Positions 1-64,000 of a stretch of DNA of 64,000 bases are shown in pieces; the first letter of the stretch is position 1; every line of letters begins with the position of its first letter. Source of the DNA: Flavobacterium bernardetii (GTDB taxonomy: Bacteria > Bacteroidota > Bacteroidia > Flavobacteriales > Flavobacteriaceae); assembly GCF_011305415.1 (NCBI RefSeq), contig NZ_JAANOQ010000003.1, forward strand, positions 1 through 64,000. The letters run 5' to 3'. Made by a program: the position numbers and the translations under genes. The notes below the pieces were generated by a model. It was given only the letters and a program-made list of their open reading frames with translations, was not told the DNA's origin and searched no databases.

Positions 1-221
1 GTAAATATTCCTCTTTCAATTTTCATATTGTTATCTAATTGTAGTTTTCCAGATTCTGCGGTAAAATAGCCACTAACTCTAATATATACGAAATCGAAAT
101 TTCGAATACTTGGTTATTGTTTTGTTATTTAATGTTTTAAGTAAATATATTTAAAAATACGCATTGCGTAAAATGAAATATGGTTTTACTCGTTGTTTCA
201 AATTCAAATATAGTATTTTTT

Positions 222-1280
222 TTACAAAAAATCTAATGGACTAACAATTTTTCTTAAACTATTATCCGTAACTTGGGTGTAAACTAATGTAGTTTTTATA
301 TCGCTATGTCCTAATAAATCCTGAATAAAGCGAATATCTGTGCCATTTTCCAATAAATGTGTGGCAAAACTATGTCGTAAACTGTGAACTCCAACTTTTT
401 TTATAATATTAGCTTTTTTAGCAGCAATTCTAAATATTTGTTGAATACTTCTAACGGAATAAGCACCACCATATTGCCCTTCAAATAAATATTCTTTCGG
501 TTTGTAGGTTTTATAATAGTCTCTAAGTTGAGGTAAAATGCTTTCAGGTAAATTTACATAACGGTCTTTTTTGCCTTTTCCACGTACTATAAATACGCGC
601 ATGGCTTTGCTATCAATATGTTCTATTTTTAAATTTATGATTTCAGAAACGCGTAAACCCATGCCATAAATTAACTTTAAAATGGTATTGTGCTTTAAGT
701 TTTCTGTATGGTGTAACAAACTTTTTACTTCCGAAAGATGTAACGCTTTGGGTAATATCAATTGTTTTTTTGGCCGAGGTAATTCTAAAAGTAATTGTGG
801 CTGAAGTAATACTTTTTCGTAATAAAATTTTATACCATTAATACGACTATGTAAAGTGTTTTCAGCATATTTCAAAATGTTTATGCAGTGAAGTAAATAA
901 TTTTGAACCTCTGTAAGCGTGCAGTTTGTTGCCGGTTTATCTTGAAGGTAATACAAATATTGTGCAAAATCCTGAATGTAGGTTCGAATAGTGTTCGGAC
1001 TGTAACCAAACAATTGCAATTGATTAACGAGCTTCTGAATTTCGTCTTTGTTTTGATCAGAAATTTTACTTAGTACAAGTTTCCCAATTACGGGCGTTTC
1101 CGGAATGTTGAATCGTTTTCTGTATTCAGAATTGTTTGGTAAATACCACATTTTATGTGTGTTACTCCAGTTTCTTCCTACACAGTTTTTAATTTCTGTT
1201 AAAAACGGAATGTCATTCGTAATCTTAAAGAAAATGACATTTTTTTCACGATGTTTTCCTAATATAATTTCATAGGGCAT
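222..1280 (-). CDS. Tyrosine recombinase (phage integrase family)
   Basis: 352-residue site-specific recombinase of the XerC/D-like tyrosine family. An extra N-terminal segment (about residues 1-60, with NTHKMWYLP) is followed by a SAM-like core-binding domain (about 80-165) and the catalytic domain. Catalytic residues are visible in order: Arg in GMGLRVSEI, the HSLRHSFATHLLENG box (H-x-x-R), the LLGHSD His, and the Tyr nucleophile in TLVYTQV. The N-terminal extension separates it from housekeeping XerC/XerD; a different gene at 28657 is the better XerD candidate. No flanking att repeats or phage genes are visible, so its substrate is unknown. Start chosen at the ATG of MPYEIILGK. Family call is firm, role is not. 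Confidence 0.92.
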   Translation of the reverse strand: MPYEIILGKHREKNVIFFKITNDIPFLTEIKNCVGRNWSNTHKMWYLPNNSEYRKRFNIPETPVIGKLVLSKISDQNKDEIQKLVNQLQLFGYSPNTIRTYIQDFAQYLYYLQDKPATNCTLTEVQNYLLHCINILKYAENTLHSRINGIKFYYEKVLLQPQLLLELPRPKKQLILPKALHLSEVKSLLHHTENLKHNTILKLIYGMGLRVSEIINLKIEHIDSKAMRVFIVRGKGKKDRYVNLPESILPQLRDYYKTYKPKEYLFEGQYGGAYSVRSIQQIFRIAAKKANIIKKVGVHSLRHSFATHLLENGTDIRFIQDLLGHSDIKTTLVYTQVTDNSLRKIVSPLDFL

Positions 1281-1373
1281 AGACAGGTTTATTTTGGCGG
1301 TTACAACACAAATCTAATTTAAATTTTTATAGTTTCAAAAAATAAATTTGTTTAAAAAACGAAACGTCTTATG

Positions 1374-1452
1374 TAGCCCCGATAGGAGCAAAGTACCGTG
1401 TACTGCGGATAGCGGGTGTGAAGTTGTTTGAAAAGTGAGACGTCTGCTCCTA
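1374..1452. repeat. Possible structured intergenic element, short copy
   Basis: Between two minus-strand genes lies TAGCCCCGATAGGAGC, a small GTAC/GTAC hairpin, then GCGGATAGCGGG. TAGGAGCA (1383-1390) is also perfectly complementary to TGCTCCTA (1445-1452). The same head and tail words (TAGCCCxGATAGxAGC and GCGGATAGCxGG) recur at 43983-44069 around a different hairpin. This suggests a dispersed structured element, perhaps an RNA read with the neighbouring minus genes. Identity as a named RNA family is not established. Confidence 0.4.
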
Positions 1453-1485
1453 AAAAAAAATAATAATTTCTTTGTTGCTAAGAGT

Positions 1486-2178
1486 TTATTTAGCTTTTTC
1501 GATAGTGTCCCAACTTTTCATGCCGTTACCAGAAATCGGAATTTTTTCGCCTAAAAATGTTGGTTTTGAAGAAATGAGCACATCTTTAAAAGCTTTAACT
1601 CGAGTCAATAGTTCTCTAATTCTCCAATTGAATCGTAAGGATTCTTTATAAATACTTTCATCAACCGCAAAACCATAGGCTTCAATGCCTAAACTTCGTG
1701 CGATATAAACGGAACGATTGATATGAAAATCCTGAGTCACGATAATGGCACTTTTAATTCCGAAAATCTCTTTGGCTCTAAACATGCTATCGTATGTGTC
1801 AAAACCGGCATGATCCATGAAAATTTGCTCTTTTTTTATGTTGAAATTTCGTCGTAAAATATATTTTCGCATGCTATTCACTTCGTCATATTCTTTCTGA
1901 CCGTGATCGCCTGATAATAAAAGGGCTTGGGCTTTATTGGCATAAATAATATTCACTCCAGCAAGTAAACGGTCTTCTAAAACATAAGATAATTTTTCAC
2001 GACTTACTTTGGCTCCTAAAACAATTATGGCATCTACTTTTGGAAGTTTTTTAATGTCTGAAAACACATAAGCTTCGGTTGATTTTACGATATAAAAATT
2101 GATGCTAAAAATAAAAATTCCAATAACGAAACAAGCTATTAGAAATTTTTTGAAGTGTTTTTTTAGAAATGTTTTCAT
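1486..2178 (-). CDS. SanA/YdcF-like DUF218 protein
   Basis: 230 residues with one N-terminal membrane segment (about 11-31, FLIACFVIGIFIFSINFYIV) and a DUF218 domain after it. Recognisable pieces are DAIIVLGAKVS, LLLSGDHG, DTYDSMFRAKEIF and IIVTQDFHINRSVYIAR, as in the E. coli vancomycin-exclusion protein SanA and YdcF/ElyC relatives. These are single-pass envelope proteins linked to barrier function; the biochemical activity is not settled. The DUF218 fold is confident, a specific role is not. It stands alone, between the recombinase and the OmpA lipoprotein, on the same strand. Confidence 0.85.
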   Translation of the reverse strand: MKTFLKKHFKKFLIACFVIGIFIFSINFYIVKSTEAYVFSDIKKLPKVDAIIVLGAKVSREKLSYVLEDRLLAGVNIIYANKAQALLLSGDHGQKEYDEVNSMRKYILRRNFNIKKEQIFMDHAGFDTYDSMFRAKEIFGIKSAIIVTQDFHINRSVYIARSLGIEAYGFAVDESIYKESLRFNWRIRELLTRVKAFKDVLISSKPTFLGEKIPISGNGMKSWDTIEKAK

Positions 2179-2218
2179 GTGTGATTTTTACCTTTCAAAT
2201 ATATAAAATTTCCCACAA

Positions 2219-2248
2219 AAAAAGCGACTAATTTCTTAGTCGCTTTTA
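2219..2248 (-). terminator. Rho-independent terminator of the OmpA-like gene
   Basis: Stem AAAAGCGACTAA / TTAGTCGCTTTT with a TTTC loop. Read on the minus strand the stem is followed by a run of Ts. It lies 18 nt past the stop codon of the minus-strand OmpA gene. Confidence 0.8.
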
Positions 2249-2265
2249 CTATTTTATTTAGAAAA

Positions 2266-3120
2266 TTACTTAGAAAGTGTTTTCATTTCTTTTTCTAACA
2301 TATCGTAAAATTGGTCGATTTTTGGCATAATGATAATGCGCGTTCTACGGTTTTTGGCTCTGTTTTCTGCTGTGTCATTTTCTACTAAAGGAATAAAAGA
2401 ACTTCTTCCAGCTGGAATTAATTGTTTCGGATTTACACCTAAATCGTTTTGTAACACACGTACAATTGAAGTCGAACGTTTCACAGATAAATCCCAGTTG
2501 TCTAATAATACTGAATTTTTAATCGGCACATTATCTGTATGACCTTCCACCATACATTCGAAATCAGGTTTACTGTTCACCACTTTCGCCACTTTCGCTA
2601 AAACTGATTTCGCTTTTAAATTCACATCATAACTTCCGGATTTGAATAATAAATTATCAGCAATAGAAATCATAACTACACCTTTTTCAACGTTGATGTT
2701 AATGTCTGGATCGTCAATACCAACTTCACGTTTTAAACTCGTAACTAAAGCCAATGTAACACTGTCTTTTTTTGTTAACGCATCTTGTAAACGGGTAATT
2801 TTTAAATCTTTTTCACGTAAACTTTCTAATGATTTTTCTAGGTTTTGAGCACCTTTTGTAGTTAAAACAGTCATTTCTTTAGAACTGTTTATTAAATCAG
2901 AATTGTTCTTTTTTAGATAATCCAATTGGCTCATTAAACTACTTCTTTCCGCGTTTAATAAGTCTTTTTCACTCAAACAGCTGTTTAACTTTACAGTTGC
3001 TGAATTTAATAAATCTTGAGTTTCTTTTTGTTGCGCTTCTAAAGCTGTGAATTTCTTTTTAGAAACACACGACGTAAGCACAAAGGGAATTGTTGCGGCT
3101 AAAACTAGTACTTTTCTCAT
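2266..3120 (-). CDS. OmpA-family outer membrane lipoprotein
   Basis: 284 residues. A lipoprotein signal peptide ends at the lipobox LTSC (Cys18). Next comes a long coiled-coil region (about 22-130, rich in Leu/Lys/Glu/Gln) and a C-terminal OmpA peptidoglycan-binding domain (about 145-265) with LFKSGSYDVN, VEGHTDNVPI, NWDLSVKRS and AENRAKNRRTRI. The protein should be lipid-anchored and reach the cell wall through its OmpA domain, a Pal-like tethering role. It is monocistronic with its own terminator. Family call is strong; the specific physiological role is inferred. Confidence 0.93.
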   Translation of the reverse strand: MRKVLVLAATIPFVLTSCVSKKKFTALEAQQKETQDLLNSATVKLNSCLSEKDLLNAERSSLMSQLDYLKKNNSDLINSSKEMTVLTTKGAQNLEKSLESLREKDLKITRLQDALTKKDSVTLALVTSLKREVGIDDPDININVEKGVVMISIADNLLFKSGSYDVNLKAKSVLAKVAKVVNSKPDFECMVEGHTDNVPIKNSVLLDNWDLSVKRSTSIVRVLQNDLGVNPKQLIPAGRSSFIPLVENDTAENRAKNRRTRIIIMPKIDQFYDMLEKEMKTLSK

Positions 3121-3933
3121 TTTAATAGGATTTTTTACAAAGCTATACAGAAAAAATCATACCAAAGTGTAACGAAAAGTGAAATTTTAGTTAAAAAAGT
3201 TTGGAGTCAGAAGTAGGAAGCTGGAAGTCAGAAGAATAAAATTGAAGTTTTAGTTTTCGAATTTCAGCAATGTTGAAAACTTAAATGACTTATGAGTTTA
3301 AATTTTGTTAACCCGTTGGGTGTAATTAGTTTCTGATAAGAATTTTTCGTCAGTTCGAGTGATTTTTGTCAAAAAATCGTATCGAGAACAAGAAAAATTT
3401 CATTAAAAACTATTCTCGATACATTTTTTGTTTCGTTTTACTGCACAAAAAACACTCGAATTGACGTTTTTTTTAATTAGATCCAACGGGTTTTATTAAT
3501 GTGTTTTAGATAGCTTGTCCCGTTTTTTCGGGAGGTGCCCGAAGGGTGGGGTGTCAAATAACTTGACTTTTTTAGGACTTTTCGTTGAATCTTATTAATC
3601 TCTCAAGTTTTTTCTTTTTCTGAAAAATCTATGTTCTCTCTTTTAAGCGAAGCGACTTTTTTTTTACATAAAAACCTATGTGCCTATGTGTTTCAAATTA
3701 AATCTGTGTTCCTATTTCAATTTAACCCACCAAAATAAAAATTTTATAAATTAATATAATTTCTCCAATCTGTGTTTTTAATATCCAGAATCAAAATTAA
3801 AATTATCAGTTAAATCCGTGTTCCTATTTCAATTTAACACCAAAATAAAAATTTTATAAATTAATATAATTTCTCCAATCTGTGTTCCAACTATCCAGAA
3901 TCAAAATTAAAATTATCAGTTAAATCTGTGTTC
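3121..3933. other. Repeat-rich intergenic gap without genes
   Basis: About 810 bases with no credible gene. It contains, in order: the words GGAAGCTGGAAGTCAGAAG (about 3216-3234), a 183-bp dispersed palindromic element (3310-3492), a hairpin word GTCCCGTTTTTTCGGGAGG (about 3513-3531), AAACCTATGTGCCTATGTGTTT (about 3671-3692, whose reverse complement is nearly repeated after prfH near 34118-34139), and a 110-bp tandem duplication that runs into the end of the glycosyltransferase gene. Confidence 0.75.
3310..3492. repeat. Dispersed palindromic element, copy 1
   Basis: Begins AACCCGTTGGGTGTAATTAG and ends with the inverted form CCAACGGGTT. Inside are inverted pairs GTCAGTTCGAGTG / CACTCGAATTGAC and TATCGAGAA / TTCTCGATA, so the whole element can fold as one long imperfect hairpin. 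A second, inverted copy lies at 16207-16388 with close identity except at one end. No coding capacity. It resembles a MITE or an intergenic palindromic repeat; the family name is unknown to me. Confidence 0.85.
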
Positions 3934-3943
3934 CTATTTCAAT
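3701..3943. repeat. 110-112 bp tandem duplication
   Basis: Two nearly identical units (3701-3812 and 3813-3922) start AATCxGTGTTCCTATTTCAAT and share the word TCCAATCTGTGTT internally. A third partial unit (3923-3943) overlaps the last codons and stop of the minus-strand glycosyltransferase. The first unit is 2 bp longer (ACCCACC against ACACC). Confidence 0.88.
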
Positions 3944-4935
3944 CTCAAAATCGTAAAAGTCTTCTTTTTCCCAACAAAATAGCTCCAAACAATAGATTTT
4001 GTATAAAAATAATTCGTTTTTTGATGAGAAGCTCTCTTTTTTAGATTTCTGGAAAGTAAATGATAAAAATAGAAATGAGCTTTTAATATCGCCCAAGTAT
4101 GTTTGAATTTTCCTTGAAAGATAAATTGCATGGCTGCCACGCCATCTAAACACAAACGGATGAAGATAATTGGAAACAATTTCCCTTTCGGAAGATTTTT
4201 GGTCAGCATTAATAACGAATTTCGAAAATTTAGAAAGGTTTTCTTTGGATTAGCTTCGTTTAAAGTCGCACCACCAACGTGATATACCACAGAAGTCGGA
4301 CAATATTTTGCTGTAAATCCTAAGTTGTTCGCACGCCAACACAAATCAATTTCTTCTTGATGTGCGAAAAAGTCATCATCAAAACCTTGTAAAGTTCTGT
4401 ACACTTCTTTTCGGATAAAAAAACAAGCACCAGTTGCCCAAAAGACTTCTGTTTCTTGATTGTATTGTCCTAAATCTTCTTCCAACGTATCAAAAATTCG
4501 ACCTTTACAAAACGGATAGCCAAATTTATCAATAAATCCGCCAGCGCCACCAGCATATTCGAAATGTGTTTTCTTTTTAAAATCTAATAATTTAGGTTGG
4601 ATGATAGCCGTTTTCGGTTGGTTATCAAAAATGGCTTCAATCGGTTGTAACCAATTTTCGGTAACTTCAATATCTGAATTTACTAATGCGTAATAAGGTT
4701 CTTCTACAAATCTTAACGCTTCGTTATATCCTTTTGCAAAACCAAAATTACCTGTATTTTCAATGATTTTTACAGAAGGAAATTCGTTTTTCAAAACGTC
4801 AATAGAAGTATCTGTTGAAGCATTATCCGCTACATAAATCGTAGCATTTCCAGAAAACTGAATCACAGAAGGCAAGAATTGCTGCAATAATTTCGTACCA
4901 TTCCAATTTAAGATAACTACGGCTGTTTTAGTCAA
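3934..4935 (-). CDS. Family 2 glycosyltransferase
   Basis: 333 residues, a GT-A fold glycosyltransferase of the rhamnosyltransferase/WbbL-like kind. N-terminal VVILNWNG, nucleotide-binding VADNASTDTS (about 35), GNFGFAKGYNEA (about 63), the acidic LVNSDIEV (about 86), then FWATGACFFIRKEVY and the catalytic-base region AHQEEIDLCWR. The C-terminus has a hydrophobic stretch (LFPIIFIRLCLDGVAAM) that suggests membrane association. It probably adds a sugar to a surface glycan, substrate unknown. Its start overlaps the previous gene by 8 nt (minus operon with the next two entries). Its 3' end lies in a tandem repeat, so the last residues are likely variable between strains. Confidence 0.9.
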   Translation of the reverse strand: MTKTAVVILNWNGTKLLQQFLPSVIQFSGNATIYVADNASTDTSIDVLKNEFPSVKIIENTGNFGFAKGYNEALRFVEEPYYALVNSDIEVTENWLQPIEAIFDNQPKTAIIQPKLLDFKKKTHFEYAGGAGGFIDKFGYPFCKGRIFDTLEEDLGQYNQETEVFWATGACFFIRKEVYRTLQGFDDDFFAHQEEIDLCWRANNLGFTAKYCPTSVVYHVGGATLNEANPKKTFLNFRNSLLMLTKNLPKGKLFPIIFIRLCLDGVAAMQFIFQGKFKHTWAILKAHFYFYHLLSRNLKKRASHQKTNYFYTKSIVWSYFVGKKKTFTILRLK

Positions 4936-5341
4936 GTTGTTTATGAATAAAGTTGTTTATTTTATTTTGTTTTTGATTTCTTTCCAATGAAAAATTACCA
5001 GAAATCGCATCTGCTTTTTTTGAAAACTTATTGGAAATAGTGAAATAGGTTATAGCTAGTTTTGAATCTGAATCTTGATGGTTTTTACCGAGTATATAGG
5101 CAAGTTCAGCTAAGTGTTCTAAATGGGATTCAGTTAATGAGTTTTCATTGATAAGGGCCTCCATTTTATTGTCGTCGAATTCAGAAACGGCTATAAAATC
5201 AAAATTGAACGTAGTTTGTATTGCGTTCGAAATTTCTTCTGTAGTTTCTATATTAGAACAGCCTAATGCTTTAGAAAGTAAACTTTTAAGGAATGAACTT
5301 AATTGTTCTATTTGTTTTTCTATAGTGTCTCTTTGTTCCAT
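4928..5341 (-). CDS. Conserved-looking protein of unknown function
   Basis: 137 residues, mostly helical by composition, no signal peptide or membrane segment. The N-terminus (EKQIEQLSSFLKSLLSKALG) loosely resembles small DUF6483-type proteins, but I would not assign it. It is sandwiched between the HsdR-N-like gene (2-nt gap) and the glycosyltransferase (8-nt overlap), so it is translated as part of that operon. Codon use looks like its neighbours. Function unknown. Confidence 0.75.
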   Translation of the reverse strand: MEQRDTIEKQIEQLSSFLKSLLSKALGCSNIETTEEISNAIQTTFNFDFIAVSEFDDNKMEALINENSLTESHLEHLAELAYILGKNHQDSDSKLAITYFTISNKFSKKADAISGNFSLERNQKQNKINNFIHKQLD

Positions 5342-5343
5342 TT

Positions 5344-5790
5344 TTACTTTTTATATTCAGGCAGCTCTTTCAAAAAAGTATATTGCTCTTTTTCAAAATC
5401 CATTTGGCAAAAATAATGATTTAATCCGTTAGTTACCATCAAAAATTCGGCTTTCAAAGTAAAATTATACCGCGCAATTTGGTCAAAAGTGTTTTGAGAA
5501 ATCGTTACATCTGGTTGTTTGCATTCTACAATTAAAAAAATACTACCGTCTGAATTAAAAATCACAATATCGTATCGTTTACTCATTCCGTTAATTTTCA
5601 CTTGTTTTTCAACGTTAATCAACGATTTAGGATAATTGCATTCTTCCATCAAATAGAAAACCGTATGTTGTCTAACCCATTCTTCCGGAGTTAACACCAC
5701 AAATTTTTTTCTAATTTCATCAAAAATAGCAACTTTATTTTCACTATTTTTGAACCGAAAGGAATAAGATGGGAAATTCAGTTTATTCAA
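5344..5790 (-). CDS. HsdR N-terminal domain (PD-(D/E)XK nuclease-like) protein
   Basis: 148 residues matching the stand-alone 'type I restriction enzyme R protein N-terminal' domain common in Bacteroidota. Nuclease-fold motifs are present: KRYDIVIFNSDGSIFLIVECKQP gives the D...E-x-K core, with the acidic residue in YDIVIF and the EXK-like ECK, and VTNGLNHYFCQMD follows. No helicase or other restriction-modification genes are nearby, so this is not a restriction system by itself. In related genomes I recall this gene next to holA, as here (divergent, with an S23 gene inserted between). Activity on DNA is plausible but undemonstrated. Confidence 0.85.
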   Translation of the reverse strand: MNKLNFPSYSFRFKNSENKVAIFDEIRKKFVVLTPEEWVRQHTVFYLMEECNYPKSLINVEKQVKINGMSKRYDIVIFNSDGSIFLIVECKQPDVTISQNTFDQIARYNFTLKAEFLMVTNGLNHYFCQMDFEKEQYTFLKELPEYKK

Positions 5791-5798
5791 TGTTTATA

Positions 5799-6246
5799 GT
5801 TTATTGTTAATTGTTTGTTGTTTGAATGGCAAAAATAGAAAAATTTGAGGATTTAGAAATTTGGAATATTTCTCGTGATATTTGTAAAGATATTGAAATC
5901 TTGTTTGAAACTACTGGTTTAGGAAAAAGATATTCGATAAAAGACCAGATGGATAGAAGCTCAGGCTCAATTATGGACAACATTGCTGAGGGTTTTGAAA
6001 GAAATGGAAACAGAGAATTTATTAATTTTTTGAGTTATTCTAAAGGTTCATGTGGTGAATTAAAATCACAATTGTATAGATCATTTGATAAGAATATAAT
6101 TTCTGAAGAACAATTTCGAGTAACATCACAAAAAATAGAACTTGTAAAAAACAAAATCGGAGCATTTATGAAATATTTAAATAATTCTGAAATTAAAGGT
6201 TTGAAGTTTAACAACAAACAATAAACCAAAAACAACAAACCAAACA
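5799..6246. repeat. Inverted repeats flanking the S23-type gene
   Basis: Left flank 5799-5824 contains GTTTATTGTT and ATTGTTTGTTGTTT. Right flank 6210-6246 contains AACAACAAACAATAAACC and AACAACAAACC. The right word is the reverse complement of the left one, so a transcript could close a stem with the whole reading frame in the loop. This is the architecture of 23S rRNA intervening sequences that carry the same protein family. Confidence 0.65.
5826..6224 (+). CDS. S23/IVS-type four-helix bundle protein
   Basis: 132 residues of the '23S rRNA intervening sequence' / four-helix bundle family. Diagnostic pieces are FEDLEIWNISRDICKDI at the N-terminus, IKDQMDRSSGSIMDNIAEGFERN, and FINFLSYSKGSCGELKSQL. 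The family is found in 23S rRNA intervening sequences and as stand-alone genes; its function is unknown, though a relative (Avd) serves diversity-generating retroelements. No reverse transcriptase or variable repeat is here. The gene sits in the intergenic space between two divergent genes and is bounded by inverted repeats, which suggests insertion as a unit. Confidence 0.9.
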   Translation: MAKIEKFEDLEIWNISRDICKDIEILFETTGLGKRYSIKDQMDRSSGSIMDNIAEGFERNGNREFINFLSYSKGSCGELKSQLYRSFDKNIISEEQFRVTSQKIELVKNKIGAFMKYLNNSEIKGLKFNNKQ

Positions 6247-7248
6247 ATGACTGAAGTAATAAAAATAGTTAACGATATTAAATCTAGAAATTTTAAACCT
6301 GTATATTTTTTATGCGGAGAAGAAGCGTATTATATAGATAGAATTTCCGATTTAATTGAAGAAACGGCACTTACAGAAGATGAAAAAGCATTCAACCAGA
6401 TTGTTTTATACGGAAGAGATACCTCGGTGGAAGAAATAGTTTCTACTGCGAAACGTTTTCCGATGATGGCAGATTATCAGGTAGTTATTGTAAAAGAAGC
6501 GCAGAATTTAGTTAAAACGTTTGAAAATTTCGCCAATTATATGGCCAATGTGCAACCAACTACCATTTTAGTTTTTGCTTATAGAGCCAAGCCTGATGGA
6601 AGAAAGAAAATATTCAAAACGATTAAAGATATTGGTGTGTATTTTGAAAGTAAAAAACTATACGATAACCAAGTTCCTGAGTGGATTGTAAAAGTTTTAA
6701 AAGGTCAGAATTACGGAATTGAACCTAAAGCTGCTGCGATGTTAGCAGAGTTTTTAGGAACCGATTTAGCTAAGATTAATAACGAATTAGATAAACTAAA
6801 AATCGTTTTTCCAACCGGACACGTTTTTACGCCAAAAAATATAGAAGAAAACATAGGTTTCAGTAAAGATTATAATATTTTCGAATTGAAATCGGCATTA
6901 GCGCTTAGGAATCAAGAAAAAGCATATACTATCATTCATCATTTTGGTTTTAACATGAAAGAAACACCCATGGTATTAGTAACCGGACAAATGTTTTCGT
7001 TTTTCTCACAATTGTTACAATTCCATGGATTAAAAGACAAATCCAAATTTAATGCCGCAAAAGCATTAGGAGTCAATCCGTTTTTTATAGAAGAATTCGC
7101 TAAAGCTGCTCAAAATTTCCCTATGCGAAAAGTCAGCCAAATTATAGAAGTTATCAGAGATATTGATGTTAAATCCAAAGGAGTTGGTGCAGGTTCTATG
7201 AAAGAAGACGATATGCTAAAAGAAATGGTGTATAAAATATTCAATTAA
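6247..7248 (+). CDS. holA: DNA polymerase III subunit delta
   Basis: 333 residues, usual length for HolA. The N-terminus KPVYFLCGEEAYYIDRISD is the typical start of the first domain; FPMMADYQVVIVKEAQ, AAAMLAEFLGTDLAKINNELDKL and the helical C-terminal clamp-loader collar follow. It is the subunit of the clamp loader that opens the beta clamp during replication. The C-terminus MKEDDMLKEMVYKIF is typical for Bacteroidota. It is followed by a long gap with an 11-bp tandem repeat. Confidence 0.95.
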   Translation: MTEVIKIVNDIKSRNFKPVYFLCGEEAYYIDRISDLIEETALTEDEKAFNQIVLYGRDTSVEEIVSTAKRFPMMADYQVVIVKEAQNLVKTFENFANYMANVQPTTILVFAYRAKPDGRKKIFKTIKDIGVYFESKKLYDNQVPEWIVKVLKGQNYGIEPKAAAMLAEFLGTDLAKINNELDKLKIVFPTGHVFTPKNIEENIGFSKDYNIFELKSALALRNQEKAYTIIHHFGFNMKETPMVLVTGQMFSFFSQLLQFHGLKDKSKFNAAKALGVNPFFIEEFAKAAQNFPMRKVSQIIEVIRDIDVKSKGVGAGSMKEDDMLKEMVYKIFN

Positions 7249-7331
7249 TCCGTCATAGTAATCCTAATTCATATTCATTTAAAAGCACCTTTAAAAAGTA
7301 GATAAAGTACATATAGTATAGATAAAGTATG

Positions 7332-7391
7332 GATAGTGTATAGATAGTGTATAGATAGTGTATAGATAGTGTATAGATAGTGTATGAAAAG
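7332..7391. repeat. 11-bp tandem repeat
   Basis: Five uninterrupted units of GATAGTGTATA (the last ends in G), preceded by degenerate units from about 7300 (GATAAAGTACATATA, GATAAAGTATG). It lies between holA and the small membrane protein gene. The unit is close to one helical turn. Confidence 0.92.
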
Positions 7392-7520
7392 TGTAGGGGT
7401 GAAATTATAAATAACATACTACTTTGGCAATAATTAGGTAGTTTAATTTTAACTAGTATTGTTTCTTTATAGTATAAAAAATCCCGATATTTGCATTCCT
7501 AAATTTATAAAATTAATATA

Positions 7521-7697
7521 ATGAACAAAAATACAGTTTTAGCTTGGGCTACGGGTATCATGGTGATAATGGGAATAATTATAATGGGTTTAGCTGTTTA
7601 CAGATACGATGATGTTGCAGGTTGGGGTTTTGCAGCAGTTGCCGTAGGTTTTTTTGCAAATGCATGGGTTTTTAACGCCTTAAAAGGAAGAATGTAA
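7521..7697 (+). CDS. Small two-helix membrane protein
   Basis: 58 residues starting MNKNTVLAWATGIMVIMG. Two hydrophobic helices: about 8-26 (AWATGIMVIMGIIIMGLAV) and 33-52 (around GWGFAAVAVGFFANAWVF), linked by YRYDD. The C-terminus is basic (NALKGRM). A reasonable upstream -7 element GATATTTG occurs about 30 nt before the start. I recall a conserved small flavobacterial membrane protein of this shape encoded before ettA (possibly the CAL67264 family), but the name is from memory. Function unknown. Confidence 0.82.
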   Translation: MNKNTVLAWATGIMVIMGIIIMGLAVYRYDDVAGWGFAAVAVGFFANAWVFNALKGRM

Positions 7698-7810
7698 TTC
7701 TAATTTGCGATTTAAGAAATACGATTTACGAAGTTTGAGAGTTTTGAACTTGAAACCTAAAACCTAAAACCTGAAACTTGAAACAAAAAATAAACAAATA
7801 AAAATAAATT
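7698..7810. repeat. Short-word repeat spacer before ettA
   Basis: Contains TGCGATTTAAGAAATACGATTTACGA and a run of 8-bp words (CCTAAAAC, CCTAAAAC, CCTGAAAC, CTTGAAAC) at about 7756-7788. No gene. Similar word-built spacers recur through the window. Confidence 0.6.
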
Positions 7811-9502
7811 ATGTCAGACGATAAGAAAGTAATTTTCTCAATGCAAAAATTGAGTAAAAGTTATCCAGGAGCAGATAAACAAGTACTTAAAAATATATAT
7901 TTAAGCTTCTTTTATGGAGCAAAAATTGGAATTCTTGGATTGAACGGTTCAGGAAAATCTTCATTATTAAAAATTATTGCTGGTATTGATAAAAATTACC
8001 AAGGTGATGTGGTTTTTCAACCAGGTTATACCGTTGGATATTTAGAGCAAGAACCACTTTTAGATGAAACTAAAACGGTTATTGATATTGTTCGTGAAGG
8101 AGCAGCAGAAACATTTGAATTATTAGCAGAATTCAATAAAATTAATGACGATTTCGCTTTGCCTGAGGTGTATGAAAACCCTGAGAAGATGGAAAAGTTA
8201 ATGGATCGTCAAGCAGAATTACAAGATAGAATTGACGCTTCAGGTGCTTGGGAAATTGATACTAAATTAGAAATTGCAATGGACGCGCTTCGTACGCCAG
8301 ATCCAGAAACACCAATTAGTGTGTTATCAGGTGGAGAAAAACGTCGTGTAGCTTTATGTCGTTTACTTTTACAACAACCAGACGTCTTATTATTAGATGA
8401 GCCAACCAACCACTTAGATGCAGAATCTGTACTTTGGTTAGAACAACATTTAGCACAATATTCAGGAACTGTAATTGCTGTAACGCACGATAGATATTTC
8501 TTAGATAACGTTGCAGGTTGGATTTTAGAGTTAGATAGAGGAGAAGGTATTCCATGGAAAGGAAATTATTCTTCTTGGTTAGACCAAAAGTCAACTCGTA
8601 TGGCGCAAGAAGAAAAAGTAGCTTCAAAACGTAGAAAAAACTTAGAGCGTGAGTTAGACTGGGTTCGTCAAGGAGCTAAAGGTCGTCAAACAAAACAAAA
8701 AGCACGTTTACAGAATTACGATAAATTATTAAACGAAGACCAAAAAGAATTAGACGAGAAATTAGAAATTTACATTCCTAATGGACCACGTTTAGGAACA
8801 AATGTAATTGAAGCTAAAAATGTAGCAAAAGCATTCGGCGATAAATTATTATATGACGATTTAAATTTCGTTTTACCACAAGCAGGAATTGTTGGAATTA
8901 TCGGACCAAATGGTGCGGGTAAATCTACTATTTTCAAAATGATTATGGGCGAGCAAGAAACAGATAGCGGAACTTTCTCAGTTGGAGATACTGTGAAAAT
9001 CGCTTATGTGGATCAGTCACACTCAAACATTGATGCAAACAAAACACTTTGGGAGAACTTCTGTGATGGTCAAGAATTAATCATGATGGGTGGACGTCAA
9101 GTAAATTCAAGAGCATACTTATCTCGTTTCAACTTTGGTGGAAGTGATCAAAATAAAAAAGTAGCAACACTTTCTGGAGGTGAACGTAACCGTTTACACT
9201 TAGCCATGACTTTAAAAGAAGAAGGAAACGTACTTTTATTAGATGAGCCAACGAATGATTTAGATATCAATACACTTCGTGCTTTAGAAGAAGGTTTAGA
9301 GAATTTTGCAGGTTGTGCCGTTATTATTTCTCACGACAGATGGTTCTTAGATAGAGTTTGTACACATATCTTAGCTTTTGAAGGAGATTCTCAAGTGTAT
9401 AGTTTCGAAGGAAGTTTTACAGAATACGAAGAAAACAAACGCAAACGATTAGGTAAAGATGTAACGCCAACTCGTATCAAATACAAGAAGTTAATTCGAT
9501 AA
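7811..9502 (+). CDS. ettA: Energy-dependent translational throttle protein EttA (ABC-F ATPase)
   Basis: 563 residues, the usual length. Two ABC cassettes without membrane segments: Walker A GLNGSGKSS (about 43) and GPNGAGKST (about 375); signatures LSGGEKRR and LSGGERNR; Walker B LLLDEPTNHLD and LLLDEPTNDLD; and the ABC-F linker with WVRQGAKGRQTKQKAR. EttA binds the ribosomal E site and tunes the first elongation step according to ATP/ADP. The N-terminus MSDDKKVIFSMQKLSKSYPG and the C-terminal TPTRIKYKKL are typical of this subfamily. Followed by its own terminator. Confidence 0.96.
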   Translation: MSDDKKVIFSMQKLSKSYPGADKQVLKNIYLSFFYGAKIGILGLNGSGKSSLLKIIAGIDKNYQGDVVFQPGYTVGYLEQEPLLDETKTVIDIVREGAAETFELLAEFNKINDDFALPEVYENPEKMEKLMDRQAELQDRIDASGAWEIDTKLEIAMDALRTPDPETPISVLSGGEKRRVALCRLLLQQPDVLLLDEPTNHLDAESVLWLEQHLAQYSGTVIAVTHDRYFLDNVAGWILELDRGEGIPWKGNYSSWLDQKSTRMAQEEKVASKRRKNLERELDWVRQGAKGRQTKQKARLQNYDKLLNEDQKELDEKLEIYIPNGPRLGTNVIEAKNVAKAFGDKLLYDDLNFVLPQAGIVGIIGPNGAGKSTIFKMIMGEQETDSGTFSVGDTVKIAYVDQSHSNIDANKTLWENFCDGQELIMMGGRQVNSRAYLSRFNFGGSDQNKKVATLSGGERNRLHLAMTLKEEGNVLLLDEPTNDLDINTLRALEEGLENFAGCAVIISHDRWFLDRVCTHILAFEGDSQVYSFEGSFTEYEENKRKRLGKDVTPTRIKYKKLIR

Positions 9503-9521
9503 TTTGTAAATAAATTACAGC

Positions 9522-9551
9522 AAAAATCCTGATTTATTTCAGGATTTTTTT
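9522..9551 (+). terminator. Rho-independent terminator of ettA
   Basis: Stem AAAATCCTGA / TCAGGATTTT with a short loop and a run of seven Ts, about 20 nt after the ettA stop codon. Confidence 0.85.
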
Positions 9552-9577
9552 ATTTTTACCATATTTCAATTAAAAAA

Positions 9578-11767
9578 ATGAAAGCCAAGTTATATTTTAT
9601 ACTCTTTTTTTTTCTCTTATTCCCAAAATTTATTTTTGCTCAAATTGCTCTAACCAATAAAGAAGAAGCAAAAAAAGTGCTCCAAAAATCCATTGCCGAT
9701 TTAAATGATTTAAACTGTAAATCATCTTTAAATAATGCACAAAAACTATTGCAATATTCTTTAAGTAAAAACGACAATAGTTATGCTGCCAAGGCTTATA
9801 ATATTATTGGACTAAACTATGAGGAGTTTTCTGATTTAAAAAAAGCTTTGTATTATTATAAAGAAGGAATAAAATATGCTATAAAAGCTAACGATAAGCA
9901 ATTATTAGAATACTTATATAACAATATAGGAAATCTTTATTTCTTCGGTTTGGACAATCCTGAAAAGGGATTAGAATATTATTTTAAATCTTATAAGTAT
10001 TCTTTAAAATACGCAGATAAATTAGAAATTGCTTTTACAGAATTAAATATCGTTGCCGCTTATTTTAGACTAGAAAAGTTTGATGCTGGAAAAGTATATT
10101 TAGATAAAATTCTTCCAACTTTAAAGTCAGAAAATGATTTTGAAATGTACATTACTTACCATACATTATTAGGAAACTACAATTCAAATAAAAATAAAAA
10201 TGTAGAAGCAGAAAAAAATTATAATCTTGTTTTAGAACGATTAAAAGAAAATAATATTGAATTTTTTAAACCTAATGAATTAGAGATTTATAATGAAATT
10301 TATAAGTTTTACAAAAAAATAAATAATAAAGAAAAGGCATTGTTTTTTCTTGAAAAACACGATAAACTACAAGACGAATTAAACTTAAAAGAAAGAAATA
10401 AGGATGTTAAAATTGCAGGTATTTCAATTGATGAATTAGAAATGAATAATAAAATTCAGAAAGTTTTATCTGAAAAAAAGGTGCAAGATCAAAAAATGAT
10501 TGCTTCGTCAAAGTTGGTGAAAATGAGTTTGTTTTTCGCAGGAGTTCTATTATTATTTTTAATTTATATGTTTAAAAACTACTTAGATTATAGAAAATTA
10601 AATAAAAAACTTTTCGATTCCAACGAACAATTAAAAATCGCTAATATAAAATCGGAAGAAGCTTCGCTTTTAAAATCACAATTTTTATCCAATGTGAGTC
10701 ATGAACTTAGAACGCCTTTATATGGTGTAATTGGAATGGCTGATATTATCGAATCGGAACATGTTGAGCTAAAGAAAAATAAGTATTTTAAAGCACTAAA
10801 ATTCTCTTCAAATTACCTGTTGTCTTTAATTAATGATGTGTTGAATGTATATAAAATTGAAGATACAAAGTTTGAATTAATTTATGACAATGTTGAGATT
10901 AGAAAAGAAATTTCTGTTATTCGAGAATCATTAGGAATTATTGCTAAATCAAATAAAAACGAATTAAATATTAAAGTTTCGGATGCAGTTCCACAATTTA
11001 TAAAAACCGATTTAACTCGATTTTCTCAAATTCTAATTAACTTAATTAGCAACTCATTAAAGTTTACAAAAAAAGGTGTGGTTTCCATTAAATTACAACT
11101 TTTAGAAGAAGATACTATTCAAAAAATTCAAATTCAAATTGAAGATAACGGGATTGGAATTCCTGAAGAATATTTAGATAAAATTTTCGAAAAATTCGTA
11201 CAAGTTGATGTCAATTTAAATGAGCAATACAAAGGAACTGGACTTGGTTTATCTATTGTAAAAAGATTAGTAGATTTGTTTAAAGGAGAAATTTCAGTAA
11301 AAAGTGAAATGAATAAAGGAACTGTTTTTACGGTAAAAATACCCTATATTGTTGCTGATTGCGAAATAATATTTAAAGATATTACAATGTTAGCACCTAA
11401 AGTAAATAAGATAAATTTGAAGATTCTTGTTGTAGAAGATAACAAGATCAATCAAATGGTTACTAAAAAACTTTTAGATAAAAGTGACCATTCATGTAAG
11501 ATCGCAGAAAACGGATTAGAAGCAATTGAGTTGGTTGAAAAACATAAATTCGATTTGATTCTTATGGATATTCACATGCCGGTTTTAAACGGATTTGATG
11601 CTTCTAAAAAGATTAGAGAATTAGGAATTCTAACGCCAATTATTGCTCTGACAGCTTCAGATAAAAATGAAATAATTAATGAAATGGCCATTAATGGAAT
11701 TAATGATGTTTTAGTAAAGCCTTTCGAAATTAAAGATTTGCAAGTAATTATAGAGAAACATGTGTAA
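9578..11767 (+). CDS. Hybrid histidine kinase: TPR sensor, kinase, receiver (paralog 1)
   Basis: 729 residues. Signal peptide 1-21 ends FIFA-Q. A periplasmic TPR-like helical region follows (about 40-300, with repeats such as AAKAYNIIGLNYEEF and YNNIGNLYF). One membrane helix lies at about 310-327 (SLFFAGVLLLFLIYMF). Then come HisKA with the phospho-acceptor His375 in SNVSHELRTPLYG, HATPase_c with NLISNSLKFT, DNGIGIP and GTGLGLSIVKRL, and a receiver domain with VVEDNKINQ, phospho-Asp664 in LILMDIHMP and the Lys in VLVKPFE. No DNA-binding output, so it probably passes phosphate on to another protein. First of three tandem paralogs. Confidence 0.93.
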   Translation: MKAKLYFILFFFLLFPKFIFAQIALTNKEEAKKVLQKSIADLNDLNCKSSLNNAQKLLQYSLSKNDNSYAAKAYNIIGLNYEEFSDLKKALYYYKEGIKYAIKANDKQLLEYLYNNIGNLYFFGLDNPEKGLEYYFKSYKYSLKYADKLEIAFTELNIVAAYFRLEKFDAGKVYLDKILPTLKSENDFEMYITYHTLLGNYNSNKNKNVEAEKNYNLVLERLKENNIEFFKPNELEIYNEIYKFYKKINNKEKALFFLEKHDKLQDELNLKERNKDVKIAGISIDELEMNNKIQKVLSEKKVQDQKMIASSKLVKMSLFFAGVLLLFLIYMFKNYLDYRKLNKKLFDSNEQLKIANIKSEEASLLKSQFLSNVSHELRTPLYGVIGMADIIESEHVELKKNKYFKALKFSSNYLLSLINDVLNVYKIEDTKFELIYDNVEIRKEISVIRESLGIIAKSNKNELNIKVSDAVPQFIKTDLTRFSQILINLISNSLKFTKKGVVSIKLQLLEEDTIQKIQIQIEDNGIGIPEEYLDKIFEKFVQVDVNLNEQYKGTGLGLSIVKRLVDLFKGEISVKSEMNKGTVFTVKIPYIVADCEIIFKDITMLAPKVNKINLKILVVEDNKINQMVTKKLLDKSDHSCKIAENGLEAIELVEKHKFDLILMDIHMPVLNGFDASKKIRELGILTPIIALTASDKNEIINEMAINGINDVLVKPFEIKDLQVIIEKHV

Positions 11768-11821
11768 ATTATATTTGAAATGATTGAATTTGTAGTTTTA
11801 CCTCTTCTTTATATTTAAGAT

Positions 11822-13990
11822 ATGAAAAATTTTAAATTTATTTTCTTTTTTTTATTGGTTTTCAATATACATTTTTCCCAAACAAATGTAAATAGTGATG
11901 AGGAGGCTCAAAAATTATTTACCATTGCGAGTACTAATTTTTACAATCTAAATAATCTATAAAACAAACCGAAAAAATTCTTACTTATTCTTTAAAAAAA
12001 CAAAATTTTGAACTAGCGGCTAAAGCATATAATTTATTAGGATTAAATTTTGAACAATTTACAGATTATAAAAAGGCAATTGAGTTATATAAAGAAGGAA
12101 TACTATGTGCTTCCAAAATAAATAACAACGCTGCTTTGGGCTGGTTATACAACAATCTTGGCGGTGTTTATTCCTATAATAATATAGATATTAACAAAGG
12201 AACTTATTATTTTAAAAAAGCATTTCATCACACAAAAAATCTTAAAAATAATAGTGATTTTTTAGTGGCAGCACTCAATATTGGCGCCAATTTAATCGAA
12301 CTAAAACAATACGAAGAAGGTAAAAAATACTTAGATAAATCAAAAGACAAGGTTTTAGTTTCTAATGAAATGGATGTTATTATTTCTATGTATGCTTCTT
12401 ATTCAGCGTATTATGATTTGTATAAAAATGATTTTAAAAATGCTGAAAAAGCTTATTTTGGCGCTATAGAAGCTGGTAAAAAAGATAATACGCCAGCAAT
12501 TAGAATGAACTTACTTGATATTTATAAATCGTTTGCTGAGTTTTATAAAAAATACAATAAATTAGAAAAATCTGTTGAATATTATAAACTATATATCGAT
12601 TTAAACAGTGAAATTTATAACGAAGAACAAAAAAACATACTACAAGGAAAGGATCAAACGTTTAGATTAGATTTAATAAATTCAAGAATTGAAAAAGTTG
12701 AACAAGAAAATAAAGATTACGTTAAAAAATTAAATTTCAATAAATACTTTATCATTTTTCTTACCATCTTAGTTTTTACTTTTTTAACTCTAATGTACTT
12801 TCTATATAAAAACTTTACTAAAAATATAAAAATTAATAAAAAACTTAAAAAAGCAAATATAGAATTATATAATGCAAAACAAAAAACAGAAGAAATAGCC
12901 AAACTAAAAGCTCAGTTCATGTCAACGGTTAGTCACGAATTACGAACGCCTCTTTATGGAGTAATCGGTTTGACTGAGATAATTGAAAATGAACATGCCG
13001 AATTAAAAGATAGTAAATACATAAATTCATTAAAGTTTTCAGCAAAATATTTATTGTCATTAATCAATGATGTTTTAAGTTTATCCAAAATTGAATCGGA
13101 AAATATTGAGCTTGTTTATGAAGATATTAATTTTAAAAGTGAAATCGAAACTATAGTAAATTCTATGGAAGTGATTGCTAAACAATATTATAATGTTATC
13201 ACTTTAGATTTAGATCCAGATGTTCCAAAATATATAAAAACCGATAAGACAAGACTGTCTCAAATTTTATTAAATTTATTGAGTAATGCGCTTAAATTCA
13301 CAAAAGATGGAAACGTTAATATTCATATTTATGTCGTAAATAATTCTGTTTTAAATTTTGAAATTACCGATACTGGTATAGGAATTCCTCAAAAATATAT
13401 TGATAAAGTATTCGATAAATTTGTTCAAGTGGAAAGAAATTCCGACGAACAGTTTCAAGGAACAGGATTAGGTTTAGCCATCGTAAAACGATTTGTAGAT
13501 TCATTTGACGGACAAATTCATATAGATAGTGAAATAAATAAAGGAACAACTATTCGATTTTCTATTCCATTAATTTTAGGAAAAGAAGTAGAAAGAAGTA
13601 CTTCAAATAAAAACGGCATGACTATTGATAATTTGAGGGTTTTAGTGGTGGAAGATAATAAAGTAAATCAAATTGTTACATAAAAAATACTTGAAAAAAA
13701 CAAGATAATTTTGTACCATTGCTGTAGATGGTTTTCATGCCTTAGAAATTTTAAAAACTAATAAATTCGACATTATTTTAATGGATATTGATATGCCCAA
13801 AATGAACGGTTTTGAAACAACAGAAAAAATCCACGAATTAGGAATAACAACTCCAATAATAGCATTAACTGCTTCGGATAAATACGAGTTAGAAGGTGAT
13901 ATTTCAAAGTACAAAATGAATGATATTTTAGTAAAACCTTTCGAATTTACTGATTTGCAAAATTTAATAATCAAACACATAAATTTATAG
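11822..13990 (+). pseudogene. Disrupted hybrid histidine kinase (paralog 2)
   Basis: A paralog of the two flanking hybrid kinases, broken at two places. It begins MKNFKFIFFFLLVFNIHFSQ (signal peptide) and runs into TAA at 11960-11962. The matching TPR sequence (KQTEKILTYSLKKQ...) resumes in another frame from about 11960 and is open to 13683, covering TPR, membrane helix, HisKA (His codon 12934-12936, STVSHELRTPLYG) and HATPase. TAA at 13681-13683 then interrupts the receiver just after VVEDNKVNQIVT, and the rest (VDGFHALEIL, LMDIDMPKMNG, VKPFEFTD) resumes in the first frame to 13990. Two or more small lesions in an otherwise well-preserved gene suggest recent decay or sequence error. Confidence 0.85.
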
Positions 13991-13996
13991 AATTAT

Positions 13997-16189
13997 ATGA
14001 GTTCATTAAAATATTTCCTAATAGTATTAATTAGTTTTCAATTAGGATTTGCTCAAAATAAAAAGTATACCTCTAAACAAGTAGATAGTTTGTTTGAGTT
14101 AGGTAATAATTATTATAAAAAATCTGATTATTATAATTCATTAAAAGAATTAAGATTTGCCTTAATTGAAGCAGAGAAAATAAAAAATGACACATTAGTA
14201 TCAAATATTTATAATAGAATAGGAAGAAACTTTGCACAAATTAAAAATTTAGAATTTTCAAATTATTTCTTTAATAAATCTTTAGTATTAGCCAAAAAAA
14301 CGAACAACTTAAAACATCAAATTCTTGTATTAAATAATTTAGGCAACCTTTTTACAGGGTTTTGTGAAACAAAATCTAATCAAAAAAAGGCTATATCTTA
14401 TTATAAACAAGCGTTGCGACTTGCAAAAAAAAATAATCTTAATGAAGATATTTGCTTAATTTCAATGAATTTAGCATGGTCCTATTTAAAATTTAAAGAA
14501 TTTGAAAATGCTAAACCTTATTTAGACGATTTTATAAAGTTACATCCAAAATATGGTAATAAACTTTTTAATAACATCGTTTATATGTTGCAAGCAACCT
14601 ATTATGAAGGAATTGGCCAATATCAATTAGCTGAAAAAACGTATCAAGATGGGCTAGCAACATTTAGTGAGAAATTAATATTTAAAGAAAAAAAAAGCGA
14701 ATACTTATATAGATACTCCAGATTATTATCAAAAATAAATAAACCACAAGAAGCTGCATTATACTTAAAACAAGCCGATAGTATTAATGAAATATTTTAT
14801 AATAAAGAAATATTAAATAAAGCAAAAGAAACTTCTTCAGCTTTAATTTTAGATGCTTTCAAAATCGATAAAATTAAAGCAGACTTTGAATTAAAAAGTA
14901 AAGAACAAAATTTAAAACTTAACAAAAATATATTTTACATAACTTTAATATTTCTTGCAATAATTAGTTGTTTTTCTATTTATATTTTAAAGTTATATAA
15001 AAATAAGAATAAAATTAATGAACAACTTACCAGTCTAAATATCGAATTAGAAAAGGCTAAACTTGTAGCAGAAGAATCAAATGAAATGAAATCTAAATTT
15101 GTTTCTACCATAACCCATGAACTTCGTACGCCGCTTTTTGGAGTTATTAGCTTAACAGAAATTTTAGAAAAATCAGTAATTGAAGAAGAAAGTAGAAGCC
15201 ATTTAAAATCATTAAAATATTCCGCTAAATATTTATTAAGTTTAGTAAACGATGTTTTGCAAATTTCAAAACTTGAAAATAAAAATTCTAAATTAGAAAA
15301 AAGTATTTTCGAATTTAAAAGCATAATCAATTCAGTTAAATTAAATTTAGAACAAATTGCAATTCAAAATAATAATAAATTTGTAATAGAAATAGATGAA
15401 AATGTGAATGAGTATTTTAGCTCAGATGAAGTAAAATTGACTCAGTTATGCCTAAATTTAGCTTCAAATGCATTAAAATTTACAAAAAATGGAGATGTAA
15501 CTATTAAAATTGATAAAATAAATGAAATCGATAATTTACAAGTTATTAAATTTAGTTTTATAGATACTGGGTTTGGGATTTCAGAAATAAATCAGAAAAG
15601 GATTTTTGATAAATTTTTTCAAATAACACCTAAAGATAATTTTTTTCAAGGAAGTGGCTTAGGATTAACAATTGTAAATGATATTTTATTACTTTTTAAT
15701 TCTAAAATTGAATTAAAATCAGAATTAGGTAAAGGTTCTGAATTTAGTTTTATTCTAAATTTAGAAAAAGCATCAAACAGTATTCAGTTTGAAACAGAAG
15801 TTATTAATCATGAGTTTAATAATTTAAATGTATTAATTGTAGATGACAACAAAATAAATCAAATAGTAACTTCTAAAACGATTAAAAATTTAAACTGTAT
15901 ACCAACTATTGCAGATAATGGATTTGAAGCTATTGAAATGATTCGATTAAAGGAATTTGATATCGTATTAATGGATATTAATATGCCAGAAATTGATGGG
16001 TTTGACACCACTATAGAAATTAGAAAATTTAATAAAAACATTCCAATTATTGCTTTTACTGCTTTTGATAAATCAGAAATTCAAGAAAAAGTACAAATGT
16101 CTGGAATTTCTGATGTTTTAAACAAACCATTTACAAGTTCTGAATTAATACATATAATTACAAAATTTACTTCTTCAAGTAACGTATAA
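13997..16189 (+). CDS. Hybrid histidine kinase: TPR sensor, kinase, receiver (paralog 3)
   Basis: 730 residues with the same architecture as paralog 1. Signal peptide 1-19 (ISFQLGFAQ), TPR-like region about 25-280 (NIYNRIGRNFAQI, LVLNNLGNLF), membrane helix about 313-333 (IFYITLIFLAIISCFSIYIL), HisKA with His374 in STITHELRTPLFG, HATPase with NLASNALKFT, DTGFGIS and GSGLGLTIV, then a receiver with IVDDNKINQ, Asp660 in IVLMDINMP and NKPFTSSE. It starts 6 nt after the broken paralog, so the three likely arose by tandem duplication. It is more diverged than paralogs 1 and 2 are from each other. Signal and partner unknown. Confidence 0.92.
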   Translation: MSSLKYFLIVLISFQLGFAQNKKYTSKQVDSLFELGNNYYKKSDYYNSLKELRFALIEAEKIKNDTLVSNIYNRIGRNFAQIKNLEFSNYFFNKSLVLAKKTNNLKHQILVLNNLGNLFTGFCETKSNQKKAISYYKQALRLAKKNNLNEDICLISMNLAWSYLKFKEFENAKPYLDDFIKLHPKYGNKLFNNIVYMLQATYYEGIGQYQLAEKTYQDGLATFSEKLIFKEKKSEYLYRYSRLLSKINKPQEAALYLKQADSINEIFYNKEILNKAKETSSALILDAFKIDKIKADFELKSKEQNLKLNKNIFYITLIFLAIISCFSIYILKLYKNKNKINEQLTSLNIELEKAKLVAEESNEMKSKFVSTITHELRTPLFGVISLTEILEKSVIEEESRSHLKSLKYSAKYLLSLVNDVLQISKLENKNSKLEKSIFEFKSIINSVKLNLEQIAIQNNNKFVIEIDENVNEYFSSDEVKLTQLCLNLASNALKFTKNGDVTIKIDKINEIDNLQVIKFSFIDTGFGISEINQKRIFDKFFQITPKDNFFQGSGLGLTIVNDILLLFNSKIELKSELGKGSEFSFILNLEKASNSIQFETEVINHEFNNLNVLIVDDNKINQIVTSKTIKNLNCIPTIADNGFEAIEMIRLKEFDIVLMDINMPEIDGFDTTIEIRKFNKNIPIIAFTAFDKSEIQEKVQMSGISDVLNKPFTSSELIHIITKFTSSSNV

Positions 16190-16206
16190 TTATAAAATAC
16201 TTTTAT

Positions 16207-16388
16207 AACCCTTGGGTGTATTTAAAAAAAACGTCAATTCGAGTGTTTTTTGTGCAGTTCAACGAAACAAAAAATGTATCGAGAATAGTTTTTAAAGAAA
16301 TTTTTCTTGTTCTTGATACGATTTTTTGAAAAAAATCACTCGAACTGACGAAAAATTCTTATCAGAAACTAATTACACCCAACGGGTT
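16207..16388. repeat. Dispersed palindromic element, copy 2 (inverted)
   Basis: Reverse complement of the element at 3310-3492. It ends CTAATTACACCCAACGGGTT, with the internal pairs GTCAATTCGAGTG / CACTCGAACTGAC and TATCGAGAA / TTCTTGATA. The outer ~15 bases of its left end differ from copy 1. It lies just past the third hybrid kinase. Confidence 0.85.
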
Positions 16389-16404
16389 TTATATTATATA
16401 AAAA

Positions 16405-16437
16405 ACAAAAAATCCATTTCGAAAAATGGATTTTTTG
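16405..16437. terminator. Bidirectional terminator between hybrid kinase and purL
   Basis: Stem AAAAAATCCAT / ATGGATTTTTT flanked by A and T runs on both sides. It lies between convergent genes (kinase paralog 3 on plus, purL on minus), so it can serve both. Confidence 0.8.
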
Positions 16438-16453
16438 TAGTTATTTGTTTTTA

Positions 16454-19400
16454 TTATTTTTTGTTTTCGATCCAATTTCTAGCATTTACAAATGCTTCTA
16501 ACCAAGGAGTCACTTCGTCTTTCTGACCTCTTTCTGGATAATTAGCCCAGTTCCAAGGGAAAGTAGAACGCTCAATATGTGGCATTGTAACTAAATGTCT
16601 TCCAGTTGCATCACACATCATTGCCGTGTTGTAATCTGAACCATTAGGATTGGCCGGATAACCTTCGTAACCATATTTAGCTACAATGTTATAGTTTTCT
16701 TCCGATAATGGTAAATTAAATTTTCCTTCTCCATGCGAAATCCAAACTCCTAAAGTTGTTCCTTCTAAACTAGATAACATCACAGAATTATTCTTTTGAA
16801 CTTTTACAGAAGTAAAGCCACTTTCGTGTTTATGTGAATCGTTATGTTTCATTTTTCCGTGAACTTCATGTTCTGGAGTAATCAATTCTAATTCCATCAT
16901 TAACTGACAACCATTACAAATTCCAACAGAAAGTGTGTCTTCTCTTTTGAAGAAGTTTTTCAAGGCTGTATTTGCTTTTTCGTTGTATAAAAAGGCACCA
17001 GCCCAACCTTTTGCTGAACCTAAAACATCTGAATTCGAAAATCCACCAACGGCTCCAATAAATTGAATGTCATCTAAAGTTTCACGACCAGAAATTAAAT
17101 CCGTCATGTGAACATCTTTCACATCAAAACCTGCTAAATACATAGCATTTGCCATTTCACGCTCAGAATTACTTCCCTTTTCACGAATGATTGCGGCTTT
17201 TGGTCGGTTTGTTGTAGAAGTCGGTGCTAATTTTCCATCAAAATGAGATGGGAATGTAAACTGTAAAGGTTGATTAGCGAAGTTTTCAAATCGCTCTAAC
17301 GCTTTTCCGTTTTTAGTTTGTTTTTGATCTAATAAATACGAAGTTTCAAACCACGCTTTTCTATATTTTGAAACACTTAAATTGAAAGTGTCATCAAAGT
17401 TTGTAATAGAAACAGAATCCGAATTCGTTACTGTTCCGATATTGAAAATTTCAACTCCATTCGCTTTAAAAGTTGCTTCTACTTCAGCATCAGCTTGAAA
17501 AACTACCGCAATATTTTCAGAGAATAATAATTTAGTAGAATCATTTTCGTTAATTGAAGTTAAGTCGAAATTCGCACCTAAATTCACATCAGCAAAACAC
17601 ATTTCTAATAAAGTTGTGATTAAACCACCACTTCCAATATCGTGTCCCGCTTTGATTTTTCTCTCTTTAATTAAATCTTGTAACGTATTAAATGCATTTT
17701 TGAAGAAAGCAGCATTTTTGATCGTTGGCGTTTCATTTCCAACTTTATTTTGCGTTTGATTAAATGACGAACCACCTAATTTAAACGAATCTTGAGATAA
17801 GTTTAAATAGTAAATGTTTCCACCATTTCGTTGTAAAACAGGTTCTACCACTTTCGTAATATTCGAACAATTTCCAGCAGCTGAAATAATAACCGTTCCT
17901 GGCGCAATTACTTCATCATTAGGATATTTTTGCTTCATTGAAAGGGAATCTTTTCCTGTTGGGATGTTGATTCCTAATTCGATAGCGAAATCTGAACAAG
18001 CTTGAACCGCTTCATATAAACGAGCATCTTCACCTTCATTTTTACAAGCCCACATCCAGTTTGCTGATAACGAAACTGAATCTAAATTATCTTTTAAAGG
18101 CGCCCAAACTAAGTTAGAAAGCGATTCTGCAATAGCATTTCTTGTACCAGCAACTGGATCAATTAAAGACGAAATAGGAGCATGGCCAATTGAAGTGGCA
18201 ATTCCTTCTTTTCCTTTAAAGTCTAAAGCCATTACACCAACATTATTCAAAGGCAATTGTAACGGTCCAACACATTGTTGTTTCGCCACTTTTCCACCAA
18301 CACAACGGTCAACTTTGTTTGTTAACCAGTCTTTACAAGCTACAGCTTCAAGTTGTAAAACTTGCTCTAAATAGGTTGGAATTTCTTTTGAATTATATGC
18401 TGAATTGCTGTAATTTCTAGCAATTGTTTTGTCATTCATGATTGTTTTTGGCGAACTTCCGAAAAAGTCTTCCAAAGCATAATCCATTGGTTTTAAACCT
18501 GTAGATTTCGATTCGAATGTAAATCTGTGATCATTAGTTACCACTCCAACTTCATACATTGGAGAACGTTCTCTATCGGCAATTCTTTGTAAGATGTCCA
18601 TGTCTTTCTCACCAATCACTAATCCCATTCTTTCTTGAGATTCGTTTCCGATAATTTCTTTAGCAGAAAGTGTTGGATCTCCAACTGGTAATTTATCTAA
18701 ATCGATTAATCCACCAGTTTCTTCTACTAATTCTGATAAACAATTTAAGTGTCCACCCGCACCATGATCGTGAATAGAAACAATTGGATTGTTATCACTT
18801 TCCACTAAACCACGAATAGCATTCGCAGCACGTTTTTGCATTTCTGGATTAGAACGTTGGATCGCATTTAATTCAATTCCTGAACCAAAAGCTCCTGTGT
18901 CTGCTGATGAAACTGCCGCTCCACCCATTCCAATTCTATAATTTTCTCCACCAAGAATGACAATTTTATCACCTTCTTGTGGTTTCTTTTTAATCGCTTG
19001 ATCTAATTTTCCGTACCCAATTCCACCTGCTTGCATGATAACTTTATCATAACCTAATTTTCTGCTCTTTGAAGCTGAGGCACTCGAAGCTTCTTCATGT
19101 TCGAAAGTTAAAACCGAACCAGTAATTAACGGTTGCCCAAATTTATTTCCAAAATCTGAAGCTCCGTTTGACGCTTTAATCAAAATATCCATTGGTGTTT
19201 GATACAACCAAGGACGTTCAGCCATCGCTTCTTCATGTTTACGATTGTCATTCAATCTTGAATACGAAGTCATGTAAACTGCTGTTCCTGCCAATGGTAA
19301 GGAACCTTGTCCACCTGCTAAACGGTCACGAATTTCTCCTCCAGAACCTGTTGCTGCTCCATTGAAAGGTTCAACAGTTGTTGGGAAATTATGTGTTTCT

Positions 19401-20137
19401 GCTTTTAAAGAAAGTACAGAATCAAATTCTTTTTCTTCGTAAAAATCAGGTTTGTCGGCGCTTTTTGGTGCGAATTGTGTCACTTTCGGACCTTTAACAA
19501 AAGCAACATTATCTTTATATGCCGAAACGATATCGTTAGGGTTTTCTTGAGATGTTTTTTTGATTAACTTGAATAATGATGTTGGTTTTTCTTCTCCATC
19601 AACTACAAAAGTTCCATTGAAAATTTTATGACGACAGTGTTCTGAATTGGCTTGTGAGAAAGCAAAAATTTCAGAATCCGTAAGTTTTCTGCCTAATTTG
19701 GTTGCTAAATTATCTAAATATTCTACTTCTTCTAAACTTAAAGCTAAACCTTCTTGCTTGTTGTACGCATTAATATCATCAATTTCTAAAATAGCTTCAG
19801 GTTGAATATTAATTGTGAAAATATCTTGATGTAATTCTGTGTATTTTTGAAGTAACATCGGATCAAAATCATTGAAATCAATCGATACTTTTTCGAATTC
19901 TTCGATTCTAATAATCCCTGAAATCCCCATGTTCTGAGTGATTTCAACCGCATTTGTACTCCATGGTGTAACCATAGCAGCACGTGGTCCTACGAAATTT
20001 TGAGAGATGGTTTTACTGTCAATTTGTTGTGTTTCTCCAAATAGCCAGTTTAGTTTTTGGATGTTTTCGGTAGAAATTTCAGATTGTGCTTGAACTGCAA
20101 ATACTGTATTGCTTTGGTTTCCAAAGAAAAAAATCAT
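16454..20137 (-). CDS. purL: Phosphoribosylformylglycinamidine synthase, single-chain
   Basis: 1227 residues, the large fused form carrying both synthetase and glutaminase. N-terminal PurS-like region, then two AIRS-type halves (ANSEHCRHKIFNG, LKAETHNFPTTVEPFNGAATG, GGENYRIGMGGAAVSS, PTGKDSLSMKQ). The C-terminal class I amidotransferase (about 960-1227) has the Cys nucleophile in GICNGCQLM and the catalytic His in MPHIERS. It makes FGAM from FGAR, glutamine and ATP in purine synthesis. A TAACTTTG -7-like element lies upstream on the minus strand (20166-20173). Full length with all key motifs. Confidence 0.97.
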   Translation of the reverse strand: MIFFFGNQSNTVFAVQAQSEISTENIQKLNWLFGETQQIDSKTISQNFVGPRAAMVTPWSTNAVEITQNMGISGIIRIEEFEKVSIDFNDFDPMLLQKYTELHQDIFTINIQPEAILEIDDINAYNKQEGLALSLEEVEYLDNLATKLGRKLTDSEIFAFSQANSEHCRHKIFNGTFVVDGEEKPTSLFKLIKKTSQENPNDIVSAYKDNVAFVKGPKVTQFAPKSADKPDFYEEKEFDSVLSLKAETHNFPTTVEPFNGAATGSGGEIRDRLAGGQGSLPLAGTAVYMTSYSRLNDNRKHEEAMAERPWLYQTPMDILIKASNGASDFGNKFGQPLITGSVLTFEHEEASSASASKSRKLGYDKVIMQAGGIGYGKLDQAIKKKPQEGDKIVILGGENYRIGMGGAAVSSADTGAFGSGIELNAIQRSNPEMQKRAANAIRGLVESDNNPIVSIHDHGAGGHLNCLSELVEETGGLIDLDKLPVGDPTLSAKEIIGNESQERMGLVIGEKDMDILQRIADRERSPMYEVGVVTNDHRFTFESKSTGLKPMDYALEDFFGSSPKTIMNDKTIARNYSNSAYNSKEIPTYLEQVLQLEAVACKDWLTNKVDRCVGGKVAKQQCVGPLQLPLNNVGVMALDFKGKEGIATSIGHAPISSLIDPVAGTRNAIAESLSNLVWAPLKDNLDSVSLSANWMWACKNEGEDARLYEAVQACSDFAIELGINIPTGKDSLSMKQKYPNDEVIAPGTVIISAAGNCSNITKVVEPVLQRNGGNIYYLNLSQDSFKLGGSSFNQTQNKVGNETPTIKNAAFFKNAFNTLQDLIKERKIKAGHDIGSGGLITTLLEMCFADVNLGANFDLTSINENDSTKLLFSENIAVVFQADAEVEATFKANGVEIFNIGTVTNSDSVSITNFDDTFNLSVSKYRKAWFETSYLLDQKQTKNGKALERFENFANQPLQFTFPSHFDGKLAPTSTTNRPKAAIIREKGSNSEREMANAMYLAGFDVKDVHMTDLISGRETLDDIQFIGAVGGFSNSDVLGSAKGWAGAFLYNEKANTALKNFFKREDTLSVGICNGCQLMMELELITPEHEVHGKMKHNDSHKHESGFTSVKVQKNNSVMLSSLEGTTLGVWISHGEGKFNLPLSEENYNIVAKYGYEGYPANPNGSDYNTAMMCDATGRHLVTMPHIERSTFPWNWANYPERGQKDEVTPWLEAFVNARNWIENKK

Positions 20138-20192
20138 TATGTTGAGTTGTTAGTTGTTTGTGGTGCAAAGTTAAACTTTCTTATTAAAGTAT

Positions 20193-20220
20193 AAAAAAAA
20201 AGAGCGGTAAAAACCGCTCT
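20193..20220 (-). terminator. Terminator of the beta-helix lipoprotein gene
   Basis: Perfect 8-bp stem AGAGCGGT / ACCGCTCT with an AAAA loop. Read on the minus strand it is followed by nine Ts. It lies 12 nt past the stop of the minus-strand lipoprotein gene. Confidence 0.85.
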
Positions 20221-20231
20221 AAATTTGAAAT

Positions 20232-21785
20232 TTATGGTAAATATTCATAAGCTCCCATATCTGATGAGGTTGCCCTAGAATTTCCTAGAATATCAGCAAA
20301 AGTTGAAAAGCTTAAATTTGCGTTTCCAATTACTGATGAACCCAATAATATGTTAAGTTTGTTTTTATCCGTGTTTTTAAATTTTGGATTAAATGAGTTG
20401 GAGTTATTTGAAATTAAGCATCCCGTAAATAATGCAGAATTGTTAAAAGCATAAAGCGGATTACTTCCAAACTGATTATTAAAATCATTAAATCTAATTA
20501 AGCAATTATCGAATTTGTAATTAAATGTAGAGCCTGTTTTTTTAAGTACAATCCCTAAATTTGTTGAGCCATAAAAAATACAATTTTTAAAATCGGCTTT
20601 GTTTAAAGCATATAAACTATTTCCATCATAATCGTCCATAACCAAACAAGTTTGACTCGGAGAACTCCAATAATTGGCAAACGTACAATGTGTAAAATCG
20701 TAACTTCCACCGAAAGTGCAAGCTAAGCTGGCTTGTCCACAATTGTTAACGGCTATGTTTTTACCAATCATATTTCCCGTTCGGGCTAAAATTCCAACAT
20801 TGGCACAATTATAAATTTGAACATTCGTCATATCAATAGTTGGAGTAGGAGTGCCATCATTTCCAGAGACTAACATACCAACTGTTGCATTTTTTATAGT
20901 TAAATTAGTAATGTTATTTGCTTTACTTCCAGGTAAAAACCAAACAGTTCCCCATTGTCCTGCTGCTTCTGCATAAATTGGTTCTAGTCTGTCACCTTCG
21001 AAAATCACTTCGTTGTTGACTAAAACTGACCCATCAGTGTTATAGGTGCTTAATCCGCCATTTATATCCAAACTCGCATCGTCAGCAACAATTAATCCTG
21101 AATTAGCATGAAAATGAACTTTCGCACCAGCATCTACGATTAAAGTCTCGTTTTCTGGAATTTTCGCATAGCCATAAACGACATAGGGTTTTGTATTAGT
21201 CCAATGTAATTCGTCACCATTAACAACGTCGGTATGACTTAAATTGGTTCCTGTTATGTTTACAGGATCGGTATTTGTCCCTAAATTAATTTGTTCGTAG
21301 GTGTAATTATTTGGACTGCCACTTCTTTCAGGATATATAAAAACGGCATCTTGAATTAAAGTCACCAGATTAACTTTTTGAAAATTTACGCCATTTCCAA
21401 ACTGAATTTCATCTGTATATAAAAAATCAGTTGGATTCGCATCTGCAACATCTGAATTTACAGATATAAAAACATACATGCTATCTTTTGCCAAAAGTTC
21501 TACATTTTCGAATTCTTTTCCAGCCATACCATCAACCATTAATTGATAGTTAGAAGCTTGTCCTTTTCCTAATCTAACACTTGGTATTGAGATGTTTTTA
21601 TCACTTTTATTATATACTTTCAAGGTGTAAGTACTTGAACCAATATTGGTAAAGACAGTATCTAAATACACGGTTTTTTTAGAGAATGATAAATCTCCAA
21701 TACTCGATTCGAAATCAAGTTCGTTTCTACATGAAGTGAAACAAAAAGTAGCAATTAAACCAAGGAAAAGTATAAACTGACGCAT
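20232..21785 (-). CDS. Lipoprotein with right-handed beta-helix
   Basis: 517 residues. Lipoprotein signal peptide with lipobox CFTSC (Cys19). After a beta-rich domain (about 30-190) comes a parallel beta-helix region typical of right-handed beta-helix / 'choice-of-anchor Q' proteins: short repeated strands such as NNITNLTIKNATVGML, NVQIYNCANVGIL, KNIAVNNCGQ, DFKNCIFYGS and FDNCLIRFN. It ends with SSDMGAYEYLP, the DxGAYE ending common in this family. Surface or periplasmic lipoprotein; ligand or substrate unknown. Single gene with its own terminator. Confidence 0.85.
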   Translation of the reverse strand: MRQFILFLGLIATFCFTSCRNELDFESSIGDLSFSKKTVYLDTVFTNIGSSTYTLKVYNKSDKNISIPSVRLGKGQASNYQLMVDGMAGKEFENVELLAKDSMYVFISVNSDVADANPTDFLYTDEIQFGNGVNFQKVNLVTLIQDAVFIYPERSGSPNNYTYEQINLGTNTDPVNITGTNLSHTDVVNGDELHWTNTKPYVVYGYAKIPENETLIVDAGAKVHFHANSGLIVADDASLDINGGLSTYNTDGSVLVNNEVIFEGDRLEPIYAEAAGQWGTVWFLPGSKANNITNLTIKNATVGMLVSGNDGTPTPTIDMTNVQIYNCANVGILARTGNMIGKNIAVNNCGQASLACTFGGSYDFTHCTFANYWSSPSQTCLVMDDYDGNSLYALNKADFKNCIFYGSTNLGIVLKKTGSTFNYKFDNCLIRFNDFNNQFGSNPLYAFNNSALFTGCLISNNSNSFNPKFKNTDKNKLNILLGSSVIGNANLSFSTFADILGNSRATSSDMGAYEYLP

Positions 21786-21878
21786 AGTGTGTTAAATTTT
21801 ATTTAAAACGAAAAAATCTTCGTTTTAGTATATTTTTATTCGAAATATAAATTTGTAACTTTGTAAAAATAACTATTT

Positions 21879-22304
21879 ATGTTTAATAAAGAAAAGTTTT
21901 TAGCACTTTGTAAGCAATGGTCTAAAAACACCTTAATGGAAACGCTTGAAATTGAGTATATTGACGCTGGAGAAGATTTTTTAACTGCAAAAATGCCTGT
22001 GAATTCAAGAGTGCATCAACCCATGGGCTTACTTCACGGTGGCGCTACAGTTGCTTTAGCTGAAAGTGTAGGAAGTGCGGCTTCATTAATGTTTATTAAT
22101 CCAGAAAAACAAGAAGTTCGTGGTATAGAAATCAGTGCCAATCATTTACGAAGTAAGCGTGAAGGAACAGTTTATTGTACAGCTAAAATTGTGCATAAAG
22201 GAGCTAGTATTCATTTATGGGAAATAAGAATTGTAGATGAAAAAGACAAATTAATTTCTCTATGTAAATTATCTAATATGGTATTATCAAGAAGAGAAAG
22301 ATAA
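21879..22304 (+). CDS. Hotdog-fold acyl-CoA thioesterase (MenI/PaaI-like)
   Basis: 141 residues of the PaaI/YbgC hotdog type. The active-site stretch VHQPMGLLHGGATVALAES contains the HGG motif and the acidic Glu; GIEISANHLRSKREG and VLSRRER follow. Its stop codon overlaps the start of the isochorismate synthase by one base, so the two are co-translated. That pairing suggests 1,4-dihydroxy-2-naphthoyl-CoA thioesterase in menaquinone synthesis, an inference from context rather than sequence. A -7 element TAACTTTG lies at 21856-21863. Confidence 0.88.
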   Translation: MFNKEKFLALCKQWSKNTLMETLEIEYIDAGEDFLTAKMPVNSRVHQPMGLLHGGATVALAESVGSAASLMFINPEKQEVRGIEISANHLRSKREGTVYCTAKIVHKGASIHLWEIRIVDEKDKLISLCKLSNMVLSRRER

Positions 22305-23374
22305 TGAATGTATTAGAAAAAGCTACTTTCAGTTTTCAAAATCAATTGCCTTTTGTAGTTTATGCGAAGCCAAATGAAACAACTTTATGTGGTGTTTTTC
22401 CAAAAGATGCTGTTTTAAATGTATTTGAAAATCAAAGTGGATTTGTTTTTGCAAGTTTTTATAACGAAACCAATGTAGTTTTTCCTTTTTCTAATTCAGA
22501 AGTTTTTCAAGAAGAAATGAATCTTGTATCAGAGGAAAATTCAATTCAAATTGATTCTAAATCTGATGAAAAAGCTCAAATCTCTTTCGAAAATTTAGTC
22601 AGAAATGGCGTTTCAGAAATTGAAAAAGGAACTTTTGAAAAAGTCGTTTTATCCCGTAAAATAGAAGTTTCTCAATCCGTTGATGTTATAAAATCGTATC
22701 AAAATCTATTAAAAAAATACCCAACAGCTTTTAGATTTTTATGGTTTCATCCGAAAGTTGGTTTATGGATGGGCGCTACACCAGAACAATTAGCAAAAAT
22801 TAAAAACAATACCTTTGAAACAGTTGCTTTAGCTGGTACACAAGTTTTTTCTGAAAATGTAATTTGGCAAGAAAAAGAAATTGTTGAACAGCAATTGGTA
22901 ACAGATTATATTAAAAATCGAACAGAAAGTTTAGTTGAAGAGTTGAAAATTTCTGATTCGTACACACAAAAAGCTGGGAATTTAGTACATTTAAAATCGG
23001 ATATTTCTGGAAAATTAAAACAAAATGTTTCAGAATTAGATGTGATAAACGCATTGCATCCAACATCTGCAGTTTGCGGAATGCCTTTAGAAAGTGCTAG
23101 AAATTTCATTTTAGAAAACGAAAACTATAATAGAAAATATTATGCTGGATTTTTAGGCGAATTTCAAATGCAAGAACAAACCAATTTATTTGTAAATTTG
23201 AGATGTTGTGAGTTTGTCAATTGCAATTCCAATGTCAATCTCAAAAATCAATGTAAAGTCAATATTTACGTCGGTTGCGGAATAACAAAAGACAGCCAAG
23301 CCGACAAAGAATTTATAGAAACAGAAAATAAAGCCAAAACAATATTAAATATATTAGTCAATAGTGAAAAGTGA
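22304..23374 (+). CDS. menF: Isochorismate synthase (chorismate-binding)
   Basis: 356 residues of the chorismate-utilising family. Motifs: FEKVVLSRKIEV, FLWFHPKVGLWMGATPE, TVALAGTQ, HPTSAVCGMPLESAR, RKYYAGFLGEF and YVGCGITKDSQADKEF. Chorismate to isochorismate is the first step of menaquinone or siderophore synthesis. The translationally coupled hotdog thioesterase favours menaquinone. Shorter at the N-terminus than E. coli MenF, as usual for Bacteroidota. Confidence 0.9.
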   Translation: MNVLEKATFSFQNQLPFVVYAKPNETTLCGVFPKDAVLNVFENQSGFVFASFYNETNVVFPFSNSEVFQEEMNLVSEENSIQIDSKSDEKAQISFENLVRNGVSEIEKGTFEKVVLSRKIEVSQSVDVIKSYQNLLKKYPTAFRFLWFHPKVGLWMGATPEQLAKIKNNTFETVALAGTQVFSENVIWQEKEIVEQQLVTDYIKNRTESLVEELKISDSYTQKAGNLVHLKSDISGKLKQNVSELDVINALHPTSAVCGMPLESARNFILENENYNRKYYAGFLGEFQMQEQTNLFVNLRCCEFVNCNSNVNLKNQCKVNIYVGCGITKDSQADKEFIETENKAKTILNILVNSEK

Positions 23375-23433
23375 TTAGTAAATAGTTGTAATTAAACTTT
23401 TTACTTTTGCCTTTTTACTTGAATCTTTAAAAT

Positions 23434-24150
23434 ATGAAACTAGACATATTAGCATTCGGTGCACATCCAGATGATGTAGAATTAGGTTGTTCAGGCACAA
23501 TTGCCAAAGAAATTTCTTTGGGTAAGAAAGTCGGAATTATCGATTTAACTCGTGGTGAATTAGGCACAAGGGGAACCGCACAAACTAGAGATGAAGAAGC
23601 TGCCGAAGCTGCGAAAATTTTAGGAGTTCCTGTTAGAGAAAATTTAAATTTCAGAGATGGCTTTTTCTTAAACGATGAAGCACATCAATTGGAGATTATC
23701 AAAATGATTCGCAAATATCAACCTGAAATTGTTTTGTGTAATGCGATTACGGATAGACATATCGACCACGGAAAAGGTAGTAAGTTGGTTAGCGACGCTT
23801 GTTTTTTATCAGGTTTATCAAAAATTGAAACGGAACTAAATGGCGAGAAACAAACGCATTTTCGACCAAAATTAGTGTATCATTACATTCAATGGCAAAA
23901 CATCGAACCTGATTTTGTTGTAGATATTTCTGGTTTCATGGATGTAAAAATGGAATCGGTAAAAGCGTATAAAACACAATTTTACGATCCAAATTCTAAC
24001 GAACCAACAACGCCAATTACGTCAAAAAACTTCTTAAATAGTATCGAATATCGCGCAATGGATTTAGGACGTTTAGTAGGAGTGGAACACGCCGAAGGTT
24101 TTACTGTTGAAAGATATTTGACAGTCAATAGTTTAGGGGATTTGTTGTAA
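23434..24150 (+). CDS. bshB1: Bacillithiol biosynthesis deacetylase BshB1
   Basis: 238 residues of the PIG-L/LmbE zinc deacetylase family. The metal site is in FGAHPDDVELGCSG; a second His pair is in DRHIDHGKGS. DLTRGELGTRGT and LNFRDGFF are BshB1-like. It removes the acetyl group from GlcNAc-malate to give GlcN-malate, the middle step of bacillithiol synthesis. The next step is encoded by bshC at 48640-50220. The 59-base gap before it contains short-word repeats (TTTTTACTTTTGCC). Confidence 0.94.
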   Translation: MKLDILAFGAHPDDVELGCSGTIAKEISLGKKVGIIDLTRGELGTRGTAQTRDEEAAEAAKILGVPVRENLNFRDGFFLNDEAHQLEIIKMIRKYQPEIVLCNAITDRHIDHGKGSKLVSDACFLSGLSKIETELNGEKQTHFRPKLVYHYIQWQNIEPDFVVDISGFMDVKMESVKAYKTQFYDPNSNEPTTPITSKNFLNSIEYRAMDLGRLVGVEHAEGFTVERYLTVNSLGDLL

Positions 24151-24177
24151 AATTGTTGTAAAATTTATTAAATTTTC

Positions 24178-24208
24178 TTTGCAAGTTTCAAGTTTAGTCT
24201 TATATTTG
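24178..24208 (+). promoter_or_regulatory. Bacteroidota-type promoter of tRNA-His
   Basis: TTTG (24178-24181), a 19-nt spacer, then TATATTTG (24201-24208): a full match to the TTTG / TAnnTTTG consensus. The -7 element ends 17 nt before the tRNA. Confidence 0.85.
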
Positions 24209-24225
24209 CACCCGTATTCATACAT

Positions 24226-24300
24226 GGTGGTTGTAGCTCAGCTGGTTAGAGCATCGGTTTGTGGTACCGAGGGTCGCCGGTTCGAACCCGGTCTTCCACC
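24226..24300 (+). tRNA. tRNA-His (GTG)
   Basis: Cloverleaf read by hand. The extra G(-1) opposite C73 is typical of tRNA-His. D stem GCTC/GAGC, anticodon stem TCGGT/ACCGA with loop TTGTGGT (anticodon GTG), T stem GCCGG/CCGGT with loop TTCGAAC. In the acceptor stem, GTGGTTG faces CTTCCAC, leaving two adjacent T-T mismatches (positions 5-68 and 6-67). CCA is not encoded. Confidence 0.93.
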
Positions 24301-24301
24301 C

Positions 24302-24332
24302 AAAGCCTTACAGAAATGTAAGGCTTTTTTTT
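24302..24332 (+). terminator. Terminator after tRNA-His
   Basis: Stem AAAGCCTTACA / TGTAAGGCTTT with a GAAA loop, followed by a run of Ts. Confidence 0.85.
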
Positions 24333-24341
24333 ATGCCTAAA

Positions 24342-24376
24342 AAAAATCGTCCCGATTATATCGGGACGATTTTTTA
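24342..24376. terminator. Bidirectional terminator before the PepSY gene
   Basis: Stem AAAAATCGTCCCGAT / ATCGGGACGATTTTT with A and T runs on both sides. It lies between the tRNA unit and the end of the minus-strand PepSY gene. Confidence 0.85.
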
Positions 24377-24383
24377 GTTTTAT

Positions 24384-25901
24384 TTACTTTCTCTTTAAGA
24401 TTAGTAATCCCATAATACAAATTACTAAAATTGATAATGCAGTAAGTACGGTTACAAAATCTCGAATTGATTTTCCTGCCCATTCTAAATATAAAAATTT
24501 ATGAAATAATGCAAAAGTATACCCTTCAGCTCTGTCATAATTATTGACTTTTGCTGCAATTCTGGATGTATTAGTTTCAATGAAGAAAGTATTGTTTTCT
24601 GGAGTATTATAAGCAATTTTGATAACTGGAAGTCTTTTGTTTACAAAACCATATTCTTTTTTATCAAAATCATTTAAAATAGCAACTTCTTTTTGATTGC
24701 TTTCCTCTAATAAATTACGATCTATAAATTGATGTTCTTTGTTTAATTCGGTAACTAAAAATTGAGCATATTTTACATCTAAATCTTCTGGTTTATTAAG
24801 TTGATTGATCTTGTAAAACGAAATGGTGTAACTTGGTTTTGGTTTGTTTTTTAAATCTTTATTGTCATTTTTTTCTATTTTTTTAGTGCTACTTCTTAAA
24901 TATGTTTTGTTATTAAAATTGATCAAGCCAAAATTAATTTCTTCATTCCAATCTAAGTTCAATTTCTTAATATCAAAATCAATACTTTTTGTTTTGAAAA
25001 TTGGCTCATAAACTAAAGACGTAATGGTGTTGGGTTCCCATTTTTTGATAATATGAAATAAGCCACTTAAAACAAAAGCAAACGTGAAAAAGGAGAATAA
25101 AAGCCCCAGTTTTCTATGATTTTTTCTAGCTTTTAGTTCACTTGTTGTCGTGTTTATCTTTTTAAATTGTTTCCAGAATAAACCATAAATAATTAAGCCG
25201 CTAAGAGCACTCAATAAAATTATTGATAAGGAAAAGCCAACTAAAATAATTCGGGCATATTCATTTGAAATTTTCTCTATAAAGGAGAAATTATGAAACG
25301 TGTCAAAAAACCAAATAAAAGCTTGACGCGATTTGGGATTAAAAGTTGCCAATTTACTAGATGCCGTTTCAACATAAATTTCCATTTCATCATTACGATT
25401 ATAGGAAATTTTATGAACAGGTAAATATCTATTAATGTACTTGTATTGATTGTCAAATTCTGTTAAAACAATATGGTTTGAGACTTTACTAATACTATCA
25501 TTTAAAAAATATCTAGATAACCATTCTGCATATAAATTGTCACCATTTTTAAGCAAATTGGACGTCTGTGTATTGAAATACATGAATTCATTTTTGCTGT
25601 TTTTAACTTGATAAAACTGTTGGTTTTTAAAACTAACAATTCGGAAGTTTTTAATAGAATTAATATTGTTCTTAGTTAAAACTTCTTTTAATGTAAAATT
25701 AATTTTTGTTGTATCAATTCTCTGATTTTCTAAATATTCTTTTGCTATTTCAGGTTTGAAAAAATGTGACATCATCGGATGCATAATTCCAGATAAACTC
25801 CAGAATATTACTGGAAGAATAGTGAAAAAAGCTAAATATTTATGATATTTATAAATATTTTGTTTCAATCTTTTTTTAAATTTTGAATCTTTCGTTCTCA
25901 T
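24384..25901 (-). CDS. PepSY-associated transmembrane protein
   Basis: 505 residues with four membrane helices: near 19-45 (KYLAFFTILPVIFWSLSGIM), about 222-247 (FSLSIILLSALSGLIIYGLF), about 265-290 (LGLLFSFFTFAFVLSGLFHI) and the C-terminus (VTVLTALSILVICIMGLLIL). Long periplasmic loops look like PepSY domains (each ends in a 'KRLPVIKIAYNTPENNTFFIET'-type segment, here also RYLPVHKISYN). Such proteins accompany TonB receptors and are thought to act in iron release or reduction. It sits 2 nt after the TonB receptor gene, in one minus operon. Metal specificity unknown. Confidence 0.87.
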   Translation of the reverse strand: MRTKDSKFKKRLKQNIYKYHKYLAFFTILPVIFWSLSGIMHPMMSHFFKPEIAKEYLENQRIDTTKINFTLKEVLTKNNINSIKNFRIVSFKNQQFYQVKNSKNEFMYFNTQTSNLLKNGDNLYAEWLSRYFLNDSISKVSNHIVLTEFDNQYKYINRYLPVHKISYNRNDEMEIYVETASSKLATFNPKSRQAFIWFFDTFHNFSFIEKISNEYARIILVGFSLSIILLSALSGLIIYGLFWKQFKKINTTTSELKARKNHRKLGLLFSFFTFAFVLSGLFHIIKKWEPNTITSLVYEPIFKTKSIDFDIKKLNLDWNEEINFGLINFNNKTYLRSSTKKIEKNDNKDLKNKPKPSYTISFYKINQLNKPEDLDVKYAQFLVTELNKEHQFIDRNLLEESNQKEVAILNDFDKKEYGFVNKRLPVIKIAYNTPENNTFFIETNTSRIAAKVNNYDRAEGYTFALFHKFLYLEWAGKSIRDFVTVLTALSILVICIMGLLILKRK

Positions 25902-25903
25902 AA

Positions 25904-28045
25904 TTATTTCTTTAAATCAAAACTATATTGGAATCCAAACATAAAAGTTCTTGGAGCAGCTACTGTATATGTTGCTTGTGACGAACTTGCATTGCCTCGA
26001 GAAACATTATAAGCATATAATTTATCAGTCGCGTTTAAAACATTCGTAAACACCTCAAAGCTTCTCCATTTATAACCTAATCTCGAGTTAAAAATGGTGT
26101 AACCTTCATATTTTACAGTATTAATTTGATCTTGGAAATAACTTGAAACATACTGACATTCCACAGCAATTCTGAAGTTTGGAAACCAATTCGGTTTATA
26201 AGTAATTTCACTATTTCCTGACCATTTAGGAGCGGAAGGCATTTCAAATCCATCTAAGTTTTTAAGCGCATCTGTTGGTTTTGCCGACACATCAAATTTC
26301 ACAAAAGTGTGTTGTGCGGTTGTTCCGCCAATTCTGAACTGAAATTGCTTACAAGGGTAATAATTCAATGAGAATTCTACACCTTTATGTCGGGTTTGTC
26401 CAGCCGATTGGTAATCGAAAGAATTATCTGCTTGACGGATATTTAACAACTCATTTTTACCATTTAATAAGTAAAAAGCGTAATCGATTGTTAATTTGTT
26501 TGGTATTAAATTCGCATAACCACCAATTTCATAGTTTCTGAATAAAGCTGGTTTTAAATTGTAATAAAAATCAGCTGGAATTCCCGTATTTCCTCCAGTT
26601 CCTGGTTTTAATCTGAAAATTGAAGTGACTCCTGGTGGCGTAAATCCTTCCGAATAATTGATGTAATAACCCACATTTTTATTGATGATAAAGTTTAATC
26701 CTCCTTTAAAAGTAGTGCTTTCATATTTCTGATTTCCGTTACTGTTGTTTAAATAATTGTTGTAACTCAAATCCATAATATCATGTCGCATTCCAAAAGT
26801 TAAAATTAAATCGTGATTTAATTTAGTTTTCGTTTGAATGTAGGCTGCAACATTTTTTACTTCCGAATCGTAATTGGCTAATTTCACGCCATTTTCGCCT
26901 AAATTTTCATAACTAGAAACCGTTTGTCCGCCAGGATTTATGTTGGCTTTTAAACTAATCTGATTCGAAAAATAAGTAATTGGAGAATAATCATATAAAA
27001 ACCCAGCAACAGCTTCTGTTTTAAGGATATTTATGTTTTGAATTTGCTGAATTAAAGCGCCATAACTTTTAAAATTAATCGAATTAATCTCACCTTTTGC
27101 AATGATTTGTCCAGTTGTCCAACGAATTCCGTAAGCTGGATTTTGTCCTAATTTATTGTCTCTAAAATAAGTCGTAATGGAAGTTTTTGAGGTACTGTTC
27201 CATTCTTTTTCAAAAGTTAATTTGGTTCGTAAAGCTTCGGATTTTCTATAAGTAAAATTGGATTGACTTGTATAATTTCTATCATAAAATGTTTTTTCAT
27301 TTACACTTCCAAACATATCTGAATAGTAATTTCCGTTAAAAATCGTACCAATTAACTTTGTTTTATTGTTAAACTGATAAACCAATTTCGCATTAATATT
27401 CGCTTTTTTATAATCAGAATAAGCCATCCATGAATCTTTCTGATCCGCATATAAACCAGCAATATGAACGCCCAATTTTCCAAAAGTGGTACTTCCAGAA
27501 GCAGCAATATTTCTATAACCAAATTGATCGGCCTGTAAGCCAATTTTAAAACTCGGATGCCAACTCGGATTAACCGAAATTAAATTGATAGAACCTCCAA
27601 TAGCATCTGGTCCGTAAATAGATGAAGTTGGACCTTTGACCACTTCAATATTCTGTAAATTGAATTGATTAATTTCTAATAATGCATTATGATTAAAAAT
27701 TCCTAACGGACGAATAGGTAAACCATCTTCTAAATATAAAAAGTAAGAGTTGGTGGTCATCGGTTGTCTAATTGCCATAGAATGTTGCTCATTTCCTAAG
27801 TTGACCATTATCGCACCTGGAACTTTATTAACCAATTCGTACATGGAAGTGGCTTTAGTTTCTTCAATTGTTTTTTTGGATAATTTATGAATGGCAACGG
27901 GCATTTCCGCCTTTTTTGTTTCAGTTTTATTAGCCGTTACAAACACTTCTTCAATAGTATTTGCAATGGTGTCGTTGCTTTTTGAGTTTTGCGCAACAAC
28001 AAGGTTTCCTACTAAAAATAGTAAGATAATATAAATGTTTTTCAT
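25904..28045 (-). CDS. TonB-dependent outer-membrane receptor
   Basis: 713 residues. Signal peptide (LLFLVGNLVVAQ), plug domain starting EEVFVTANKTETKKAEMPV and containing GAIMVNLGNEQ and VVKGPTSSIYGPDAIGG, then a 22-strand-type barrel with YINYSEGFTPPG, NYEIGGYANLIPNKL and a C-terminal FMFGFQYSF. It lacks the CarboxypepD-like N-terminal repeat of SusC proteins, so it looks like a metal or siderophore receptor rather than a glycan transporter. Operon with the PepSY protein and probably with the small Cys/His-rich protein upstream. Confidence 0.93.
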   Translation of the reverse strand: MKNIYIILLFLVGNLVVAQNSKSNDTIANTIEEVFVTANKTETKKAEMPVAIHKLSKKTIEETKATSMYELVNKVPGAIMVNLGNEQHSMAIRQPMTTNSYFLYLEDGLPIRPLGIFNHNALLEINQFNLQNIEVVKGPTSSIYGPDAIGGSINLISVNPSWHPSFKIGLQADQFGYRNIAASGSTTFGKLGVHIAGLYADQKDSWMAYSDYKKANINAKLVYQFNNKTKLIGTIFNGNYYSDMFGSVNEKTFYDRNYTSQSNFTYRKSEALRTKLTFEKEWNSTSKTSITTYFRDNKLGQNPAYGIRWTTGQIIAKGEINSINFKSYGALIQQIQNINILKTEAVAGFLYDYSPITYFSNQISLKANINPGGQTVSSYENLGENGVKLANYDSEVKNVAAYIQTKTKLNHDLILTFGMRHDIMDLSYNNYLNNSNGNQKYESTTFKGGLNFIINKNVGYYINYSEGFTPPGVTSIFRLKPGTGGNTGIPADFYYNLKPALFRNYEIGGYANLIPNKLTIDYAFYLLNGKNELLNIRQADNSFDYQSAGQTRHKGVEFSLNYYPCKQFQFRIGGTTAQHTFVKFDVSAKPTDALKNLDGFEMPSAPKWSGNSEITYKPNWFPNFRIAVECQYVSSYFQDQINTVKYEGYTIFNSRLGYKWRSFEVFTNVLNATDKLYAYNVSRGNASSSQATYTVAAPRTFMFGFQYSFDLKK

Positions 28046-28181
28046 AGTAAAATTTAGCTAAAGCCATTATTTCTAAATGATTATAGCACAATATTATGTT
28101 TCAATAGAAAATTCTATTGAAAAGGATTAAAATTAAAATTCGATAAATACGTTTTAGAAATTAAACGTTAAAAATTTAATT

Positions 28182-28571
28182 TTAAGTAAGTGGTGGGTGA
28201 AAAATTCGATTTGTAAGGGTTGGAATTTCACTTTCGATATAAAATGAAAACAAAGATTTTGGATTTTGAAAATTGTAGAAAGTAAAGGTAAATTCAGGTT
28301 GAATAAATACCAATTCCATTTTTTCTTTATATGAAATAGGAAGGTTAGAGTCATTTTCTGTTTCTGAAACTTTCTTCAATTCTTTTTTCAAATGACAATG
28401 TCCGTTACAGGTATTTTCCTTTTCTTCTTTTTTCTCACAAAGCGTTTTGGCAATATAATCTTGATTTATTTTGAAACTAATCACAACGAAAAGATTGCTA
28501 ATTGCTGGCAAAAAGAGTAAAAAACAGATGAATATGGAAATTGCTTTTTTCAGAATTGAAATTTTATGCAA
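28182..28571 (-). CDS. Small Cys/His-rich protein upstream of the TonB receptor
   Basis: 129 residues. An N-terminal hydrophobic helix (about 9-32, KAISIFICFLLFLPAISNLF) may be a signal or membrane anchor. A charged segment follows with LCEKKEEKENTCNGHCHLKKEL, holding three Cys and one His (C-x10-C-x3-C-H) in a possible metal-binding motif, and the C-terminus ends RIFHPPLT. Same strand, about 135 nt upstream of the TonB receptor. I recall small flavobacterial proteins with CNGxCHLKK near metal-uptake genes but know no assigned function. A role in metal sensing or delivery is inference. Confidence 0.7.
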   Translation of the reverse strand: MHKISILKKAISIFICFLLFLPAISNLFVVISFKINQDYIAKTLCEKKEEKENTCNGHCHLKKELKKVSETENDSNLPISYKEKMELVFIQPEFTFTFYNFQNPKSLFSFYIESEIPTLTNRIFHPPLT

Positions 28572-28656
28572 AAATAGGCTATCAATGGAAATTAAAGAAA
28601 CTTTATCGGGAAAAAATTACTTATTTTTGTTTCTGTATTAATTATCAGAATACTTA

Positions 28657-29559
28657 ATGCCAAACTGGAATACGTACATAAAGGAATATCAAAATTATTT
28701 GCGATTGGAACGCGGATTGTCTCCAAATACAATTGAAAATTATAGTTTCGATATTGAAAAATTAGTAGGTTTTTTGTCTGAAAACAATATAGATGTTTCT
28801 CCAATTAAAATTACGGATGAACAAGTGCAGCAGTTTATTTACACCATTTCTACACAAGTTAATGCACGAAGTCAATCGAGAATCATTTCTGGATTAAAGA
28901 GTTTTTTCAATTATTTAATTTTCGAAGATTACCGAAAAGACACACCTTTAGAGTTAATTGAAGTCCCAAAAACAGGCAGAAAATTACCAGATACACTTTC
29001 AACCCAAGAAATCGATTTACTGATAAACGCGATAAACTTAACTTCAGCTGAAGGGGAACGCAACAAAGCAATGTTAGAAACCTTGTACAGCTGTGGTTTA
29101 CGAGTGTCCGAATTGGTAACGTTAAAAATTTCCGATTTATTTTTCGAAGAAGGTTTTGTCAAAATTACTGGAAAAGGAAACAAACAACGTTTTGTTCCGA
29201 TTGGCTTGCCCACACAGAAAATAATTCTGAATTACAAGAACTTTATCCGAACTCATTTGTCAATTCAAAAAGGACATGAAGATACTTTGTTTTTAAACAG
29301 AAGAGGAAAACAACTCACTCGCGCTATGATTTTTACAATTATTAAAGATTTAGCGGTAAAAATCGATTTAAAAAAGACGATATCTCCACATACTTTTCGT
29401 CATTCTTTTGCGACACATTTATTAGAAAATGGAGCCGATTTACGTTCTATACAATTGATGCTAGGTCACGAATCCATCACAACTACAGAAGTCTATATGC
29501 ATTTAGATAGAAAATTCTTAGCAGATGTGATGGAGAGTTATCATCCAAGAGGAAAATAA
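28657..29559 (+). CDS. xerD: Site-specific tyrosine recombinase XerD
   Basis: 300 residues, the classic two-domain Xer size. N-terminal core-binding domain opens YLRLERGLSPNTIENYSFD. The catalytic domain has Arg in SCGLRVSELV, HTFRHSFATHLLENG, the LMLGHESI His and the Tyr in TEVYMHLD. It acts with XerC at dif to resolve chromosome dimers. A -7-like TATTTTTG lies at 28622-28629. It fits XerD better than the 352-residue recombinase at 222, which has an extra N-terminal domain. XerC versus XerD cannot be told with certainty by eye. Confidence 0.9.
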   Translation: MPNWNTYIKEYQNYLRLERGLSPNTIENYSFDIEKLVGFLSENNIDVSPIKITDEQVQQFIYTISTQVNARSQSRIISGLKSFFNYLIFEDYRKDTPLELIEVPKTGRKLPDTLSTQEIDLLINAINLTSAEGERNKAMLETLYSCGLRVSELVTLKISDLFFEEGFVKITGKGNKQRFVPIGLPTQKIILNYKNFIRTHLSIQKGHEDTLFLNRRGKQLTRAMIFTIIKDLAVKIDLKKTISPHTFRHSFATHLLENGADLRSIQLMLGHESITTTEVYMHLDRKFLADVMESYHPRGK

Positions 29560-29561
29560 TA

Positions 29562-30269
29562 TTAAAGTACTTTTTCTATTGAAAAACTTGTGGAAAGTGA
29601 TTTTCCGGTTGAACCACTATTTTGGGATTTAAGTTTAGCATTTCTATTTGCACCAGTGATTGATGTATCATAATCGCTAAAAATTCTAAATCCATAAGTA
29701 TGCCCTTTTTCTAATTGTAAATAATTTGAAATTCCAAAACTCTCGTTTCTTCCAGCTGTCATAGAAGCAATGTTGTTATCTCTGTGTTTAAATGTTCTTC
29801 TTAAAACCCAGTTATTATCTGTGAAATCCCAAAGTCCAATTAAAATATCTAAATCATAATCATCACTAGTATAGTCTCCAATATCAAAATCCATTGATAT
29901 TTTATAATAACCAGTGAATAAAGGAGCATATCTTCCTGTTGTTCCATTGTATTCACTATTCACATCTATCAATTCATTGGATAAAATAATCTCTTTGAAG
30001 TTGTAATCTTGATCTAGTAAAATATCGGAATTTAGAAATCCGACAAATTTTGTTCCTGGTGCTGATGGATCAGAATAACTATTTACTAATGTTCCATCTG
30101 GTTTAGCGTAAACGACAACAGTTTTGCTATTTGGATTAGCTAAACCTCTAACTCTAACATCTCCATTTACATCTAACTCTTTTGTTGGGGTTGTGGTGTT
30201 AATTCCTACTTGAGAAAAACTGAATACTGGCAATAAGGCGAATACAAATGATAATTTAATTTTTTTCAT
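29562..30269 (-). CDS. Secreted protein of unknown function
   Basis: 235 residues. Signal peptide ends PVFSFS-Q, followed by VGINTTTPTKELDVNGDVRVRG, a segment seen at the start of many secreted flavobacterial surface proteins that resemble phage tail-fibre necks. The rest is beta-rich (YYKISMDFDIGDYTSDD, GHTYGFRIFSDYD) with no motif I recognise. It converges with xerD (2-nt gap) and stands alone. A GACCTTTG -7-like element lies upstream on the minus strand near 30338-30345. Confidence 0.75.
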   Translation of the reverse strand: MKKIKLSFVFALLPVFSFSQVGINTTTPTKELDVNGDVRVRGLANPNSKTVVVYAKPDGTLVNSYSDPSAPGTKFVGFLNSDILLDQDYNFKEIILSNELIDVNSEYNGTTGRYAPLFTGYYKISMDFDIGDYTSDDYDLDILIGLWDFTDNNWVLRRTFKHRDNNIASMTAGRNESFGISNYLQLEKGHTYGFRIFSDYDTSITGANRNAKLKSQNSGSTGKSLSTSFSIEKVL

Positions 30270-30615
30270 TACTATTTTTAATATTATTAATTAAATAGTA
30301 AGTTGATTTTTGTAAACTTGGGGGTTTTACTTTGCAAAGGTCTCTTAAAAATAAATTTATTAATATTATTTCCGACGAACGCATCATTTAATCGGCAAAC
30401 TGCATGTGTTCTATGTTTTGTTAGTTATAAGTCTCAATAAATATTTGTGAATTTTTAAAGTTATAATTGCGTGCTTTTTTTGTTTTTTTTGTACAAAAAC
30501 GTTAAATAATTTTATATTAATTAGTTTTAGCGTAGATTGTGGAAAATATTTTAATTTTTTAACGAATTTTAAATTTTTAATCCATTCAAGCTACTACTAA
30601 TTAACTTTAATTTAA
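30270..30615. other. Intergenic region between divergent genes
   Basis: 346 AT-rich bases between a minus-strand secreted protein and plus-strand lpxD. I see a plausible minus promoter (GACCTTTG near 30338-30345) but no RNA gene, repeat or reading frame of note. Confidence 0.5.
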
Positions 30616-31614
30616 ATGAAGACTTATACGATTCAAGAAATAAACCACATTCTCAAAGGAGAAATTGTTGGAAATACAACCACTTCAATCACAGCTCCAG
30701 AACAATTAGCTGAAGCAAAAGATACAGAAATTTCTTTTATCGGAAATAAAAAATATGAAAAATTTTGGGCTACTTCAAACGCTTGTGCTGCTGTAGTTAA
30801 TAATGATATTGCAATTGAACCAGGTGAAAATTGTGCGTTCATTAAAGTCGCTAATGCCGATTTAGCGATGTCGCAAGTTTTAGAAATGTTTGCACCAGAT
30901 ACACCTGTTTTTGCTGTAAATATTCATCCAACGGCAGTTATTGATGCTTCGGCAAGTATAGGGCACCATACAAAAATAGGAGCAGGAACGTATATTGGAC
31001 CAAATGTACAAATTGGTGAAAACGTAATTATTTATCCAAACGTAACCATTTTAGACGAATCTACAATTGGCAATAACACCACAATTTGGTCGGGAACGGT
31101 TATTCGTGAGCGTTGTCATATCGGAAGTCATTGTATTTTACATCCAAATGCAACAATTGGTGCAGATGGTTTCGGATTTCGTCCTGATCCTGAAAAAGGA
31201 TTAGTTAAAATTCCACAAATTGGAAATGTTATCATCGGAAATGGAGTTGAAATAGGAGCGAATTCTTGTGTAGATAGAGGGAAATTCAGTTCTACCATTT
31301 TAGGAGATGGCTGTAAAATAGATAATTTAGTACAAATTGGTCACAATAGTAAATTGGGTAAATTTTGTATTATGGCAGGAAATTCTGGTTTAGCCGGTTC
31401 TGTAACATTAGGAAATGGCGTAATTATTGGCGGAAGCGCTTCTATTAAAGACCACATCGTAATTGGAGATGGCGCTATTGTTGGTGCTGGTTCTGGTGTA
31501 GCTGCCGATATTCCTGCAGGAAAAGTGATGCTGGGTTATCCAGCAGTTGAAGCCAGAGATGCTTTGAAACAATGGGCGATTTTGAAAAGATTAGTTAGAG
31601 ACGCTAATAAATAA
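30616..31614 (+). CDS. lpxD: UDP-3-O-acylglucosamine N-acyltransferase
   Basis: 332 residues, close to the usual 340. N-terminal uridine-binding domain (about 1-95, TIQEINHILKGEIVGN, EISFIGNKKYEKF), then left-handed beta-helix hexapeptide repeats (IGAGTYIGPNVQIGENVIIY and onward), including the segment GADGFGF and the His in DNLVQIGHNSKLG. The C-terminal helix is DALKQWAILKRLVRD. It adds the N-linked hydroxyacyl chain in lipid A synthesis. Bacteroidota often carry a second paralog elsewhere, so the assignment is LpxD-family; the main-pathway role is likely. Confidence 0.92.
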   Translation: MKTYTIQEINHILKGEIVGNTTTSITAPEQLAEAKDTEISFIGNKKYEKFWATSNACAAVVNNDIAIEPGENCAFIKVANADLAMSQVLEMFAPDTPVFAVNIHPTAVIDASASIGHHTKIGAGTYIGPNVQIGENVIIYPNVTILDESTIGNNTTIWSGTVIRERCHIGSHCILHPNATIGADGFGFRPDPEKGLVKIPQIGNVIIGNGVEIGANSCVDRGKFSSTILGDGCKIDNLVQIGHNSKLGKFCIMAGNSGLAGSVTLGNGVIIGGSASIKDHIVIGDGAIVGAGSGVAADIPAGKVMLGYPAVEARDALKQWAILKRLVRDANK

Positions 31615-31784
31615 AAATTATAAGAAAAATCGCAGTTTATTTTTGTGTTTAAATAATTGAAAATCAATTATTTAAAAAGTAAATGAAAAATAATTTCAAA
31701 AAAATCGTATTTTTTATTAGGAAAATTAAAAAAATAAGATAAATCTTTGTGTCAGAAAATTAATAACCTTTTAAACGAAGAAAA

Positions 31785-31868
31785 ATGTTTGTATTTAAAT
31801 CATTACCTCAAAGCTTTGCGTCAGTTGGAACTGATGTGGCTCTTCTTCGTGGCTTCACACAATCATAG
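31785..31868 (+). other. Possible 27-codon leader or remnant reading frame
   Basis: ATG to TAG, 27 residues (MFVFKSLPQSFASVGTDVALL then RGFTQS), less AT-rich than its surroundings, lying upstream of a terminator-like hairpin (31889-31922) and of rtcB. It could be a leader peptide, a gene remnant or chance. I do not recognise it. Confidence 0.2.
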
Positions 31869-31888
31869 ATAAAACAACATATATGAAA

Positions 31889-31922
31889 AAGCCCGAAGAC
31901 ATTTAGTTTCGGGCTTTTTTTT
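31889..31922 (+). terminator. Terminator-like hairpin upstream of rtcB
   Basis: Stem AAAAGCCCGAA / TTTCGGGCTTTT with a GACATTTAG-type loop and a run of eight Ts, about 280 nt after lpxD and 120 nt before rtcB. It may end an lpxD-side transcript or act as an attenuator. Confidence 0.75.
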
Positions 31923-32040
31923 GTGTATTCTAGAACCTTCAAAAACTTTCCCGGAACGTATTCAAAATAGTACAATGCGCTATAGCTATGCCTTTTTGGT
32001 AAGTCTATGCTCGTTGTTAGGAATCATTTTTAAAATAATC

Positions 32041-33432
32041 ATGGGAAATAAACTCTCTGGGAAAGACTTAATTAAATTAGGCTTCCCAAAAAATAATGCC
32101 ATAAACATTGCTTTAGGGCAAATAAATAGATATCGAAAAAGAGAAAAAAAGGAAAGTATTTTAACCGAAGCGAAACAAGTATTGCTACATCCAGAAAAAT
32201 ATAAAGGAGACGGTACTTGGGGAAAAGTCGCGGAAGGTTTAGTGAATCCAGTTCAAGTAAAATTCAACGAATTGAAAACGACTCGAGCTCCTTTTTCCAT
32301 CTTTGGAGAAAACGAAATTGACGAACAAGCTAAGTTTCAATTGTATGACGCTTTAAAATTACCAATTTCAGTAAAAGGCGCTTTAATGCCCGATGCACAT
32401 TACGGTTATGGATTGCCAATTGGCGGTGTTTTAGCTACAGATAATGCGGTTATTCCCTACGGAGTTGGAGTAGATATTGGTTGCAGAATGAGCTTATCGA
32501 TTTTCGATTTGCCAGCGTCTTTTTTCAAAGGAAAAGACCATCAATTGCAAGCGATTTTGAAAGACAATACCAAATTTGGGATGAGTGAAACGCATAAAAT
32601 AAAAGCCGATCACGAAGTGTTTTACAGAGACGAATTTAAAACGATTCCATTGGTAAAACAGTTGTTAGACAAAGCCTACAAACAATTAGGTTCCTCTGGT
32701 GGAGGAAATCATTTTGTGGAATTCGGAATTGTGAAATTAGACAATCCGTTACCGGAATGGAAGTTGGAAGCTAAAGAATACGTAGCGGTTTTATCACACA
32801 GTGGTTCCCGCGGATTGGGTGCGAATATTGCCAAACATTACACGTATTTGGCAAGCAAACAATGTCCGTTACCCAAAAATGTACAGCATTTAGCTTGGTT
32901 GGATTTGAATACACATGACGGTCAAGAATATTGGATGGCTATGAATTTAGCGGGTGAGTATGCCAAAGCTTGTCATGAAGACATTCACAGAAGATTGGCT
33001 AAAGCCTTAGGAAAACGTATTGCGGTAACTATTGAAAACCATCACAATTTTGCTTGGAAAGAAATGGTTGATGGCAAAGAATGTATTGTGCATCGAAAAG
33101 GAGCAACGCCAGCAGCTAAAGGACAATTGGGAATTATTCCCGGTTCGATGACGGCGCCAGGATTTATTGTGATGGGTAAAGGAAACGAAGACAGTTTACA
33201 ATCGGCTTCACATGGAGCTGGACGATTGTTTTCAAGAGCGAAATGCAAAACCACTTTTACTCAAAGTCAGATTAATAAAGTGTTGAAAGATAACGACGTG
33301 ACTTTAATCGGCGGCAATATTGACGAAGCACCGATGGCGTATAAAAACATCAATACGGTGATGAATTTGCAAACCGAATTAGTAGATGTGTTAGGAACTT
33401 TCACACCGAAAATTGTTAGAATGGACCGATAA
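32041..33432 (+). CDS. rtcB: RNA 3'-phosphate ligase RtcB
   Basis: 463 residues from the ATG of MGNKLSGKDLI. An in-frame stretch reaches back to 31921, but that falls in a terminator hairpin and lacks family features. Motifs: MPDAHYGYGLPIGGVLA, GVDIGCRM (metal-binding Cys), SSGGGNHFVEFG, LSHSGSRGLG, NHHNFAWKE, and the guanylylated His in SASHGAGRLFSR (His391). RtcB seals 2',3'-cyclic phosphate or 3'-phosphate to 5'-OH RNA ends with GTP and Mn. The next gene is prfH, one nt away; this pairing marks the RtcB2 type that repairs ribosomes damaged at the decoding centre. Neither the RtcA cyclase nor the RtcR regulator is seen. Confidence 0.95.
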   Translation: MGNKLSGKDLIKLGFPKNNAINIALGQINRYRKREKKESILTEAKQVLLHPEKYKGDGTWGKVAEGLVNPVQVKFNELKTTRAPFSIFGENEIDEQAKFQLYDALKLPISVKGALMPDAHYGYGLPIGGVLATDNAVIPYGVGVDIGCRMSLSIFDLPASFFKGKDHQLQAILKDNTKFGMSETHKIKADHEVFYRDEFKTIPLVKQLLDKAYKQLGSSGGGNHFVEFGIVKLDNPLPEWKLEAKEYVAVLSHSGSRGLGANIAKHYTYLASKQCPLPKNVQHLAWLDLNTHDGQEYWMAMNLAGEYAKACHEDIHRRLAKALGKRIAVTIENHHNFAWKEMVDGKECIVHRKGATPAAKGQLGIIPGSMTAPGFIVMGKGNEDSLQSASHGAGRLFSRAKCKTTFTQSQINKVLKDNDVTLIGGNIDEAPMAYKNINTVMNLQTELVDVLGTFTPKIVRMDR

Positions 33433-33433
33433 G

Positions 33434-34126
33434 ATGGAAAAGATAATTCAAATTACATCGGGTAGAGGACCTGCAGAATGTACTTGGGTGGTGGCTCAAG
33501 TCTTGAAAAAAGTGTTGCAAGAAGCAGAAGCTTTAGGTTTAGTAACGACTGTCTTGCAACGCGAAGTAGGATCTGAAAATGGAACTGTCGCTTCGGCAAT
33601 GGTCCAAATTATTGGAAAAGATGCTACTGAATTTACGGATTCATGGGTTGGAACCATTCAATGGATTGGGAAAAGTACGTTTAGAAAATTTCACAAACGC
33701 AGTAATTGGTTTATTGGGATTTTCGAAGTAGATGCGATTGAATCTCGTGCTTTTTCTGAAAAAGACATTCAGTATCAAGCGATGCGAAGTTCTGGAGCTG
33801 GTGGACAACACGTAAATAAAGTGAGTTCGGCCATTCGGGCGACACATTTGCCAACTGGAATTAGTGTGGTGAGTATGGATTCGCGTTCGCAACATCAGAA
33901 TAAGAAATTGGCGACCGAGCGTTTGCTAGTGAAGCTAAACGAAGCCCAATTGAATCTTTTGAAACAACAATTTCAAAGTCAGTGGACCAATCAATTAGCA
34001 GTGGAACGTGGGAATCCGATTCGAACTTTTGAAGGTTCCGATTTTAAGAAACTCAAAGTAGAAAAGAAATTTAAAGCTGTACGACAGCAATTAAAAAACG
34101 AATTAAATAAATTTAAAAACACATAG
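33434..34126 (+). CDS. prfH: Peptide chain release factor H
   Basis: 230 residues from ATG 33434 (MEKIIQITSGRGPAECTW), one nt after the rtcB stop. It carries the peptidyl-hydrolysis loop GAGGQHVNK (GGQ at 123-125) and the following SAIRATHLPTGISV and HQNKKLATERL, but lacks the N-terminal domain and the stop-codon reading motifs of RF1/RF2, as expected for RF-H. Published work on RtcB2-PrfH pairs shows PrfH releases the peptide from ribosomes whose 16S rRNA is cut in the decoding centre so that RtcB can religate it. Basic C-terminal tail (KKLKVEKKFKAVRQQL). Confidence 0.95.
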   Translation: MEKIIQITSGRGPAECTWVVAQVLKKVLQEAEALGLVTTVLQREVGSENGTVASAMVQIIGKDATEFTDSWVGTIQWIGKSTFRKFHKRSNWFIGIFEVDAIESRAFSEKDIQYQAMRSSGAGGQHVNKVSSAIRATHLPTGISVVSMDSRSQHQNKKLATERLLVKLNEAQLNLLKQQFQSQWTNQLAVERGNPIRTFEGSDFKKLKVEKKFKAVRQQLKNELNKFKNT

Positions 34127-34274
34127 GCACATAGGTTTAAATCTTAAAACTATCTGAAAATAAGAAAGCAGATTTAACTGATTTTTGCTGATTTTGGATG
34201 GTTTGATATGCTTCGCATATTCTGATTTACACGGATTAAAAACTGTGTGTAATTAAATTTAAAAAACAAATATC
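34127..34274. repeat. Word-repeat spacer between prfH and the TPR gene
   Basis: About 148 bases with no gene. It starts ACACATAGGCACATAGGTTT, nearly the reverse complement of the word near 3671-3692. It also carries TTTAACTGATTTTTGCTGATTT and CTGATTTACACGGATTAA, phrases that look like recurrent intergenic words. Confidence 0.5.
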
Positions 34275-34823
34275 ATGAAAAACATAGATAAATACTTATT
34301 TCAAGCCTTGGATAATTATCCGTATTGGTTGGAAGGAACTTCGGAAGCTTTGGATTACGCCTTGTCTTACGATGCGAAAAACACAACCGCTTTGTGTTTG
34401 TATGCCCGAATAGAAGCAGAGCAATTGCAAAACTATGAAGCAGCAAAAACGTATTTTCAAGAAGCTTTGGCGATTAATATGGATGCCGTAGCGGTATATC
34501 CGTATTATTTGGAAACCTTGCTTTTGAATGAAGATTACGAAGAAGCTGCCAAGTTAATTGACTTCGCCTTAACTATTAAAGGTATTAACAAAATGGCAAT
34601 TTTATTAAAAAAAGTACACTTATTAGAACGCCAACAAGATATTAAAGGCGCAATAAAATTAATGAAAGAAGTAAAATTAGCTTCTTTTGCTAACGACACG
34701 TACGAAATCGACGAAGTAGCCAACAGGTTAAATACCAAAAAGGATTTACTTAAGCCAAAGAAAAAATCAAAGAAAAAGAAAACCGAGAAAAAGAAATCGG
34801 AGAAAAAAGGCAAGAAGAAATAA
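34275..34823 (+). CDS. TPR-like protein with lysine-rich tail
   Basis: 182 residues. Helical TPR-like repeats occupy about 1-150 (AKNTTALCLYARIEAEQLQN, YEAAKTYFQEALAIN, VYPYYLETLLLNEDYEEAAKLI). A strongly basic tail follows from about 155 (LLKPKKKSKKKKTEKKKSEKK). It lies 148 nt after prfH on the same strand and is followed by a terminator, so it may belong to the rtcB-prfH unit. A basic tail on a TPR scaffold fits binding to rRNA or ribosomes, but this is inference. I know no assigned function for it. Confidence 0.82.
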   Translation: MKNIDKYLFQALDNYPYWLEGTSEALDYALSYDAKNTTALCLYARIEAEQLQNYEAAKTYFQEALAINMDAVAVYPYYLETLLLNEDYEEAAKLIDFALTIKGINKMAILLKKVHLLERQQDIKGAIKLMKEVKLASFANDTYEIDEVANRLNTKKDLLKPKKKSKKKKTEKKKSEKKGKKK

Positions 34824-34824
34824 G

Positions 34825-34850
34825 AAAACCAGCTTTAGGGCTGGTTTTTT
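34825..34850 (+). terminator. Terminator after the TPR gene
   Basis: Stem AAAACCAGC / GCTGGTTTT with a TTTAGG-type loop and Ts, starting 2 nt after the stop codon. It closes the rtcB-prfH-TPR stretch. Confidence 0.85.
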
Positions 34851-34970
34851 GTATTGTTATATTTTTGATACTTTTAGTTTTATGACTAAAAATTAGCGTT
34901 TCAAAGCATCTTTATGCATAGCAATTTATCAATTCGTTACATTTGATAGAAAGCTTAAAATAAACTACCA

Positions 34971-35885
34971 ATGGCAACCAATCAATTACTAGTTTCTTTT
35001 AGAAATAGGGCATTAGGCGATAAAAAAGAAACTCAAACAACAACCAGTTGGACAGAAGAAATAGAATATTTATATAAAAGCGGCGTGGGAATTGATGAAG
35101 CGTTGAAGTATTTGTATTTTGAAAAACCATCTGTAGAAGCTTTTGAGAGTTGGGTGAACCAAAAACAAACTTTTTTTGTGCCATCCGTTGCACAAGAAGC
35201 CTTAGTTTTTAGTGAGGAAGAGTTGCAGTTTTTTAAAACCAATGGTTATGTTGTGTTACCTAATGCCATTCCAAAAACGGATTGTTTGGCGACACAACAG
35301 ATTATTTGGGAATTTTTAGAAATGCATCCAGATCAATCGGACACTTGGTATAAAAATCATCCTGAACAACGCGGAATGATGCTTAATTTTTTTGATCACC
35401 CTTTATTAGAAAAGAACAGAGCTTCGAGTAAAATAAGAAAAGCTTTTGAGCAATTGTATCAGTCGGAAAATATTTATAAAACGATAGATAAAGTGAGTTT
35501 TAATCCGCCTATTACTCCAAATTATTCTTTCAAAGGAAGTGATTTACATTGGGATGTGAGCTTACAATTGCCCATTCCATTTCGATTACAAGGATTGATT
35601 TACTTATCAGATTGTGGACTAAAAGATGGCGCGTTTCATTGTGTACCGGGTTTTCATAATCAAATTACTGCATGGATGCAACAAGTTCCTGAAGGTGTGC
35701 ATCCAAGAGCTCATGCTTTAGAAACATTAGTACCTCAAGCGATTAAGGCTTATGCTGGCGATATGGTAATTTGGCAACAAGCCTTACCACATTGCGCGAC
35801 TCCAAATTACGGCACTTCACCAAGAATGGTGCAATATTTAAGTTATATCAGTGAAACGTACGAAGAAGCTAAAGTGTGGATTTGA
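34971..35885 (+). CDS. Phytanoyl-CoA dioxygenase family protein
   Basis: 304 residues, an Fe(II)/2-oxoglutarate oxygenase of the PhyH type. A helical region comes first (about 1-80), then FFKTNGYVVLPNAIPK. The metal triad is HWD (in GSDLHWDVSL) and the distal His in LPHCATPN; the 2-oxoglutarate Arg is in SPRMVQYLS. Substrate unknown. It follows the repair unit but is separated by a terminator, so it probably has its own promoter. The region from here to 38.7 kb lacks core genes. Confidence 0.87.
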   Translation: MATNQLLVSFRNRALGDKKETQTTTSWTEEIEYLYKSGVGIDEALKYLYFEKPSVEAFESWVNQKQTFFVPSVAQEALVFSEEELQFFKTNGYVVLPNAIPKTDCLATQQIIWEFLEMHPDQSDTWYKNHPEQRGMMLNFFDHPLLEKNRASSKIRKAFEQLYQSENIYKTIDKVSFNPPITPNYSFKGSDLHWDVSLQLPIPFRLQGLIYLSDCGLKDGAFHCVPGFHNQITAWMQQVPEGVHPRAHALETLVPQAIKAYAGDMVIWQQALPHCATPNYGTSPRMVQYLSYISETYEEAKVWI

Positions 35886-36257
35886 GTTGGAGAAGTTAAA
35901 ATAGGTTATAATGTCTTTTTGTCAGATGTGTCATTTTTTTTGTAAGAATATGACAGACGAAATACAAGCAATATCGTTGAAATACATACTGACTGTCAAT
36001 ATGATAAATATTTTATTTGTGATATATTTTGTAGTGTATTTTGGCACAATTTGTGCAATAAAAGAAAAGAGTCCAAGAATTGGCGTTCGGTGGACTCTTA
36101 TTGATTTTATTTCTAAAAACGACCTCAAAAGCAAGGATGAGGTTGTTTTTCTTTGAAGGTGCAAAAGTATTCTATTTTTTCTTTCCTACAAACTTTTTTC
36201 TGGTTTTCTTCTCGGAACATAGCGCCGAATGCTATATAATTAAATTTTATTAAAAGA
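35886..36257. other. Leader region upstream of the CBASS operon
   Basis: 372 bases. A perfect 13-bp palindrome GCACAATTTGTGC (36044-36056) lies inside TTGGCACAATTTGTGCAA, which also matches a sigma-54 -24/-12 promoter with one mismatch. Two tandem hairpins follow: AAGAGTCCA/TGGACTCTT (36067-36099) and AAAACGACCTCA/TGAGGTTGTTTT (36116-36149), the second with a T-rich tail. A weak ATAGC/GCTAT inverted pair lies near 36219-36236. The first part may simply terminate the PhyH gene. Confidence 0.5.
36116..36154 (+). terminator. Terminator-like hairpin before the CBASS operon
   Basis: Twelve-base stem AAAACGACCTCA / TGAGGTTGTTTT with one G-T pair, then TTTCTTT. It is the second of two adjacent hairpins; either a terminator of upstream transcription or an attenuator. 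Confidence 0.65.
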
Positions 36258-36488
36258 ATGGAAAGTTTTCATTTAGTCCATGAGGATGGTAAGTACAAAT
36301 TAAAAAGAGAAGATGCTGAAAGAGCATCGAAAGTAATTGATTCTAATAAGCAAGACGCTATTAAACAATCAAAAGAATTTATTCAAAATCAAGGAGGTGG
36401 TTCTTTGAAAATTCACAAAAATGAAGGTGGATTTCAAGAAGAGAGAACTTACCCTAAGTCTAATGACCCGAGAAAAAGTAAAGGATAA
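36258..36488 (+). CDS. DUF2188-like small protein, first gene of the CBASS operon
   Basis: 76 residues, soluble, resembling the DUF2188 family: an N-terminal HLVHEDGKYKLKREDAERAS strand-turn-helix, DAIKQSKEFIQNQGGGSLKIH, and the ending GFQEERTYPKSNDPRKSKG (the ERTYP..xDP signature). DUF2188 proteins are small and uncharacterised. Its stop codon is one nt before the Cap15 start, so it is translationally coupled to the effector. No such component is standard in CBASS; it could be an inhibitor, a chaperone for the membrane effector, or a passenger. Confidence 0.82.
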   Translation: MESFHLVHEDGKYKLKREDAERASKVIDSNKQDAIKQSKEFIQNQGGGSLKIHKNEGGFQEERTYPKSNDPRKSKG

Positions 36489-36489
36489 T

Positions 36490-37107
36490 ATGGAAAAAGA
36501 TTATTTTAAATATTATAAGCCTAATTTTTTAATTTATTTAATTGTTGGCTTATTTGTTCTAATTTATAGTATAAAGAAAGAATTTGTTTTATCTATTTCA
36601 ATCACTAGTCTTCTGTCTGTAATAATATTTTTTATTACTCAATATTTTTGGAAGTATTCACCTTTTAAATATTTTTTTTGGATTGAAGATTTTTCTGGAA
36701 GATATGAAGGAAAAATAATCTATCAATATAATGATGAAAATGGAAATTTAAAAATAGGTGTATTAAATCATGTTAAAATAATAAGCCAAAGTGGTTCAAG
36801 AATTACTGTGTATTCTTTTACTATTAAGTCTGATGGTAAAAAATCTTCACTTTCTGTAAATAAAGGAATGTATGTTGAAAAAACTGAAGATGAAAAACAT
36901 TTTAGATTGATTTATAATTATTTAAATGAAGGTAGTCTTGAACAAGATTTTTCTCCACATTATGGAACTGAGATTATAAAGATAATAAAAAAAGGGGATG
37001 ATAAAATTATTGAGGGAAACTATTATACTGATAGAAAACCTTTTCAAACCAAAGGTAGGTTTGAAGAAATGAAATGGATTAGTAATGATGATAATCACGA
37101 ATTTTAA
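36490..37107 (+). CDS. cap15: Cap15-like CBASS effector (two membrane helices plus beta-barrel)
   Basis: 205 residues from ATG 36490 (MEKDYFKYYKPN), one nt after the preceding stop. An earlier in-frame ATG at 36421 lies inside the DUF2188-like gene and is unlikely. Two membrane helices (about 13-29 FLIYLIVGLFVLIYSI and 33-52 VLSISITSLLSVIIFFI) are followed by a beta-rich domain starting FSGRYEGKIIYQY and ending EGNYYTDRKPFQTKGRFEEM. This matches the 2TM plus beta-barrel effector Cap15, which binds a cyclic nucleotide through the barrel and then disrupts the inner membrane. The adjacent CD-NTase supports it. Assigned from architecture and context. Confidence 0.85.
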   Translation: MEKDYFKYYKPNFLIYLIVGLFVLIYSIKKEFVLSISITSLLSVIIFFITQYFWKYSPFKYFFWIEDFSGRYEGKIIYQYNDENGNLKIGVLNHVKIISQSGSRITVYSFTIKSDGKKSSLSVNKGMYVEKTEDEKHFRLIYNYLNEGSLEQDFSPHYGTEIIKIIKKGDDKIIEGNYYTDRKPFQTKGRFEEMKWISNDDNHEF

Positions 37108-37118
37108 AAAATAAAAAA

Positions 37119-38120
37119 ATGGCAACTTTAAATAAAGAATTTATAGAATTTGATAAAGAAATTAAGCTTAATGAAAATAAGAAGCTTGATTTAAAAACGA
37201 GTAAAAAAAATATAAGGAAAAATATTCAAAAATGGTTTAATGAAAATAAACCTAATGAAATACAACCAAAATTTCATGGACAGGGTTCTTTTGAAATGAA
37301 TACTGGAAATAATCCGATAATCGAATATGATAATGAAGGAAACAAAATTTATAAATATGATTTAGATTATGGAGTTTATTTTATTGAAAAAGAAGGAGAG
37401 GATAATAAAAAAAATATAGACACATGGCATGATTGGGTATATCAATCTGTTGAAAATTATACCAGTCAAAAGTCTATTCGTAAAAATACTTGTATTAGGG
37501 TTATATTTGCTGATGGTCACCATATCGATTTGCCTATCTATTATAAATTAGGAGATGTTATAGAAATTGCACATCGTTCTAAAGGATGGTGTTTGAGTGA
37601 TCCAAAATTGTTTTATGAATGGTTTAACGATGAAAAAAAGAAAAAAAACAGATTAGAATCTATTGTAAGATGTTTGAAGGCATGGAAGAACTTTAGAGAT
37701 TTGAATAATACAAATTTAAAATTACCTAGTGGTTTTGAGTTAACCATTTTAGCTACTAACAACTATGTTGATAAGGATAATTTGGATGATTCTTTTAGAG
37801 AAACAGTTAGAGCAATTTTAGTTGAATTAATGAGAAAATTCGAATGTTTAAGACCTACTACACCTAAAGCAGAAAATGTTTTTGAGTCTTATTCTCAAAC
37901 TAGGAAAAATGATTTTTTAAATGTTTTAGAGAGTTTGTTAAGTGACTGTGATAGAGCAAAGGAAGAAAAAAATTATAAAAAAGCTACTGAGAGACTTAGA
38001 GATTTTCAATTTGGATATAGATTTCCGTTTGGTAATGATGAAGATGAGGAAACGCAAAGTAATAAATTGTATAGTGCTTTGGGAAGTTCAATGATAACTC
38101 CGAAACCTTATGGGTATTGA
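37119..38120 (+). CDS. CD-NTase (cGAS/DncV-like nucleotidyltransferase) of CBASS
   Basis: 333 residues. Nucleotidyltransferase core: GQGSFEMNTGN (Gly56-Ser57), the metal-binding YDLDYGVYF (Asp81, Asp83), and the third acid in HHIDLPIYY (Asp137). An alpha-helical half follows (SIVRCLKAWKNFRDLNN, FELTILATNNYV). On phage infection such enzymes make a cyclic di- or trinucleotide that activates the effector, here the Cap15-like protein. The product cannot be read from sequence. The chain ends KPYGY: a Gly-Tyr end rather than the bare C-terminal Gly expected for E2-linked conjugation. The last 11 nt overlap the E2-like gene. Confidence 0.9.
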   Translation: MATLNKEFIEFDKEIKLNENKKLDLKTSKKNIRKNIQKWFNENKPNEIQPKFHGQGSFEMNTGNNPIIEYDNEGNKIYKYDLDYGVYFIEKEGEDNKKNIDTWHDWVYQSVENYTSQKSIRKNTCIRVIFADGHHIDLPIYYKLGDVIEIAHRSKGWCLSDPKLFYEWFNDEKKKKNRLESIVRCLKAWKNFRDLNNTNLKLPSGFELTILATNNYVDKDNLDDSFRETVRAILVELMRKFECLRPTTPKAENVFESYSQTRKNDFLNVLESLLSDCDRAKEEKNYKKATERLRDFQFGYRFPFGNDEDEETQSNKLYSALGSSMITPKPYGY

Positions 38121-38742
38121 AAATCAAGTAAAAGAAGTTTTAAACTTATTTAAAGATTTAGTTTTTTTTGAAGAAGAAAAAAAAATTGGTGGAAAAATTT
38201 ATGTATTAAATGACGATTATTATGAAATTGAAATACAAATTCAAGATTTCCCTAGTTCATTTCCAATAGTTAAAGAAACTTTAACAAGAATACCTGTAAA
38301 AGCTGATAGACATGTTTATATTGATACTGGAAGTTTATGTTTTACTACAAAAGCGATTGCAGATATTTTATTAAAGAGTAAAATAAAAACTTTAAAAGAC
38401 TTTATTGTTAATGTTTTAATCCCTTATTTGAGGAATAATTCTTATTATGAAATACATGGCAAATATTTTGAAAATGAATATTCGCATGGTGTATTAGGTA
38501 TTATAGAATCTTATAAGGATATATTAAAGATTAATGGAGAATATAGTATTGCAAAAATAATGTTAGATAGAATTGAAAATCGTAATATTAAATTTAAAGA
38601 CAATTGTTATTGTGGTTCTAATTTTACTTTAAAAAAATGTTCTAACGGAAAACATGATAAAGCGTATAGGGAATTTAAATTTATCAATAAAGAAACTTTG
38701 ACAAGGGATTTAATGCAAATGATTGAATTTTTAAAAAAGTAA
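38110..38742 (+). CDS. E2-like CBASS accessory protein with C-terminal zinc motif
   Basis: 210 residues, overlapping the CD-NTase end by 11 nt. The N-terminal half looks like a prokaryotic E2: YEIEIQIQDFPSSFPIVKET, then RHVYIDTGSLCFTT with the candidate catalytic Cys77. The C-terminal half has a SEC-C-like zinc motif NCYCGSNFTLKKCSNGKH (Cys166, Cys168, Cys177, His182). No E1 or JAB-like partner (Cap3) is present, so this is the short type II CBASS layout, in which a lone E2 conjugates or primes the CD-NTase. E2 assignment is from the G-x-LC motif and context, not from a search. Confidence 0.82.
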   Translation: MGIENQVKEVLNLFKDLVFFEEEKKIGGKIYVLNDDYYEIEIQIQDFPSSFPIVKETLTRIPVKADRHVYIDTGSLCFTTKAIADILLKSKIKTLKDFIVNVLIPYLRNNSYYEIHGKYFENEYSHGVLGIIESYKDILKINGEYSIAKIMLDRIENRNIKFKDNCYCGSNFTLKKCSNGKHDKAYREFKFINKETLTRDLMQMIEFLKK

Positions 38743-38745
38743 ATA

Positions 38746-38776
38746 AAAACACCAACATTTCTGTTGGTGTTTTTTA
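38746..38776 (+). terminator. Terminator of the CBASS operon
   Basis: Stem AACACCAACA / TGTTGGTGTT with a TTTC loop followed by Ts, 4 nt after the E2-like stop codon. Confidence 0.85.
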
Positions 38777-38785
38777 TTTATAATG

Positions 38786-38812
38786 AGATGCTGAAACGAG
38801 TTCAGCATGACA
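38786..38812. repeat. Dispersed palindromic word (GATGCTGAA...TTCAGCAT)
   Basis: Inverted pair ATGCTGAA / TTCAGCAT with ACGAG between. A 23-of-27 match in the opposite orientation lies inside the radical SAM gene at 58269-58295. Confidence 0.75.
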
Positions 38813-38821
38813 ATTCATTGT

Positions 38822-40945
38822 TTAATCCTCAATCAATACCTCTAAAATACTAATAGCTGCTTCACTAATTTTGGTTCCAGGACCAAAAACGGCAACGGCT
38901 CCGGCGTCAAATAAATATTGGTAATCTTGTGCTGGGATTACTCCACCTACTATTACCATAATGTCTTCACGGCCGTATTTTTTTAGTTCTTCAATTACTT
39001 GTGGTACTAAGGTTTTGTGTCCTGCTGCTAATGAGGAAACACCTAAAATATGAACGTCATTTTCCACGGCTTGTTTCGCCGCTTCGGCAGGAGTTTGAAA
39101 TAAGGGACCAATATCCACATCAAAACCTACATCGGCATAACCTGTGGCCACCACTTTTGCACCACGGTCGTGTCCGTCTTGACCCATTTTAGCAATCATA
39201 ATCCTTGGTCTTCTACCTTCTTTTTTGGCGAAGTCGTTGGCTAATTGTTTGGCTTTTTCAAAACTCGAATCGTTTTTTATCGCTTGACTATACACACCAC
39301 TTATCGATTTAATTTGAGCTTTATGTCGTCCAAAAACTACCTCTAAAGCATCACTAATTTCCCCTAAAGTTACTCTATTTCTCGCAGCTTCAACTGCTAA
39401 AGCTAATAAATTTCCGTTTCCGGTTTTTGCACATTCAGTAAGTGCTTCTATACTTTTCTTAGCTTTTTCAGTATCACGATTAGCTTTTATTTCTTCTAAT
39501 CGTGCTACTTGTTGCTTGCGCACCATATCGTTATCCACATCTAAAATGTGTAACGGATCTTCTTTATCTAAACGGTATTTGTTGACACCTACAATAATAT
39601 CTTGCGTGCTATCAATACGCGCTTGCTTACGCGCAGCCGCTTCTTCAATACGCAATTTCGGAATTCCAGCTTCAATAGCTTTTGTCATTCCGCCTAAAGC
39701 TTCCACTTCTTCAATTAATGCCCAAGCTTTTTCTGTAATTTCAGCGGTTAAACTTTCTACATAATAACTTCCTGCCCATGGATCCACCGTTTTGCAAATT
39801 TTGGTTTCTTCTTGTAAAAAGATTTGTGTATTACGCGCAATTCGTGCTGAGAAATCTGTTGGTAAAGCAATGGCTTCATCCAAAGCATTGGTATGTAAAG
39901 ATTGTGTTCCTCCAAATGCAGCAGCGGCAGCTTCAATTGCTGTACGAGCTACGTTATTGAACGGATCTTGTTCGGTTAGACTCCAACCAGAAGTTTGGCA
40001 ATGTGTTCTTAAAGCTAATGATTTTTCGTCTTTTGGATTGAATTGTTTTAACAATTTCGCCCAAAGCATACGACCGGCACGCATTTTGGCAATTTCCATA
40101 AAATGGTTCATTCCAATCGCCCAAAAGAAAGATAGGCGAGGTGCGAATTCATCAATTTTCATACCTGTAGATAATCCTGTTCTGATGTATTCTAAACCAT
40201 CGGCAAGTGTGTAGGCTAATTCAATATCGGCCGTGGCACCTGCTTCTTGCATGTGATATCCTGAAATGGAAATCGAGTTGAATTTAGGCATATTATTACT
40301 AGTATATTCGAAAATATCTGCAATAATTTGCATAGAAGGTGTTGGTGGATAAATGTAGGTATTTCTCACCATGAATTCCTTCAAAATATCGTTTTGTATG
40401 GTTCCTGATAATAGGTTAGGAGCCACGCCTTGTTCTTCTGCAGCTACGATGTAGAATGCCATAATTGGTAAAACTGCTCCGTTCATAGTCATCGAAACCG
40501 ACATTTCATCAAGTGGAATTTGGTCGAAAAGAATTTTCATATCTTCCACAGAATCAATAGCCACTCCAGCTTTTCCAACATCACCTTGCACACGAATATG
40601 ATCTGAATCGTAACCACGGTGTGTAGCTAAATCGAATGCTACAGATAAACCTTTTTGTCCGGCTGCTAAATTTCTTCTGTAGAAAGCATTACTTTCTTCC
40701 GCAGTTGAAAATCCAGCATATTGACGAACTGTCCAAGGTCGGCGCACGTACATTGTAGCGTATGGTCCTCGTAAATTTGGTGCAAAACCAGCTCCAAAAC
40801 CAAGATGCTCTAAATCAGAAATATCTTCTTTAGTGTATGTTGGTTTTATGTCAATTTTTTCCGCAGTTTCAAAAGAGCTAGTAGCTGTCACTTCCAGCTT
40901 CTGACTTCCAGCTTCTAACTTAATATGTTGTATGTTTTTTCTCAT
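38822..40945 (-). CDS. mutB: Methylmalonyl-CoA mutase, large (catalytic) subunit
   Basis: 707 residues. The N-terminal TIM-barrel substrate domain carries [22 protein letters not shown] (split across the known RPWTIRQYAGF motif), [21 protein letters not shown] and the helical linker. The C-terminal cobalamin domain has [12 protein letters not shown] with the lower-ligand His592, then [12 protein letters not shown] and VIVGGVIP. It isomerises (R)-methylmalonyl-CoA to succinyl-CoA. Residues about 9-20 ([12 protein letters not shown]) are encoded by an intergenic repeat word and are not family-like, so the N-terminal extension seems acquired. A mutA gene lies upstream, separated by a T9SS gene. 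Confidence 0.95.
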
Positions 40946-40958
40946 TATGAAATGAAAA

Positions 40959-42581
40959 TTAATTTTTTATAAATTTGATTGCTTCATAATCTTCAATTTT
41001 TAGAAAATATATTCCGCTTTGAAGAAAGTTAACAGGAATTGAATTAGAATAATTATCTAAATATGATTCAGTGATTATTCTACCTAATGCATTAATTATT
41101 TGATACTTTTTATTATGAATATTATCCAGACTCAAAATATTTAAATCTTCGTTTACTGGATTTGGATAAATGCTAACGTTGTTTGAAATAAAATCTTGAT
41201 TGCTTAATGTTGCTGAAGATAGTTTTGAAATAAAATTATAAGACGTATTAGTATACGCATTTATATCATCAAAAGGGGTACATTGAGGACCTATTGTGCC
41301 TGTTAAAAATACTTCATTTGATTGATTACTTGTTAATGCAAAACCAAAATCATTATAAATTCCGCCATTTGATTTTGACCATATGGCATTACCAGTAGCA
41401 TCATATTTCGTTAAAAAAACATCTTGATTGCCCTGACTAACTAACTGTGGTAGATTTTCAAAAGTTATAGAATTAAAGTATGCACCAGAAATATAGCTAT
41501 TATTATCTGAGTCTATAGTTAATCCAGTTGATACATTATAACTGCTATTTCCTGCCTTTTTCGCCCATAGCAAGTTTCCGTTTGTATTGTATTTTGTTAA
41601 AAATATATCTTGAGTACTAGTTCTTGTTAGGGTTGTTGTTCCTAATGTTAAAACAGGCGAACTAAAATGACCTGTAAGATATAAATTTCCAACATTATCT
41701 AATTTTATATTTCTTACATCATCATCATCTGTTCCACCAATTTTTTTAGCCCATTGAAAAATTCCAGTTGAATTGTATTTTGCAATAAATATGTCTTTAT
41801 AATTATTTGTGTTATTTAAAACAGTAGTATCAAAACTTAATGTTGGAGAATTAAAACCACCTGCTATAAAAACATTTCCTAAACTATCAACACTAACAGC
41901 CTCTACATAGTCATAAATTGAACCATTAATAACTTTATTCCAAATTGGGTTTCCTAAAGAATCAAATTTTAATAAAAAACCAGCACCTGATGTTGTAGCA
42001 TTATTTAATACGGTAGTTCCAATTGTAATTGAAGTAGAACTAAATCGACCACCAACATAAACATTTCCAGAAGAATCTACAGTTAAACCTTCTGCTGATT
42101 CATTATCTGTTCCGGAAATACTTTTTACCCAAATTAAATCGCCATCGCTATTTAATTTTGCTAAATAGATGTCATAATATCCAGAATTTGTTAATGTTGT
42201 ACTGCCAATAGTTATGTTTGGTGAATTAAATGCACCTAAAATATAAACATTATTATTGTTATCAGTATTTACTTTTAAAATTTCTTCATTATTTATTCCG
42301 CTAATTCCTTTTAACCAAATTATTTCGCCTAAAGAATTATGTTTTGCAACATAAGAATCTCTTGCGGTACTTAGTGATGTGTTGGTTAAGGTTAAACCAC
42401 CATAATTAAATGTATTTGTAGAGTAATTTCCAACGGTATAAACGTTTCCATTATTGTCCAAACTAATACTTCTAGATCCAACATAATCTGAACCAATTGA
42501 CTTTGTTAACCACTCCCAAGTAGGTGTTTGAGCGAAAAGCCCAAAAGGTAATAATAGTAATTGTAAAAAATATTTTTTCAT
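40959..42581 (-). CDS. Secreted beta-propeller protein with T9SS type A sorting domain
   Basis: 540 residues. Signal peptide ends LLPFGLFA-Q. Then six or more SBBP-like beta-propeller repeats of about 55-60 residues, each with a phrase like NVYTVGNY / VYVGGRFSS / LYLTGHFSS and D(I/V)FLTKYN...G.xLWAK. The C-terminal type A T9SS signal is [11 protein letters not shown]...QIINALGR...[10 protein letters not shown]. It would be exported and attached to the outer surface. It sits inside the mut operon: 1 nt after mutA and 13 nt before mutB, so it may be co-transcribed although unrelated to propionate metabolism. Confidence 0.9.
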
Positions 42582-42582
42582 T

Positions 42583-43947
42583 TTATTCTTCCTTAGCTAA
42601 ACGTTCTTGTTCTAATTTTTCAGATAGTCTTTTTTCGATAATCGGAGCGATTAGCGTTTTTTTGTCTTTTGTTTTTACGAAAGGAAACAACTCTAAATCG
42701 TGCTTCATTTTGTCGTTTGGATTGGGATATTTGTTTGTTCCTAATAAAATTTCTTTACCAGAATCGAATAAATCTTGTTCTTTTTGAGCGCTTTCTGAAA
42801 TTTTTCTTTGAATCGTTCCTTCAATTAATTGTGTGATGAAACCACCATTTGCTTCAATCTCTTTGAATAATTCCAACGCTTTTTCTGCTAATTGTTCGGT
42901 TAACGTTTCGATATAATACGCGCCATCAGAAGGATTGTTGACTTTATCGAAATAACTTTCTTCTTTTAAAACTAACAATTGATTGCGCGAAATTCTATCA
43001 CCAAATTCGTTGTCTTTATGATAAATGGCGTCGTAAGCTAAATTGGAAACGGCATTCGCACCACCTAAAATAGCCGACATGCATTCGGTTGTAGTTCGTA
43101 ACATGTTTACGTTGTAATCGTATAAGGTTTTGTTACGTTTTGTTGGTGTGGCGATAATATGACAATCGAAATTATGATTATATTCTACAGCTAGCGTTTT
43201 GAATAACAAACGTAAAGCACGAAGTTTAGCGATTTCGAAGAAATAATTTGTACCAATAGTTACTTCAATTGTAATCGGTTGGTTAATTGCCGAAATTCGA
43301 TTAAAATATTCGTTAACGTGTGCTAACGTGTACGCCAATTGTTGCACCATATTCGCACCGGCATTTTGATAAATTCCAGATTGAATATTTAGAAAGGCTT
43401 TTGTTGTATTTTTTGAGATTTCGTTTAGTTTTTCTAAATCTGGATTTAGATTTTCAAACCAATTTCCTTCTTTGCATAATTGTCCGATTGGGTCAATTTG
43501 AATGATGAAATTAGTCTTGTTACTTGAAGCGAAATCGTTTAATGTTTTTACATATTCCGTTGAAAGAAAAGGTAAATTGAAATAATACGTTACGTTTTCT
43601 AATGGTAATTCGTGCATTAGTTTCGCAACTTCAATTTTATCTGATTCGATTGTAAAACGAATACTTTCCGCACCACGACTTAAACTTTCTTTAGCTTTTC
43701 GGTTCGACATTTGAATATCGTGTACGAAAATGTTTTGCAAAATGGTGAATTCTGTCGCTTTGGTATTGGATGTGAAAGTAGTAATTTCTTCGTCTGAATG
43801 GTAAAAAGGTTTCACTTTGATACCTTCTGGACTTTCCCAAATTAGCGTTTCGTTATAATCGGCTCCTTTTAGTTCAAATTGAATTTGCTGTTTCCATTGT
43901 TTAGATGAAACGGCTTCAAAATCTGAGAATAAGTTTGTTGCACTCAT
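42583..43947 (-). CDS. mutA: Methylmalonyl-CoA mutase, small subunit
   Basis: 454 residues, with substrate-domain segments (KQQIQFELKGADYNETLIW, SRGAESIRFTI, FFEIAKLRALRLLF, RISRNQLLVLKEESYFDKVNNPSDGAYYIE) but no cobalamin-binding C-terminal domain, as in the non-catalytic small subunit. It forms the heterodimer with MutB. The order on the minus strand is mutA, T9SS gene, mutB. The single-base gap to the T9SS gene suggests one transcript. Confidence 0.9.
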   Translation of the reverse strand: MSATNLFSDFEAVSSKQWKQQIQFELKGADYNETLIWESPEGIKVKPFYHSDEEITTFTSNTKATEFTILQNIFVHDIQMSNRKAKESLSRGAESIRFTIESDKIEVAKLMHELPLENVTYYFNLPFLSTEYVKTLNDFASSNKTNFIIQIDPIGQLCKEGNWFENLNPDLEKLNEISKNTTKAFLNIQSGIYQNAGANMVQQLAYTLAHVNEYFNRISAINQPITIEVTIGTNYFFEIAKLRALRLLFKTLAVEYNHNFDCHIIATPTKRNKTLYDYNVNMLRTTTECMSAILGGANAVSNLAYDAIYHKDNEFGDRISRNQLLVLKEESYFDKVNNPSDGAYYIETLTEQLAEKALELFKEIEANGGFITQLIEGTIQRKISESAQKEQDLFDSGKEILLGTNKYPNPNDKMKHDLELFPFVKTKDKKTLIAPIIEKRLSEKLEQERLAKEE

Positions 43948-43982
43948 TTTAGGTACGTGTTTTAAACTTTATTGAGGTTATT

Positions 43983-44069
43983 TAGCCCTGATAGTAGCGG
44001 CATCCTTTTTAAATTGTTGCCTGAGGTTCTCGAAGGCAACTGTTTTAAAAGATATAGCGGATAGCAGGA
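43983..44069. repeat. Possible structured intergenic element, long copy
   Basis: TAGCCCTGATAGTAGCGGCATCCTTTT, a hairpin GTTGCCT/AGGCAAC around GAGGTTCTCGA, then AAAAGATATAGCGGATAGCAGG. The outer words match those of the element at 1374-1420. The CCTTTT and AAAAG words can pair around the hairpin. Located between divIC and mutA, both on the minus strand. In the minus orientation it would be read as GCTATCCGC... then ...CTATCAGGGCTA. I recall similar elements in flavobacterial intergenic DNA, and Rfam has a Flavo-1 RNA family to compare with. Confidence 0.5.
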
Positions 44070-44087
44070 CAATTATTGTTTTGAAAG

Positions 44088-44441
44088 TTAGTTTTCTGCT
44101 TCTAGTAAACTGTCTTTTATTTTGTCTTCTTCGAATTCAATGATGTAAATATCTTCGCTATCTTTTTTCATAAAGTATTTTTCGCGCGCATATTTTTCAA
44201 TCATATTATCGTTTTTTAAATGCTTTATTTTGATACTATCTTTGGTGATTTCCGATTGATAGTATTTTTTATTGTCGTTTAATTCTTCAATTTGTAGGTT
44301 TAGAAAACGATGCTCAAAGTACGAATAATTATCGAAAAATAACATCCATACGATAAAAGCAATAAGAATCAAATAGTACTTGTTTCCTAAAAAACTTAGG
44401 AAAGGAATTTTTTGTACCAATATTTGAAATCTTTTAAACAT
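44088..44441 (-). CDS. Septum formation initiator (DivIC/FtsB-like)
   Basis: 117 residues. One membrane helix at about 24-42 (YYLILIAFIVWMLFFDNY), a coiled coil about 48-85 (FEHRFLNLQIEELNDNKKYYQSE), then the C-terminal segment with NDNMIEKYAREKYFMKK and IIEFEED. This is the FtsB/DivIC divisome family: a bitopic protein that joins FtsL and FtsQ at midcell. Its start overlaps the udk stop by one base, so they form a minus operon. Confidence 0.88.
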   Translation of the reverse strand: MFKRFQILVQKIPFLSFLGNKYYLILIAFIVWMLFFDNYSYFEHRFLNLQIEELNDNKKYYQSEITKDSIKIKHLKNDNMIEKYAREKYFMKKDSEDIYIIEFEEDKIKDSLLEAEN

Positions 44442-45052
44442 TATTTTTCAATACGTTGGTTAATTACGGCACGAACTACATCAATAGCCACGGTGTTATA
44501 TTTGTCGTTTGGAATGATAATATCTGCGAATGCTTTTGTTGGCTCGATAAATTGCTCGTGCATTGGTTTAAGCGTGTTTTGATATCTTGACAGAACTTCT
44601 TCCATATCTCTACCACGTTCTGCAATATCACGTTTTAAACGACGAATTAAACGTTCGTCTGAATCGGCGTGAACATATACTTTTATATCAAATAAATCGC
44701 GAATTTCTGGATTGGTGAAGATTAGAATTCCTTCTACAATCATTACTTTTCTGGGATGCGTAGTGATGGTGTCGTCGGTTCTGTTGTGTGTAATGAAGGA
44801 ATAAATTGGTTGATTGATTACTTTTCCGGCTTTTAAATCTTTTAAATGTTGGATTAGTAATTCGAAATCGATGGCACGTGGGTGATCAAAATTAATTTTA
44901 GAACGTTCATCGTAAGATAAATTAGTAGTTTCCTTATAATAAGAATCTTGAGAAATAATTCCTACTTCAGTAGAAGGAAGTTCGTTCATAATTTGATGTA
45001 CAACAGTAGTTTTTCCACTTCCTGTTCCTCCAGCAATACCAATGATAAGCAT
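44441..45052 (-). CDS. udk: Uridine kinase
   Basis: 203 residues from the ATG at 45050-45052 (MLIIGIAGGTGSGKTT). An upstream in-frame start at 45076 (MPKLNTTF) is possible but unlike the family. Walker A GGTGSGKTT, SQDSYYKETTNLSYDER, NFDHPRAIDFELL, KVMIVEGILIF and DIKVYVHADSDERLIRRLKRD. It phosphorylates uridine and cytidine in pyrimidine salvage. Co-translated with divIC/ftsB. Confidence 0.94.
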   Translation of the reverse strand: MLIIGIAGGTGSGKTTVVHQIMNELPSTEVGIISQDSYYKETTNLSYDERSKINFDHPRAIDFELLIQHLKDLKAGKVINQPIYSFITHNRTDDTITTHPRKVMIVEGILIFTNPEIRDLFDIKVYVHADSDERLIRRLKRDIAERGRDMEEVLSRYQNTLKPMHEQFIEPTKAFADIIIPNDKYNTVAIDVVRAVINQRIEK

Positions 45053-45097
45053 AAATGTTGTGTTTAATTTAGGCAAAGATAGAAATATATACTGTAA

Positions 45098-45134
45098 AAA
45101 AAATTCTCACCTTGGGGAAAAGTGAGAATTTTAA
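45098..45134 (-). terminator. Terminator of folE
   Basis: Stem AAAATTCTCAC / GTGAGAATTTT with a CTTGGGGAAAA loop. On the minus strand it ends in a T run. It lies just past the folE stop. Confidence 0.82.
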
Positions 45135-45155
45135 TAAAAAATAATAACCAGAAAA

Positions 45156-45842
45156 TTAATTGTTTATGAGTTGTAATAATTCATTTATTTTTTGTGGATT
45201 GTTAAAAGCGCCGTTGAATGAAGTGGTTACTGTTGCTGAGCTTTCATCTTGCACTCCACGGGAGGAAACACATAAGTGTTTGGCGTCAATTATTACTGCA
45301 ACATCTTCTGTTTCTAAGGCGGCTTTTAAATCTTCCGCTATTTGCATAGTCAATCTTTCTTGAACCTGGGGGCGTTTTGCGTAATACTGTACGATTCTAT
45401 TCAATTTAGATAAACCAATTACTTTTCCAGATGAAATATAAGCTACATGAGCTTTACCAAAAATCGGAACGAAATGATGTTCGCAATTAGAATAGAACGT
45501 GATGTTTTTTTCAACCAACATTTGGTTGTATTGATATTTATTATCGAAAAGTGCCATTTTTGGCTTGTTTTTCGGATTTAACCCAGAAAATATTTCATCA
45601 ATATACATTTTTGCTACTCGTTCTGGTGTTCCTTTTAAGGAATCATCCGTTAAATCTAAATCTAATGCCTTCATGATTTCTGAAAAATGAAAGGCTATAA
45701 TTTCCTTTTTTTCTGAATCTGATTTTGTAAAAGCATCTTTAACCATTGGTGTTTCTAAAGATGTAAATAAATGATCGTTACCAATATCTTCCACAGATAA
45801 ATTTGAGATTGTGTTGGTTTCGAAATTATTTTCTGATTTCAT
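45156..45842 (-). CDS. folE: GTP cyclohydrolase I
   Basis: 228 residues. Zinc and substrate motifs: NCEHHFVPIFGKAHVAYI (Cys and two His), GLSKLNRIVQYYAKRPQVQERLT, and AKHLCVSSRGVQDESS with the second zinc Cys. An N-terminal extension of about 45 residues is acidic and poorly conserved. It makes 7,8-dihydroneopterin triphosphate for folate. A TACATTTG -7-like element lies upstream on the minus strand (45861-45868), though its -33 partner is not clear. Confidence 0.95.
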   Translation of the reverse strand: MKSENNFETNTISNLSVEDIGNDHLFTSLETPMVKDAFTKSDSEKKEIIAFHFSEIMKALDLDLTDDSLKGTPERVAKMYIDEIFSGLNPKNKPKMALFDNKYQYNQMLVEKNITFYSNCEHHFVPIFGKAHVAYISSGKVIGLSKLNRIVQYYAKRPQVQERLTMQIAEDLKAALETEDVAVIIDAKHLCVSSRGVQDESSATVTTSFNGAFNNPQKINELLQLINN

Positions 45843-46084
45843 ATCTTATTTTTTGTTTAACAAATGTAATAAAAAATTAAACAAAAAATACTATCAGATT
45901 ACTATTTTTCTTATAGTGTTATAAGGAAAACATATGAAATACTGTTTTAACTTTTGAAAATGAGCAGGTTGGGTGTTTTTGAAAAAGTATTTTTCTACTA
46001 ATGTGATGTTTTCCATAGTGAGAAGTATGAAAAGAAAGATGAATTTTAGCTATTTTATTTTATGACAAAAAAAGCATTTTTGTT
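45843..46084. other. Intergenic region before tRNA-Pro
   Basis: About 240 AT-rich bases between divergent units. Apart from the folE -7 element I see no gene or RNA; it probably carries only the two promoters. Confidence 0.5.
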
Positions 46085-46113
46085 TTGTAGTTTTATAAAT
46101 TATACTATATTTG
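46085..46113 (+). promoter_or_regulatory. Bacteroidota-type promoter of tRNA-Pro
   Basis: TTG (46085-46087, in TTTTG), an 18-nt spacer, then TATATTTG (46106-46113), ending 12 nt before the tRNA. Confidence 0.85.
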
Positions 46114-46125
46114 CACTCGCATTCA

Positions 46126-46200
46126 CGGGGTGTAGCGTAGCCCGGTTATCGCGCCTGCTTTGGGAGCAGGAGGCCGCAGGTTCGAATCCTGCCACCCCGA
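46126..46200 (+). tRNA. tRNA-Pro (TGG)
   Basis: Complete cloverleaf. Acceptor CGGGGTG/CACCCCG with discriminator A, D stem GCGT/GCGC, anticodon stem CCTGC/GCAGG with loop TTTGGGA (anticodon TGG), T stem GCAGG/CCTGC with loop TTCGAAT. CCA is not encoded. Confidence 0.95.
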
Positions 46201-46201
46201 C

Positions 46202-46235
46202 AAAAGAGATTTTCGAAAGAGAGTCTCTTTTTTTA
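46202..46235 (+). terminator. Terminator after tRNA-Pro
   Basis: Stem AAAGAGA / TCTCTTT around a TTTTCGAAAG-type loop, followed by Ts. Confidence 0.75.
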
Positions 46236-46285
46236 TTTTAATTTGAATCTGATTTGTATCTTTGAATATCAAATTTTAAATTAAA

Positions 46286-46708
46286 ATGAAACACAACTTA
46301 TACGTATTATTACTTGTAACTACTTTATTTTCATGTACTTCAAAACCTAAAAAAGAAGATATAGCAAAGTTAAATGGCTATTGGGAAATTGAAAAAGTAG
46401 ATTTTCCTGATGGAAATAAGAAGGAATATCAAGTAAATGAGTTTATTGATTTTATTTCTGTAAAAGAAAATAAAGGGATTAGACAAAAAGTAGCACCACA
46501 ATTAGACGGATCCTTTTTGAAAGGAGCTTTACACGATGATATTAGAGTTGTGGATAGTGCGGATTGTTATTATATCAAAACAAAATCGAAATTTACAAAA
46601 TGGGAAGAAAAGATTGTTTCTGTTTCTGATGCCGAATTTGTTTTAGAAAATGAAGCTAAAATTGTATATCACTTTAAGAAATTCGTACCTTACGATAAAA
46701 GAAAATAA
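46286..46708 (+). CDS. Small lipoprotein of unknown function
   Basis: 140 residues. Lipobox TLFSC (Cys17). The beta-rich mature part begins LNGYWEIEKVDFPDGNKKEY and recalls small flavobacterial lipocalin-like lipoproteins. No catalytic motif. A -7 element TATCTTTG lies at 46257-46264. It runs into the DUF721 gene with a 1-nt gap, so the two form an operon. Confidence 0.82.
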   Translation: MKHNLYVLLLVTTLFSCTSKPKKEDIAKLNGYWEIEKVDFPDGNKKEYQVNEFIDFISVKENKGIRQKVAPQLDGSFLKGALHDDIRVVDSADCYYIKTKSKFTKWEEKIVSVSDAEFVLENEAKIVYHFKKFVPYDKRK

Positions 46709-46709
46709 G

Positions 46710-47003
46710 ATGAAGAGATTTAATGATGATTTTTCTATTGGTGATGTGATGAAAGAGTTTATGAATAAAAATAAACTTGAAGCGGGTTTGGATATTATAA
46801 ACGTGAAAGAAACGTGGTTTAAAATGATGGGTCCAGCCTTTAAAAATTATACCGAACAGATTGAATTGAGAAGACAAACATTATATGTACAATTGAATTC
46901 TTCGGTTGTTAAACAAGAATTAGAATATGGAAAATCGAAAATTATTAAAATGCTGAATGAAGAATTGGGCAAAGAGTTGATCAAAGAAATTGTGTTTAGA
47001 TAA
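46710..47003 (+). CDS. DUF721 domain protein
   Basis: 97 residues from ATG 46710 (MKRFNDDFSIGDVMKEFM), one nt past the lipoprotein stop. WFKMMGPAFKNYTEQIELRRQTLYVQLNSSVVKQELEYGKSKII is the DUF721 core. These small basic proteins are common in Bacteroidota, often near recF/gyrB, and have no settled role (a nucleic-acid-linked function has been suggested). An in-frame start upstream (46650) would overlap the lipoprotein and is not used. Confidence 0.87.
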   Translation: MKRFNDDFSIGDVMKEFMNKNKLEAGLDIINVKETWFKMMGPAFKNYTEQIELRRQTLYVQLNSSVVKQELEYGKSKIIKMLNEELGKELIKEIVFR

Positions 47004-47058
47004 AAGGCAAAAGGCAAAAGGGATAAGGCAAAAGGGATAAGGCAAAAGGCATAAGTAA
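47004..47058. repeat. Short-word repeat (AAAAGGCA / GGGATAAGGC)
   Basis: Overlapping 8-9 bp words AAAAGGCA, AAAAGGGATAAGGC repeat about five times directly after the DUF721 gene. Confidence 0.75.
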
Positions 47059-47090
47059 ATAGAAAAGACTAAAGAAATATATATAAAGAA

Positions 47091-47123
47091 AAAGGCGACT
47101 TGAAATTTCAAATCGCCTTTTTT
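47091..47123. terminator. Terminator after the DUF721 gene
   Basis: Long hairpin AAAGGCGA...TTGAAATTTCAA...TCGCCTTT with a T run, between convergent DUF721 (plus) and ndk (minus). Confidence 0.75.
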
Positions 47124-47168
47124 GTATTAATATCAATTGTTCTCTAAACAGGGACTGAGTACTTTTTA

Positions 47169-47588
47169 TTAGAATTGCTCTCTTCCAGCAAAGTGGAAAG
47201 CACCTTCGATAGCAGCATTTTCATCAGAATCTGAACCGTGAACAGCATTTTCTCCAATTGAAGTAGCATATTTTTTACGGATAGTTCCTTCAGCAGCATC
47301 TGCAGGGTTTGTAGCGCCAATTAAAGCTCTGAAATCTTCTACTGCGTTATCTTTTTCTAAGATAGCTGCAACGATTGGTCCACGAGTCATGAATTCTACT
47401 AATTCACCAAAGAAAGGTCTTTCAGAGTGAACTGCATAAAATTTCTGAGCGTCTGCAACAGTTAATTGTGTTAATTTCATTGAAACGATTCTGAAACCAC
47501 CTTCAGTAATCATGTTTAAAATTCCACCGATGTGTCCGTTTTCAACACCATCAGGCTTAATCATTGTAAATGTTCTATTTGTAGCCAT
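47169..47588 (-). CDS. ndk: Nucleoside diphosphate kinase
   Basis: 139 residues, normal length. [16 protein letters not shown] at the N-terminus, [13 protein letters not shown], and the phospho-His in [14 protein letters not shown]. It transfers the gamma phosphate between nucleoside tri- and diphosphates. A clear -33/-7 promoter lies upstream (next entry). Confidence 0.97.
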
Positions 47589-47605
47589 TTTTCTTATTTT
47601 TTTTG

Positions 47606-47635
47606 CAAAGGTAGTATTTAATTCTTTATTGCAAA
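47606..47635 (-). promoter_or_regulatory. Bacteroidota-type promoter of ndk
   Basis: On the minus strand: TTTG (47632-47635), an 18-nt spacer, then TACCTTTG (47606-47613), about 18 nt before the ndk start codon. Confidence 0.85.
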
Positions 47636-47650
47636 GCGGTTTATTGAAAA

Positions 47651-48475
47651 TTATTGAACAACAGTTTTTACAACACGAAAACCATAAAATTCATGAGTTT
47701 TCTTTGGATCAGTTGAAATTCTGTTTGCTGGACGAACATAGTTTGGTTGACTATCCCAAGAACCACCTCTTACACATTTCTTTTCACCACTTTCAGGTCC
47801 TTTTGGGTTTTTGCCATTTTCAATTTTGTAGTAATCTTTGTTATACCAATCCCAACACCATTCCCAAACGTTTCCTGTCATGTCGTATAAACCTAATTCA
47901 TTTTGTAATTTGCTACCCACAACGTGTGGTTTAGCATTACTATTTCCTTTATGCCAAGCAATTTCATCTAAAGTATTGCTTCCAGAATATTTAAATCCTT
48001 TTGATAATTTTCCACCTTTTGCTGCAAATTCCCATTCTGCTTCTGTTGGTAATCTGTAACCATTAGCTTCAAAATTACAAGCATAAAACGGACCATTCAT
48101 AGTATAAACTGGCGTTAATCCTTCTTTTTTACTTAACCAATTGCAATATGAAATTGCTTCTTCCCAAGTAATGTTGTTCATTGGTAATTTATCATTCCAT
48201 CCCCATTTTGGAGCTTTAGGCATTTTTATTTTTTTAGCTTTTGCGAATTGTTTCCATTCCCAAACAGTAACTTCAAATTTGCTAATTTCAAAAGTATTGA
48301 TAGTAACTTCATGCTTTTTTTGTTCATCTACTTCAGCTGTTCCATCTGAATCATTTGATCCCATAGAGTAATTTCCACCTTCTACTTTAATCATAGAAAA
48401 AGGAAGTGTTGTAAATGATAATAATGTTAATGTAATTAGTAGTGTTCCGGTAAGTAAAATTGTGATTTTTTTCAT
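47651..48475 (-). CDS. Secreted SUMF1/formylglycine-generating-like protein
   Basis: 274 residues. An N-terminal hydrophobic segment (about 6-26) acts as signal or anchor. The rest is a SUMF1 domain: [60 protein letters not shown] and [19 protein letters not shown]. It has the fold of sulfatase-modifying enzymes, but only one Cys is visible in the usual active-site region, so formylglycine formation is doubtful. Close relatives are often surface lipoproteins of the gliding machinery (GldJ/GldK); this one is shorter. Confidence 0.85.
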
Positions 48476-48639
48476 GTTTTTTTTATGTAAATGTTAAATT
48501 TGGGTCATTTTTCTGAAGCAAATATATAATTTGACACAAATAAAACAACAAAAAAACAGATGAATTTTCATTATAGTCGATGAAATGCAGTTTATTTAAA
48601 AATCGAAGCTATTGTTTTAGGCTTAAAATTGCGAATACT

Positions 48640-50220
48640 TTAAATTTTAACTATTTTAAACTCGTGTTTTAATGGATTTGACAATAAAACAATATCATTT
48701 ATGAATTTTTTTGAATAAAACTCGCTGAAGTTGCTTTTTCGCTCTTGTAAACTACCTTTTGTAAATAATTGATTTTGAATAGTTGAAATTTGCTCTAGTT
48801 TATGAGAATGCATTCTTTTTTCCGCTTTAAGTAAGCGCTTTTCCAAATTTTCTAATCCTTTTATCTGTTTTGCTTCTTGAGCTTTAACGGCTCCTAAAAA
48901 TGATTTGTCGGTTCGCATGGCAATTTTTAGTAATTCTGAAAATTGTTTGTTTAATGCTTCTTTTTGCTCAGAGAAATCAATTTTGAAGTTAGATAATTCT
49001 TTAGTTTTTTGGTCAATTAATTCGTGTTGAGGTGAAAATAATTCGGACCAAGTTAAATGAAGTTTTTCTATCTTCTCTAGTTGTTTTTCAGTTGCGATTA
49101 CAAATGAATTTCGTACTATTAACATAGGAAAAGTAACATTTTGAACATTGAAATTGCTTTTTAATTCTAGCCAATAGGCAATTTCCCCTGCACCACCAAT
49201 ATAGGCTAAGTTAGGTAAAATCACTTCTTGATATAAAGGTCTTAAAATTACATTTGGACTAAATTTTTCTGGCGAATTTTTAAGTAATTCTAAGATTTCA
49301 CTTTCAGAAAATTCAATTTCCGTATTATTAATTTTATAAATGTTGTTTTCAAAAAGAATTCGTTCCCGTAAGTTATCTTCAATATAAAACAGATTTATTT
49401 CTCTTGGATTAACCTGAATTGCATATTCTTTTAATTGCTGAATCGTTTTTGAAACTGCATCAAAAGAATTTTGGTTTAGTAATTCATCTTTAATATATGG
49501 TGTGAAAAGGTTTTTTAACTTTCTATCATCACCATCAATAATGATTAAACCTTCAGCTGAAAATAATTCATTCGTAAGAAAACGAGTGGCTTCTGCTAAG
49601 TTAGAATGTTCTAAATATGATTTCTTAAATAATTCTTTTAAATATTCTGCAGTTGTACCAATACCAATTATTTCAGAGAATTCTTCAAAAACTTTATTTA
49701 AACCTTCTGTAGACAAACGGCCAACTGGACCAGAACTTTCTCTTTCCCATTTGATTTTTTTGTCTTTAAGATTAAAATGATTGATTTCTTCAAAATCGTG
49801 ATCTTCCGTTGCCATCCAATAAATTGGTACAAAATTACACTCAGAATATTTTGCTTTTAATTGTTTACATAAATTAATTGCAGAAGCAATTTTATATATA
49901 AAATAAGCCGGACCTGTAAATAAATTCAACTGATGTCCAGTAGTTATAGTAAATGTTTTTTCTGATTTTAGAAGTTCAATATTAGCTTGAGTTAACTCTG
50001 AAATGGGCAAGTTTGTATTTTGATTTTTTAAGGCATCAACTAAAGTAAAACGGTTTTCTAAACTATAGTTTTTTGCTTTTTCATCAATTTGTTCAGCGAA
50101 ATTTTCTAAAGTTGGAAAACGATGATAAAGTGATTGTATTTCGGGTTTTTTATCTAAATAATCTACAATTAGTTTAGAGAAATAACCCGAATTTTGATAC
50201 GTAATACAATCTGTTGGCAT
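48640..50220 (-). CDS. bshC: Bacillithiol biosynthesis cysteine-adding enzyme
   Basis: 526 residues, usual length for BshC. TTGHQLNLFTGPAYFIYKIASAINLC is the hallmark start of the HUP-fold core, followed by FVPIYWMATEDHDFEEINHF and LRPLYQEVILPNLAYIGGAGEIAYWLELK. A coiled-coil insertion with GLENLEKRLLKAEKRMHSHKL sits near the C-terminus. It joins cysteine to GlcN-malate in the last bacillithiol step, complementing BshB1 at 23434-24150. Confidence 0.95.
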   Translation of the reverse strand: MPTDCITYQNSGYFSKLIVDYLDKKPEIQSLYHRFPTLENFAEQIDEKAKNYSLENRFTLVDALKNQNTNLPISELTQANIELLKSEKTFTITTGHQLNLFTGPAYFIYKIASAINLCKQLKAKYSECNFVPIYWMATEDHDFEEINHFNLKDKKIKWERESSGPVGRLSTEGLNKVFEEFSEIIGIGTTAEYLKELFKKSYLEHSNLAEATRFLTNELFSAEGLIIIDGDDRKLKNLFTPYIKDELLNQNSFDAVSKTIQQLKEYAIQVNPREINLFYIEDNLRERILFENNIYKINNTEIEFSESEILELLKNSPEKFSPNVILRPLYQEVILPNLAYIGGAGEIAYWLELKSNFNVQNVTFPMLIVRNSFVIATEKQLEKIEKLHLTWSELFSPQHELIDQKTKELSNFKIDFSEQKEALNKQFSELLKIAMRTDKSFLGAVKAQEAKQIKGLENLEKRLLKAEKRMHSHKLEQISTIQNQLFTKGSLQERKSNFSEFYSKKFINDIVLLSNPLKHEFKIVKI

Positions 50221-50269
50221 AATTTTTTTTGTAAAAATAATTAAAAATCAGTCGCCGTATTATTTTTTA

Positions 50270-53200
50270 TTATCTTTTTAACGAAAAATGCCCTTTTAAT
50301 TCTTTTCCATTTTCTCTAGTAACCACAAACCAATAATCTGATGAAGGAACATCTTTGCCTAAATACTTTCCATCCCAACCCATAGAATTCATTCCTAAAT
50401 GTTTTAGTAATTTTCCATATCTGTCAAATATTTTAACAGCTAAATTGGGTTCGTTTTCAGAGAATTTTATTTTCCAATAATCGTTGTAACCATCACCATT
50501 TGGAGTAAAGAACTTCGGATACATTAATAAATAAAGTTCACCAGAAACCATTCCACAGCCATTTTTATCTCTAACAAAAACAGTGTATTCGCCAGCTTCT
50601 AAATTGTTAAAAACATTGCTGTCTTGAAAATCAATTCCGTTTAGTGAATATTCGTAATCACCTTGACTATTGTTGTGTAATATAACGGTAATGGTGTTGT
50701 TATTATCTGTCCAATCTGAACTAATAATTTCTTGAATTGTAGCAATATTAGAATTTACAACCGTAAAATTCTTAGTTGAAGTACAAGTTGTTGAACCATG
50801 ATTTTCAGTAACAACAACCGAATAATTCCCAGGTTGTGTGATGGTTATTTGTTGCGAAGTTTCTCCTGTAGACCAAGTGTACGAATCATAATTATTTCCT
50901 CCGTTTAACGTGATATTTCTTCCTTCGCATAAAGGTTCGATATCATTTATTGGGATAATTGGTTTAGAAACTAAGTCAAGTGTTAGTGTTACGATTTGAA
51001 AACAAGTATTTGGAGAAGCAATTCGAACATAAAAGGTGTTTGTTCCTAATACTAAATTGTAATTGGTACTATTAGTTATTTGTCCAGCTGAATTTTGACT
51101 TAAAGCATCATTATAACTGTTATAATAACTAAAAATATTTCCAGTTGATGAAATTAAGTTTGAGTTGTAAGTGTTCAAATTACTAATTTCTGTATTATCG
51201 TTTAAATTGTCACAAATAACCGTTGAGTAATTTGTTGCATTTAATGTATTTATTAAACTAATTGTCACCGCTAAACGATTCGCACTTACACAGCCGTTAA
51301 TGGTTTGAGTAGCGTAATAGGTTGTGTTGTTTGCCAATAATGTAGTATTAGCTAATGGAGTGGTGCTTGAAACTGAATTATACCAAACAACATTAGTTCC
51401 AGTAGCAATAATATCTGCAACTGTTGCATTTGCTGTAGAGCAAAAACTTTGATTTGTATTTCCTGATGGAGTAGGAGTGTTTTGGATTTGGACTAAAACA
51501 GGAACTCGATTACTTTCACAACTATTAATAGTTTGCGAAGCATAATAAGTTGTTCCATTCATTAATGCTGTTGTGTTAGGTAATAAGTTTCCGTTAGTTG
51601 GTGCATCATACCATTTTATATTTTGACCTGTAATTGCAATTGAATTTAAAGTTGCGTTTTGCTGAATACAAAACGTTTGTGGTGAGGTTATTATTGGTAA
51701 AGTGTCTGAAGTTATTGTAATGAATACAGGTGTTCTAGTGCTTTCACAACCATTTGTTGTTTGTGAAGCGTAGTAAGTTGTATTGTTTTGTATGATTGTA
51801 TTTAGTGGTAATTCAGTTAATGATGTATTTGAATTGTACCATTTAATGTTTTGCCCAGAAATGATAATGTCATTTAAACTTGTATTTTCCTTTTCACAAA
51901 AAGTTTGATTACTCGAAATTGGAGCAGTTGGACTTAGATTTATCGTTACAGTCACAGGTGTTCTTAAACTTTCAGGACAACTTCCATTTTGTCTTGAAAC
52001 ATAATATGTTTGACCATTTATTAATGAGGTTGAATTCGCTAATACAGTAATACTTGTTGCATCAATATACCAATTAAAATTATTAGAATTTGGTGTCAAA
52101 CTTGAAATTGTTGGATTTTGTAAAGAACAAAAAGTTTGGTTGTTAATTATAGAAGGAGTTGTTGAATCGCATTGACCAAGTTTTTGAATAAAACCATCTT
52201 GGTCTATAACCCCTCCAACTATTGTGTTTAATGAGTTTTGAGATATTGTTGAAGGGTCAAAATCACAATATCTATGGAATTCTCCTATCATATAACTATT
52301 GTTATTTATCACTTTTATCTTTTTTATATGCAATCCGCTACATATATCAGATGAACTTAATAAGGGTAATTGTTGGCCGAAAATTTTAATATTATCAAAA
52401 TTTCTGGTTGAGTCAAGTTTTAAGTAAAAAGCATTAAAATATGGTATAGAGTTTATTATATTAATATTGTTTGATGGGTCGAAATCTATAGTTCCAATAA
52501 CTATTCCACCAAAATAAAAATTTCCATTTTGATCAGTTGTAACTGCTAGAAATTCAGCATTACTTCCAGAAGGATTATAAAATTGTTTTACTTCTTGAAA
52601 ATCACCACTTAAATTTAAAAAAATAATATAACTATTGCTAGGTTGTACAGTATAGTTGTTTGATGAAGGGTCAACATCTACAAACTCATAGAAATTTTTT
52701 ATTCCTAAAATAATAATTTCGTTATTAGAAACATGAAAAGTTTCTAGCTGATGATTGTTGAAGTTTTTTTCCCAAATAATATTACCATTTGTATTATTAA
52801 TATTGTATAAAACATGATTTGCGTTACCATTATTACTAATTAAGAGATTAATGTCATTATCTGGTCTAACTATTAATTTGCTCGAGGTGGCAAAAATATT
52901 AAATTGTTTAATCCATGAATAACTACCATTATTATTTATTTTAAATAAATAGTTTCCAATTCCAGAAGAACTTAAATTGATATTAGAATTTATATTTATA
53001 GTACCAGTGAAATATCCACTTAATAGAAAATTATTTTGATTATCTAAATCAAATGAGTTAACATTTAAATTGTTGTTACTGCCATAATTTTGTGGAATAA
53101 TTATTGTTGATAATATTGTGCCATTTGGTGAAACCTTAAGTATGTTAATTTTTGTTTCAATTATATTTTGTGTGGTATTATATTCTGCTAAACTTATTAA

Positions 53201-53572
53201 TATATAAATGTTTCCATCTGTTCCAATTTTTACGTCTGTTGCATAATCACTTTTATGAGTACCAAAAGTAAGTCCCCAAACATAATTTCCGTTACTATCT
53301 GTTTTTATTAAATAAGTGCCCATAAATTGACTATGGTTAACATTCAAGTTATCAATAATTTGTTCTCCTGATAATGTAGGGTCGATATCAAATAATCTAG
53401 ACTCTGTATGTCCTAATGTATAAGTGTTTTCATTGTTGTCAACAGCAATACCTTCAACAAAATCATTATAAGGATTAGTGATTCCTTTTATTTGTCTCAC
53501 CCATTGAAAATCTTGTCCAAATCCAAATTGTGAAATAAAAAAAGTAAAAAGTAGGATAATTTTCTTTAACAT
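50270..53572 (-). CDS. Giant secreted protein with T9SS type B sorting domain (1)
   Basis: 1100 residues. Signal peptide ends SQFGFG-Q. The N-terminal half (about 20-460) is beta-propeller-like (NTYTLGHTES, NIYILISLAEY, NFYFGGIVIG). Four Ig-like repeats of about 75 residues follow, with phrases such as LLPNTTALMNGTTYYASQT. After a region of gap-filling repeats, PKFFTPNGDGYNDYWKIKF begins the gliding-motility-type C-terminal domain, ending ELKGHFSLKR. It is exported by T9SS and probably surface-exposed. The C-terminal ~85 residues are very similar to the neighbouring T9SS gene. Target unknown. Confidence 0.88.
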   Translation of the reverse strand: MLKKIILLFTFFISQFGFGQDFQWVRQIKGITNPYNDFVEGIAVDNNENTYTLGHTESRLFDIDPTLSGEQIIDNLNVNHSQFMGTYLIKTDSNGNYVWGLTFGTHKSDYATDVKIGTDGNIYILISLAEYNTTQNIIETKINILKVSPNGTILSTIIIPQNYGSNNNLNVNSFDLDNQNNFLLSGYFTGTININSNINLSSSGIGNYLFKINNNGSYSWIKQFNIFATSSKLIVRPDNDINLLISNNGNANHVLYNINNTNGNIIWEKNFNNHQLETFHVSNNEIIILGIKNFYEFVDVDPSSNNYTVQPSNSYIIFLNLSGDFQEVKQFYNPSGSNAEFLAVTTDQNGNFYFGGIVIGTIDFDPSNNINIINSIPYFNAFYLKLDSTRNFDNIKIFGQQLPLLSSSDICSGLHIKKIKVINNNSYMIGEFHRYCDFDPSTISQNSLNTIVGGVIDQDGFIQKLGQCDSTTPSIINNQTFCSLQNPTISSLTPNSNNFNWYIDATSITVLANSTSLINGQTYYVSRQNGSCPESLRTPVTVTINLSPTAPISSNQTFCEKENTSLNDIIISGQNIKWYNSNTSLTELPLNTIIQNNTTYYASQTTNGCESTRTPVFITITSDTLPIITSPQTFCIQQNATLNSIAITGQNIKWYDAPTNGNLLPNTTALMNGTTYYASQTINSCESNRVPVLVQIQNTPTPSGNTNQSFCSTANATVADIIATGTNVVWYNSVSSTTPLANTTLLANNTTYYATQTINGCVSANRLAVTISLINTLNATNYSTVICDNLNDNTEISNLNTYNSNLISSTGNIFSYYNSYNDALSQNSAGQITNSTNYNLVLGTNTFYVRIASPNTCFQIVTLTLDLVSKPIIPINDIEPLCEGRNITLNGGNNYDSYTWSTGETSQQITITQPGNYSVVVTENHGSTTCTSTKNFTVVNSNIATIQEIISSDWTDNNNTITVILHNNSQGDYEYSLNGIDFQDSNVFNNLEAGEYTVFVRDKNGCGMVSGELYLLMYPKFFTPNGDGYNDYWKIKFSENEPNLAVKIFDRYGKLLKHLGMNSMGWDGKYLGKDVPSSDYWFVVTRENGKELKGHFSLKR

Positions 53573-53698
53573 GTATTAAATTTTTTACAAAATTAATCTT
53601 TTTTCGCGATTTGCGATTAAATTATAAAGCCTTTTTTATTATCTAAAAAAGGCCTTATAAATTGCTTATAAATGATTTATTTTAAATATTAATTAATA

Positions 53699-56600
53699 CT
53701 ATCTAACTAACGAAAAATGTCCTTTAAGTTCTTTTCCATTTTCTCTTGTAACTACAAACCAATAATCAGTTGCTGGAACATCTATTCCTATGTATTTTCC
53801 ATCCCAACCTATAGAATTTGTTCCTAATTGTTTCATTAGTTTACCTTGTCTGTCAAATATTTTGATGGTAAGATTAGGTTCGTTTTCAGAGAATTTTATC
53901 TTCCAATAATCGTTATAACCATCACCATTAGGTGTGAAAAATTTAGGATGCATTAATAGATAAATATCGTCATTAACGGTTCCACAACCATGTTTGTCTC
54001 TCACGTAAATAGTATATTCTCCAAGATCTAAACCATAAAAAACATTACTATCTTGATAATCAATATCGTTAAGTGAATATTCATAATCTCCTAATCCAGT
54101 TACATTAACTGTAATTACATTGTTGTTATCTGTCCAATCTTGAGTTATGAATTTTTTAAATACCGCTGGATTTGATAGAATTACTGGAACCACTTCTGTT
54201 GTTGAGCATATTACGCTACCATGAGTTTCTGTAACAGTTAAACTGTAGTTTCCAGCTTGAGAAACGGTTATACTTGGAGTTGTTTCACCTGTTGACCAAG
54301 TGTATGAATCAAATATACCATTTTCAGTTAAAGTTACCGTAAAACCTTCACACAAATAATACTTGTCTTCTAAATTGATAACTGGAGTTTCTATTAAAGT
54401 CAAATCTAAATTCGCAATACTTGAACAACCATAAATATCTGTAACTACAACATAAAAAATCTTATTCACTACATTTAAGTTATACGTACTGAAATTAGTA
54501 ATTTGATCAGAAGCATTTTGTGTTAAAGCCCCGTTTTGAGTAGTGTAATAAGTAAAAGTATAATTGATTGGATTCGAAACTAAGAATGAGTTGAAACTTG
54601 AAAGGTTTGTGTTTTCATTATTATTGTTTTGATTGTCACAAATTAATGTCGCAAAATTGGTAACTACTGGTAAAGGTCTAAAAGTTGAAGAGATGAACAC
54701 ACTTCTATTGTAAGTATCACAATTTAGGTTTCTTCTTACTTTTAATTGTAAGCTTTCACCACCAACTAAATTTGTTAATACATTATTTGTAGACCAAGTT
54801 GCTCCTCCATCAAAACTATAAAAATCACCTGTTGTAGTAATTGTTACTGTTGCGTATTTATTACAGCCAGCTGGATCTATTGTGTAATCTGGATAAGAAT
54901 TTTCAAAGTTCACTAAATAAACATACAAGTTTGGAGAAGTACAACCTTGAGCGTTTCTAATTTTTATTAGATAACTTCCTGAAGTTAAATTGTTTAATGT
55001 GTTTGATGTTTGCCATGTTGTTCCTCCATCAAAACTATATTCTGAAGCAGGAGATGTAATGGTAATACTTCCTAAATTTGAACAATAGGGTGCATTAGAA
55101 GTATAAAGAGGAGCTGGTAAAAATTGACTATATAATACCACGCTATTGAAATTTGAGATACATCCGAACGTGTCTTTAGTTCTGATTTTATACGTACCAA
55201 TTGGTAAATTTGTTGCTACATTATTTGTTGTCCAAGTTACTCCGTCGTCAAAACTATACTCTGAAGCTACTGTAGTGATTGTGATAGTACCAAAAGCATC
55301 ACAATCAACTGGATCAACTGAAGAATACAATGGATAACTGCTTAAAAAGGAAACAATTTTTATTGGTGTACTATAAGAATAACAATTGTTTATGGTTCTA
55401 ATTATTACATTATATGTCCCAACTGATACATTTGTTAATGAGTTATTTGTTGTCCAAGTTGCACCATTATCAAAACTATATTCTGCTGCTGGTGAAGTAA
55501 TTGTAATGGTTCCTGTACTTGTAAAACAAGTTGGTTGAATAACATCAATTGTTGGAGAAACAGCTACAGTACTTGGTAAAATAGTTGCCGAAGCTGTAGA
55601 AATACATCCATCAGAATCTGTTATCGTTACGCTATAAGTTCCAATACTTGTTACGATTGCATCTTGCGTAGTTGCTCCATTTGACCAAAGATATGAAACA
55701 CCTAATGATGCTTTTAAAACCGTACTTCCACTACAAACATTTAATATTCCTGAAATAGTTGCCGAAGGATTTTTTACCACTAATTGAAAGGCCATTATCT
55801 TAAAACAAGTAGCGTCTTTAGTAATTCTTGCATATACAGTACCTGAATAACTTTCGTAATTTGTGAAAGTTATAATTGGATTTGTATTATTAAATGCATC
55901 ATTGTAATTCGTAAAATAACTTAAAGTTAAACCCGTTTGAGTTCCTATTATTTGAGAATCGACTAAAGGTAAATTGAAAAATTCTTTTCCATCATCATTA
56001 TTGTCACAAGCTTTTAAAACACCTGTTTGTAATGGTATGTCACAACCTGGAATACAATTTAAAAATGAAATATCCCATCCTGGATTTGCGTCACTGTCAC
56101 TTGCAGTATTAAAATTTGTTCCAGAACAATTGGTTTGTGTAATAGAATAATTAATTGTCACACCAACATTATAATTTCCAGTGGTAACATTTACTAAATT
56201 CGCTGCGGTTAATGGAAAACAAAACGTATTTGTAGTTAAGTTTAAAACACTTGGAGTTGTAGTAGTGTAAATAACATTATTTGAATTGTCATATACATTC
56301 AACGTAATTGAAGCAACATTAGCCGCAATTCCTCCAGAATTTGGTATGGTAAAACTTCCACAAACATCAATAGGTAATTGTGGACAAATTTTATAAAGTG
56401 GATCTAATTCAATACTACCTTGTAAATTCTCATTAGAACGATTCAAACATAAATCGTCAATAAAAGCATATCCAAAGTGACCATTAAGTCCACATCTTGC
56501 TGCTGTAAATTCTATAGTAAATTCTTCGTTATTTGGAATTGAAGTAATATCTAAACTACCAGCTTGCCAGTTTGGTGTGTATAAAACAATACTTCCAGCT

Positions 56601-57307
56601 TGATAGCCAGGTGCTTGTGTGAAAATACAATTAGTAGGATCTCCAATCACACAAAATTCGCTTACCGTAATGCCATTTTTGTTTTTAACTTTTGCTTTAA
56701 AGAAAGGTTGTTCATTGTCATGATCATTTCCTGTAATACTCTGTAAAACTACTTTGTAATTAAATATAACATTAGTTTCATTATTGGTTTTAAATCTTTT
56801 CGCTTGAACAACTCCTGAAGTAGAAGATGAATTTTTGTAATTTATTTTTAATGCAAATTGATCGAAAGCATTAATATTACCAATGAATTCATCAATATGA
56901 GTTGCGTTAACCGTTGAAGCCATTAAATTACTCTGACTTGGATTATATTGTGCAATTTCTTGAGTAGCAATTGAATTTGGTGTTGAACACTGAGTTGGAT
57001 TTATAGGATTTTCAACTGAATATAGAAAATTCTTTAAAACATTGGTGCCAGAATTGTTCTCAAATTCTTCAAAATTATTATTGCTACAAAGATGAACCGG
57101 ACTTAGTGTTGCTCTAAATCGTAGTTTTTTATTTGTGTCAATTTCTGCGTTTCTCTTTGCTAGAAATTTAGCTATTTGAATACTATCTGTGATTAAATTC
57201 CCGTTGGAATCTTCAAGTTTAATATTCTTTGTTGTTTTAGTGTTGGTTTGTTGCGAAAATAAAAAAGTGCTTGTAAGTAGTAGTGTAAGCGCAAGTAATT
57301 GCTTCAT
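53699..57307 (-). CDS. Giant secreted protein with T9SS type B sorting domain (2)
   Basis: 1202 residues. Signal peptide ends TFLFS-Q. N-terminal beta-rich domain (about 60-300), followed by several repeats of about 75-80 residues with YSFDNGATWTTNN, EYSFDDGVTWTTNNVATNL, YSFDGGTTWQTSNTLNNL and YSFDGGATWSTNNVLTNL. The C-terminal type B signal PKFFTPNGDGYNDYWKIKF ... ELKGHFSLVR closely matches the adjacent gene. The two are separate minus-strand genes (126-nt gap) likely derived from a common ancestor. Surface role inferred. Confidence 0.88.
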   Translation of the reverse strand: MKQLLALTLLLTSTFLFSQQTNTKTTKNIKLEDSNGNLITDSIQIAKFLAKRNAEIDTNKKLRFRATLSPVHLCSNNNFEEFENNSGTNVLKNFLYSVENPINPTQCSTPNSIATQEIAQYNPSQSNLMASTVNATHIDEFIGNINAFDQFALKINYKNSSSTSGVVQAKRFKTNNETNVIFNYKVVLQSITGNDHDNEQPFFKAKVKNKNGITVSEFCVIGDPTNCIFTQAPGYQAGSIVLYTPNWQAGSLDITSIPNNEEFTIEFTAARCGLNGHFGYAFIDDLCLNRSNENLQGSIELDPLYKICPQLPIDVCGSFTIPNSGGIAANVASITLNVYDNSNNVIYTTTTPSVLNLTTNTFCFPLTAANLVNVTTGNYNVGVTINYSITQTNCSGTNFNTASDSDANPGWDISFLNCIPGCDIPLQTGVLKACDNNDDGKEFFNLPLVDSQIIGTQTGLTLSYFTNYNDAFNNTNPIITFTNYESYSGTVYARITKDATCFKIMAFQLVVKNPSATISGILNVCSGSTVLKASLGVSYLWSNGATTQDAIVTSIGTYSVTITDSDGCISTASATILPSTVAVSPTIDVIQPTCFTSTGTITITSPAAEYSFDNGATWTTNNSLTNVSVGTYNVIIRTINNCYSYSTPIKIVSFLSSYPLYSSVDPVDCDAFGTITITTVASEYSFDDGVTWTTNNVATNLPIGTYKIRTKDTFGCISNFNSVVLYSQFLPAPLYTSNAPYCSNLGSITITSPASEYSFDGGTTWQTSNTLNNLTSGSYLIKIRNAQGCTSPNLYVYLVNFENSYPDYTIDPAGCNKYATVTITTTGDFYSFDGGATWSTNNVLTNLVGGESLQLKVRRNLNCDTYNRSVFISSTFRPLPVVTNFATLICDNQNNNNENTNLSSFNSFLVSNPINYTFTYYTTQNGALTQNASDQITNFSTYNLNVVNKIFYVVVTDIYGCSSIANLDLTLIETPVINLEDKYYLCEGFTVTLTENGIFDSYTWSTGETTPSITVSQAGNYSLTVTETHGSVICSTTEVVPVILSNPAVFKKFITQDWTDNNNVITVNVTGLGDYEYSLNDIDYQDSNVFYGLDLGEYTIYVRDKHGCGTVNDDIYLLMHPKFFTPNGDGYNDYWKIKFSENEPNLTIKIFDRQGKLMKQLGTNSIGWDGKYIGIDVPATDYWFVVTRENGKELKGHFSLVR

Positions 57308-57419
57308 GTAGATATAAATTTTTGCAAAGCTATAACAAATAAATAGAAAAATGTGAATTTTATTTTACTAAATTGTAAATAAATTCTTGGTTTTCGCCAT
57401 CCATAATTAATTTTTATCT

Positions 57420-59618
57420 TTGCCAAAACATTTTCCTTTGAAAGACTTACTTCTTATCACGCCTCCATTTACACAATTGAATACGCCTTATCCCGCAACG
57501 GCTTATATCAAAGGGTTTCTTAATACGAAAAACATTTCTGCTTTTCAAATGGATTTGGGTATAGAAGTAATCTTAGAATTGTTTTCCAAAACGGGTTTAA
57601 AACAAGTTTTCGATTCCGTTGAACAGTCGGAACTTACTACAGAAAACTTACAACGTATTTATAGTCTAAAAGCTGATTACATAAATACAATTGACGCTGT
57701 GATTGCTTTTCTTCAAGGTGATAATCCAACATTAGCGCGACAAATTTGTAGTGGGAATTTCTTACCAGAAGCGTTTCGTTTCAATCAATTAGACGATATG
57801 GATTGGGCTTTTGGAAACATGGGAATGCAAGACAAAGCCAAACATTTAGCAACCTTGTATTTAGAAGATTTATCCGATTTTATTGTGGAATCTGTCGATG
57901 AAAATTTCGGATTTAGTCGCTACGCAGAACGTTTAGGTAGAAGTGCGAATTCTTTTGATGAAATGTATTCCGAATTACAAAACGAAACGACATATATTGA
58001 TAAAATCACACTTAAAATATTAGAAACAAGACTAAAAGAAGTGCAACCAAAATTGGTGCTAATTTCGGTTCCTTTCCCAGGGAATTTATATAGTGCTTTC
58101 CGTTGTGGGCAATTTATAAAAGCCAATTTCCCCGAAATCAAAATTTCAATGGGTGGCGGTTTTCCAAATACCGAATTACGTAGTTTAAAAGACACGAGAG
58201 TTTTTGAGTTTTTAGATTTTATAACACTTGACGATGGCGAATTACCAGTGGAACTTTTATACAATTTTTGTCATTCTGAACTTGTTTCAGAACCTGAATT
58301 CAAAAGAACATTCCTCCTAGAAAACAACGAAGTCATCTATAAAAACAATACCACAAAACACGATTACAAACAATCGGAAGTCGGAACGCCTGATTATTCG
58401 GATTTACTTTTGGATAAATATATTTCTGTAATAGAAATTGCCAACCCAATGCACAGTTTGTGGAGTGATGGCCGCTGGAATAAGTTAACAATGGCACACG
58501 GTTGTTATTGGGGAAAATGTACGTTTTGTGATATTTCTTTAGATTATATTAAAATTTACGAACCCATTGCGGCTAAGACTTTAGTTGACAGAATGGAAGA
58601 AATGATTGCACAAACTGGCGAAACAGGTTTCCATTTTGTGGATGAAGCCGCGCCACCAGCTTTAATGCGTGAGGTCGCTTTGGAAATTTTAAATCGTAAG
58701 TTGGTTGTCACTTGGTGGACGAACATTCGTTTTGAAAAAAGCTTTACGCAAGATTTATGTTTGCTCCTAAAAGCTTCTGGTTGTATTGCCGTTTCTGGTG
58801 GATTAGAAGTCGCCTCAGATAGATTATTAAAATTAATTGACAAAGGTGTAACGGTAGAACAAGTTGCAAAAGTCACACATCATTTTACGGAAGCCGGAAT
58901 TATGGTTCACGCGTATTTAATGTACGGTTATCCCACGCAAACGATTCAGGAAACAGTGGATAGTTTAGAAATGGTCCGACAATTATTTCAATTAGGTGTG
59001 ATTCAATCTGGATTTTGGCATCAATTTGCAATGACAGCACATTCTCCAGTAGGATTGAACCCTGAAGAATTTGGCGTAATTCCACAACAAAACGATATTA
59101 CTTTTGCTAATAATGATATTCAATTTACAGATAAAACCGGAATCAATCACGATAAGTTTAGTTTCGGACTGAAAAAATCGTTATTCAATTATATGCATGG
59201 CATTTGTTTCGATTACGATTTACAAGATTGGTTCGAATTTAAAATTCCAAAAACTAAAATTCAACCTAATTTTATTGAAAACGCTATTTTTAATACTGAA
59301 GATTTTACTCTAAAACCTAACTCAAAAATTATTTGGATTGGCAATCAACCAATAGTGGAACATTTTACCAAATCGAAAAAAGGAAATTCTTGGGAAATGA
59401 CCAAACTAACTTTTCATTTTAAGTCGGATGCTGTTGAAATTTCTATCGAAAAAGATATCGCAAATTGGCTAGTAAATATCCTTCCAACTATAGCAATGAA
59501 AAGCGGTTTGCTAAAAGATATCAAACAAGATTTTGAGACTCATTTTGAAGATTTCGAATTGTTTTGGTTCAGTAAACCTATGAAAACTTTACGTGATTCC
59601 GGATTGTTGATTCTTTAG
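57420..59618 (+). CDS. B12-binding radical SAM protein
   Basis: 732 residues if begun at TTG 57420; TTG 57435 (giving MKDLLLITPPFTQLNTPYPA) is at least as likely. The first start overlaps the -7-like element TATCTTTG (57415-57422), which would place it outside the transcript. N-terminal B12-binding-like domain (ISVPFPGNLYSAF, SMGGGFPNTEL), then the radical SAM cluster CYWGKCTFCD (C-x3-C-x2-C form here spaced CYWGKCTFC), VDEAAPPALM and YLMYGYPTQT. Substrate unknown. Residues about 284-294 (CHSELVSEPEF) are encoded by a dispersed palindromic repeat and look inserted. Confidence 0.85.
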   Translation: MPKHFPLKDLLLITPPFTQLNTPYPATAYIKGFLNTKNISAFQMDLGIEVILELFSKTGLKQVFDSVEQSELTTENLQRIYSLKADYINTIDAVIAFLQGDNPTLARQICSGNFLPEAFRFNQLDDMDWAFGNMGMQDKAKHLATLYLEDLSDFIVESVDENFGFSRYAERLGRSANSFDEMYSELQNETTYIDKITLKILETRLKEVQPKLVLISVPFPGNLYSAFRCGQFIKANFPEIKISMGGGFPNTELRSLKDTRVFEFLDFITLDDGELPVELLYNFCHSELVSEPEFKRTFLLENNEVIYKNNTTKHDYKQSEVGTPDYSDLLLDKYISVIEIANPMHSLWSDGRWNKLTMAHGCYWGKCTFCDISLDYIKIYEPIAAKTLVDRMEEMIAQTGETGFHFVDEAAPPALMREVALEILNRKLVVTWWTNIRFEKSFTQDLCLLLKASGCIAVSGGLEVASDRLLKLIDKGVTVEQVAKVTHHFTEAGIMVHAYLMYGYPTQTIQETVDSLEMVRQLFQLGVIQSGFWHQFAMTAHSPVGLNPEEFGVIPQQNDITFANNDIQFTDKTGINHDKFSFGLKKSLFNYMHGICFDYDLQDWFEFKIPKTKIQPNFIENAIFNTEDFTLKPNSKIIWIGNQPIVEHFTKSKKGNSWEMTKLTFHFKSDAVEISIEKDIANWLVNILPTIAMKSGLLKDIKQDFETHFEDFELFWFSKPMKTLRDSGLLIL
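58269..58295. repeat. Dispersed palindromic word inside the radical SAM gene
   Basis: TGTCATTCTGAACTTGTTTC followed by AGAACCT matches (23 of 27) the reverse complement of 38786-38812. In frame it encodes CHSELVSEP. Confidence 0.78.
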
Positions 59619-59632
59619 TTTTTTTGGTTTTT

Positions 59633-59842
59633 ATGGATATTAAAATGCCTAATTTAGACGATTACGGCGCTTTTGAAAAGATCCGTAAATTCAATAAAAC
59701 GCTTCCGATTATTGCACAAAGTTCGTATTCCTTTCCAGAAGAAGTGGAAAAAATTAAACAACTAGGTTTCAACGATTTTATCTCCAAACCTTTGGATAAA
59801 GAGCGTTTATACGAATTAGTGAAAAAATACTTCAATAAGTAA
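59633..59842 (+). pseudogene. Truncated receiver-domain remnant
   Basis: About 69 residues from ATG 59633 (MDIKMPNLDDYGAFEKIRKF...), equal to the second half of a response-regulator receiver: the phospho-Asp in MDIKMPN, then LPIIAQSSYSFPEEVEKI and the conserved Lys in ISKPLDKERL. The first ~45 residues, with the acidic pocket, are missing. It starts 14 nt after the radical SAM stop. Best read as the tail of a lost hybrid histidine kinase. Confidence 0.75.
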
Positions 59843-59935
59843 TATTTAAACTATATCATTTTTACAAATTCTTCTAAATAAAATTTACGAAAACGTTTTC
59901 TTTTGCTTATTTTTACGCTCAAATTATATGTAATT

Positions 59936-60421
59936 ATGAGTAAACCTTATAAAGTTTCAGTAGATCAAAATCAAGTTTTTAATCTTACTGAAAATAGCTT
60001 AACTACTTTAGATGCTGTAAGTGTAGAAGAAAATCATTTTCATATTCTAAACGGAAACACACCTTTTCAGGCAGAAATTATCACTGCCGATTTCAATTCT
60101 AGAAAGTATAACGTAAAAGTTAACGGAAACACCTATCAAGTTGCGATTGCTAATGAACTAGATTTGTTAATTGAATCTATGGGAATTGCTGTGGGTGCTA
60201 ACAAAGTGGTTAACGAAGTAAAAGCACCAATGCCAGGATTAATCCTAGAAGTTTGTGTGGCTGTCGGACAAGAAGTTACCGAAAATGAACCGTTACTAAT
60301 TTTAGAAGCTATGAAAATGGAAAACACATTAGTGTCGCCACGTAGCGGAAAAATTAAATCTATTGCTGTTGACAAAAGCAACGCCGTAGAAAAAGGACAA
60401 TTGTTAATTGAGTTTGAGTAA
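59936..60421 (+). CDS. Biotin carboxyl carrier protein of an acyl-CoA carboxylase
   Basis: 161 residues from ATG 59936 (MSKPYKVSVDQNQ). An in-frame TTG 33 nt upstream is not a likely start. The C-terminal biotinyl domain has VKAPMPGLILEV and LEAMKMENTLVSP with the biotinylated Lys127. The N-terminal ~85 residues are beta-rich. It carries carboxybiotin between the biotin carboxylase and the carboxyltransferase encoded next, in one operon. Confidence 0.93.
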   Translation: MSKPYKVSVDQNQVFNLTENSLTTLDAVSVEENHFHILNGNTPFQAEIITADFNSRKYNVKVNGNTYQVAIANELDLLIESMGIAVGANKVVNEVKAPMPGLILEVCVAVGQEVTENEPLLILEAMKMENTLVSPRSGKIKSIAVDKSNAVEKGQLLIEFE

Positions 60422-60425
60422 AAAA

Positions 60426-60530
60426 GAGCCAAGTAAAAAGAGCCAAGTGAAAAGAGCCAAGTGAAAAGAGCCAAGTGAAAAGAGCCAAGTGAAAAGAGCC
60501 AAGTAAAAAGTGGGAAGAGCCAAGTGAAAA
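60426..60530. repeat. 14-bp tandem repeat between carboxylase genes
   Basis: About six units of GAGCCAAGTGAAAA (some with AAGTAAAAA) followed by a diverged unit, then TTTGCGAGCCTTGCGAAACC, another recurring flavobacterial word. It fills the gap between the carrier protein and biotin carboxylase genes. Confidence 0.92.
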
Positions 60531-60591
60531 GTGAAAATCTTTGCGAGCCTTGCGAAACCTTTGCGCTTCTTTGCGGTTAAACAAAAAATAG

Positions 60592-62031
60592 ATGAGAAAA
60601 ATATTAGTTGCAAATAGAGGTGAGATTGCCATTCGAGTAATGCAAACTGCCAAAAAAATGGGAATTAAAACAGTCGCTGTATATTCTACAGTCGATAGAA
60701 ATTCGCCACACGTAAAATTTGCTGATGAAGCCGTTTGTATTGGTGAAGCGCCATCGAATCAATCGTATTTATTAGGAGATAAAATTATAGAAGTTTGTAA
60801 ACAATTAGGTGTAGATGGAATTCATCCAGGTTACGGATTTTTGAGTGAGAATTCAGATTTCGCAGAACTAGCCGAAAAAAATAACATTACGTTCATCGGA
60901 CCGAAATCTAAGGCGATGAAAGTGATGGGAAGTAAATTAGCTGCGAAAGAAGCCGTGAAAGCGTTCAATATTCCTATGGTTCCTGGTTTGGATGAAGCGA
61001 TTACTGATATCGCTTTAGCGAAGAAAGTTGCTGGAGAAATCGGATTTCCTATCTTAATCAAAGCATCTGCTGGTGGTGGTGGAAAAGGAATGCGTATCGT
61101 AGAAAACGAAGCAGAATTTGAATCACAAATGGACAGAGCAATTTCTGAAGCTACGAATGCTTTTGGAGATGGTTCTGTTTTTATTGAAAAATATGTAGGT
61201 TCTCCTCGTCATATCGAAATTCAAGTTATGGCGGATAGTCATGGAAACATCTTGTATTTGTTTGAAAGAGAATGTAGTATTCAACGTCGTCATCAAAAAG
61301 TGGTGGAAGAAGCTCCTTCTTCAGTCTTAACTCCAGAAATCAGAAAAGCAATGGGTGAAGCAGCTGTAAAAGTGGCGCAATCTTGCGATTATTTAGGAGC
61401 TGGAACGGTTGAGTTTTTATTAGACGAAAACAAGAATTTCTACTTTTTAGAAATGAATACACGTTTGCAAGTAGAACATCCAGTAACAGAAATGATTACA
61501 GGTTTAGATTTAGTTGAAATGCAAATTCGTGTCGCTCGTGGTGAAAAATTAACGATTACTCAAGACGATTTACAAATAAAAGGACACGCGATGGAATTAC
61601 GTGTGTACGCTGAAGATACACTAAACGATTTCTTACCAAGTGTTGGACATTTAGATGTTTATCAAATTCCAGTAGGTGAGGGTATTCGTGTAGATAATGG
61701 TTTTGAACAAGGAATGGATGTGCCAATTTATTACGATCCGATGTTAGCCAAACTAATCACGTATGGTAAAACTCGTGAGGAATCTATCGAATTGATGATT
61801 AAAGCGATTGCCAATTATCATATTGAAGGAATTAGTACGACGTTGCCTTTTGGAACATTCGTTATGGAGCATGAAGCGTTCCGTTCGGGAGATTTTGATA
61901 CGAATTTCGTAAAGAAATATTACGACAGCAACAAACTAAAAGCCAAGTTCGATAAAGAAGCAGAAATTGCGGCTTTAGTAGCTTTGAAAAGATATTTAGA
62001 GGATAAAGAGATTGTAAGAATTCCTAATTAG
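60592..62031 (+). CDS. accC: Biotin carboxylase subunit
   Basis: 479 residues. N-terminal MRKILVANRGEIAIRVMQTAK, HPGYGFLSEN, the ATP-grasp ASAGGGGKGMRIV, FIEKYVGSPRHIEIQVM, ERECSIQRRHQKVVEEAPS and FLEMNTRLQVEHPVTE. It carboxylates biotin on the adjacent carrier protein with ATP and bicarbonate. The pairing with a PCCB-type carboxyltransferase and the mutase genes at 38.8-44 kb suggests propionyl-CoA carboxylase rather than the fatty-acid ACC. Confidence 0.94.
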   Translation: MRKILVANRGEIAIRVMQTAKKMGIKTVAVYSTVDRNSPHVKFADEAVCIGEAPSNQSYLLGDKIIEVCKQLGVDGIHPGYGFLSENSDFAELAEKNNITFIGPKSKAMKVMGSKLAAKEAVKAFNIPMVPGLDEAITDIALAKKVAGEIGFPILIKASAGGGGKGMRIVENEAEFESQMDRAISEATNAFGDGSVFIEKYVGSPRHIEIQVMADSHGNILYLFERECSIQRRHQKVVEEAPSSVLTPEIRKAMGEAAVKVAQSCDYLGAGTVEFLLDENKNFYFLEMNTRLQVEHPVTEMITGLDLVEMQIRVARGEKLTITQDDLQIKGHAMELRVYAEDTLNDFLPSVGHLDVYQIPVGEGIRVDNGFEQGMDVPIYYDPMLAKLITYGKTREESIELMIKAIANYHIEGISTTLPFGTFVMEHEAFRSGDFDTNFVKKYYDSNKLKAKFDKEAEIAALVALKRYLEDKEIVRIPN

Positions 62032-62102
62032 TAAAAAGTAAAAAGGCAAAAGGCAGAAGGCAAAAGTAATTGCTAAATGCTAAATGCTAAAAGCTAAAAG
62101 AT
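62032..62102. repeat. Short-word repeat before the carboxyltransferase gene
   Basis: Words AAAAGGCA / GAAGGCAAAAG and then TGCTAAATGCTAAATGCTAAA fill most of the 71-bp gap between accC and the carboxyltransferase gene. Confidence 0.75.
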
Positions 62103-63644
62103 ATGCAAGACAAAATAAAAATATTAGAAGATAAAATCGCCTTAGCTAAATTAGGCGGTGGTGAAAAACGTATTGCTTCGCATCATGCTAAAAAGAAATT
62201 AACGGCAAGAGAAAGAGTAGAGTACTTAATGGACGAAGGTTCTTTTGAAGAAATTGGGATGTTGGTGACACATCGTACGACAGATTTCGGAATGGAGAAA
62301 GAACAATATTATGGAGATGGAGTAGTTACAGGTTACGGAACTATCAACGGAAGAGCGGTTTATATTTTCGCACAAGATTTCACTGTTTTTGGTGGTTCGT
62401 TATCTGAAACGCATGCAGAGAAAATCTGTAAAGTGATGGATATGGCTTTAAGAAACGGAGTTCCAATGATTGGTTTAAACGATTCTGGTGGTGCTCGTAT
62501 TCAAGAAGGCGTACGTTCATTAGGTGGTTATGCGGATATCTTTTACAGAAACGTTCAAGCGTCTGGAGTGATTCCGCAAATTTCTGCAATTATGGGACCA
62601 TGTGCTGGTGGAGCGGTTTATTCTCCAGCTATGACCGATTTCACTATGATGGTGGAAAACAACAGTTATATGTTTGTAACGGGTCCGAATGTGGTGAAAA
62701 CGGTTACGAATGAAGAAGTAACTTCGGAAGAATTAGGAGGTGCGAGTACGCATTCAACGAAATCTGGAGTGGCGCATATTACGTCTGAAAATGGAATTGA
62801 ATGTTTAGAAGATATCAAGCGTTTGTTGAGTTACATGCCTCAAAACAATAGAGAAACAGCACCTGCGATTCCTTTTGAATTGAAAGACGAAATTAGAGAA
62901 CAATTGAGTAACATCGTACCCGATTCTGCGAATAAACCGTACGATATGCATGATGTTATTAAAGGAATTATTGATCAAGATAGTTTCTTTGAGATTCATA
63001 AAAACTTTGCGGAGAACATTATTGTTGGTTTTGCACGATTAGGTGGAAGAAGTATTGGTATTGTAGCCAATCAACCAATGTTTTTAGCAGGTTGTTTAGA
63101 TGTTAACAGTTCGATAAAAGCGGCGAGATTTGTACGTTTTTGCGATTGTTTCAACATTCCTTTATTGGTATTAGAAGACGTTCCAGGATTTTTACCAGGA
63201 ACCGACCAAGAATGGAACGGAATTATCACTCACGGAGCGAAATTATTATATGCATTTAGTGAAGCGACAGTTCCAAGAATTACCGTAATTACACGTAAAG
63301 CTTATGGTGGTGCGTATGACGTAATGAACTCGAAACACATTGGTGCAGATATGAATTTTGCTTGGCCAAGTGCAGAAATTGCCGTAATGGGAGCAAAGGG
63401 AGCTTCGGAAATTATCTTTAAGAAAGAAATTAGTGAAGCCGCTGATCCTGCAGCTAAATTATTAGAGAAAGAACAAGAATATGCGGATTTATTCGCGAAC
63501 CCTTATACAGCAGCGCAACGTGGTTTTATTGATGAGGTGATCTTACCAAAAGATACTCGTAAGAAATTAATAAAAGCGTACAGTATGTTAGAAAACAAAC
63601 AGGTTTTAACTCCGCAAAGAAAGCACGGTAACATTCCTTTATAG
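62103..63644 (+). CDS. Acyl-CoA (propionyl-CoA) carboxyltransferase beta subunit
   Basis: 513 residues with both carboxyltransferase halves. The first holds [25 protein letters not shown] and [20 protein letters not shown]; the second holds [21 protein letters not shown] and [33 protein letters not shown]. This is the PCCB/AccD5 type acting on propionyl-CoA and related CoA esters. It makes methylmalonyl-CoA, the substrate for the mutase genes at 38.8-44 kb. Followed by a terminator. Confidence 0.94.
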
Positions 63645-63659
63645 AATTCTTATACTAAC

Positions 63660-63691
63660 AAAAACTCCCAATGTGAATTGGGAGTTTTTTT
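63660..63691 (+). terminator. Terminator after the carboxylase operon
   Basis: Stem AAAACTCCCAA / TTGGGAGTTTT with a TGTGAA loop and a T run. Confidence 0.85.
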
Positions 63692-63720
63692 ATGCCTATA
63701 TGTGAATTAGAAAAATATAC

Positions 63721-64000
63721 TTGCAACAGCGAGTTTCATACTTGTAACGTAGAGTTTTACACTTGTAATAGGTAGTTTTAACTTTGTAACGAGGAGTTAT
63801 AACTTTGTAACGAACAGTTTCATACTTGTAATGAGGAGTTTTATACTTGTAACGAGGAGTTTTAACTTTGGAGTAATGAGTTTTACAAATGCAGTTGCTA
63901 ATTTCGGAAATGCGGTTGCTAAAAGCGGGAATGCGTTCGTAAGTTTCGGAAATGAAGTTGCTAAAACTGGAAATAACTATGAAAGAAGTGGAAATGACTA
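63721..64000. repeat. Degenerate 21-bp tandem array at the window edge
   Basis: Thirteen full 21-bp units plus 7 bases, with no indel in register. The first eight follow TTGTAACGAGGAGTTTTAAC(T). From 63889 the consensus changes to ATGCGGTTGCTAAAAGCGGG(A), but the period and the central GTTxxTAA-like word are kept. In frame 3 the array reads as heptads; after a stop at 63750 one frame is open to the window end (82 codons). It may be non-coding. Confidence 0.9.

Follow-up and report, generated by a model that had tools for sequence, protein, structure and literature searches.

We report that, in the genus Flavobacterium, a gene encoding a TPR protein is a conserved third member of the rtcB-prfH unit, and that its linkage to this unit is real, starting from a gene trio carried by a 64,000-nucleotide stretch of Flavobacterium bernardetii DNA (hereafter the window). 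As judged from sequence, the trio probably frees and re-joins ribosomes with cut RNA. The reading we prefer, towards which the balance tips only slightly, is that rtcB, prfH and the TPR gene may constitute one unit that rescues and repairs ribosomes after their rRNA has been cut, the TPR protein acting as a dedicated, non-catalytic RtcB adaptor with an RNA- or ribosome-binding tail. RtcB ligase shows little sequence preference, and we know of no answer to how such a ligase finds one broken bond in a ribosome. A TPR protein that tracks one class of RtcB, at times without the release factor, provides a concrete and testable candidate for the step that targets the ligase.

The three genes lie co-directionally on the forward (+) strand, flanked by two terminator-like hairpins. 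The first (31885..31920, a 14-pair stem followed by a T-run) marks the end of the preceding unit upstream of rtcB, and the second (34823..34850, a 12-pair stem followed by a T-run) closes the rtcB-prfH-TPR unit. The rtcB gene (32041..33432, with ATG at 32041 and TAA at 33430-33432) encodes an RNA ligase of 463 aa, and prfH (33434..34126) encodes a 230-aa peptide chain release factor H, with a basic C-terminal extension of about 30 residues. The two genes are adjacent on the same strand and, as the sequence-only reading had put it, one base apart, the prfH ATG following the rtcB stop after a single base (33432 and 33434). The TPR gene (34275..34823, 182 aa) is separated from prfH by a 148-bp gap (34127..34274) containing a dispersed CACATAGG-type repeat. 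None of the 11 terminator-like sites listed falls in this gap, and a promoter scan confined to sigma-70-like sites, with a yield no higher than in shuffles and other promoter types outside its reach, listed no + strand site either there or upstream of rtcB. We infer that the TPR gene is co-transcribed with rtcB-prfH.

The RtcB protein matches Pfam PF01139 with 278.3 bits (cut-off 27), and its active-site set (C148, N223-H224, H253, H334/H335 and H391) is kept in all 11 aligned rows and aligns also to 1uc2; we take the catalytic roles of these Cys, Asn and His positions to be those known from P. horikoshii RtcB. The likeness to RtcB2-PrfH operons drawn by the sequence-only reading does not extend to the type of RtcB, since the protein scores well below the cut-offs of both NCBIfam models for the E. 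coli-type RtcB2 (141.4 against 271.8 bits for TIGR03073 and 172.5 against 407 bits for PRK09588). By sequence, the window RtcB is of the Bacteroidota type, not an E. coli-type RtcB2. PrfH exceeds the cut-off of NCBIfam TIGR03072 (235.8 against 166.65 bits) and presents the peptidyl-hydrolase motif GGQ as GAGGQHVNK, both in the translation and in the PDB alignment. The closest solved PrfH (PDB 9mor/9mq4, 231 aa) can be aligned from residue 2 to residue 225, a span that takes in most of the extension; the PrfH of 7sa4 (204 aa), presumably that of E. coli, stops short of it. PrfH also matched four phage-labelled records, all at less than 42% identity.

The third gene had been described as encoding a TPR protein with a lysine-rich tail and as ending at a terminator, a description borne out by the closing hairpin and by an AlphaFold model (mean pLDDT 85.4) in which the protein is predicted to form a TPR superhelix, whereas the lysine-rich tail, from about residue 160 onwards, is of low confidence. 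Matches to four TPR-type Pfam models are weak, each falling below its cut-off (best 23.9 against 27 bits), and structural matches are generic only, the best VIA-align match being a consensus TPR (Z 18.2, 2.3 A over 153 residues). The TPR protein had no match at an E-value of 1e-5 in the plasmid collection. TPRs linked to RtcB fall in one clade, linked and unlinked proteins separating in a 37-tip tree with a support of 0.91. An N-terminal YPY signature, DNYPY in the window, is present in nearly all linked TPRs (L154 lacks it), and two signature TPRs (G107 and G236) have no RtcB nearby. The lysine-rich tail is found in most linked TPRs and in none of 20 unlinked paralogs, lysines making up a median fraction of 0.52 of the 25 C-terminal residues in linked proteins (n=103), 0.46 in those found at RtcB loci without PrfH (n=6) and 0.12 in the unlinked paralogs (n=20). 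Not every linked TPR has the tail, which is absent from L090, L091 and L093, three that lie outside the family. One unlinked Flavobacterium TPR (about 173 aa), located between recN-like and fabV-like genes (names assigned by eye), is similar in size to the window protein but only weakly similar in sequence, lacks both the YPY signature and the lysine tail, and lies away from RtcB in the four loci examined.

Co-occurrence of the TPR gene with rtcB-prfH, which the sequence-only reading had proposed to survey, proved to be conserved in the genus. Across 199 genomes containing 72 class-A and 60 class-B RtcB loci, and counting any TPR within 6 kb irrespective of strand, 65 of the 67 strong TPR matches lie near a class-A RtcB, and neither PrfH nor TPR is found near the paralogous class-B RtcB (0 of 60 loci). 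Ten weaker TPR matches (E-values from 9.6e-18 to 2.9e-9) were left out of this count; the four whose surroundings were read correspond to the recN/fabV-neighbour paralog. The class-A loci comprise 59 with both PrfH and TPR (including G149, where PrfH is in two pieces below cut-off), six with TPR only, five with PrfH only and two with neither. The proposal of a TPR protein as third component of RtcB-PrfH thus stands for the genus, but the protein tracks RtcB rather than PrfH, six of the 72 class-A loci having a TPR without PrfH. In the named-locus sample, made up of the best 80 of 174 TPR matches, the gene order RtcB-PrfH-TPR is kept in all 80 loci and the TPR start lies inside prfH in 45, where the window has its gap instead. 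One site is shared by 46 of these 80 loci and the remainder are spread over many flank combinations, the number of which exceeds the true number of chromosomal sites, as inserted cargo alters the first flanking gene. In the class sample, such a TPR is found in both PrfH-carrying RtcB clades and is missing nearby in 10 of 24 PrfH-bearing genomes. The TPR is dispensable, and optional beyond the genus.

The association of RtcB, PrfH and TPR is already in print. Burroughs and Aravind (2019) described a TPR gene accreting to RFH(PrfH)-RtcB operons and predicted for it a scaffold role comparable to that of eukaryotic Rqc1 (PMC6514570 section 8, Fig. 4G-I). Those operons contain the same three kinds of genes as the window, whose trio is a further case of a TPR in this conserved neighbourhood, and the other members listed there (an NTase, a Zn-ribbon/charged-helix protein and a charged protein) fit genes found in relatives here. 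The statement that the TPR gene has no known role hence holds experimentally, but not for prediction. The available sections of PMC6514570 give no counts, no lysine tail or signature of the TPR and no TPR-RtcB pair without PrfH. What is new here is the TPR clade with its YPY signature and mostly lysine-rich tail, the RtcB-TPR loci devoid of PrfH, and the tendency of TPR and a PrfH extension to occur together. In the sections available of PMC6514570, PMC1586002, PMC9223846, PMC12606134, PMC10434189 and PMC11090510, this TPR is not described either without PrfH or as the subject of a test. The E. coli RtcB2-PrfH module, which according to the available sections of PMC9223846 protects against colicin E3, likewise has adjacent rtcB and prfH genes, and its PrfH (structure 7sa4) aligned over its length; the window RtcB is longer and of a different type, and those sections mention no TPR for the E. 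coli module.

The loci without PrfH carry the argument as to the partner of the TPR protein. In six genomes a family member, lysine tail included, directly follows RtcB, with no PrfH above cut-off, and the partner is therefore more likely to be RtcB than PrfH. Since these six proteins had been part of profile A1, making their E-values against it circular, they were re-scored with a profile of the window protein, L187 and L191, against which they attain 55.9-87.5 bits and unlinked TPRs without the signature at most 39.9. TPRs beside RtcB in L118/L120 and L140 were considered as additional cases and rejected, as they group with generic unlinked TPRs, both in a tree and with a profile built without them, and lack the signature; L117 also has a generic-type TPR near RtcB. 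Because the six loci share tail and signature, and because no TPR lies near the paralogous RtcB, the family may tentatively be read as RtcB-dedicated adaptors able to work without PrfH, whereby a class-A RtcB with its own targeting subunit and rRNA-directed lysine-rich tail would be combined with varying partners, with PrfH in most genomes but in six Flavobacterium genomes with a PcfJ-like protein (PcfJ-RtcB-TPR). The PcfJ-like protein is encoded upstream in all six of these loci, but its link is weak, because a class-A RtcB is missing from five of the 11 genomes that carry PcfJ, and it was discarded as an obligate partner; the stretches read around those five PcfJ genes contain no RtcB or TPR of the linked kind.

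If the homologous E. coli system is a guide, a ribosome that has stalled because its decoding centre is cut would have its nascent peptide released by PrfH, and the 2',3'-cyclic-phosphate and 5'-OH ends would be sealed by RtcB. The sequence-only reading had suggested that the TPR protein could bring damaged 30S subunits to RtcB. The TPR superhelix would hold a partner, most likely RtcB and possibly the basic C-terminal extension of PrfH, while the lysine-rich tail would bind rRNA or the ribosome and keep the ligase at the damaged subunit. We infer an effect of the TPR protein on repair along these lines. TPR folds in general bind all kinds of partners, which counts against the specificity of the adaptor reading.

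An unlikely alternative, though one with a discernible basis, is that the TPR protein serves PrfH instead, its groove binding the extension of about 30 residues and aiding ribosome engagement or hand-over to RtcB. Among 37 hand-chosen PrfH proteins (36 of 128 distinct ones plus that of the window) with TPR labels set by hand, 20 of the 22 with TPR have a C-terminal extension of at least 20 residues, against three of the 15 without, and one of the two TPR-bearing exceptions (L113) is a pattern miss with a tail that is actually long. In one nested Flavobacterium lineage (L068-L071), TPR and extension are both missing. Such co-occurrence is suggestive only, reflecting few phylogenetically independent events, and it has exceptions in tails of 24-26 residues without TPR (L124/L128), a tail kept after TPR loss (G175) and a short tail in the presence of TPR (L154). 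The six genomes with a lysine-tailed TPR beside RtcB and no PrfH over cut-off speak against PrfH as the partner.

We consider it improbable that the TPR protein has only a general function, in stress or assembly, and hitch-hikes with a mobile RNA-repair cassette while taking no direct part in the action of RtcB or PrfH. Accessory genes (NTase-like, Zn-ribbon-like, charged proteins and PhyH) do come and go in these RtcB operons, and the two orphan signature TPRs would fit such a scenario. Linkage to a single RtcB class, with no instance at paralogous loci, argues against it, as do the persistence of that linkage across different flanks and the overlapping reading frames in the majority of the best 80 of 174 matches.

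Downstream of the unit, a CBASS cassette (36258..38742, +) comprises DUF2188/PDC-S16, a Cap15-type 2TM effector, a CD-NTase and an E2-like protein. The sequence-only reading had correctly recognized it as CBASS: the CD-NTase scores 211.4 bits against the cGAS model NF041078 (cut-off 150), Cap15 scores 35.2 bits against PF18153 (cut-off 31.2), and the E2-type partner is also present. The defence-flavoured neighbourhood it had drawn from this is only local, since no Cap15, CD-NTase or E2 match occurs in the loci of 80 relatives (best 80 of 174, extending no further than 6 kb beyond the TPR gene). The CBASS genes are a neighbour outside the unit, cargo of this locus at what is a small hot spot for defence genes, and two relatives have other defence-type cassettes at the junction. 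That the trio is an anti-phage defence unit acting with CBASS is thus highly improbable, despite this junction and a distance of 1.4 kb, given the lack of Cap15, CD-NTase and E2 matches in those 80 loci, the intervening terminator-like hairpin and PhyH gene, and, as an absence only, the lack of any PADLOC model matching RtcB, PrfH or TPR. The PhyH-like (2OG/Fe dioxygenase) gene itself (34971..35885, +), which separates the CBASS genes from the TPR gene, is a loosely linked neighbour and a possible fourth gene, optional at best: it is present in four of the 80 named loci (best 80 of 174 TPR matches) and in six of 15 genomes of a hand-picked set that includes the known cases, adjoining the unit in five of these six.

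Three genes on the forward strand make up the unit at window positions 32041-34823. The first, rtcB (463 aa), is separated by one base, as the sequence-only reading had it, from prfH (230 aa), and a gene for a 182-aa TPR protein lies 148 bp beyond. Terminator-like hairpins stand ahead of rtcB (31885-31920) and after the TPR gene (34823-34850), the latter agreeing with the proposed closure of the unit at a terminator, and none of the 11 listed terminator-like sites falls in the prfH-TPR interval (for the 4.7-kb region as a whole, 2.7 would be expected). Identification of RtcB rests on a curated-model match and retained active-site residues, and that of PrfH on a curated-model match, its GGQ residues and its closest solved relatives (9mor and 7sa4, both named PrfH). 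The window's RtcB scores below the NCBIfam cut-offs for the E. coli RtcB2 type. The third protein falls under every cut-off of the Pfam TPR models and is predicted with good confidence to fold into ten helices that form a TPR superhelix; the tenth (residues 164-179) lies within a low-confidence stretch of the predicted structure.

Linkage was surveyed in one set of 199 genomes of the genus. Queries were the TPR protein, a TPR profile, PrfH and an RtcB profile, and the matches were then compared by position, taking genes within 6 kb on one contig as linked irrespective of strand. RtcB matches with E-values of 1e-120 or better comprise class A, which holds the window's RtcB and has 72 loci spread over 71 genomes, and a paralogous class B (60 loci). 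Both PrfH and TPR accompany 59 of the 72 class-A loci (including genome G149, whose PrfH is in two pieces below the cut-off), TPR alone 6, PrfH alone 5 and neither 2, and no class-B locus in these genomes (0/60) has PrfH or TPR nearby, upholding the co-occurrence for which the sequence-only reading had suggested a survey. Conversely, 65 of the 67 strong TPR matches lie near a class-A RtcB, the other two being an intact orphan in G107 and a fragment in G066; ten weaker matches were left out of this count, and the four inspected are a paralog adjoining recN-like and fabV-like genes. The genome-level Fisher p is 2e-41, a value that ignores shared ancestry.

Gene order was analyzed in 80 named loci of relatives, the best 80 of 174 TPR matches and hence a sample biased to close relatives. 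RtcB, PrfH and TPR follow one another in this order on a single strand in all 80. Clustering of the first flanking genes gave 17 groups on the left and 15 on the right, with 46 loci sharing one flank pair and the others spread over about two dozen; because inserted cargo inflates this number, we claim only that the unit occupies several distinct sites. In 45 of these 80 loci the TPR gene begins before prfH ends, the two overlapping by 4, 14 or 17 bases, so that the 148-bp gap is a local feature of the window; the gap holds a short dispersed repeat that recurs in other parts of the window and of the genome. ACACATAGGCACATAGG is present as exact 17-base copies in opposite orientation at 34119-34135 and 3675-3691 (0.03 expected, allowing up to three mismatches), and additional partial copies occur in the genome.

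We regard the TPR protein as a probable partner of RtcB mainly because six loci of the genus (L072-L077, in genomes G024, G033, G085, G118, G130 and G191) keep it beside RtcB without PrfH. In these loci RtcB is followed by the TPR gene on the same strand, and no PrfH over the cut-off occurs anywhere in the six genomes. Their RtcBs, of which that of G130 is broken, are 56-66% identical to the window's, and their TPRs 26-34% (32% over 152 residues, E 8e-21, for one direct pair); all six TPRs bear the N-terminal YPY-type signature of linked TPRs and a lysine-rich tail (median lysine fraction 0.46). In the RtcB tree, the five of these RtcBs that were included form a branch inside the class-A clade (clade support 1.0). 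Most simply read, these loci have lost PrfH or never acquired it, while TPR stayed with RtcB. A PcfJ-like gene lies upstream on the same strand in all six; that of G085 has a stop, and both PcfJ-like genes tested match PF14284. A calcineurin-like phosphoesterase gene is also found near PcfJ-RtcB-TPR in five of the six, and at L266-L268 PcfJ and phosphoesterase genes occur within a few kb of each other, with neither RtcB nor TPR.

The signature was scored as Y-[PS]-[YFW] in the first 40 residues of 138 distinct TPR proteins, grouped by the presence of RtcB or PrfH within 5 kb. It is borne by 98 of the 99 proteins with both neighbors (the exception being L154), by 6 of 10 with RtcB only (those of L117, L118, L120 and L140, which lack it, are generic-looking TPRs), by 5 of 5 with PrfH only and by 4 of 24 with neither, namely those of G107, G236, G299 (at a contig end) and the G066 fragment, a chance match. 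A 37-tip tree likewise splits linked TPRs and a few unlinked signature bearers from the others (support 0.91). The lysine-rich tail noted in the window was borne out as a family trait, with a median lysine fraction in the last 25 residues of 0.52 in 103 linked TPRs versus 0.12 in 20 unlinked ones. Among linked TPRs it is absent from L090, L091 and L093, all outside the family, and from L242, whose frame is truncated; it is therefore a lineage trait and not a defining one.

A class sample of 325 genomes from 168 genera, five unit-bearing Flavobacterium members included, contains 24 genomes with PrfH over the cut-off. TPR lies directly downstream of PrfH in 13 of them, and 10 have no TPR nearby; in G299 PrfH and TPR stand at two contig ends, positions that make their linkage likely. 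Two of the ten, G307 and G472, have contig ends close to PrfH, and neither has a TPR match genome-wide at 1e-8. PrfH-associated RtcBs form two clades in the RtcB tree, and TPR is found in both.

PrfHs beside TPR usually extend about 30 residues beyond the conserved RGNP motif, whereas most of those without TPR end shortly after it. In a scripted count of 37 hand-picked proteins, this tail is present in 20 of 22 PrfHs with TPR versus 3 of 15 without (Fisher 2e-5, for proteins that are not independent); L153 was counted as TPR-bearing by contig-end inference, and the long tail of L113 was missed by the scripted pattern. One nested Flavobacterium lineage (L068-L071) has neither TPR nor tail, G175 has lost TPR and kept the tail, L124 and L128 keep the tail without TPR, and L154 has TPR and a tailless PrfH. 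That the tail docks on TPR is a fair prediction, resting on two or three independent events. In L068-L071, RtcB is ~75% but the short PrfH only ~52% identical to the window's, and this PrfH may have been replaced or be fast-evolving. PrfH relatives (37-41% identity) are also encoded in four phage-labelled records (MT838156.1, OR850930.1, MT837562.1 and MT835701.1), one of them 21 kb long and the others shorter than 7 kb, for which host contamination is possible.

In the E. coli module as described in PMC9223846, a cut in the decoding centre stalls the ribosome; PrfH helps to free it, and the rRNA is re-sealed by RtcB2. The TPR protein would act as a non-catalytic adaptor of class-A-type RtcB, with its tail as a putative rRNA- or ribosome-binding element. 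The window unit belongs to a published kind: among the genes that accrete to RFH-RtcB (RFH being PrfH), Burroughs and Aravind (2019; PMC6514570) name a TPR gene, as a possible scaffold like Rqc1, as well as an NTase, a Zn-ribbon protein bearing a charged helix and a second charged protein. The linkage counts, TPR tail, signature and PrfH-less form do not appear in section 8 of that article. Relatives carry genes that match its list by description rather than by sequence, namely NTase-like ones in L112, L113, L115 and L116 (the one tested gave only a weak Pfam match) and, in both L067 and L179, one for a charged protein rich in Cys.

As to the defence-flavoured neighbourhood of the sequence-only reading, none of the 80 named loci (best 80 of 174 TPR matches) has CBASS matches, yet the interval from the unit to the methylmalonyl-CoA mutase gene is a small hot spot for defence-type cassettes. 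In the window this stretch (34850-38822) carries the CBASS cassette, and in F. terrigena (L186, stretch 6604-11919) an AAA_5/m5C-methyltransferase restriction-type cassette; in F. succinicans (L187, stretch 7657-12426), where the locus ends before the mutase, it carries a GHKL-ATPase/m5C-methyltransferase cassette. No such cassette occupies this stretch in L188, L191 or L193. A DUF2188 gene (window 36258-36488) matching the PADLOC candidate family PDC-S16 heads the CBASS cassette. Directly downstream of the TPR gene lies a PhyH-like gene (window 34971-35885); the longest ORF of its L223 counterpart begins right past the TPR stop, and that of G032 sits away from the unit. A charged-protein family occurs just 5' of rtcB or prfH in L172 (9548-10294), L223 (2107-2907), L158, L160, L170 and L171; two members, L067 7152-7547 and L172, were searched against Pfam and matched nothing. 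In L127 and L132, class-B RtcB is followed by a similar gene of 265-269 aa, which we take to be TatD-like.
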